Shown here: positions 1 to 25,312 of the stretch, in pieces
How the letters are laid out: each line of letters opens with the position of its first letter
Position numbering within the stretch: position 1 is the first letter of the stretch
IMG/VR virus record: IMGVR_UViG_3300025128_000304
Location: 1-25,312 of that record
From: a virus
Length of the DNA stretch: 25,312 nt
Direction: 5' to 3' (one strand)
Program-made: the position numbers and the translations under genes
Notes under the pieces: model-generated
Databases searched by the model: none
What the model saw: the letters and a program-made list of their open reading frames with translations, nothing else
Told to the model about the DNA's origin: nothing

Positions 1-41
1 TTCACAACAGGACCAAGCAGCGTTCCGATAATGCCAATCAT
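1..41 (-). CDS. Partial gene, likely 3-TM GTA-type holin N-terminus
   Basis: Only the first 13 codons are present; the gene runs off the left edge. The visible residues MIGIIGTLLGPVV are a hydrophobic glycine-rich start like that of the GTA_holin_3TM family of phage holins. The ATG overlaps the stop of the upstream gene as ATGA, and a strong Shine-Dalgarno sequence (GGAGG) lies 7 bases upstream, so the start is secure. It follows four other small membrane or exported proteins, which fits a lysis cassette. The family call rests on very few residues. Confidence 0.5.
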   Translation of the reverse strand, partial: MIGIIGTLLGPVV

Positions 42-298
42 TTGCCAGCCTCCAACAGTTTAATACGCACTTGCAGATCGTGGATAATGTGCATGAAATC
101 TTCGCGCATCTGTTGCCTCGCAATCGAGTTGGCAGGCGACGCCACGATCTCGCCTTGCGGCGTCACGAGTAGCATCAGATAACCCTCCGTCTTTTGCAGT
201 CTGCTCTCTAACTCGTTTAAGGACGTGATGAGATAGCCGACAGCCGCGAACAGGATCGGAGCAAGTGCAGTCAAGATGGACTGGATGTTCAGGCTCAC
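38..298 (-). CDS. Small membrane protein, lysis cassette (spanin- or holin-like)
   Basis: The 86-residue product has one N-terminal membrane segment (about residues 8-26, rich in L, A, I) followed by a charged helical region with LNELESRLQKTEGYL and a C-terminal helix. This layout, a membrane anchor with a periplasmic or cytoplasmic coiled coil, is shared by Rz-type i-spanins and some holins, but no diagnostic motif is present. Translation starts at GTG, which overlaps the upstream stop as GTGA; GAGGAAAG lies upstream as ribosome-binding site. It sits between two other membrane proteins at the end of the late operon. Function is inferred from context only. Confidence 0.7.
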   Translation of the reverse strand: MSLNIQSILTALAPILFAAVGYLITSLNELESRLQKTEGYLMLLVTPQGEIVASPANSIARQQMREDFMHIIHDLQVRIKLLEAGK

Positions 299-657
299 GT
301 TGCTTTCCTCTCGCTTGCCACAGGCGGGTGTACACCGTTATGAATCTTGTGCATACGCTCTGCCTCTGCCTTTAGATACGAGATGTCGGCAAGCATGTTG
401 GCCGTCTGCATATGCTCTCGACGCAGCACCTCCGGGGCGTTCATCTTTGCCATAACATCAACGCGCTGCTTGATGACGCTCTCGCCGTTTTCCAGTCCGT
501 CAATCCGTTGGTCGATCTTGCGCAGCCGGTGTTCGAGATCTTGCAGCGTATCCTGCATCGCTTTGATCTGCATCTTGCCGACGGCTGCTGCTCCAGCCAC
601 GGAGAACAGGATGCCGCCAAGCGTAATGATAAGGCGGATGTCAATCGCGCCGTCCAT
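295..657 (-). CDS. Membrane-anchored coiled-coil protein, lysis cassette
   Basis: The 120-residue product begins MDGAIDIRLIITLGGILFSV, giving a single N-terminal membrane segment (about residues 7-27). A long heptad-like helix follows (about residues 30-100, with LQDLEHRLRKIDQRIDGLE). That architecture suits an inner-membrane spanin or a holin accessory protein. The frame is open 27 codons further upstream, but the ATG at 657 has GGTGGAAAG at the right distance and lies just 2 bases past the upstream stop, so I choose it. No endolysin is visible nearby; it may lie beyond the left edge. Confidence 0.75.
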   Translation of the reverse strand: MDGAIDIRLIITLGGILFSVAGAAAVGKMQIKAMQDTLQDLEHRLRKIDQRIDGLENGESVIKQRVDVMAKMNAPEVLRREHMQTANMLADISYLKAEAERMHKIHNGVHPPVASERKAT

Positions 658-659
658 AG

Positions 660-803
660 TTAGCGGTCTTTCCACCAGCCATAGATGCGAAGGCACGTCC
701 ACGCGATGCTGATCGCGGCAGCGATGGGCGGCAACCATTCAGCGAGAGTTCCGATCACAAGCGCCACGCTGGCCGCGTCAATTATGTCTTTGTTGATATC
801 CAT
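660..803 (-). CDS. 47-residue holin-like membrane protein
   Basis: This short gene encodes 47 residues. An amphipathic start (MDINKDIIDAAS) is followed by one or two membrane segments spanning about residues 12-42, with a WLPPIAAAISIAW core, and the tail WWKDR is positively charged. Small proteins of this layout, with a LPPIAA...IAW.. RIY pattern, are common beside phage lysis genes and are usually called holin-like. The start is fixed by a TAATG overlap with the upstream gene; longer in-frame starts would run deep into that gene. Role in membrane permeabilisation is inferred. Confidence 0.65.
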   Translation of the reverse strand: MDINKDIIDAASVALVIGTLAEWLPPIAAAISIAWTCLRIYGWWKDR

Positions 804-1078
804 TATGCGGGGTCCGCTCTGCGAATTTTCCCTACCATCGTCGGGGAGGTACACCACTGCCCGTCTGGCCGCTGGAAGAATACAGACCATGTTTCGCGCC
901 CAAGGTAAAAGAGCATAATCGTGTCCCCGATTGTTTTTCCCACCCAAGCCAATTCCTCGCCTGCGTTTCTGGATGCCTCGTCAGCCGCAGCCCTGTCCGG
1001 AACGCACACAATCTGCTGCTGCGCAGCAAGCGGCGTTGCGAACAAGCACGCGGCGATGACGAGGACGGCGCGGCGCAT
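803..1078 (-). CDS. Small exported protein with signal peptide
   Basis: The 91-residue product has a textbook Sec signal peptide: MRR, a hydrophobic core (AVLVIAACLFA), then an AxA cleavage site at LAAQ near residue 19-20. The mature part (about 70 residues) has two cysteines (CVPDR and QWC) that could form a disulfide in the periplasm. No lipobox is present, so it is probably not the outer-membrane spanin lipoprotein. The gene is coupled by TAATG overlaps both upstream (tail chaperone gene) and downstream (holin-like gene). Its place suggests a periplasmic role in lysis or superinfection control, but no function can be assigned. Confidence 0.7.
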   Translation of the reverse strand: MRRAVLVIAACLFATPLAAQQQIVCVPDRAAADEASRNAGEELAWVGKTIGDTIMLFYLGRETWSVFFQRPDGQWCTSPTMVGKIRRADPA

Positions 1079-1401
1079 TACGGCTTCGGCGGCCAGACCG
1101 GATTAGCAGGGTCTGCCGTGTTCGCGGGTAGGTCGCGCAATGCCTGTCGATAAGCCGACTCCGCGTCGCTCATGGCAGGGCTATCGGGCAACGCCCACCA
1201 GTCTGTCTCGCCAAGAAGCCGATCACGCTCGGCGCGGAGCGCGGCCCACGGCTCGTCTGCTGTGAGGCGCGCCACCTCTGCGTCGATCTCAGCGTCGGTC
1301 GGCTGCGCGATATCGGGGCTGTCCCATCTGATTGTGTCGCCCGTCACGACCCATTCGGCGTTAGGGGCGAGGCTTGCGAGTGCTTCTGCTGTCGTTGCCA
1401 T
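1078..1401 (-). CDS. Tail fibre assembly chaperone (Phage_tail_APC-like)
   Basis: The 107-residue product ends in a region typical of Phage_tail_APC (Pfam PF16778) proteins: an RAERDRLL-x-ETDWW-ALPDSP stretch (about residues 56-74), then YRQALRDLP (about 84-92) and a proline-rich end with NPVWPPKP. Such proteins are encoded directly after tail fibre genes and are thought to help fibre folding or attachment without entering the mature particle. The gene starts in a TAATG overlap with the fibre gene stop, which fits a translationally coupled chaperone. The first 50 residues are variable in this family. Confidence 0.8.
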   Translation of the reverse strand: MATTAEALASLAPNAEWVVTGDTIRWDSPDIAQPTDAEIDAEVARLTADEPWAALRAERDRLLGETDWWALPDSPAMSDAESAYRQALRDLPANTADPANPVWPPKP

Positions 1402-3521
1402 TACGAGTAATCCAATTCGATCAGGGTGATGGTTGAGGTCGCATTTCCACTACTGTCATTGCGTTGGGCAGTCACAGTTGCACTTTGGTCGATCCTCTTA
1501 AATTCTGTGTGATAGGTGTTGCTTGAGGTCGAGCTGGGACTGTCGAGGTGTTGAATGAAATGCTGCCCCATCTGGTTTTCGGCATTGCTTATCTGGTTGT
1601 ATTCCTCAATCTCGGTGCTGCCGCGAACAATTCGTAGCGCACCGCCAGCGCGTCCGCCCGTGCTAGATATGCTCTGGGAAACAAGCACAAGAATCTTGTT
1701 AGCGGTGTTCGCCGGGGTAATGTCTGCGGTCAGGTTTGTGTCGGCGTAAGTGCCAGATGTCGAGGTTGCTTCCGTAGAGGTAGCAGCCGTTACGATCTGA
1801 AGCACCTTCCCGCCTGCCGCAGCCGCCTGAAACGTCGGTGCAGAACCACTGCCATTCGATGTCAGCACCTGACCGCTCGTGCCAGTCCCCGTCGCCCCAA
1901 TCGCGCTGGTTCCGTTGCCGTGCAAAACGCCATTTGCTGTAAACGTGCCTGCACCCGTGCCGCCTTGCGCCACACTAAGGTCTGTCGTCAGCCCGGTCAG
2001 CGCGGTGATGTCGCTGTTCGATCCAGACGCAGCAGCGCCAAGATTGGTGCGCGCTGCGCTGGCGGTGCTTGCGCCTGTACCACCGTCTGCCACGGCTAGG
2101 TCTGTCGTCAGCGTAAGCGACCCAGCAGCCACAGCGTTTGCATCGCTAATGGTTACACCACTATTTTGTATCAGCTTGCCGGTCGTGGTGTCGAAACGTG
2201 CAATCGCGTTGTCTGTTGCAGATGATGGTCCAGTAACATCGCCTGACCCAGCACCATCAGCACCCTTGTCGCCCGCGCGAGTAAAGCCTATGAACGTGTC
2301 CTCTGCGTTCGAGAACGTGCCGGATGACGCAACGTGCGTAACCGCAATCTGGAACCAGCCCGTGTTGTCGGTCAGGCCCGTGATGTTGAACGTCGCAACA
2401 TCGCCGCCGCCTGTGCGGAACACCAGCGTACCCTTGACCGTGTTCGTGCTGTCGTCAAACAGCGCGATGTATGCGGACTGGTCAACTCCGTTGGCGTCCA
2501 GATCGTCAATCGCAATGGCTGTAACGCTGGCGACAGTGGCGTTGTTGAAGCGCACGTTGCCACTACCGGGGTCAGCCATCGCAGTTGTGGTTGAGAAGTT
2601 GTAGCCAACGACCTGAGCCGCGACAGACGATACGTCGCCGCTAATACCGGCCACAGTCGTTACATCGCTGGAGATGCCAGCAACGGTCGTCACGTTTGCG
2701 CTAATACCAGCCACAGTTCCAATGTCTGTCCCGTCCGCCGCAACGGTCGTCACATCGCTGGAGATTCCGGCGACTGTCGTCACGTTGCTGTTGTTACCAG
2801 CGACTGTGTTAATGTTTGATGCGTTACCAGCAACAGAAGTTACGTTGCTGCTAATACCAGCTACAGTCGTGACGTTAGACGAGATGCCTGCGACGGTTGT
2901 GACATTCCCGCTGATTCCCGCAACAGTCTGTATCGCGTCCGTCGCGTCCGTCCCGTCCTCAATGTCCGCAAGCGTGGCAATGTCAGTCGTGACTGCGGCA
3001 AGCGTTGTTACATCGTCAGACGACGCGCCCGCTTCCGGGTTGCCGGTCGCGGTGTTGAACGCGAGATATTTGCCCTTGCGCGAGTCCTTCGCCGGAAGCG
3101 TCATGTTGATGGACGCCGGGTCTGTTACCGGAGCGGTAATCGCGCGATCCGAAAGTTCTAGAAGCTGCTGATCGAAGATGGTGAGGGCGTCAAGTTGCTC
3201 GTTAATAGCAGATGCGCGGAAGTCACCAGCGGTCACAAAGTCCGTAGTGCGCGCAATGTCTCGCGATCCGACGATAATTATTTGATCGTTGGCGTCCGGC
3301 GTGCTTGGCACATTTGTACCCGTCACGATAGTAACGTTGCCCGTTCCGTTCGCGCTGATCGCGACGGTATAGTCGGTCGTGAGGGTCAACTTCGTCGTGT
3401 TGAAGTACACGTCAACGTCCGTCTGCGTCAGGATTTCAAACGAAAACGCATACGGGCCTAGACCGGCTGACCCGGTGTAGACGACACGTCGCGTCACTGC
3501 GTTAATGCTATAGTTTGCCAT
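1401..3521 (-). CDS. Tail fibre with T7 gp17-type N-terminus
   Basis: The 706-residue protein is the receptor-binding fibre. Residues 1 to about 130 match the T7 tail fibre N-terminal domain that docks to the tail (start MANYSINAVTRRVVY, then a FSFEILTQTDVDVYF region). Residues about 194-293 are ten near-identical 10-residue units of the TVAGISSNVT type, predicted to form an extended trimeric shaft. Further on are GGTGAST and VAQGGTGAGTF motifs found in many fibres. The last ~135 residues form a separate serine/threonine-rich domain ending in ITLIELDYS, the likely receptor-binding tip. GAGG stands 8 bases before the ATG. The preceding gene ends 36 bases upstream, and the chaperone follows with a TAATG overlap. 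Confidence 0.9.
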   Translation of the reverse strand: MANYSINAVTRRVVYTGSAGLGPYAFSFEILTQTDVDVYFNTTKLTLTTDYTVAISANGTGNVTIVTGTNVPSTPDANDQIIIVGSRDIARTTDFVTAGDFRASAINEQLDALTIFDQQLLELSDRAITAPVTDPASINMTLPAKDSRKGKYLAFNTATGNPEAGASSDDVTTLAAVTTDIATLADIEDGTDATDAIQTVAGISGNVTTVAGISSNVTTVAGISSNVTSVAGNASNINTVAGNNSNVTTVAGISSDVTTVAADGTDIGTVAGISANVTTVAGISSDVTTVAGISGDVSSVAAQVVGYNFSTTTAMADPGSGNVRFNNATVASVTAIAIDDLDANGVDQSAYIALFDDSTNTVKGTLVFRTGGGDVATFNITGLTDNTGWFQIAVTHVASSGTFSNAEDTFIGFTRAGDKGADGAGSGDVTGPSSATDNAIARFDTTTGKLIQNSGVTISDANAVAAGSLTLTTDLAVADGGTGASTASAARTNLGAAASGSNSDITALTGLTTDLSVAQGGTGAGTFTANGVLHGNGTSAIGATGTGTSGQVLTSNGSGSAPTFQAAAAGGKVLQIVTAATSTEATSTSGTYADTNLTADITPANTANKILVLVSQSISSTGGRAGGALRIVRGSTEIEEYNQISNAENQMGQHFIQHLDSPSSTSSNTYHTEFKRIDQSATVTAQRNDSSGNATSTITLIELDYS
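2641..2940 (-). repeat. Ten tandem 30-base units in the tail fibre gene
   Basis: The sequence repeats with a strict 30-base period for ten units without insertions or deletions. On the plus strand each unit resembles a purine-rich start, then TACCAGCnACAGTCGTnAC. Each unit encodes a decapeptide of the form TVAGISSNVT in the fibre shaft. Units differ mainly at third codon positions and at the two residues between G and the next S/N, so the array is old or under selection for protein rather than DNA. Confidence 0.9.
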
Positions 3522-3557
3522 TAGCTTGCCTCACGTTGGTGGCATGTTATCACTATT

Positions 3558-6500
3558 TTACGGTTGCACATACTGTGGATCGCGAGATGCGTTCAGCGAC
3601 TCAAGCATCTTTTGTGTTACTGCTGTAAAGTCTGGATGTCCGGGCTTTTGAAGATAGTATGGGCTAAAGTCATCACGTCGCGTGACTTTGCCAAATACAT
3701 CACTCAGCGCGCGGTTGGTGTACATCTTTTCAACGCGCTTGAGTTCCTTGACCAGATCGCCCCTAAATCGAATGTCCGGCCCCTGCCTCTTTGCCATCCC
3801 ATCTGTGGCTTTAATGATCGCCTCAGACATAGACATGCCGTTAATCTTCAGCATTTTTGACCTGTAGTAATTCAAAAAATACGTTGCTTCTGCCGGAATT
3901 TGTATCCCGCGATAATTAGTCGTGTTGTTGGGAGCGACCGCCCCCAACGCCTCATAGCGAACGGCGAGAAGATTGGGGTCGCGGGTAGAGACGCGCGGTC
4001 CCATACGGAAACCAAACGGCGACATCATAGTTTCGGAATACGACTTCGTGTCCCCGAAGAAATCAACATTCTGAGCAAGACTGTGCGGAGCCGCGCGCCG
4101 CTTGTAATCGTTAATCATCTCGTAATAGAAGCGCGTCAACTCAGAGCTTGGGTCGCCGCCTGCTTCAACCGTGGCGTTGAATTGGTCAAGCGTCATGCGC
4201 TTACTTGGGACACCGGCCTCTCGACCTCTCTCGGCTTGAGATTTTTGATAACGTGTGCGCGAGATATGCGCCCACAAACTAGAACGCGGATACCCAAGGC
4301 CCGGCACGGCTGCGGTTGCTGTCTTTGCGTACTCACCACCGAGAACGCGGATAAACCTAGAAACCTTGCTGTCGCCTTCCTCTCTCGGAGGAGACGCCAA
4401 AGCATCAAGAACGCGCGAAAAAGCCTCTGCCTCTGGGCGTTGACTCAACTGGTTCACCATTAAGTGAGACCCAACAAATGCAATCTTTTCGGCCATCCCT
4501 TCTTCGCTTCTGTAGTCAAATTCAGTAAACGCCTCACGGGCTGCTGCGGCCATCAAGAACGGCGCAGTCATATATTCCATTCGCTCAAGGTTAATAAACG
4601 CCTCGCCTTCAAATTCTCCCGTTCCTAGCGTTATCGCGCCCGGCCCCATAATCTTAGCGACCTGATATTTGATTTCATCAGTGATGTCTGCCGATTCTGT
4701 GCGGAAACTGTTTGGACGCCAGCCGCTTTTCTCCATGATCTCGCGCCGCTTGTAATCGGCTGGTCCGGGGCCAGTAAACGAGTCATCATAAAACACAGCC
4801 GCAAAAGCAGCAGTTCCCATCGCCTGCTTGGCAAGCGCCATGTCGCGATGACGGCCACCCTTTTTCCAATTTGTGTAGAAAGCCGGAGAAAGCTGCGCGA
4901 ATGGTGTAACCGCCAAGCCCTCAATGACGCCATTGTGTGCAGACTTTGCAAACATTGTTAGAGGCTTGAGCAACTTTGATTGCGCGACTCGCTGCGTCGC
5001 GTAGTGCATCTTGCCAATAGCTGTAGAGCGATCAATATCGCCCTGCAAAGAAACTTGCTTTCCGTAATCAAGCATGTCTCCAAGAGTTTCGATTGGCGTT
5101 TCATCTGCAAACTCAACAAGAGCCTGCTGCTGCGCCTTAATTGCGTCCTCGGGAGACAGGCCCGCCTCAATCGCGTCGTCATATACCTTCGCTGCGTGGC
5201 GCATAGCCTGCTCTTGGTAAACGACCGTATGCGCGAAACCCTTGGAGAACTCGTCCACCATGCCCATTGGGCGGAAAGACAAGAGTTCCTGAAGCAACCC
5301 TACGCCTTGGATTATCCGCCCAATGGCGTTTGGTTCTAACATCTGCCCGTCTTCCTCTTTCATCGTAGGGAAGAACTGGACCTCTCGGCCTCTTACCGAA
5401 ACTGTTTTTGTAGGGATTTTTAAAAACCCACCTACATTAAGAGGCGCTCTATGAAAGTGTCGGGGGTCCATTTTGTTTGCAGAAAAGTCGCGCGTTGCGC
5501 CGCCTTCTACGGCAAACTTTGCAGCGCGGACAACGGCGGCACGAAGCCCTGTAACATAGCCAGATGCGCGCAGCACAACATCTTCTGCATAATAGCGATC
5601 TGGGTCGGCGCGTTGCCCAAAAAGGGATTGGCGCGTCTTACCGATTGCAATAGCCGCTGGCGTAGAAAGCGTTTCTGCCAGCATGTTGACCATAGACGCC
5701 GCACTAAACAGCCATGTGTCTGGGCTGCTGATATACATAGATTGAGCGGTTTGGATGCCTGCGTCAAAAAAAGCACCCAATATGCCGGGTCGCAGCATCT
5801 TGCTGCGCTCACGATTGCTTTCTGCGTTGTGCAGCTCGTTCGCCAAATCGCGAAGATGGTTCATGCCGCCATTGGTTGACACAATGTCGTCAAGGACGCT
5901 CATTGACTCTACGTTCGTAAGGTCCCCCATCTTCTTAAATACGTTCATGGTGCGCGCAATGTCTGTCGCGCCGTCTTGGAAGTAGCTAATCATGATGCGC
6001 TGACGTTCAGCCACTTCTACAAAACGAGCCGCTTGCTCTGTAGTGGCATTGCCAACACGCATAACTTCTTGCAGTTCTCTTAACTCAGCCCACCCGGTAT
6101 TCAGCATGTCAACCATACCGGCAAAGGTCTTGCTAATCTCGTCACCACCGATCTTGGTGGTCATGTCCTTTCCTTGGAACTGCTGGTTGATAATGCGCTC
6201 CTTAACGCCAGCCTCTCTCGCATCTGCAACAATATCGTCAATGGTGCGCGGCTTTTTAGGGTCAACTGCGCGGTCGCCAAACTCCTTGACCAGCGCAGCA
6301 AGACCATCCTCATCATAGAACGTAGTGTTTGGCTTGAAAGGCGCAGCCTCTACGCCCGCCTCTTTTTGTGACGGCGTGGGGGAAGGCGCTTGGCGCGCAT
6401 TGATTTCGTCCTGAGCGCCAGCGTTTACAATTTCTTCAAGATCGTCTTCAGCAAAACTTTCCTGCACAGACTTAGAGGCAGGCGTTACAGGCGTGTCCGG

Positions 6501-6830
6501 CAGCGTGGCCGCTTCCTCCGCCTTTTCTTCAGCCTCTCTCTGGGCCTGCGCCTCTGCTGCCTTTTCTTTTTGAGCCTCTTTCTGACGACGCGCAAACTCA
6601 GAAGGCGACAATGTTTCTGCCGGGCTTTGCCCAAAGACGTCGCTCAAAACTCGTTTAGTCGCTTGCCGCCGGGCAGACCCAGAAAGATTGGCTTGAGCCA
6701 CCTGAACAGACGGCATCTCTGCTTGTTCCTGCTCCTGCGTTGGCTCAATGCCAAGAGACGGCGCGGGTTCTTCAGCGCCGCTCATCTCTGACAAACGCTG
6801 CTCAAGATTTTTTGTGTCACGAACAGCCAT
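3558..6830 (-). CDS. Large internal virion / DNA-ejection type protein
   Basis: The 1090-residue product occupies the place of the largest internal core protein in T7-type operons (gp16 position), just before the fibre. Residues 1-150 are acidic, Glu/Ala/Gln-rich and probably disordered, including an EAQKEKAAEAQAQREAEEK charged helix. Residues 150-1090 are a long, mostly helical body with membrane-friendly stretches (for example around SSPDTWLFSAASMVNMLA and AMGTAAFAAVFY). I see no lytic transglycosylase motif (no E-S-x-x-x sequence of the gp16 type), so peptidoglycan cleavage is not supported. It may belong with large polyvalent-protein-associated families, but this needs a profile search. 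The start is fixed by a TAATG overlap. The motif LSDVFG occurs near both ends. Confidence 0.8.
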   Translation of the reverse strand: MAVRDTKNLEQRLSEMSGAEEPAPSLGIEPTQEQEQAEMPSVQVAQANLSGSARRQATKRVLSDVFGQSPAETLSPSEFARRQKEAQKEKAAEAQAQREAEEKAEEAATLPDTPVTPASKSVQESFAEDDLEEIVNAGAQDEINARQAPSPTPSQKEAGVEAAPFKPNTTFYDEDGLAALVKEFGDRAVDPKKPRTIDDIVADAREAGVKERIINQQFQGKDMTTKIGGDEISKTFAGMVDMLNTGWAELRELQEVMRVGNATTEQAARFVEVAERQRIMISYFQDGATDIARTMNVFKKMGDLTNVESMSVLDDIVSTNGGMNHLRDLANELHNAESNRERSKMLRPGILGAFFDAGIQTAQSMYISSPDTWLFSAASMVNMLAETLSTPAAIAIGKTRQSLFGQRADPDRYYAEDVVLRASGYVTGLRAAVVRAAKFAVEGGATRDFSANKMDPRHFHRAPLNVGGFLKIPTKTVSVRGREVQFFPTMKEEDGQMLEPNAIGRIIQGVGLLQELLSFRPMGMVDEFSKGFAHTVVYQEQAMRHAAKVYDDAIEAGLSPEDAIKAQQQALVEFADETPIETLGDMLDYGKQVSLQGDIDRSTAIGKMHYATQRVAQSKLLKPLTMFAKSAHNGVIEGLAVTPFAQLSPAFYTNWKKGGRHRDMALAKQAMGTAAFAAVFYDDSFTGPGPADYKRREIMEKSGWRPNSFRTESADITDEIKYQVAKIMGPGAITLGTGEFEGEAFINLERMEYMTAPFLMAAAAREAFTEFDYRSEEGMAEKIAFVGSHLMVNQLSQRPEAEAFSRVLDALASPPREEGDSKVSRFIRVLGGEYAKTATAAVPGLGYPRSSLWAHISRTRYQKSQAERGREAGVPSKRMTLDQFNATVEAGGDPSSELTRFYYEMINDYKRRAAPHSLAQNVDFFGDTKSYSETMMSPFGFRMGPRVSTRDPNLLAVRYEALGAVAPNNTTNYRGIQIPAEATYFLNYYRSKMLKINGMSMSEAIIKATDGMAKRQGPDIRFRGDLVKELKRVEKMYTNRALSDVFGKVTRRDDFSPYYLQKPGHPDFTAVTQKMLESLNASRDPQYVQP

Positions 6831-8170
6831 TATTCACCAACCTTCGTCTCAGACCGAGGGGAGCTGTCTATAAGGGATTGGTCCCAAATCACCGCTTCCT
6901 GCTGTTTTTTTCGTTTCAATCCAGAAAACCCTTGGTCAATCAAATCTTGGTCAGAAATGTTGGGGTTTGCACGAAGCCGGGCAATGAAGTTGCCCACTGA
7001 CTCACCTCGCGTTAGTTCCTCGCCAGCATTTTCGGCAACTAGCAGAAGCCTAGACCTAGCGTCATCAGGCAAGTCGTCAACTTTTTGGAGATACTCAAAA
7101 ACTTTGTCACGCATAACTTTCTTCGGAATCTTTAGTTCAAATGTAGTTCCGCCAGCAGTTTGCCGTAGTTCAGATTGAGTCCCACCCGTGGTATCAAAAT
7201 ATACACCCGGCCCCATTGCGCGAGGCCCGCCGATTGGTTTGTCAACTTTTAAGGACGATTCCGGGGTTGCAGAGGTGGTTCCGTGGCGTAGCGTTTGTTC
7301 AGGTTCAATAATATCCGACACTGCCCTAACAGCTTGTGGTGCCACCTTAGCAAGCGCGTCAACGCCCTTTGCCAGACCGGCACCAGTAGCCGCGCCTATG
7401 CCAACATTAGTGGCAAGTTCCAGAGCGCGTTCTTCGGGCGTTTGTTCATAACCAGCAATTTCTTTGACTTCCTGAACCCCAGCGGTTTCAGGCGCGGTCA
7501 TAACAGCGCCAGCAATAGCCCCAGATTTTGCGGGATTCTCAACCGCCTTTTGTGACAGGGCGGCAATCCTATTTTTGATTGCCGCAATGCCTGTGCGTTT
7601 TGCCACTTCTTTAGTGCCAGCACGGGCTGCAATCCCAACGCCAGCCGTGCCAAGGCCAAGATAGGTGGTGGGGTCAGACAGAACGCCGCGAATGAAACGC
7701 CATGTGCCAGCCTTGCTTATGGGCAACTGGTCATAGCGCCCCATCAAGTGCAGCCATGAGTTCGCTTGTGCTGGCGATGCGTCAACCATAATCTCAGCAA
7801 GCTGCGCCACCATTCCCGGCTGCCCGGAAAAGCCAACAGGCCCGGCAAAGTTGTAGTTGAACTCGCCCATCAGGTCGATCCCGTACTTAGCCGCTTCTTC
7901 TGGCGTGCCGAGAAACTCCTTGTCCTCAAACATAAAGTAAACATCTTTCGCGGCCTGCACGAACTCGCCGTCAAACTGAAGCATGTCTTCTGTGATCTTG
8001 GGCTGCTCCTCAACAGGCTGGTAATCTTCCATGCTTGCGCTGCCAGACATAACGTCTTCGACACGAACAGAGCCACTCGCGTCCGAAACCGCGTTCCGCG
8101 ACTGGTTAAGATAATGCTGCGCGTAAAAGCGCGCCTCATTTGTTTCGTACATGCGGTCAAAGTCGTCCAT
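6830..8170 (-). CDS. Virion-type protein with putative ADP-ribosyltransferase domain
   Basis: The 446-residue product has an acidic N-terminal half (residues 1-150). Next come three glycine/alanine-rich, possibly membrane-interacting stretches (about 171-184, 216-231, 255-268), as seen in ejected virion proteins. Residues about 293-435 look like an ADP-ribosyltransferase fold of the polyvalent-protein type: LRHGTT (294-299), GPGVYF (320-325) and a final QGFSGL (413-418) followed by QEAVIWD (424-430). The candidate NAD-binding and catalytic residues are H296, Y324 and E425. It sits between two internal virion genes, so injection into the host with the DNA is plausible. AGGGTGCGAGATAGGC precedes the ATG. 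The ART call is motif-based and unproven. Confidence 0.7.
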   Translation of the reverse strand: MDDFDRMYETNEARFYAQHYLNQSRNAVSDASGSVRVEDVMSGSASMEDYQPVEEQPKITEDMLQFDGEFVQAAKDVYFMFEDKEFLGTPEEAAKYGIDLMGEFNYNFAGPVGFSGQPGMVAQLAEIMVDASPAQANSWLHLMGRYDQLPISKAGTWRFIRGVLSDPTTYLGLGTAGVGIAARAGTKEVAKRTGIAAIKNRIAALSQKAVENPAKSGAIAGAVMTAPETAGVQEVKEIAGYEQTPEERALELATNVGIGAATGAGLAKGVDALAKVAPQAVRAVSDIIEPEQTLRHGTTSATPESSLKVDKPIGGPRAMGPGVYFDTTGGTQSELRQTAGGTTFELKIPKKVMRDKVFEYLQKVDDLPDDARSRLLLVAENAGEELTRGESVGNFIARLRANPNISDQDLIDQGFSGLKRKKQQEAVIWDQSLIDSSPRSETKVGE

Positions 8171-8172
8171 GC

Positions 8173-9981
8173 CTATCTCGCACCCTTACTTCTAATATGT
8201 TCTAAATACTCTTTTTGCGCCCGCTTGTATGGCCCGATAAAGCCCTCAAGCGCACTGATTTGGTTGCTTGTTAACTTGTCAAGCACAGATTCTGGCAGGC
8301 TATCTCTGGCTGTTCTAATTTCTTGAAGGTTCAAATCTTCAAACGGAACATTAAGTCTTTCAAATTCTGCCTGCAAAGCCTTGAGTGCCTCATCCCTTGT
8401 AGCTTCAAAACTTTTTGTAATTTCGTCTTCAATGACACCAGCGGCCACACTGCGAACAGTTGGCTCAATCGGGCGCGGCGTTGATTTATCGCTCTGCTCC
8501 CATGTAGTTAATAGGTTCTCATACTCGTCAACTTTTTGTTCATAGGCCAAAGTAATTGCAACCTCTTTTGCCTGCGCTTCTGCAATGTTTGCCGCTGGCC
8601 CGCCAGTCGCATCTGGAAGCAACCCAGACATAGAGTTCGCTTGCTGGCGAATTTGTCGGGCTACTGCGCCTCGTTGCGTTTTAAGTCGGTTGAGGAGTTC
8701 AACTCTTTTTTTGGGCGGAACATTAAAAGACTCAAAATCGGCATTAAGTTCTGCAATGTTGTTCGTGATCCCGCTGGTAATTCTTTCAGCAACCGTATAC
8801 ACCGCAGAGTCGCCGCCCTCGGCATCATCCATTTTCGTAGCAGTGTTGTATTCAGGAATTGTTATCTGCCCCATACGCGCCATGCGGCCAAGAGTACGCT
8901 CTGCAATCTCTCGCGCTCTTGGGGTAGCACTAGGGTCTTGAAATGTTAAAGCGGCGTCAGCATAAAGACGTTCTGCGGACTCTTCTCTTTCTTTTTCAGC
9001 AGCATCATCCAGCTTGTCTTGCGCGACTTGCTCATCTCGGACGTACTTTAACAGTTCGTCCTTCTCAATTTCGTCGCCCGCAATACTGGAGAACAAAGCT
9101 GTATAGCGCCCGAAGTCACCACGCGCTACAGCTTCCTCGCGATCAGCCGCGTCGTCAAAACGCTCGAACAAGTGGTTCGCCAAAACAGCGCGCCGCTGGT
9201 CGCTAATTTCTTTGTTCAACGCCTCTCGCACAGATTCGGTATAGGCCGGGTCACCAACATTTATCGTGCGCGCAGTAATCTGATCGCGAAGCTGGTAGGC
9301 GTGTGACAAAGTAAGATCGCGTCCTTGGTCGTCAGTTTCGCCAGCAGCAGACGCCAGCACTGCGCCAAAACGATTACCGGCACCGTCAACATCATCCGCT
9401 ATAGACGCACGTTCCTGCGCCTTAATCCGCTTGTATTGAGACTCAAGACCCGTCTTGAACGCAGCGGAAAACAAAGCATTAGTTGAAGCTGAATATGCGT
9501 TTGCCTGTTCTGGGTCAATCTTTCCAAGCACATCACGATGCCCAGCGATAAGAGCCTTGGCCTCTAGCTGCTGCTCTTGAACGTCAATCGGAAGCCCCGA
9601 CTTAAACGCAGCCGTCAATCCGTCAAAGTGTTTGCGCGCCTCAAATTCCAATTCTGTGCGTAGACGCGCGCCGACACTAGAGCGCAAGGCTGACCCATAA
9701 ATTGTATCTGGATCACCAACAACATCGTCAATGTCCATACCGCTTTCCATAGCGGCTTCAATCTGTTCTTTTGTTATTGGGTTTTCAAAATCATATTGAG
9801 CGCCCTCACGCGCCGCGCGCTTGCCCGCTTCCTCAAACGCATAGGCGCTGATTTTGTCAAGCGCCTGAGACATTTGCTGGTAGCCACGCGCCTCTGCTGC
9901 ACCTGCACCGGCGTAATCAATGCGTGGTGCCGCTGCTAGGCTTACGCCCAGAGGGCGATAACGGGGGAGACGGTCTGCCAT
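8173..9981 (-). CDS. Internal virion protein, helical (gp15-position)
   Basis: The 602-residue product is almost entirely charged and helical, with coiled-coil-like stretches (for example EKDELLKYVRDEQVAQDKL and the following EKEREESAERLY). It has no cysteine-rich or catalytic motif that I can see. It follows the gp14-like protein and precedes two further large virion proteins. This is the order of internal core proteins that form the ejection channel in T7-type phages. The N-terminus (RYRPLGVSLAAAPRIDYAGA) resembles the start of many phage core proteins. The ATG lies two bases past the upstream stop (TAG TC ATG). The structural role is inferred from order and composition. Confidence 0.8.
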   Translation of the reverse strand: MADRLPRYRPLGVSLAAAPRIDYAGAGAAEARGYQQMSQALDKISAYAFEEAGKRAAREGAQYDFENPITKEQIEAAMESGMDIDDVVGDPDTIYGSALRSSVGARLRTELEFEARKHFDGLTAAFKSGLPIDVQEQQLEAKALIAGHRDVLGKIDPEQANAYSASTNALFSAAFKTGLESQYKRIKAQERASIADDVDGAGNRFGAVLASAAGETDDQGRDLTLSHAYQLRDQITARTINVGDPAYTESVREALNKEISDQRRAVLANHLFERFDDAADREEAVARGDFGRYTALFSSIAGDEIEKDELLKYVRDEQVAQDKLDDAAEKEREESAERLYADAALTFQDPSATPRAREIAERTLGRMARMGQITIPEYNTATKMDDAEGGDSAVYTVAERITSGITNNIAELNADFESFNVPPKKRVELLNRLKTQRGAVARQIRQQANSMSGLLPDATGGPAANIAEAQAKEVAITLAYEQKVDEYENLLTTWEQSDKSTPRPIEPTVRSVAAGVIEDEITKSFEATRDEALKALQAEFERLNVPFEDLNLQEIRTARDSLPESVLDKLTSNQISALEGFIGPYKRAQKEYLEHIRSKGAR

Positions 9982-9983
9982 GA

Positions 9984-10523
9984 CTACACCAAAAGACCTG
10001 CGCCGGGTGTTGATGTACCGGCCCCAGAGGTCGCATACGAAACATTAGCGCCCGGCGATGGCGGGCCACCGATTTTAGAGAACGATGTTCCAGCACTCAA
10101 AAGCGTACCGGCGGCGGCAAACATAGCACCACGCCTCGCCTGCTTGGCCTGATCCATGTAAAGTTGCGCCTGAATGGACCCGCCCTCGCGGGCAATAATC
10201 TGGTTGTCTTCAGTAACGAAAAACTCTTTTGCGCCCTCAGATTGCGTAAACTGAGCGAGACCCAACGCACTACCGGAAAACGGATCAATCCCACCAGCGG
10301 CGGCACGAGCGTTTAATGTAGAGTTTGTTCGCACGATGTTTTTAAGGGCATTAACGCCTTGCTGCCGGTACTTCAGCGCCTCGCCTCTGGCCTGAACTTG
10401 CGACATTGCAGCCTGCTGCGCCAAACCACGCGCCTGCGCCTTACCCGCCTGCATCTGCCCGTAAGCAGAAACAACAGAAAGGCCCGCGCCAATAAACGGA
10501 AGTGCTGGTGCTATTGCCGCCAT
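9984..10523 (-). CDS. Internal virion protein, gp14-like
   Basis: The 179-residue product begins MAAIAPALPFIGAGLSVVSA, a hydrophobic glycine-rich segment. A helix rich in Q and A (GKAQARGLAQQAAMSQVQARGE) follows, then a conserved-looking AGGIDPFSGSALG region (about residues 75-88) and a second hydrophobic Ala/Gly stretch near residue 130. This layout is typical of the small internal core protein that follows the tail tubular genes in T7-type phages and helps form the membrane channel during DNA ejection. I choose the ATG at 10523, one base after the stop of tubular protein B (TAA G ATG), over an in-frame start 12 codons upstream that would overlap that gene. Confidence 0.8.
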   Translation of the reverse strand: MAAIAPALPFIGAGLSVVSAYGQMQAGKAQARGLAQQAAMSQVQARGEALKYRQQGVNALKNIVRTNSTLNARAAAGGIDPFSGSALGLAQFTQSEGAKEFFVTEDNQIIAREGGSIQAQLYMDQAKQARRGAMFAAAGTLLSAGTSFSKIGGPPSPGANVSYATSGAGTSTPGAGLLV

Positions 10524-10524
10524 C

Positions 10525-12732
10525 TTACTGCCCCGCGCTAATCTTGTAGTCGATACCAAGCACAGTCATCTTGAGCGGCACAGACTGCCCAATCGTGATC
10601 TGCCCTTCGTAAGTATATCCCAAAATACCATGAAGTGTTTTAATTCCTGTAAACTCAGGAACCGCCGCATCAAGCATGTCTGTGTCAAACTGACGGAACG
10701 CAATCTCTTTGCCGCCAATCGTCATGGATTGCGTTTCAAAGATTTCTGCGTTTACCTCGAATACACGCTTTTTGAAACCACGCAATGAACCGCTCTGCAA
10801 CCGTAGCTCAACCGGAAGCGTCTTAATCTCAGTGTTGTAATTCAGTCCGACTTGATAGCTTGCAGTCGCTGCCGCAGCGAACGTAATGGTGAAAGGAGAC
10901 GCCGGTACAGTTTGTTCAGCCTCAACCACACCATCTCGAATGACCTGCACGGTTTCGCCTTGAAGGTGGTCCATAGTGACCGAAGACGCTGCGCCGCCAG
11001 ACTTGGCAGAATCCAGATAGATTGCATCATCAAACAACTCCACAAGATAAATGTCAGCGCCATTAACAGTACGCTTGACCACAGTATATATAGAATCAAC
11101 GTCCACACCGACATTTAAGAAGTCCCCATCAGTGGTCCACTCAGACGGCGCAATGACGTTCTGAACGCGCAACAATGTGTAACAAATGATAGAACCATCA
11201 TCGTCGTTCACGATTAAAAGGCGGTCGCCCTCGTCTGTGCTGGTCGATACGCGTGTTGCCATTTCGCTTGGCGATTTCAGCAGATGCGAAGAAAGCAGCG
11301 AAACTTTGGCAGACGAGTATGCGCTTTGCACATCAGTAAAAACAAAATCTTGTAACGCCTTGCCTTGACGCTGAATGAACAGCGTTGCACCGTCAATGTT
11401 TTGCAAGCGGATGCCCGGCCTAATGCCATAAGCGGACTGCTGCTTGACAATCAGGTTCGCGGGCGTGATCGGATCATCAAGAGACTGCGGCACATAAAAC
11501 TCGCCGCCAGTTGTGAAAATTTGCAGATGACGCCCAGAGTAGATGTCAACGATAGCGTTGAACGTGTTGGTATCTAGTGTTGCTTGAACGGCACTGTCGT
11601 CTAGCTGTTCGCCGGGATCAAAGTTAAAGAAGTCGCTGACGCGCGACCCAAACAAGGTTTGCGGCAAGGATTTGGTGCCGCCGAAGAACAGTCGCCCCTC
11701 GTGGAACACGGCGCTGCGTGGATAGCCGCGAGTTGCAGACCAAGCGTCTTCATGTCCGTGTTCTATTTCCCAGTTGCCACTAGTGATCGCGCTATTGTCA
11801 AAGAACGGAATCTCGACGTAAGCCTTAACGCTGGTATCGCTCACATATTCCGTAATACGAGCGCGACCAAAACCATCAAGGGCATTGATGTATTCGCCAA
11901 CGGCGGCTTGCTTGAAAGCCTTAACCTCATAGTTAGACGTATTATCAGGCGCAGTAATCCACGCCGGATCAACCGTCACCACTTTTGTTGACGCTACATA
12001 GTCTTCAACATGGCGCGTCTGGCCCGACCCAGTACCAGACGTAATCTCAACCATCATGCCGTTGGGCTGATCGTCAGACGTAAAGCTGCTGGATGATTTA
12101 AGGGTAATTGTAGTAGACGTTCCGGCTTGCGCGGTTCCGTTGTCGGTCGTTACCGACGACGCGGTGATTGTAATGTTACCGCTGGCGGCTGACGGCGTAA
12201 TCGTATAGGTCGGGTTGTGAACGCTTAAAGTGAAAGCGTACTCAGGAATCCTTGAAAACGGCACGGCGTCTACAGTCCATGTCGCATCCGTCGCACCGCG
12301 CACAAGACGCAAAGGCTCAAGGTCTTCGTGGACAATAATCAGCGTGTCCGCTGACTGCACCCAGTTCATTTCCGGCAGGATCGCAGCCGTTAGCGACGCC
12401 ACCGTGGCGTAGTTATTGCCGCTGCCGTTAATGTTCGTGATCTGCGCGCCGTCCTTGAAGACGTACATCTTGCCCGGCGTAAATACCAGCATGTAACTGT
12501 CGGACACACTAAACTCAAACGGCACCATGCGAACAGCGTTTGCTGCGCCAGCGTCTAATGTTGCAATATATTTGGTGCCGGGACGGCGGATAGCGCCGCC
12601 CTGCGGTTGAATGGAGACGTTACGCGCGGTTGTCAGACCCGCCTGATATTGGGCAAGGTCTGTGCGTGCGCGAAGACGGGGGTCGAGTTCGCCGGAAGTA
12701 AAATCATTCTGGATGCGAATGACACGGCTCAT
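10525..12732 (-). CDS. Tail tubular protein B / nozzle (gp12-like)
   Basis: The 735-residue product starts MSRVIRIQNDFTSGELDP, followed by LARTDLAQY-type and GGAIRRPGTKYIA segments (about residues 20-58). These are a hallmark of the nozzle or stabilisation proteins of podovirus tails. The rest is beta-rich with many T/S/V repeats, as expected for a propeller that closes the tail tube. It is just downstream of the adaptor (tubular A) with an ATGA overlap, and GAGG stands before the start. It is about the length of T7 gp12 (794 residues). Expected role: end of the tail tube, fibre attachment and retention of packaged DNA. Confidence 0.88.
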   Translation of the reverse strand: MSRVIRIQNDFTSGELDPRLRARTDLAQYQAGLTTARNVSIQPQGGAIRRPGTKYIATLDAGAANAVRMVPFEFSVSDSYMLVFTPGKMYVFKDGAQITNINGSGNNYATVASLTAAILPEMNWVQSADTLIIVHEDLEPLRLVRGATDATWTVDAVPFSRIPEYAFTLSVHNPTYTITPSAASGNITITASSVTTDNGTAQAGTSTTITLKSSSSFTSDDQPNGMMVEITSGTGSGQTRHVEDYVASTKVVTVDPAWITAPDNTSNYEVKAFKQAAVGEYINALDGFGRARITEYVSDTSVKAYVEIPFFDNSAITSGNWEIEHGHEDAWSATRGYPRSAVFHEGRLFFGGTKSLPQTLFGSRVSDFFNFDPGEQLDDSAVQATLDTNTFNAIVDIYSGRHLQIFTTGGEFYVPQSLDDPITPANLIVKQQSAYGIRPGIRLQNIDGATLFIQRQGKALQDFVFTDVQSAYSSAKVSLLSSHLLKSPSEMATRVSTSTDEGDRLLIVNDDDGSIICYTLLRVQNVIAPSEWTTDGDFLNVGVDVDSIYTVVKRTVNGADIYLVELFDDAIYLDSAKSGGAASSVTMDHLQGETVQVIRDGVVEAEQTVPASPFTITFAAAATASYQVGLNYNTEIKTLPVELRLQSGSLRGFKKRVFEVNAEIFETQSMTIGGKEIAFRQFDTDMLDAAVPEFTGIKTLHGILGYTYEGQITIGQSVPLKMTVLGIDYKISAGQ

Positions 12733-13343
12733 CCACGAACCTCAGTCAGCGGGAAGTCCATGATGTTTTGCGGCGGGCGATCTACGCCGTCAATGTTCAT
12801 CGACACGCGCGACAAGCCGCCACGCATGTTCTCGCTTGGCGAACCATAAGCAAGGCGATGGTAGTAATCGCCCTTCTGGATTTGGTCTGTGATTGGCTCA
12901 GCAAACGCAGCCGCAAGCGCGTGCTTGAGCAGGTTCACAAAGTATGGAGGAAAGAAGGCAGGCTCAGGGCGATACTGGTAGTCAATCCAGACCTGCTCGT
13001 AATTAGCGTAAAGAGCCGTGCCGTAAATCTCAAAGTCGTTTGCAGGTGTACCGCCTACTGCGCTGTTGATAAAGACCGCCTTCGGGTTGCCAAGAATGTC
13101 GCCCGGCAACGCGTAGCGATACTTCCACTCGTTAATGGGATCATCGATAAGCTGCGCCAGCTTGACCTTCTTGATCGACCATGAATAAGGGTACTGCATA
13201 AGCAGTGTGTCGCGGATGTCGTCGTACAAGCGATCCGCAATCTGCGCTTCGTCTGTGCCTTCTGTGAAGGACGAGATAGATGCAGCGCCAAGCATAAGCA
13301 TGGCATCGGAACAAATCGAAAGTTTAGTGTCACCAGAAGCCAT
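12729..13343 (-). CDS. Tail tubular protein A / head-tail adaptor (gp11-like)
   Basis: The 204-residue product begins MASGDTKLSICSDAMLMLGA and contains LYDDIRDTLLMQYPYSWS (about residues 39-56) and a WKYRYALPGD segment (about 72-81). This pattern of an N-terminal helical bundle followed by a Y-rich beta region is typical of phage tail tubular protein A. It should bind the portal ring and join it to the nozzle. GAGGTAG precedes the ATG by 5 bases. The gene is preceded by a stable hairpin (13363-13384) and coupled by ATGA to the nozzle gene, consistent with co-expression of the two tail tube parts. Confidence 0.88.
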   Translation of the reverse strand: MASGDTKLSICSDAMLMLGAASISSFTEGTDEAQIADRLYDDIRDTLLMQYPYSWSIKKVKLAQLIDDPINEWKYRYALPGDILGNPKAVFINSAVGGTPANDFEIYGTALYANYEQVWIDYQYRPEPAFFPPYFVNLLKHALAAAFAEPITDQIQKGDYYHRLAYGSPSENMRGGLSRVSMNIDGVDRPPQNIMDFPLTEVRG

Positions 13344-13362
13344 GATCTACCTCGCTAGAAAT

Positions 13363-13384
13363 GGGGCGGGCCGAAGCCCGCCCC
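13363..13384 (-). terminator. GC-rich UUCG hairpin between head and tail genes
   Basis: Perfect 9-base-pair stem (GGGGCGGGC / GCCCGCCCC) closed by a TTCG loop when read on the minus strand. The following bases are ATTTCT, a poor U-tract. It lies between the small head protein and the tail adaptor gene. It may attenuate read-through so that head proteins exceed tail proteins, or protect the 3' end of capsid mRNA. Complete termination is unlikely, because no obvious promoter follows before the adaptor gene. Confidence 0.7.
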
Positions 13385-13391
13385 GATCCTA

Positions 13392-13670
13392 TTAGTCGCC
13401 ATCAGTGGCGGCAAGCGTCGTACCGTCAGCAACGTCAACAACGCCACTCGCGTTCGACAGAACCTGAGTGAGCGTGCTAACGCGGGTGCCCCCGGTTGAG
13501 GTTACGCAATAGATCAGATCGCCCACCGCGAGGGTGTCCGAAACGTCATTGAAATAACCTGCGGTATTTACGTCAGCAATCGTGTCGGCAGTCTGATAGG
13601 TGTAAATGCTGGGAGCATTACCCTTCTTAGAAGCCGCAACAACGCCGAGTCCAGCGGAATCAAAAGCCAT
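13392..13670 (-). CDS. Small head-associated protein, putative decoration
   Basis: The 92-residue product is rich in T, V, S, A and D with few charged clusters (for example AVGDLIYCVTSTGGTRVSTL), suggesting a compact beta fold. It lies directly after the major capsid gene. Its TAGGAGGG is the strongest Shine-Dalgarno in the head module, pointing to high-level synthesis. Position, size and expression signal suit a head decoration or head-fibre protein, but no family motif is recognised. A GC hairpin follows the stop codon by 7 bases. Confidence 0.75.
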   Translation of the reverse strand: MAFDSAGLGVVAASKKGNAPSIYTYQTADTIADVNTAGYFNDVSDTLAVGDLIYCVTSTGGTRVSTLTQVLSNASGVVDVADGTTLAATDGD

Positions 13671-13682
13671 TATCTAGCCCTC

Positions 13683-14516
13683 CTACTCGGTGCTGCTGAT
13701 CTTGACGATACCTTCATCATCAATCGCGATGGCTCCAGCGGAGAACATCGAAGAGACGAGGAAGGATGTCTTCTCAGGCACATAGTTGATTTCAGACTTC
13801 TGGTTCATGCTGATGCCCAGACCAATCGCGTCATGATGGAACGCGAAGTTGGTGCGAGTGGACGGAAGCGGCAGACCGCCTTCGTCACGATCACCAAGCA
13901 TGATGAACTTGAAGCCAAGGAACGTGTCGATCTCACCCATCGACAGCGCCTTAACCGTGGCGAAGTCGCTGCTGGTGAGTTCAGTTTCGTCAAGCAGAGC
14001 AGCCAGACCGTTAGCATGAATAATCATGCAGCGACCTTCAGCCGGAACGTTTTTCGCGTCCAGAGCCTTTTTGGCAGCAAGCAGCTTGGCGAGGTTCATG
14101 TTCGTGCCTGAACCACCAACACTGGTGGCAACAGTCGAGGCCGACGAAGCCGCGTTCAGCGCGTCAATGACAAGCTGATCCATCCGGCGACCGATAGCGT
14201 TACCAACGACCTGCACCAGTTCACGGCGCTCATCGAAGTTCACTTTCGCCTGATGGAAAATATCGCTGTATTCAGCAGCAATATAATCGGACATCGAAGC
14301 CGTGACCTGAGAGTAGGACACGTTCAACGGGGTTACGTCCGTCTGCGGAACGCGGACGGTAGCGGTGCCTTTCCCGATTTTCGGAAACTTCACCTGATTG
14401 CCTTCAACATTCGCTCGTTCGCGCGTCACGCCTGCAAGCGCACGGGAAGCCTGATAAGCCTGCTTCACCTCGGCATCGAACAACTGAACGAAGGCATTGG
14501 AAATGCCAACAGCCAT
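13683..14516 (-). CDS. Major capsid protein
   Basis: The 277-residue product has the features of a HK97-fold coat protein. An N-terminal helix (about residues 10-40) ends in TRERANVEGNQVKFPKIG. A P-domain-like spine helix follows (DERRELVQVVGNAIGRRMDQLVIDAL, about 93-118). Next is an A-domain with LAKLLAAKKALDAKNVP and IIHANGLAALL, then a C-terminal beta region. It follows the scaffold gene and has its own leader of about 145 bases behind a strong terminator, so it may be transcribed separately at high level. AAAGGAA lies before the ATG. I did not see a large cleaved N-terminal delta domain; the separate scaffold protein makes one unnecessary. Confidence 0.88.
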   Translation of the reverse strand: MAVGISNAFVQLFDAEVKQAYQASRALAGVTRERANVEGNQVKFPKIGKGTATVRVPQTDVTPLNVSYSQVTASMSDYIAAEYSDIFHQAKVNFDERRELVQVVGNAIGRRMDQLVIDALNAASSASTVATSVGGSGTNMNLAKLLAAKKALDAKNVPAEGRCMIIHANGLAALLDETELTSSDFATVKALSMGEIDTFLGFKFIMLGDRDEGGLPLPSTRTNFAFHHDAIGLGISMNQKSEINYVPEKTSFLVSSMFSAGAIAIDDEGIVKISSTE

Positions 14517-14660
14517 TTCTCGGTTCCTTTCGTTAAGGGTTCAAAGTAAAGCGCCTTGCAGGTATCCGTGACCGGGCTGCCAGCTTGGATGTTTTGCGCC
14601 CCTCCCACGGCGGTTCTTGCGGGCCTTGCGGTTATCCACGCTTGTGAATATATGGCAAAA
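14517..14660 (-). promoter_or_regulatory. Leader region of the capsid gene, promoter expected
   Basis: These 144 bases lie between the scaffold terminator and the capsid ATG. A gene downstream of a strong intrinsic terminator needs either read-through or its own promoter, so a promoter is expected here. I find no convincing -35/-10 pair and no T7-like promoter, so the site itself is not located. The ribosome-binding AAAGGAA is at the 3' end of the region. Confidence 0.35.
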
Positions 14661-14688
14661 AATAAACGGGGTAAAGACCCCGTTTATT
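14661..14688 (-). terminator. Strong intrinsic terminator after scaffold gene
   Basis: Perfect 12-base-pair inverted repeat (AATAAACGGGGT / ACCCCGTTTATT) with a 4-base loop. On the minus strand it is followed at once by TTTTGCC, giving a T-rich tail of about six T within TTATTTTTT. Orientation and position (19 bases after the scaffold stop) make it a rho-independent terminator for the packaging/portal/scaffold transcript. Confidence 0.9.
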
Positions 14689-14707
14689 CCACTCAATTTA
14701 TGTGTAC

Positions 14708-15517
14708 TTACATTGGACTGTACGGGTCGTCGCCATACATCTTCTCAAACATCTTCTCAACCTTGGCACGATAAGCCGGGTCGCTGGTGTATTCAGGCCG
14801 CCCAACCATTGCCATAAGTTCTTCTTTTGAAGGCCCGTCCTCAACAGTAGACACATCGACCGGCACAGTCTGGTCGCCGTAATACGAGCGAATCTTCTGC
14901 AAAGCACGCAGACCATCTGCCGTTCCGCCCATGATCTTGAACTCCTCAAAATCATTCTCGCCCCAAACTCCTTTGCGAACAAGACCTTGCGCCCAATCAG
15001 TCATGGACTTGATCGCCGCATCGGCGTTTGGCCCCAGCTTCTTGTACTCGTCCTGATAAGAGAGTTGTGCCTGCTGGGCTTCGTTACCGGCACTTTCAAT
15101 GAACTTCTGTGCCAACTGGTCAAAAGCCTCTTGGCTGATACCGTTTTCCTTGGCCCAGTCCTTGTACGTCACATAGAGTTCGTCGTCTTCGGGAACATTA
15201 GCTTCCGCAAAAACCGATTCATCATATGCCTCGGGGGCTTTGTGTTTTCCTTGAGAAAACTTTTTTTGGAGTTCGCTGTAGGATTTGACGAGGTTTTCGA
15301 GGTCTGGACCCTCGTCTTCGTTCCAAAATTTCTCAGGATACCATTCTGGCCGAACAAACTCTGTCTCCTCATCTTCGGCTGCAACCGTAACTTCATCAAC
15401 CGTATTAGGTTCCGAAGACGGTGTTGGCTCAACATGGGAGATTGTTTCCTGTTCTTCCTGCTGGTTGTCGTCGCTCTCCGCAGAGGCTTCGGCCAGCAGT
15501 CCGTCAGTTTCGCTCAT
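14708..15517 (-). CDS. Capsid scaffolding protein
   Basis: The 269-residue product is very acidic and polar. Residues 1-55 are Glu/Asp/Gln/Ser-rich and disordered, a RPEWYPEKFW motif follows (about 56-65), and residues about 75-265 are helical. The RPEWxPEKFW-type motif after an acidic head is typical of phage capsid assembly scaffolds. The gene lies immediately before the major capsid gene, as in T7-type and P22-type phages. Its ATG overlaps the upstream stop (ATGA). It should be present in proheads and leave before or during packaging. A strong terminator follows. Confidence 0.88.
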   Translation of the reverse strand: MSETDGLLAEASAESDDNQQEEQETISHVEPTPSSEPNTVDEVTVAAEDEETEFVRPEWYPEKFWNEDEGPDLENLVKSYSELQKKFSQGKHKAPEAYDESVFAEANVPEDDELYVTYKDWAKENGISQEAFDQLAQKFIESAGNEAQQAQLSYQDEYKKLGPNADAAIKSMTDWAQGLVRKGVWGENDFEEFKIMGGTADGLRALQKIRSYYGDQTVPVDVSTVEDGPSKEELMAMVGRPEYTSDPAYRAKVEKMFEKMYGDDPYSPM

Positions 15518-15786
15518 AGTTCAGATGCCCTTTTCATACGCCGCTCTATTTCGCGGACAAGTGAGTTTTGTCCTTCACGGGCATAGCCGTGGGACGCTTC
15601 TTCGCCCGGATACCATGTGGGCTGCTCAATCGTCAGTGCGCGTAGATGAGCCAACAATTCTTGCCCATCGTCACTGCCGAAAACTCTAAGGTAAAGACGA
15701 TCAATGTCGTCGTTGTTCTGCTGATTATCGACTCGGAACTGCGGCTCAACCTGTCGCAGTCCATCCCAGCCTTCAGTAATGGTCAT
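15514..15786 (-). CDS. Bbp19-like small phage protein
   Basis: The 90-residue product contains YLRVFGSDDGQELLAHLRA (about residues 32-50) and REGQNSLVREIERRM (about 70-84). This matches the pattern of the Bbp19 family of small phage proteins: FGT.DGQ.vLa.L near the centre and a REGqrslv..I helix at the end. Members lie between portal and scaffold genes in podoviruses, and their role in head assembly is not established. TAATG overlap with the portal stop and ATGA overlap with the scaffold start show tight translational coupling. Confidence 0.75.
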   Translation of the reverse strand: MTITEGWDGLRQVEPQFRVDNQQNNDDIDRLYLRVFGSDDGQELLAHLRALTIEQPTWYPGEEASHGYAREGQNSLVREIERRMKRASEL

Positions 15787-17354
15787 TACATACCTTCTGG
15801 TATTGCTTCCGCTTCGCCTTCAGCAGGGGCCATTCCCTGCTGCTGCGCCATCATCTGTGCGGCCTGTGCGGCCTGCTGCATCATCTGCTCACGCTCTTGC
15901 GGTGAAGTACGCAGTTCAGCCGGTACGCCCAGCTTATCTGCAACGTAATCAGAAATTGCACCCATACGCGGAGCCATCTGACCTTCCGGCCCAAGCGCGG
16001 AAGATAGTTGAACCCACTGCGTAATCTTCTCAATGTCGCCCATGTTCTGCGCCTGAGCAATCGGAGACACAGGTGTCACCTTAACCTCAAGCCCGTTCAC
16101 ACGAAGCGGCATCTCAATCATGCCGCGCTCATCCATCACATACAGGATGCGACCGATCAGCGGCACCATTGTTTCTGTAATCAGGCGACCAAACGCAGAG
16201 CCAAGGTTCTGCGCGAGTTCCTTCATGCGCTCCGCAATCTCAGTCGCGGAACGCGCCGACATATTGTCCGGGGGCAGCGTGTCGTCGAGCATGATCTTCT
16301 TGATGTTCATGCGAAGATCGTTAATGACGATCTGTGACACGTTGAAGTCACCAGAGCGCGGCAGCATACGCAGGCTTTCGCCCTGCGGCCCGCCATTGCG
16401 CGCGACCGGGATGATCGCACCCGGCACGATGCGGATAGTCTGCGGATTGAGAACGCCGTCGTCAGCGGCGGTGTAAACGCCAGCAATCGACAGCGATGCG
16501 TTCTTCAGCAGCAACTCAAGCGTCTTGTTGAGTGTCTTGATGTCGGGGATCGCTGTTACCAGCGGGCCTCGGCCATAAACTTCGCCAGCCACTTTCATGT
16601 AACGCGCCACGATCCAAGGCGACGACTGCATCTTGCGCTGAACAAGCTGAGACTTACCTTCCGGCCAGATCACATGATAGTCGTAATCGCCACGCTGCGT
16701 GTCATAAATCGTGGCTTCCACCAACTCGATCTCATCAGTCGGCTTTTCCTCAATCATACGCGCAAGGCGATCAGGAATTTCTGCATCCTGCCAGTGTTGC
16801 GAAATTGCTTCAGCCTTTAGTCGCATACGGCGATACACGTTATCAACCTTGCCGTGCGCGCCTTCCTCAATCGCCACAAGGTATTGCGGGACAGACGTAA
16901 AGCGGATCGGCGTCATGTCGTCGCCGGGCTGTACCAGCATGACCGCCGTACCAACAGCGAGGTCCATAAGGAACTCGCCCATCGCCAGATCAAAGTTAGA
17001 CTGGCGCAGAAGCGAGAACATCTTTTCGGAATACATATCCAGCGCGGCCTGCGCTTCAAGCTGGCGATCCGGGGGAATGTCGGGGCCGGGTTCAAGGCGA
17101 CACCAGCGGCCATACGGCGGAAACAAGCCAGCTTGGATGCGGTTTGCAAAACGCTGAGTCGAACTAATCGCGGTCGAGTCAAACACACGCGCCATCTTGT
17201 TCTGGCCCGGCGACCCGCCACTTTCGTAGTAGCCGTCATACAAGTTGCGCTGCGGCAGAGCGAACTCGTAGCAGTCTTCGTAAATCTGCCGCCAGTTATC
17301 CTTGCGACGCTGCGCAAGGTCGTGGCGCTTCATAATCTGTTCAACAGTAAGCAT
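15786..17354 (-). CDS. Portal (head-tail connector) protein
   Basis: The 522-residue product fits the Head-tail_con portal family of podoviruses (T7 gp8 type; 536 residues in T7). It has an N-terminal WRQIYEDCYEFALPQRN region (about residues 21-37), RVFDSTAISSTQRFANRIQ (about 56-74) and GLFPPYGRWCRLEPG (about 76-90). A long body ends in a Q/M/A-rich tail (MMQQAAQAAQMMAQQQG). It forms the dodecameric ring through which terminase packages DNA. The ATG lies two bases past the stop of the upstream gene (TAG CC ATG). Confidence 0.92.
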   Translation of the reverse strand: MLTVEQIMKRHDLAQRRKDNWRQIYEDCYEFALPQRNLYDGYYESGGSPGQNKMARVFDSTAISSTQRFANRIQAGLFPPYGRWCRLEPGPDIPPDRQLEAQAALDMYSEKMFSLLRQSNFDLAMGEFLMDLAVGTAVMLVQPGDDMTPIRFTSVPQYLVAIEEGAHGKVDNVYRRMRLKAEAISQHWQDAEIPDRLARMIEEKPTDEIELVEATIYDTQRGDYDYHVIWPEGKSQLVQRKMQSSPWIVARYMKVAGEVYGRGPLVTAIPDIKTLNKTLELLLKNASLSIAGVYTAADDGVLNPQTIRIVPGAIIPVARNGGPQGESLRMLPRSGDFNVSQIVINDLRMNIKKIMLDDTLPPDNMSARSATEIAERMKELAQNLGSAFGRLITETMVPLIGRILYVMDERGMIEMPLRVNGLEVKVTPVSPIAQAQNMGDIEKITQWVQLSSALGPEGQMAPRMGAISDYVADKLGVPAELRTSPQEREQMMQQAAQAAQMMAQQQGMAPAEGEAEAIPEGM

Positions 17355-17356
17355 GG

Positions 17357-17629
17357 CTAACTCTTTTTATGACGCGCGGCAAAGTTTGCAGCGGCTTCTT
17401 TTGACCCAAAGCCCCAAGCCCGCAACGCAAGCGCAAGGCGCGTAGGCTCACCCTTCTTGTCCTTCATCGGACCTTCCATCCCGGCAAACCGTGCGGCAAA
17501 AGAAACGCGGCGCGGATTGGTCCCAGACTTGACTGGCGCTTTCAGGTTGCTGCCTTCCTTGCGCTCGAAGTGTTTGCGACCAGCTTCGTTCAGACCGCCC
17601 TTCGGATTCTGGTGCGCCTTCTTAACCAC
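17357..17629 (-). CDS. Small basic protein, DUF6321-like
   Basis: The 90-residue, strongly basic product shows the pattern of DUF6321 phage proteins: GGLNEAGRKHFERKEGSNLK (residues 11-30), then PRRVSFAARFAGMEGPMKDK and GEPTRLALALRAWG. Such proteins occur near portal and terminase genes; their function is unknown, though the charge suggests nucleic-acid or head contact. The gene starts at GTG within an 8-base overlap with the upstream gene. The methionine-free frame before it leaves no ATG alternative. Confidence 0.75.
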   Translation of the reverse strand: MVKKAHQNPKGGLNEAGRKHFERKEGSNLKAPVKSGTNPRRVSFAARFAGMEGPMKDKKGEPTRLALALRAWGFGSKEAAANFAARHKKS

Positions 17630-17843
17630 TAGACTTCTTGCCCCTCAAAATATCTGCGTCCGCCTTTCGCGCACCACCCTTGCCGCTAACAAAAGACTTG
17701 ACGCGGCCCATTGCCCACTGGTGCGCGCTAACCTTGGGCCTCGACCCGGATGAATAATACGCCCCAAGGCCGCGACGATAGACCTTCATCAGTTTGCCTT
17801 TGTCAAAGCGATCTGCACCTTTGATACCAGAAAACTCAGGCAT
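17622..17843 (-). CDS. Small basic phage protein with GGARKADAD motif
   Basis: The 73-residue product has YRRGLGAYYSSGSRP (residues 22-36), HQWAMGRVKSFVSG (41-54) and GGARKADADIL (56-66). Short proteins with this YxRGLGAYYSSGSRP...W...RV.SF...GGARKADAD pattern occur widely in phages near the portal gene, with no known function. It overlaps the next upstream gene by 8 bases and the downstream DUF6321-like gene by 8 bases. It is part of a run of five tiny lysine/arginine-rich genes. Confidence 0.75.
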   Translation of the reverse strand: MPEFSGIKGADRFDKGKLMKVYRRGLGAYYSSGSRPKVSAHQWAMGRVKSFVSGKGGARKADADILRGKKSSG

Positions 17844-18018
17844 TTTTACGTTGCTCCGAAACTCGATCCATCATTGCGCCGGTCAGCAAGCCACGCTTGT
17901 ATAGACGGCGCGTCCTTGCGATCTCACCGCGACGCTCATCAGGATTCTTTGCACCGCGAATATACTTCTTCGGTATTCCGCTTTTCTTGTCTTTCGGAGC
18001 CTTCTTGAACTTCCTCAT
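17836..18018 (-). CDS. Small basic phage protein (GIPKKYI type)
   Basis: The 60-residue product is very basic. It contains KSGIPKKYIRGAKNPDERRGE (residues 12-32), then IARTRRLYKRGLLTGAMMDRVS. Short proteins of this PKKY..GAK....R..EI..T...Y..G kind are found in many phages, often in this cluster, without a known role. The ATG at 18018 overlaps the preceding stop (ATGA), supporting this start. An RNA- or DNA-contact role is possible from charge alone. Confidence 0.7.
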   Translation of the reverse strand: MRKFKKAPKDKKSGIPKKYIRGAKNPDERRGEIARTRRLYKRGLLTGAMMDRVSEQRKNA

Positions 18019-18149
18019 GCCCTGCCCTTCGGCTTGCCAGACTTACGCATCGCAATCGCGACAGCCTGCTTGAACGGCTTGCCCTCTTTCATCAACATCT
18101 TGATGTTCTGACCAACCGCCTTGTCAGACTTACCGGACTTAAGCGGCAT
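18015..18149 (-). CDS. 44-residue basic protein, DUF6496-like
   Basis: I read this gene directly from the sequence: 44 codons from the ATG at 18149 to a TGA overlapping the next start. The product starts MPLKSGKSDKAVGQNIKMLM and contains GKPFKQAVAIAMRKSGK. This is the pattern of DUF6496-like phage miniproteins (MPLKKGxSxKxIxxNIxxxMxxGxPxKQAVAIA). Function unknown. It starts 8 bases inside the end of the upstream 53-residue gene. The family match is good, so a real gene is very likely despite its size. Confidence 0.78.
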   Translation of the reverse strand: MPLKSGKSDKAVGQNIKMLMKEGKPFKQAVAIAMRKSGKPKGRA

Positions 18150-18300
18150 AGGTTTTCTTCTTCCGCTTCATGGTCGTCTTCATGCTGACGTTCTCAACGC
18201 GACCACCGTACTGCTTGGCGTACCCTTTCGCCGCGTTCATGCCCGCCTTGGTGTAGGCGAAGGTGCGTGTCTTACCGTTTTTCATTACAACTTTTGGCAT
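18139..18300 (-). CDS. 53-residue basic miniprotein
   Basis: I read this gene directly from the sequence: ATG at 18300 in a TAATG overlap with the upstream gene, stop TAA at 18139. The product begins MPKVVMKNGKTRTFAYTKAG, continues MNAAKGYAKQYGGRVENVS and ends in a KRKKK cluster. Proteins of the MPK...FpYTkaGm.AAkaYAKk.GgkVen kind are frequent in phage genomes close to the portal gene and have no known function. Lysine content and size suggest nucleic-acid or capsid contact. It belongs to the cluster of five tiny basic genes between the MGG paralogues and the portal. Confidence 0.75.
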   Translation of the reverse strand: MPKVVMKNGKTRTFAYTKAGMNAAKGYAKQYGGRVENVSMKTTMKRKKKTYAA

Positions 18301-18506
18301 TAGCCTGCTCCTAGAGTAGTCTGCAATTCGTCGCCGCGTTGCGCGCCACCCGGCCCCAGCAAAGGGCGACCGGCGCGGCGAGAGCGTGTGGCAGCAGCGC
18401 GACGGCGCGCGTCGTCGGATGCCTTAACCGGCGCGGGTTCTGGTTCCGGCGCAGGCGGCGGTGCAACAGGAGCGGGCGCTTTAGGCTTGGACACAACGCC
18501 ACCCAT
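18300..18506 (-). CDS. MGG miniprotein, paralogue of the next gene upstream
   Basis: The 68-residue product begins MGGVVSKPKAPAPVAPPPAP. A proline/glutamate linker follows, then a basic helix (DDARRRAAATRSRRAGRPLL) and the end LQTTLGAG. Both ends match the upstream neighbour (18506-18742): MGG-[VL]-[VL]-S-x-PK-x-PAP at the start and RRA-R...LL.P...LQTTLG at the end, with a different linker. It overlaps its neighbours by TAATG at both sides. A virion or portal-associated role is possible from position. No function known. Confidence 0.75.
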   Translation of the reverse strand: MGGVVSKPKAPAPVAPPPAPEPEPAPVKASDDARRRAAATRSRRAGRPLLGPGGAQRGDELQTTLGAG

Positions 18507-18742
18507 TACTCGCTTCCCGATCCAAGCGTGGTCTGAATACCAAGCCGTGCGTCCTCACGCTCCGGCGAAAGCAACATGCGCTGACCGCCGATCTGGCGGG
18601 CGCGCCGCTGAGAGGAAAGCTGTGCCTTCTGCCGCCGTTCTTCTTCAGCAAGTCGCGCTTCTTGCCGCTCCTGCGCAGCGGTCGTCTCAGGCGCAACCTG
18701 AGCGGGCGCTGGCATTTTCGGGCCGCTAAGTAATCCACCCAT
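18506..18742 (-). CDS. MGG miniprotein, tandem paralogue
   Basis: The 78-residue product begins MGGLLSGPKMPAPAQVAPE. A charged helix (QERQEARLAEEERRQKAQLS) leads to the shared end RRARQIGGQRMLLSPEREDA followed by LGIQTTLGSG. It is clearly related to the following gene, but its middle is a Glu/Arg helix instead of a Pro-rich linker. I choose the ATG at 18742, in a TAATG overlap with the acetyltransferase stop, over an upstream in-frame start 31 codons earlier. It lies directly between the virion-type acetyltransferase and the portal cluster. Confidence 0.75.
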   Translation of the reverse strand: MGGLLSGPKMPAPAQVAPETTAAQERQEARLAEEERRQKAQLSSQRRARQIGGQRMLLSPEREDARLGIQTTLGSGSE

Positions 18743-19203
18743 TATCCGGTCCTCGCAAACATAATATGGTCTGCACCATCCGGGCCGTAGCCACGCATGA
18801 CGCCTTCTTCCGCGAACTTTAACGCACGCGCCCATCTAATTGCAACATTATTTCTACAATCAACGACTATCTGCAATCTATGTAATTGCATATCGCTATA
18901 AATTGTATTGAAGTATCGTATAGCACCGCGTGTTAGTGCTATAGGATTTGTTTCAACCTTATATGAAGTCAACAGCCAAGCCTCTGCAACGCCCTCCCAT
19001 ATAGGCATTGCGCCCCAGCAACACGCTATTTCACCACGAAGAAGCGCGGTGTAGCTGTGTTCATGCTGCGCCATAGCTTTGAGGCGCATGTCATAGTCAG
19101 GGAACTGCTGAAAATACATCTGCTCAAACGGGCGCAAGTCCATCATTCGCACATGCGCCCAATGAAACGGCACGACCGAAACGCTTGAGTGGTTCGTTAT
19201 CAT
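18742..19203 (-). CDS. GNAT-fold protein, internal virion protein A-like
   Basis: The 153-residue product resembles GNAT N-acetyltransferases of the kind annotated in podoviruses as internal virion protein A (T7 gp13-like). It has a central GVAEAWLLTS strand (residues 71-80), HRLQIVVDCRNNVAIRWARA (108-127) and LKFAEEGVMRGYGPDGADH (128-146), matching the end of the acetyl-CoA fold. Substrate unknown, and it may be purely structural. The start is uncertain: the ATG at 19203 lacks a Shine-Dalgarno, while a GTG at 19296 in the same frame sits inside a hairpin. Its codon use is visibly more AT-rich than that of its neighbours (about 18830-18990), suggesting separate acquisition. Confidence 0.72.
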   Translation of the reverse strand: MITNHSSVSVVPFHWAHVRMMDLRPFEQMYFQQFPDYDMRLKAMAQHEHSYTALLRGEIACCWGAMPIWEGVAEAWLLTSYKVETNPIALTRGAIRYFNTIYSDMQLHRLQIVVDCRNNVAIRWARALKFAEEGVMRGYGPDGADHIMFARTG

Positions 19204-19271
19204 AGATGTTGTGTGTGTGTTGTCGTCATGGTACAAAATGTGCGTTGTGTGTAAGTTTCTCCCTGTGTACT

Positions 19272-19313
19272 TAGGGCGTGTGTTTTTCTCCGGCACACGC
19301 CCTATTTTTTTTT
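19272..19313 (+). terminator. Intrinsic terminator facing against the operon
   Basis: An 11-base-pair stem (TAGGGCGTGTG 19272-19282 with CACACGCCCTA 19294-19304, loop of 11 bases) is followed on the plus strand by nine T (19305-19313). This is a full rho-independent terminator for plus-strand transcription. On the minus strand, where the surrounding genes lie, the hairpin is preceded by A and followed by AAGTAC, so it does not terminate that transcript. It lies right at the large terminase stop codon. Confidence 0.8.
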
Positions 19314-20868
19314 ACGCAAACACATTGAAATCCATGTTGGCTTGAGCCTGCTTAAACAGCGGCTTGCCATTCGGGTTCCGCGTAAGGCGACGATGTTCGC
19401 CACCACCCAACATCAGATAGCCATACGCATCACCGACATGCGAGTGATCGTTCTTCGATGGCACGTCGCGGAAGCGTTCATGCCCAGCACCAATCGCCAT
19501 GCGCTTGAAGTGATAGCCCCCGGCAAGCGACTTGCGGATGCGGTTGCAATCTTTCGACACAAGCAAACCCGGCTTACCGTCAATCAACCTGTTCATCGGC
19601 ATCGCACCAGCCTCACGACGCACCATAAAGTCGTTTGAGTTGGTCGGCTGCGCCCTGAGTCCAAGCGTCCGCAGGTGGTCAAACGCCGTCACTTCAAAGA
19701 TTTCGTCGCGTTTACCGCCTGCGGGGTCGCCCCAGATGAACACCTCGCATTTATCGAACTTCGTCGAAATGTCTGCCATCAGGTGATGGGCGAATCTCTC
19801 TAGGCCCATATCAAAGGCTACCAACTCATGCACGACATGCCAACGACCATTCGGCATCTTCTGTCCAAACACAGCCGCAGGCGTCAGACCAAAGTCGAGC
19901 CCGATATGTACGGGCAACCCGACCTCAATCTCAACATCAGCCGCCATCAGGCTGTCGCTGTATTCGTGCCACACGGGCTTGCCGTCCTGCACATACACAT
20001 ACTTCGCACCAGCATAACACTCGATCCAGTCCAGCGTCTTGCCCGCCAACTGCTGCTCGTAATAACCGGGCGGCAGGTTGCTGACGTTCTCTGCCTTTGG
20101 GTTCAAGCGCCAATACTTGTTAGCGCCAAACAGCGCGTCGTCATGCTCCTTAGTCGCCTCAACCACGCCACCGGGCTGCTTGTAGAACTTCCACGGATAG
20201 CGACCACGGATCGGGTTCTTCTCTGCCAACTCGTGCCACCAATGATCTGAATCCATCGGGTTCGTACTCATCCAGACGCCACGCCACGGACAGCCACCAT
20301 GCTTCTTCGTCGGGTAACGACCGACACGCGAAGTCAATCCATCGACCACCGCCTTCGGCAACTCCCGCGCCTCGTCAACAAAGCCACCCGTCAGTTCCAG
20401 CGACAGCAGCTTCCGCACGTCACGCGGCTGGTCCAGCGCCAGAAAGATAACTTCGCAGTCCAGCCCCGGCGCACCATCGCGCTCAGGCAGCTTGATGTGA
20501 TGCGTGATCGGCGGCGACCAACGCATCTCGCCCCAAGTGTTCTCAGGGAATATCTCCTGCCACGTCTTGATCGTCGTGGTCCGCAACTCAGGATAGCTGT
20601 TACGAATAACCGCGAACCGCGTGTAGCGGATGTTATCAACCGGCGATGGCGGTTGCTTCACGGCGCGCAATATCACTTCCGCCAGACTCGCATAGGTCTT
20701 GCCGGAACCAACCGGCCCCATCAAGCCACGAACAAAGCTGTCGTCGTTCAGAAAATTCCACGTTGTCGGACTTTGCGAAAAGTCCAAGTTCAACCCGGTG
20801 AGCGCGTCGTCGCCCTTCTGGCGGCGACGGCGCGGCGAACGATCCGTGGCACGCTGTGATCTAGGCAT
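19312..20868 (-). CDS. terL: Terminase large subunit
   Basis: The 518-residue ATPase-nuclease packages DNA through the portal. Visible motifs are Walker A GPVGSGKT (residues 51-58), a Walker B/catalytic GGFVDEARE (161-169, E166), motif III STNP (201-204), and the RNase H-like nuclease with HIGLDFGLTP (D325), WGDPAGG (D381) and HSHVGDAYGY (D480). An Arg-rich N-terminus (SPRRRRQKG) is odd and may bind nucleic acid. I choose the ATG at 20868, with GGAG 7 bases before it, over one 9 codons upstream. It overlaps the upstream zinc-ribbon gene by 8 bases. Length and motif order fit podovirus-type terminases. Confidence 0.95.
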   Translation of the reverse strand: MPRSQRATDRSPRRRRQKGDDALTGLNLDFSQSPTTWNFLNDDSFVRGLMGPVGSGKTYASLAEVILRAVKQPPSPVDNIRYTRFAVIRNSYPELRTTTIKTWQEIFPENTWGEMRWSPPITHHIKLPERDGAPGLDCEVIFLALDQPRDVRKLLSLELTGGFVDEARELPKAVVDGLTSRVGRYPTKKHGGCPWRGVWMSTNPMDSDHWWHELAEKNPIRGRYPWKFYKQPGGVVEATKEHDDALFGANKYWRLNPKAENVSNLPPGYYEQQLAGKTLDWIECYAGAKYVYVQDGKPVWHEYSDSLMAADVEIEVGLPVHIGLDFGLTPAAVFGQKMPNGRWHVVHELVAFDMGLERFAHHLMADISTKFDKCEVFIWGDPAGGKRDEIFEVTAFDHLRTLGLRAQPTNSNDFMVRREAGAMPMNRLIDGKPGLLVSKDCNRIRKSLAGGYHFKRMAIGAGHERFRDVPSKNDHSHVGDAYGYLMLGGGEHRRLTRNPNGKPLFKQAQANMDFNVFA

Positions 20869-21079
20869 CGTAATGCTCCGGTATAACAACCTCAATCAAT
20901 GTGCGATTGCACGAACCGCACACCACTTCTTGCTCACCATCATACACGCGACCGCGTGTCGGCTCTCCACAGAAATCACATTCAATGTATTCTGCGTAGA
21001 ACCTGACAAACGGGTATTCACCGTTAAAACGCTGGCCCACGAACGAGCAACCCTTCCTGCGGCACATGAACGGCATCAT
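20861..21079 (-). CDS. Small zinc-ribbon protein
   Basis: The 72-residue product carries three cysteine pairs: C6-x4-C11, C34-x2-C37 and C54-x2-C57. The last two form a zinc ribbon (CDFCGEP...CGSCNR, spacing 16). The frame is open about 50 codons further upstream, but that part is an arginine-rich shadow of the neighbouring gene, and AGGCGG stands 5 bases before the ATG at 21079. It overlaps the end of the next gene upstream by 56 bases and the terminase start by 8. Such ribbons often bind DNA or RNA; a packaging accessory role is suggested only by position. Confidence 0.7.
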   Translation of the reverse strand: MMPFMCRRKGCSFVGQRFNGEYPFVRFYAEYIECDFCGEPTRGRVYDGEQEVVCGSCNRTLIEVVIPEHYDA

Positions 21080-21386
21080 CAAACCGCCTGCCCGCCAATT
21101 TCTCTGCCCACACATCTTCAACCGTTTTGCGTGGCCGGGCAAGTGCCTTCGCCTTGCGCTTCGCTTGCTCCTCCTTGAAACGCAGCTTCGCTTCAAAACG
21201 CACCCAATACTGGTCGCGGTCTGCCTTATCAATCAGCTTCGTCTCGCGTGTACGATCCTTCTTGCGCTGCAACTCATACAACTCGTTAAAGCACTCCGGG
21301 TGGAACGCATTGCCCACAGCAACCAGCTTCGGCGTTGTCACCAAAGGCTTCTTGCAGTGTTGGCACATGAAAGTTTTGGCCATCAT
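21024..21386 (-). CDS. Zinc-finger plus basic helix protein
   Basis: The 120-residue product starts with a C8-x2-C11-x17-H29-x2-C32 finger (CQHCKKP...HPECF), half of a LIM-like or FYVE-like site. A highly charged helix follows (about residues 40-90, Lys/Arg/Glu-rich, e.g. LRFKEEQAKRKAKALARPRK). Two adjacent ATGs (21386 and 21383) both lie in range of AGGAGAAAG; the second overlaps the upstream stop. The gene lies between the small and large terminase genes. A DNA-contact role near packaging is plausible but unproven. Confidence 0.75.
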   Translation of the reverse strand: MMAKTFMCQHCKKPLVTTPKLVAVGNAFHPECFNELYELQRKKDRTRETKLIDKADRDQYWVRFEAKLRFKEEQAKRKAKALARPRKTVEDVWAEKLAGRRFDDAVHVPQEGLLVRGPAF

Positions 21387-21793
21387 TCTTTCTCCTGTGT
21401 GTCTTCATCAATTATTTGGTAGGTCGTTGTGTCTGGACCCTTCACGTTAATCCCGATCATGCTGGGACGGCGGTCATCACTATTCGGCTCAAGCAAGCCA
21501 CGATGCTTCGCCAACAGGCGCAAGGCAGATAGCTTGTCGTGCATCTCCACCTCAATCGTGTTGCCCTCCTCGCCGGGCGTGATCTTCACCTTCTTGATTG
21601 CGCGACGAGCGCGCGCAGATAGCTGATCCGACGCCCTAACCTGAACGCGACCCATCTCATCCCACGACAGCACGTCCGTAATCTCGCTGCCCGACAGCGC
21701 CTCAAGTTCCTGTACGACCGCTTGTCGGCGGTCCTCGTCTGCCGCCTCTAGCGCGGCGCGTGCTTCACGAACGGATAAGGGTTTGTCAGACAC
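21383..21793 (-). CDS. terS: Terminase small subunit, putative
   Basis: The 136-residue product has a charged helical N-terminus (SVREARAALEAADEDRR), a middle ALSGSEITDVLSWDEMG region (residues 32-48), a basic RARRAIKKVKI stretch (61-71) and MHDKLSALRLLAKHRGLLE (84-102). The HDKLSALxLLAKHxGL motif is typical of phage small terminase C-terminal parts. Position two genes before terL supports the call. Translation starts at GTG (21793, or 21796) with GAGGGG 7 or 4 bases upstream, overlapping the end of the PAPS-reductase-like gene. In-frame upstream ATGs would run far into that gene. Confidence 0.8.
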   Translation of the reverse strand: MSDKPLSVREARAALEAADEDRRQAVVQELEALSGSEITDVLSWDEMGRVQVRASDQLSARARRAIKKVKITPGEEGNTIEVEMHDKLSALRLLAKHRGLLEPNSDDRRPSMIGINVKGPDTTTYQIIDEDTQEKE

Positions 21794-22583
21794 CACACAT
21801 CCCCTCACACTCCTCGTTGAAAAAATTGAGCTGCCCCATGTCTTCCAAGTTGCGGAAGTCCACTTCGTCCAGCGGCTTGCAGGAGCGGTGCAAATATTGC
21901 GGCCCATCACTAGTCCCTACGTTGCGTATCTGCTCATCAAATTCCACGGCCTGCGCGAACGACTCAGGGTCGGTCATCTTCATATCGCGCCAAAGTGCGT
22001 CATTATGAAAAGGACAGCCAATACATGCCGACTTTGCCAGCGACCGACCGGGGTAGTTTTTCTCAAACCACCGCAGACAGTCCTGCCGCGACATGCCCGC
22101 GTCAATCAGTGGCCAGACGTTCTCCACCCAAGCGTCACGGGAGGGCTTCATCCTCATGGCTTCGTCGGTGCTAATGCCAATCCACTGCCGAACCTGCACG
22201 CCTTTCGGGGCGCGCTGCCGGTATTTCAGGCCCAGCAATTCCCGCAGTTTTTTTCTTATCGGATAGATTTTATAGTCAGCCGTGCATTGCCTCATTCCCA
22301 TGCCGCTAGAGTCAGAGAAAAACGGGATTGCCGAGTATTTGCGCGGCTTTCCATTTCGCTCGGAATTAACGTGGTCGGCGCGAATATCCCCCGCCGTGAC
22401 GCGGTGAACTGGAAACGAAAGCTGCGTTTCCAACCAGTCCAAGTGTTCGTAAACGCCCGCTGGCTCAAATTGCGTGTCCGCGAAAATCGCGCAATCCGGC
22501 ATCGGCGTGAGTTCGCCCCGCGCCGCCATCAGCGCCATAACGGTGCTTTGAACGCCAGCACCTAGCGATATAACCTCAATCAT
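21786..22583 (-). CDS. PAPS-reductase / PP-loop family protein with Fe-S cysteine set
   Basis: The 265-residue product begins with a PP-loop, SLGAGVQST (residues 6-14), of the adenine nucleotide alpha-hydrolase/PAPS reductase superfamily, and has FADTQFEP (34-41). Four cysteines occur as RQC100TADYKI, C187IGC190PFH and HRSC235, a spacing that could ligate a [4Fe-4S] cluster as in some thiolation and reductase enzymes. ALWRDMK follows the CxxCPFH. Homologues are often called phage PAPS reductases, but the true substrate is unknown: sulfate reduction, tRNA or DNA thiolation are all possible. AAGGTGG precedes the ATG. It sits directly before the terminase genes. Confidence 0.82.
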   Translation of the reverse strand: MIEVISLGAGVQSTVMALMAARGELTPMPDCAIFADTQFEPAGVYEHLDWLETQLSFPVHRVTAGDIRADHVNSERNGKPRKYSAIPFFSDSSGMGMRQCTADYKIYPIRKKLRELLGLKYRQRAPKGVQVRQWIGISTDEAMRMKPSRDAWVENVWPLIDAGMSRQDCLRWFEKNYPGRSLAKSACIGCPFHNDALWRDMKMTDPESFAQAVEFDEQIRNVGTSDGPQYLHRSCKPLDEVDFRNLEDMGQLNFFNEECEGMCGV

Positions 22584-22836
22584 CGAAATCCACCTTCAGC
22601 CGCTCAAGATACAGGATCGCATCCATCAGTTCTTCCTGCGCGTCCAGAATCCACTGCCGCGTCGGCGCGTTGTTCTCCGCCATCGTCACGCCGTAATGCT
22701 TGATCCCCTCGCGGGAACGCGCATGAAAGCGATCCGTGACCGCCTGTACGATGGGATCGGCCTCGTGGCGTGACGGGCGTGTAGAACGACGCAGGACGCA
22801 TGAGCGGCAGGGGCAACCGGCATCTGCGCTATTCAT
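22576..22836 (-). CDS. Small MazG-like protein with Cys-rich N-terminus
   Basis: The 86-residue product opens with CPCRSC (residues 8-13). A helical body follows with DRFHARSREGIKHYG (35-49) and ILDAQEELMDAILYLERLK (63-81). The EE-x2-D helix (E68, E69, D72, E78) resembles part of the all-alpha NTP pyrophosphatase (MazG-type) fold, but a complete MazG motif cannot be seen, so enzymatic function is uncertain. It overlaps the gene upstream and the PAPS-reductase-like gene downstream by 8 bases each. A nucleotide-pool role would fit an accessory block. Confidence 0.65.
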   Translation of the reverse strand: MNSADAGCPCRSCVLRRSTRPSRHEADPIVQAVTDRFHARSREGIKHYGVTMAENNAPTRQWILDAQEELMDAILYLERLKVDFDD

Positions 22837-23011
22837 TGCCCGGAGCCTTCGTCACATGCTTTTCGCTGATGATATGCAGCGGCGGGCTAATGCCGCGAAT
22901 GTGGGTAGCTTCGTCCGTCATGGCGTGCGCCATCCAGAATCCCGCACCCATGTCCTGCACGAGCCGCCAGTGCCGCCCGTTGTCGCTGTAAACAATATCT
23001 CCGATATTCAC
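22829..23011 (-). CDS. Unknown 60-residue protein
   Basis: The product begins MNIGDIVYSDNGRHWRLVQD and continues with GAGFWMAHAM, rich in aromatic residues and suggestive of a small SH3-like or beta-barrel fold. No family is recognised. It starts at GTG, overlapping the previous stop (GTGA), with AGGAGAACGAAGA as good ribosome-binding site. It belongs to the coupled run of small genes upstream of the terminase. Confidence 0.65.
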   Translation of the reverse strand: MNIGDIVYSDNGRHWRLVQDMGAGFWMAHAMTDEATHIRGISPPLHIISEKHVTKAPGNE

Positions 23012-23175
23012 TCTTCGTTCTCCTGTGTTTCGTCTATGACGCCACTTCCATCACAGGCTTCGCATAAGCGCATAACCGTGTCGATGTAGCCGCCGTGTGT
23101 GTAGTCCGCGACCGGATGGTCGTACTCAATGTACTTATCGCCACAACATTCAGGGCAAACGATCTCTTGGGTCAA
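23008..23175 (-). CDS. 55-residue zinc-ribbon miniprotein (TTG start)
   Basis: I read this gene directly from the sequence. It starts at TTG (23175) with GGAG 7 bases upstream and ends in a GTGA overlap with the next gene. The product holds two zinc-knuckle half-sites, C7-x2-C10 (CPECCG) and C38-x2-C41 followed by DGSG (CEACDGSG). The latter is a CxxCxGxG motif as in DnaJ-type zinc domains. A glutamate-rich tail follows. A zinc-binding adaptor role is likely; partner unknown. No in-frame ATG gives a complete zinc site. Confidence 0.7.
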   Translation of the reverse strand: MTQEIVCPECCGDKYIEYDHPVADYTHGGYIDTVMRLCEACDGSGVIDETQENEE

Positions 23176-23191
23176 GGTCTTTCTCCGTTTT

Positions 23192-23278
23192 CTACAAAAA
23201 TTTTGTGCGATACCCCCCTACGATAACGGCGGCCCCCCGGCCCCCAATGGTCGGTTTTCTGCGGGCCGGTCCTATCAT
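23192..23278 (-). CDS. Possible 28-residue glycine-rich ORF
   Basis: An open frame of 28 codons from ATG 23278 to TAG 23192 gives MIGPARRKPTIGGRGAAVIV followed by GGYRTKFL. It fills most of the gap between the winged-helix gene and the zinc-ribbon gene. The glycine/arginine pattern looks protein-like, but there is no clear Shine-Dalgarno and GC-rich sequence opens frames by chance. Treat as a candidate only. Confidence 0.25.
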   Translation of the reverse strand: MIGPARRKPTIGGRGAAVIVGGYRTKFL

Positions 23279-23305
23279 TAGGCCATGCGCTAGGGCAAAC
23301 GTACC

Positions 23306-23971
23306 TTAATTTATTGCGCGGGCAACGTCAGCAAGGGCTGGAACGCCAGCGCGCCGTTCTAGGCATGCCCTCGCCTGTGCTTCCGTTGCTTCGATCACTT
23401 GTTCCACCGTCACACCCTGCGCTGCCAGTATCCGAGCCGCGCCTAGTTCATTCTCAGGTCTGCGAGATTGGCCAAGGGCGCGTTCGATTGCGTGGGAATA
23501 GGCGTGTGCGAGAGAGTGAGAGAGAGATTGATTGGCGTCATGTTCCCCCGTACCCCCTATATCATTCATGTGCGCGTCTGGTGCGTCTGAGGCCGGAGAC
23601 AGTAGCTGCGACGATTGCACTTCTTCCCACGATGGCAAGGGCATGTCCGGCTGATAAAGAACCTGATAGCGGTTTATCTTCCCGAACTTGGCGTGTTCCA
23701 TCTGATAGTCCTGCGGGCGCAACTTCCGCACATATCCCGCATTTACTAGCTTTGTGATAGCGCGTGACACGGAAGCGGGATCAACGCCAAGCATTGCACC
23801 GATTGTCTTAACGCCCGGCCAACAGACGCCGTGACTGTTCGTAAATACGCACAAAGCCACCAGCACGCGGAAGTGTGACTGGTGCAACTTGCGGTCCAAC
23901 AGCGCCCGCACTGGTATTACCGACCATTGCCGCTTGATCTCGATTTCAGGCTCAGAATGGGATTTCATCAT
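23306..23971 (-). CDS. Winged-helix protein, replication-initiator type
   Basis: The 221-residue product has a winged helix-turn-helix at about residues 34-85 (FRVLVALCVFTN...WPGVKTIGAMLGVDPASVSRA followed by KLVNAGYVRK). This is the helix-turn-helix type seen in phage replication proteins of the lambda O N-terminal kind and in RepA-like initiators. A His/Ser-rich linker (about 125-165) leads to a helical C-terminus (ARILAAQGVTVEQVIEATEA). The two adjacent ATGs lie 17-20 bases inside the upstream gene. Its nearness to the phased repeats at 24.6-24.8 kb suggests it binds there as initiator or regulator; this is inference. Confidence 0.75.
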   Translation of the reverse strand: MMKSHSEPEIEIKRQWSVIPVRALLDRKLHQSHFRVLVALCVFTNSHGVCWPGVKTIGAMLGVDPASVSRAITKLVNAGYVRKLRPQDYQMEHAKFGKINRYQVLYQPDMPLPSWEEVQSSQLLSPASDAPDAHMNDIGGTGEHDANQSLSHSLAHAYSHAIERALGQSRRPENELGAARILAAQGVTVEQVIEATEAQARACLERRAGVPALADVARAIN

Positions 23972-24551
23972 CTAACTCTTTCAATGTTGGCGCTACACTT
24001 TCCACAACCGCACCCGGAAAAGCCATTTTGGCGCGCGTAACAGCGTTTGCAGTTTCATATGACGCTATGACGTTCGCAACCTCGCAAACACTCCAGACGA
24101 CCGCTTCTGGCCGTTCCCGCGCTACCTTCGCCGCTTCATGTATGTTCCGCGTAATACATAGCACACCACCATGAGGAAAGGGCGCTTCCCATGCTTCCCC
24201 GGTAAGTTCCGCGTGTCCGTTTTCGCGTGCCGCTTTTTCAAGCGCCGCATAAGCGCGGCATGATATCGGAACAAGACGCACCACCTCGGAAGCGTCGCCT
24301 TGCCAGATTGCTTTGTTCAACAGATCGCACTGCGCCTCAAACCGTTCGCGCAGTTCTGGTGACACAAGGTCAGGCAATCTATCGATACCCCATCGCGCTT
24401 CGTATTCCGTCACGACCCGGTCGTGTTCCAACAGCGCGTCCCGGATTTTCGTATAGGCGCGCTCATTCATCCCGGACAAGTTCCGCACCGGCCCGAGCTC
24501 CGGTTTTGTGACCCGTCGCCTTTGACGCGGTTTCTTATTCGGCACACTCAT
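23952..24551 (-). CDS. Unknown 199-residue protein, first gene of minus-strand block
   Basis: The product begins MSVPNKKPRQRRRVTKPELG, a strongly basic start. A helical region follows (MNERAYTKIRDALLEHDRVV and YEARWGIDRLPDLVSPELRER), then RLVPISCRAYAALEKAA and a C-terminal alpha/beta part with GGVLCITRNIHEAAKVA and acidic end DDEIPF. Family not recognised. AAAGGG lies 9 bases before the ATG. It is the first gene after the divergent control region and overlaps the winged-helix gene by 20 bases, so the two are probably co-expressed. Confidence 0.7.
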   Translation of the reverse strand: MSVPNKKPRQRRRVTKPELGPVRNLSGMNERAYTKIRDALLEHDRVVTEYEARWGIDRLPDLVSPELRERFEAQCDLLNKAIWQGDASEVVRLVPISCRAYAALEKAARENGHAELTGEAWEAPFPHGGVLCITRNIHEAAKVARERPEAVVWSVCEVANVIASYETANAVTRAKMAFPGAVVESVAPTLKELDDEIPF

Positions 24552-24591
24552 TAGAAAAACCCTTTGCTGTTTTTTTGTCCGTCGGTCGGTC

Positions 24592-24632
24592 GGTCGGGGT
24601 AGCGTCCCCTATAGGGACGCGACCACCCGACC
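24592..24632. repeat. Cruciform-like inverted repeat
   Basis: An inner 7-base stem (GCGTCCC 24602-24608 with GGGACGC 24614-24620, loop CTATA) is nested in an outer 7-base stem (GGTCGGG 24592-24598 with CCCGACC 24626-24632), separated by small internal loops. No T-run follows in either direction, so it is not an intrinsic terminator. Confidence 0.7.
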
Positions 24633-24681
24633 ATGACCCCGACTTCAGGCCGTTTGGGTCCGACCTAAGCCCGACCGAAAT

Positions 24682-24708
24682 CCGACCTGTAATGATTTCA
24701 ATCACTTA
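24682..24708 (+). repeat. 27-base direct repeat, copy 1
   Basis: Contains CCGACCTG followed by TAATGATTTCAATCACTTA. It matches copy 2 at 24779-24805 in 24 of 27 positions, 97 bases apart. The core TGATT-TC-AATCA is an inverted repeat, as in a small operator. Confidence 0.85.
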
Positions 24709-24778
24709 TGCGCCGACCAAACCCCGACCATGCCCGACCGCGTAAACTACATCTAAAACAGTGTAATACGACCACTTT

Positions 24779-24805
24779 CGGACCTTTAATGATTTCAATG
24801 ACTTA
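24779..24805 (+). repeat. 27-base direct repeat, copy 2
   Basis: Contains CGGACCTT followed by TAATGATTTCAATGACTTA, three differences from copy 1. As in copy 1, a degenerate CCGACC element begins the unit, preceded 11 bases earlier by another (ACGACC at 24768). Confidence 0.85.
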
Positions 24806-24974
24806 CAGACACCCCGTATAGGTAGCATTTTGCGCCTTTTCGGCACCACAAGTTCGCGTATTAGTTGCACTGTTTCACCCCGTTTTGATTTTTTTTACCG
24901 TTTGCCCTTGCGCATTCTGATATCGTTCCTATGTCTTCGTTATAGCACAACGCAACACAATGGAGAACCTAAAC

Positions 24975-25250
24975 ATGAACATCTTAGACCGCATCGAAGC
25001 CCGCTTCACCGAAACCAAGAACGCTTGCAAGCTGTATGCTAGCATGGCCGCTGCCACGAAAGCAGCCGACCGTGAGGTCGCCAAGTTGAACAAGGCGCAC
25101 AACACTGACATCGACTGCCCCTACATTGTTATCTTCGTTCCCAGCCAAGAAAAGCTCACCATAGTCTTTGACTTCACTCGCTGGGTGCAGCAGTACGGCA
25201 ACGGCACCTACCTCGGCTGGTTCGCACAGCGCAACTTCTTCAGCATCTAA
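24975..25250 (+). CDS. Unknown 91-residue protein on the divergent strand
   Basis: First plus-strand gene. The product begins MNILDRIEARFTETKNACKL with an amphipathic helix, then ASMAAATKAADREVAKLNKA. A second part (about residues 50-91) has beta-like YIVIFVPSQEKLTIVFD and an aromatic C-terminus (WVQQYGNGTYLGWFAQRNFF). No family recognised. GGAG lies 9 bases before the ATG at 24975, which I prefer to an in-frame ATG 5 codons upstream that would contain this ribosome-binding site. A GC hairpin follows. It is probably an early or regulatory phage gene. Confidence 0.75.
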   Translation: MNILDRIEARFTETKNACKLYASMAAATKAADREVAKLNKAHNTDIDCPYIVIFVPSQEKLTIVFDFTRWVQQYGNGTYLGWFAQRNFFSI

Positions 25251-25256
25251 CCACAA

Positions 25257-25278
25257 CGCCGGGGCTTCGGCCCCGGCG
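25257..25278 (+). terminator. GC-rich TTCG hairpin after the plus-strand gene
   Basis: A 9-base-pair stem (CGCCGGGGC / GCCCCGGCG) with TTCG loop, followed by CTTTC. The stem is very stable but the U-tract is weak, so it may be a partial terminator or an mRNA 3'-end protector. It is the same type of element as at 13363-13384. Confidence 0.65.
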
Positions 25279-25295
25279 CTTTCATGGAGAGAGAC

Positions 25296-25312
25296 ATGGC
25301 ACACACCGCCGA
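25296..25312 (+). CDS. Partial gene at right edge
   Basis: ATG at 25296 with a GGAGAGAGAC ribosome-binding site; only MAHTA and two further bases are present. It shows that a plus-strand operon continues beyond the window. Nothing can be said about the product. Confidence 0.55.

Follow-up and report, generated by a model that had tools for sequence, protein, structure and literature searches.

A minus-strand block of the window, as we call the whole 25,312 nt stretch analyzed here (IMGVR_UViG_3300025128_000304, a 25-kb genome fragment from a short-tailed marine phage), encodes the virion genes listed in Table 1 in the order gp12-gp14-gp15-P0001-gp16-like, together with a portal protein, a T7-type capsid assembly protein, and the major capsid protein. 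P0001 combines an ejection-protein core with a C-terminal domain that resembles ADP-ribosyltransferases (ARTs). Its stop codon overlaps by one base the start codon of the gene for the 1090-residue internal virion protein, which was 24% identical (1e-20) to an internal virion protein of Methylophilales phage MEP301. MEP301 was also the nearest cultured phage by capsid, with a 64.5% identical major capsid protein and the same virion gene order. The protein at the gp15 position gave no family match except a weak one to Band_7 in Pfam. A preliminary description of this DNA had placed P0001 among internal virion proteins, and the order and homology of its neighbors, which are T7-type virion genes, bear this out.

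Table 1. Coordinates of P0001, its parts, and the neighboring virion genes in the window
Feature	Coordinates	Strand	Basis or remark
Large internal virion protein, 1090 aa, gp16 C-part type	3558..6830	minus	phrog_6651
P0001, 446 aa	6830..8170	minus	ORF; ejection-protein core plus C-terminal ART-like domain
P0001 residues 1-275, conserved core	7346..8170	minus	common to the ART-less relative L005, 95% identity
ART-like domain, residues 292-436	6863..7297	minus	cassette: absent in L005, other N-part in L007
Motif I, RHGT, starts at residue 295 (H296)	7277..7288	minus	predicted strand 1
Motif II, GPGVYF, starts at residue 320 (Y324)	7196..7213	minus	predicted strand 2
Motif III, QGFSGLKRKKQQEAVIWD	6881..6934	minus	QGFSGL from 413, QEAVIWD from 424
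602-aa protein, gp15 position	8173..9981	minus	assigned by position
gp14-like internal virion protein	9984..10559	minus	phrog_418 7e-14; T7_gp14 0.009
gp12-like tail protein	10525..12732	minus	phrog_376 5e-132
gp11-like tail tubular protein	12729..13343	minus	phrog_394 1e-31

The gene order is that of T7 gp16 and of its counterpart in Pseudomonas phage LUZ100, gp47, and the N-terminal part of P0001 aligned to the gp47 N terminus, residues 49-191 being 39% identical to residues 44-176 of this gp16-like protein. P0001 thus unites gp16-like homology, which spans residues 49-191 only, with a position after gp14 and gp15. T7 gp16 is a single chain, whereas here the N-part and the C-part are separate genes and the ART-like domain is attached to the N-part. 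Homology and gene order suggest that P0001 and the 1090-residue protein together represent a gp16 divided into two genes. In MEP301, the small gene at the corresponding place encodes gp25 (161 aa), which lacks the ART motifs. The region of the MEP301 large internal virion protein is annotated as two overlapping genes, gp24 and gp23 (17645-19039 and 18984-20744 of the record), possibly reflecting a frameshift or a sequencing error.

We found the motifs RHGT with H296, GPGVYF with Y324, and QGFSGL...QEAVIWD with E425 at the residues that the preliminary description had assigned to them; on the minus strand, its coordinates for the domain (6866-7303) cover residues 290-435. H296 is the candidate NAD-binding histidine, and motif III holds two candidate acids, the PARP-like E425 and D430 as the alternative. 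The Gly/Ala-rich segments said to precede the domain do exist, at about residues 170-270 of the core, but their membrane-like character was not borne out, the maximum hydropathy of P0001 being 1.12 in a 19-residue window, below that of a typical transmembrane helix.

Standard family models did not recognize the domain. No Pfam ART model, ART-PolyVal (PF18760) included, matched P0001, its relatives in L004 and L007, or the window, the gathering score not being reached, and direct searches of Pfam, PHROG, and PDB sequences with the domain returned nothing useful. We scanned 2.9 million viral contigs twice with a motif I-II pattern, HGT-(15-25 residues)-GPG[VIM]YF, and obtained 14 and 18 stretches. 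Since every match outside the P0001 sub-family lay in a single reading frame and most matches carried a Pfam ART-PolyVal or PARP signal (several above the curated cut-off), this set is more than a product of chance; matches of the L024 and L030 types gave a weak Pfam ART signal or none. The pattern GPGVYFDT added one match, in a short and seemingly unrelated ORF.

In an hhalign profile-profile comparison, the domain family (three members) scored 93.3% (E 2.6e-7) against eight of the ARTs obtained in these scans, over an alignment that spanned all three motifs, and comparison with a 15-member ART set gave 91.8%; a reversed profile and 30 shuffled profiles reached at most 1.6%. By this measure, the domain is homologous at the profile level to recognized ART-PolyVal members. 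Because the ART comparison set had been selected by motifs I and II, we reran the test with the region downstream of motif II alone. The best alignment fell at motif III; scores as high came from 2 of 300 shuffles, neither of which aligned at that place. G414 was invariant in all 18 aligned domains, and the position of G417 held G or A. Loss of the H, Y, or E residues in homologues, which had been named as evidence against the ART assignment, was not seen: all three sub-family members retain these residues and the motif glycines although they differ from one another by 15-23%. A search with PF18760 across 301 genomes of one phylum, intended as a motif-unbiased sample, found a single weak match, and PDB profile searches with the ART alignments reached PARP10 and tankyrase only at E values of at least 0.1.

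Structure prediction pointed in the same direction. An AlphaFold model from the three-sequence alignment was poor (pLDDT 50). With 15 ART rows added, the model reached a pLDDT of 69 and a pTM of 0.61, values that are partly circular in that the rows had been chosen by motif, and it placed strands at motif I, motif II, a TFELK segment, and both parts of motif III. Tankyrase headed the Foldseek list for the PDB, and RES toxin and Tpt1 stood lower; all three belong to the ART superfamily, although the best E value was 0.48 and none was significant. In BFVD, a viral library, three matches fell below 1e-3, and several of those listed were named ART-PolyVal or PARP, again from a model whose alignment contained ARTs. 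The model and the Foldseek lists are therefore supportive of a predicted ART fold but partly circular, because ARTs were included in the model alignment. The preliminary ART-fold reading accordingly held up on profile-profile comparison and motif specificity; the structural check proposed for it gave ART folds as the best PDB matches, from a moderate model, without a PDB match significant by itself. Overall, motif specificity, the profile-profile comparisons, the downstream region, and the moderate model support an ART fold of the H-Y-E/ART-PolyVal kind.

The candidate residues follow one another in the order of H in strand 1 (H296), Y in strand 2 (Y324), and an acid in strand 5 (E425 or D430). 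On sequence grounds, H296 and Y324 agree with the histidine and tyrosine found in ARTs of the PARP type and of polyvalent proteins. E425 occupies the position at which PARPs such as PARP1 have their catalytic glutamate. D430 could match the strand-5 aspartate of the polyvalent-protein clade (PMC5512222), an assignment of our own. The sub-family retains both acids; in most outgroup domains, the E425 position is occupied by H, N, F, or V.

We then compared P0001 among its relatives. Three alignment-based scans of viral contigs returned the same few close relatives each time, with L007 as the one addition. P0001 was unchanged in L002 and L003 and 93% identical in L004. The L005 protein terminates at residue 285, with the next gene immediately behind it, so that the entire ART-like domain is missing. 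The L007 copy of the domain, about 78% identical to that of P0001 (77% over a 162-column alignment and 80% in the tblastn segment), is joined to a different, shorter N-terminal half, with another large same-strand ORF directly downstream. The dN/dS ratio was 0.06-0.08 for the P0001 core, indicating strong constraint, and 0.20-0.37 for the ART-like domain, indicating a weaker but clear constraint; the domain is thus under purifying selection. Its GC content was 49%, versus 55% for the core. The absence from L005, the other N-terminal half in L007, the dN/dS contrast, and the lower GC content fit an exchangeable accessory module, the L005 difference reflecting either a gain or a loss. When 50,697 phage records were searched with the domain by tblastn, the window copy had no match and the L007 copy gave only chance-level ones; genome contigs yielded no homology relatives of the domain and one pattern match, whose length was not a multiple of three. 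The L007 protein at the gp15 position (3923-5617) resembles its counterpart in the window over the first ~175 residues only (46%), which suggests recombination breakpoints inside ejection-protein genes.

Among known systems, the ART-PolyVal and Tox-ART-HYD2 domains (PMC5512222) come closest. They share with P0001 the H in strand 1, the Y in strand 2, and an acid near strand 5, the HGT / GxGxYF / GYDG...FDP layout, and the fusion to virion proteins. They differ in that the P0001 domain lies below Pfam detection and has a PARP-like E425 in addition to D430, and in that P0001 carries one ART on an ejection protein without another effector domain. Pfam, PHROG, and the profile work revealed a single recognizable effector domain in P0001, and not the several effectors fused in one virion-borne chain that define a polyvalent protein. 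A large protein of Rhodobacteraceae phage LS06-2018-MD07, encoded after an internal virion protein gene, gave an ART-PolyVal signal below the cut-off (E 1e-4); unlike P0001, it is a multi-domain polyvalent protein of 3000 aa with a methyltransferase and DUF7178, and is annotated as a methyltransferase. In Sulfitobacter phage phiGT1, gp5 has an ART-PolyVal-like domain just below the cut-off (E 1e-6, 30.0 bits) and is encoded in the head-gene region, but between portal and scaffold, outside the ejection-gene position.

The parallel with T4 Alt that had been drawn for P0001 stands by function only. Alt is a virion-borne ART that is injected with the DNA and modifies host RNA polymerase (PMC5512222), and a similar delivery is predicted, and a similar target conceivable, for P0001. 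Alt is, however, a myovirus head protein with a different active site, of the R-S-E clade, whereas the P0001 site is of the H-Y-(E/D) kind; membership of P0001 in the Alt/VIP2 clade, as that clade is defined (PMC5512222), is ruled out. P0001 is also less novel than the preliminary description suggested: among the enzymes of polyvalent virion proteins that modify other proteins, ARTs are described as the most common, and ART cargo in virion proteins, including fusions with the virion RNA polymerases of N4-like podophages, has been predicted before (PMC5512222). About 3% of podoviruses are reported to carry ARTs (PMC9503650). In the part of the literature that we covered, we found no paper on an ART carried by a T7-type ejection protein, and we regard P0001 as a divergent variant of the known theme, placed on such a protein.

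We propose, with a probability of roughly 0.6, that P0001 is a split-off N-terminal and middle piece of a gp16-like protein with a C-terminal ART of the H-Y-E/ART-PolyVal kind, which is packed into the virion, ejected, and modifies the host early. The motifs and their order, their conservation in the sub-family, the profile relation to ART-PolyVal, the gene order, and the presence or absence of the cassette, together with its occurrence on another core, support this reading directly. We infer packaging, ejection, catalysis, cytoplasmic location, and target as follows. P0001 would be a late product that joins the gp14-, gp15-, and gp16-like proteins inside the head and is ejected before the DNA. 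Its Gly/Ala-rich part might assist it in arriving at the inner membrane or passing through it. Within minutes of the start of infection, the ART at the C terminus would then transfer ADP-ribose from host NAD+ to a protein of the host. The membrane-crossing step is uncertain because hydropathy shows no classical transmembrane helix. In T7, gp14, gp15, and gp16 are ejected and form a DNA channel; the N-part of gp16 remains with the periplasmic tunnel, and its C-part goes to the cytoplasm (PMC8954989). NAD+ is available inside the cell but expected to be scarce in the periplasm, so that an ART on a P0001 that behaved like the T7 gp16 N-part could not easily act there.

As for the target, our first guess would be host transcription, as with T4 Alt, and our second guess defence proteins. 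The former is reasonable because we found no phage RNA polymerase: a T7-type RNA polymerase model gave no match in the window, in the L003, L004, and L005 records, or in MEP301, and matched LUZ100 as a positive control. The MEP301 paper likewise reports no RNA polymerase (PMC8024684). Such a gene could sit in the missing part of the 25-kb fragment.

An anti-defence role is nevertheless a close rival to the Alt-like one. The ejected ART might have a defence protein as its substrate, or might hydrolyse cellular NAD+, and leave transcription alone. The presence and absence of the cassette between near-identical phages, and a domain that evolves faster than the core, suit such an accessory, arms-race function better than they suit a core switch of transcription; phage ARTs have also been placed in NAD+-based conflicts (PMC9503650). 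Our analysis turned up no target or partner gene, and the sequence reads alike for an NADase and a transferase; we consider this version less likely than the preferred one.

Divergence from Pfam models, and the occurrence of the P0001 core without the domain, could instead mean that an ART-derived domain has lost catalysis and plays a structural or binding role on the ejection protein. Candidate catalytic residues and motif glycines that persist across the diverged sub-family, and a domain dN/dS below 0.4, make this improbable. Less probable again is a chance motif resemblance in an unrelated small virion domain: the missing direct family match and the poor fold prediction from the domain's own alignment would agree with it, but the specificity of the motif I-II pattern, a profile match with clean nulls, the independent match at motif III, and the Foldseek lists all speak for an ART.

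Returning to an ejected, catalytic ART as the preferred reading, we put forward a wider model tentatively: ART modules may swap on and off the C termini of gp16-N-type proteins, with a component of the T7-type ejectosome as a cargo vehicle through which small phages, apparently without an RNA polymerase, retune host transcription or disarm defence at entry. P0001 offers a small, tractable example of an enzyme module on an ejection protein, with nearly identical phages that have or lack it as a natural control. If it is active, enzymes that modify the host can travel as cargo of a podophage ejectosome, and the cassette is a clean way into the function of such ARTs. Current family models miss some ART domains of marine podophages, and the published 3% of podoviruses (PMC9503650) may be an underestimate.

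Elsewhere in these contigs, a tail fibre protein (1401-3521 of the window, minus strand, and 5070-7193 of L005) contains near-repeats of the type TVAGISSNVTTVAGISSDV, whose number, judged by eye, seems unequal between the two. A 184-aa ORF that adjoins the terminase large subunit gene (18742-19296, minus strand) occupies the place of MEP301 gp44, which is annotated as a putative acetyltransferase, and had no Pfam match below 0.01. The same was true of a 265-aa ORF (21786-22583, minus strand), whose start, SLGAGVQSTVMALMAARGE, resembles the PAPS-reductase/ATP-pyrophosphatase motif. The ART-less relative L005 encodes a YqaJ recombinase and a serine resolvase domain (9999-11027 and 11101-11655, minus strand), a pair that has also been reported in MEP301 (PMC8024684).

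Follow-up and report, generated by a model that had tools for sequence, protein, structure and literature searches.

What does a dense run of CCGACC repeats do in the gap between two diverging groups of podovirus genes? The DNA that we analysed, an IMG/VR virus record of 25,312 bases (hereafter the window), comes from a podovirus and encodes a terminase large subunit that shares 64% identity with its counterpart in Methylophilales phage MEP301; a megablast search of the window against phages returned no match. The repeats occupy the gap between leftward genes, encoding gp199 and then a 221-aa protein, and a rightward gene of 96 aa (Table 1), and a preliminary description of the locus had proposed an origin or master switch bound by the 221-aa protein. 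A phosphoadenosine phosphosulfate reductase-like gene (phrog_424, E 6e-50) is encoded at 21786-22583 on the minus strand.

Architecture of the repeat array

Ten of the 22 copies of CCGACC/GGTCGG in the window are packed into ~160 bp, a density with a Poisson probability of ~1e-18, and the total of 22 itself compares with 11.5 expected and was reached in none of 100 shuffles. The seven CCGACC and three GGTCGG copies of the preliminary description, with their 10-11 bp steps, are all present, although the three GGTCGG copies do not stand separately and form one overlapping run, a single GGTC run, at the left edge. Together with the two degenerate boxes, likewise found where they had been described, the nine plus-strand boxes (7 exact, 2 degenerate) follow one another at 33, 11, 11, 31, 11, 10, 34 and 11 bp and lie on one helical face, with a best period of 10.8 bp and a resultant of 0.93 that only one of 20,000 random placements reached. 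Iteron origins are recognized, among other features, by several copies of a single short word that are repeated directly and keep helical phase, as is observed here.

The sequence TAATGATTTCAATSACTTA occurs twice in the array, with its copies 97 bp apart. Both 19-mers of the form TAATGATTTCAAT[C/G]ACTTA start 8 bp past the start of the preceding box, so that two boxes indeed lead into them as had been claimed. The surrounding repeat, previously given as two composite 27-base units, is real, but is more accurately given as two copies of 37 bases that are 81% alike and lie 97 bp apart.

Table 1. Features of the array and its surroundings in the window
Feature	Coordinates	Strand	Remark
221-aa HTH_36 / replication-initiation O-like protein	23306..23971	-	Probably not the iteron reader
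gp199, conserved replication-module protein	23952..24551	-	Unmatched fold; C-terminal DDEIPF
Three overlapping GGTCGG (24584, 24588, 24592; CCGACC on minus strand), array left edge	24584..24597	-	Kept in L004 and L005
Palindrome GCGTCCC-CTATA-GGGACGC, between gp199 start and iterons	24602..24620		Fold; compensatory change
Iteron CCGACC 1	24627..24632	+	
Iteron CCGACC 2	24660..24665	+	
Iteron CCGACC 3	24671..24676	+	
Iteron CCGACC 4	24682..24687	+	8 bp ahead of first IHF-type site
First IHF-type site TAATGATTTCAATCACTTA	24690..24708	+	
Iteron CCGACC 5	24713..24718	+	
Iteron CCGACC 6	24724..24729	+	
Iteron CCGACC 7	24734..24739	+	
Degenerate iterons ACGACC (24768) and CGGACC (24779), 11 bp apart	24768..24784	+	Ahead of second IHF-type site; unchanged in L004 and L005
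Second IHF-type site TAATGATTTCAATGACTTA	24787..24805	+	
A+T-richer flank, T8 tract at ~24890	24806..24959		48-60% AT (40-nt steps) against 46% in the window
First rightward gene, 96 aa, beyond array	24960..25250	+	

The palindrome between gp199 and the iterons has a DNA fold z of -3.7, and in the relative L005 it reads GCGCCCC-TTATA-GGGGCGC, with one compensatory change from T-A to C-G. Analogous palindromes are found at the matching place in Rhizobium phage RHph_N65 (N65) and in the contigs L007, L008 and L460, and a search of Rfam returned no match; the palindrome is a candidate promoter/operator or ssi-like hairpin. On the other side of the array, the A+T-richer flank would be the candidate unwinding region. 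The GC skew, calculated for the window, N65 and Paracoccus phage vB_PmaS-R3 (R3), does not point to the array. The sequence TAATACGACCACT at 24764-24776 resembles the start of a T7 promoter and is fully conserved in L004 and L005. We discarded a T7-like promoter, with one exact copy in the window and looser matches that are no more frequent than chance.

Conservation of the array in relatives

The preliminary description implied that the spacing should be kept in relatives, and it is identical in L004 and L005, where gp199 is 89% and 79% identical, respectively, to that of the window and every spacing is kept from box 24660 through box 24768. Among the window, L004 and L005, none of the 35 columns of the CGACC cores and none of the 26 predicted IHF-specific columns is variable, compared with 7 of the 12 IHF W/N columns and 23 of the 107 other columns. 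Repeats and spacing are both conserved in these relatives, as would be expected of an iteron origin. More distant gp199 relatives (L007-L009) also have iterons, and no IHF-type site is present in their arrays, so the IHF bend appears to be common but not obligatory to the module.

The 19-mer resembles an IHF site

A pattern scan recovered the exact 19-mer in at least 119 IMG/VR stretches, and the control scan of IMG/VR with the reversed 19-mer, of the same composition, found no exact copy. Among the matches listed, the 176 viral and bacterial loci represent 119 different flanking contexts and cover a broad span of GC content. Paracoccus phage vB_PmaS-R3 and Rhizobium phage vB_RleA_TRX32-1 are named carriers, and N65 matches at 18 of 19 bases. 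Because the 19-mer occurs in many unrelated phages, we rejected a phage-specific dyad: the TGATT-TC-AATCA dyad of the preliminary description has imperfect symmetry, and conservation does not follow it: in relatives the symmetric half varies and WWTCAR....TTR stays constant. Nor is the composite unit specific to this phage; it is rather an iteron run that adjoins a host IHF-type site. A text search of the literature for the 19-mer or its core, with subscription papers mostly outside its reach, returned no relevant paper.

Near copies of the 19-mer cluster within 400 bp of exact ones (8 found with three mismatches against 0.1 expected) and differ at the NNNN and W positions, with TCAR and TTR persisting. 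In degenerate scans the NNNN positions are likewise free and TCAR and TTR invariant, and A precedes TCAA in 66 of the 81 distinct new loci among the matches listed. For the non-coding matches to ATTTCAATGACTTA that are listed, A or T stands at position -4 in 46 of 51 and at -3 in 46 of 51, and YAATG in 9 of 51. Judged by sequence, the variants fit the IHF consensus WATCARNNNNTTR with an apparently preferred 5' YAATG extension, which is absent from the published E. coli IHF consensus. Each window copy deviates from WATCARNNNNTTR by one mismatch, T for A at position 2 of WATCAR, and the strict WATCARNNNNTTR has no match anywhere in the window. The extended IHF-type site is present in two copies each in the window, N65 and R3, where it is confined to the arrays.

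In bacterial genomes, the coding versus non-coding placement of the 19-mer by phylum is not significant (p = 0.37), and we therefore do not claim that it occurs only in IHF-bearing hosts. The 19-mer abuts interrupted tRNA halves in L071, L033, L155, L167 and L178, which would suit the IHF site of an attP next to the att core. In L151 and L184 it lies ~450-680 bp from a bacterial dnaA gene, perhaps as the IHF site of a chromosomal origin.

The same layout in other phages

Arrays with at least five copies of one 7-mer were present in 25 of 114 motif windows and in 0 of 110 control windows, among the matches listed. The iteron word differs by lineage (TCCGCA/TCCGTA, AATGTTC, AACCATG, ATTATAC, TGTCATA, CTGTGCA and AACATTACG), and in most arrays with other words the nearest iteron begins 7-10 bp ahead of the 19-mer. 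The protein encoded most often next to the 19-mer is a PrimPol or Toprim protein with an AAA_25 (RepA-like) helicase, assigned with Pfam (16 loci, median distance 115 bp), and the 19-mer typically lies 50-180 bp 3' of this primase-helicase; the gp199 family comes second (9 loci), all among the matches listed.

Two cultured phages and one contig illustrate the arrangement. In N65, ATCTCCGC iterons surround two IHF-type sites together with a CCCCTATATAGGGG palindrome beside a helicase/primase gene; R3 combines ATTATAC iterons with two IHF-type sites, close to a primase-like gene; and in L460 a helicase, an array with a perfect TATCAATGAGTTA, a palindrome and a gp199-like gene follow in direct succession. 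At four distinct loci among the matches listed (L044, L065, L115 and L153), DUF1376-like initiator genes, so named from their sequence, contain the 19-mer, as if the origin sat within the initiator gene. Read on the opposite strand, the 19-mer there specifies KSLKSL or a close variant.

Which protein reads the iterons

The 221-aa protein, proposed earlier as the factor that binds the array, is probably not the reader, because L004 (1109-1771) has a different N-terminal, DNA-binding half (ATRKSVFDAIQRL against DPASVSRAITKLV) joined to the conserved C-terminal half, and this swap leaves every aligned CGACC core and the spacing unchanged. Several TCCGCA arrays lack gp199, and the neighbour they share is the AAA_25 helicase with a C-terminal domain; indeed, most TCCGCA arrays with enough flanking sequence have this helicase or its C-terminal domain, L111 and L056 encoding the domain as a protein on its own. 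In the TCCGCA group the domain is modelled as a winged helix (pLDDT 84), for which Foldseek returned weak matches to winged-helix proteins such as the N-terminus of DnaD.

For the window lineage, the helicase was located through L037, a near-identical relative that is overlapped by L505 over 1,693 identical bases. L505 encodes a 621-aa Toprim-AAA_25 protein, the 3' end of whose gene lies ~2.1 kb from the array via the L037 overlap, and its type of C-terminus is kept at 84% in L005 with the same iterons. An iteron origin would be expected at or close to the gene of its initiator or helicase, and the helicase gene is ~2 kb away here (L037/L505) and adjacent in many other phages. L505 also carries a serine recombinase gene at 5388-6017 near the primase-helicase, comparable to gp04 of MEP301. 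The C-terminus of the L505 helicase is not detectably in the family of the modelled domain, and for this reason we can only infer the reader in the window lineage; from its sequence, this C-terminus may also be a winged helix. We suggest that the iterons are most likely read by the phage's Toprim/AAA_25 primase-helicase, through its putative winged-helix C-terminal domain.

In the window lineage, gp199 could also be the iteron reader. Its model is mostly helical (pLDDT 79), and an OB fold or SSB fold was set aside, the model having no PDB match. Members of the family end in DDEIPF, DDPMPF and close variants, an end that resembles the protein-binding C-terminal tip of bacterial SSB. As a guess, gp199 may recruit host replication proteins.

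Alternative functions of the array

Could the array control transcription only, as a divergent promoter/operator with boxes for a repressor or an activator (the 221-aa protein or gp199), with IHF bending being regulatory and the origin elsewhere? Its position between divergent operons and the palindrome with a TATA loop just upstream of gp199 would suit such a role, which we nevertheless consider unlikely, since we found no sigma-70-like promoter, the 221-aa binding half can be exchanged with no change in the aligned CGACC cores, and the arrays of other phages, located 3' of the helicase or with the 19-mer inside DUF1376-type genes, fit poorly to a simple promoter. A packaging site, in which boxes for the terminase small subunit surround an IHF site, is very unlikely. 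Lambda cosB has this layout (R3-I1-R2-R1; PMC4669245) and the window carries a TerS gene (PF03592) ~2.7 kb from the array, but cosB is read by terminase and adjoins TerS, whereas the array has other neighbours and adjoins neither the TerS gene nor a genome end. Moreover, TerL and the array are 8.7 kb apart in N65 and ~10 kb apart in R3, and the close neighbour among the matches listed is the helicase rather than terminase (median 115 bp versus 2,430 bp).

Still less likely is a recombination site of the attP type, composed of arm-type integrase sites and IHF sites. The 19-mer adjoins tRNA halves in some contigs (L071, L167 and L178) and could there be the IHF site of an att locus, but the integrase of N65 is 21 kb from its array, neither the window nor N65 has an adjacent integrase or a core of tRNA identity, and no tyrosine integrase or tRNA was recognised adjoining the window array. 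The partition site of P1, parS, also consists of boxes around an IHF site, an arrangement comparable to that of the array; a parS-like role is the least probable of all, the surroundings of the arrays in the window, N65 and R3 containing no recognisable ParA or ParB gene.

A probable replication origin with iterons and IHF-type sites

We consider it probable that the array is the replication origin of the podovirus, composed of CCGACC iterons read by an initiator and two host IHF sites. The origin part of the earlier proposal is well supported by comparison, that is, by the same layout beside primase-helicase genes and by the 19-mer in DUF1376-type genes. The phased CCGACC boxes would be the iterons bound by the phage initiator, and the two 19-mers would be bound strongly by the integration host factor (IHF) of the host. 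By bending the DNA sharply, IHF would bring the iterons of both sides together on one face, and the bend would allow the adjoining A+T-rich DNA to open. The C-terminus of the primase-helicase may then read the iterons, such that the helicase loads itself, comparable to SaPI Rep/ori. That the array is bound, bent and opened and acts as an origin is inferred throughout.

The RSF1010 (IncQ) RepA-RepB-RepC system with oriV shares an AAA_25/RepA-type helicase, iterons and hairpins near the origin with the present locus, and differs from the array by its separate RepC initiator and 20-bp iterons; RSF1010 is not known to have an IHF site. The origin of lambda, located in gene O, is similar in having a phage-encoded initiator and iterons, and the in-gene DUF1376 cases resemble an ori inside O, but iteron length and loader are different and the window array is intergenic. 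According to PMC7581432 (citing Ubeda 2007), SaPI Rep helicases use a C-terminal domain to read iterons that follow immediately 3' of the helicase gene. Like the origins proposed here, SaPI Rep/ori and the SCCmec Cch2 origins thus have short iterons recognised by the C-terminal domain of a replicative helicase, but their helicases are of the DUF927 or D5 type, they belong to Gram-positive islands, and the accessible text of PMC7581432 leaves IHF unmentioned. The helicase of the window lineage combines AAA_25 with Toprim, and is neither DUF927 nor D5-like as in the SaPI Rep family; a SaPI-type winged-helix C-terminus is modelled for the TCCGCA group, and in the L505 helicase the resemblance is at the sequence level only. 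At the pSC101 and R6K origins, iterons and an IHF site are needed for efficient opening by the plasmid Rep (PMC4980987, PMC5043065). The array likewise has putative iterons plus IHF-type sites, but pSC101 and R6K use 17-22 bp iterons, DnaA and a separate Rep with host DnaB, in contrast to the 6-8 bp iterons at 10-11 bp and the phage primase-helicase here. The array would combine the iteron and IHF idea of pSC101 and R6K with the self-reading helicase idea of SaPI, and the best reading, by analogy with these systems, would be a theta-type origin with lineage-specific iterons and IHF bends.

We also put forward, tentatively but as a real possibility, that the array represents an undescribed, widespread class of origins in phages of proteobacteria, characterized by a near-invariant 19-bp IHF site framed by lineage-specific iterons of 6-9 bp, which a self-loading AAA_25 primase-helicase would read through an exchangeable winged-helix C-terminus. 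For most environmental phages the origin is unmapped, and a near-invariant site for a host factor amid phage-specific repeats would offer a sequence-based means of finding it; if the proposal is true, a search with the 19-mer alone would locate origins in hundreds of uncultured phages. One strong IHF site would then seem to have been adopted by unrelated phages, and the pairing of helicase C-terminus and iteron word would form a natural code that is testable in cultured Rhizobium and Paracoccus phages.
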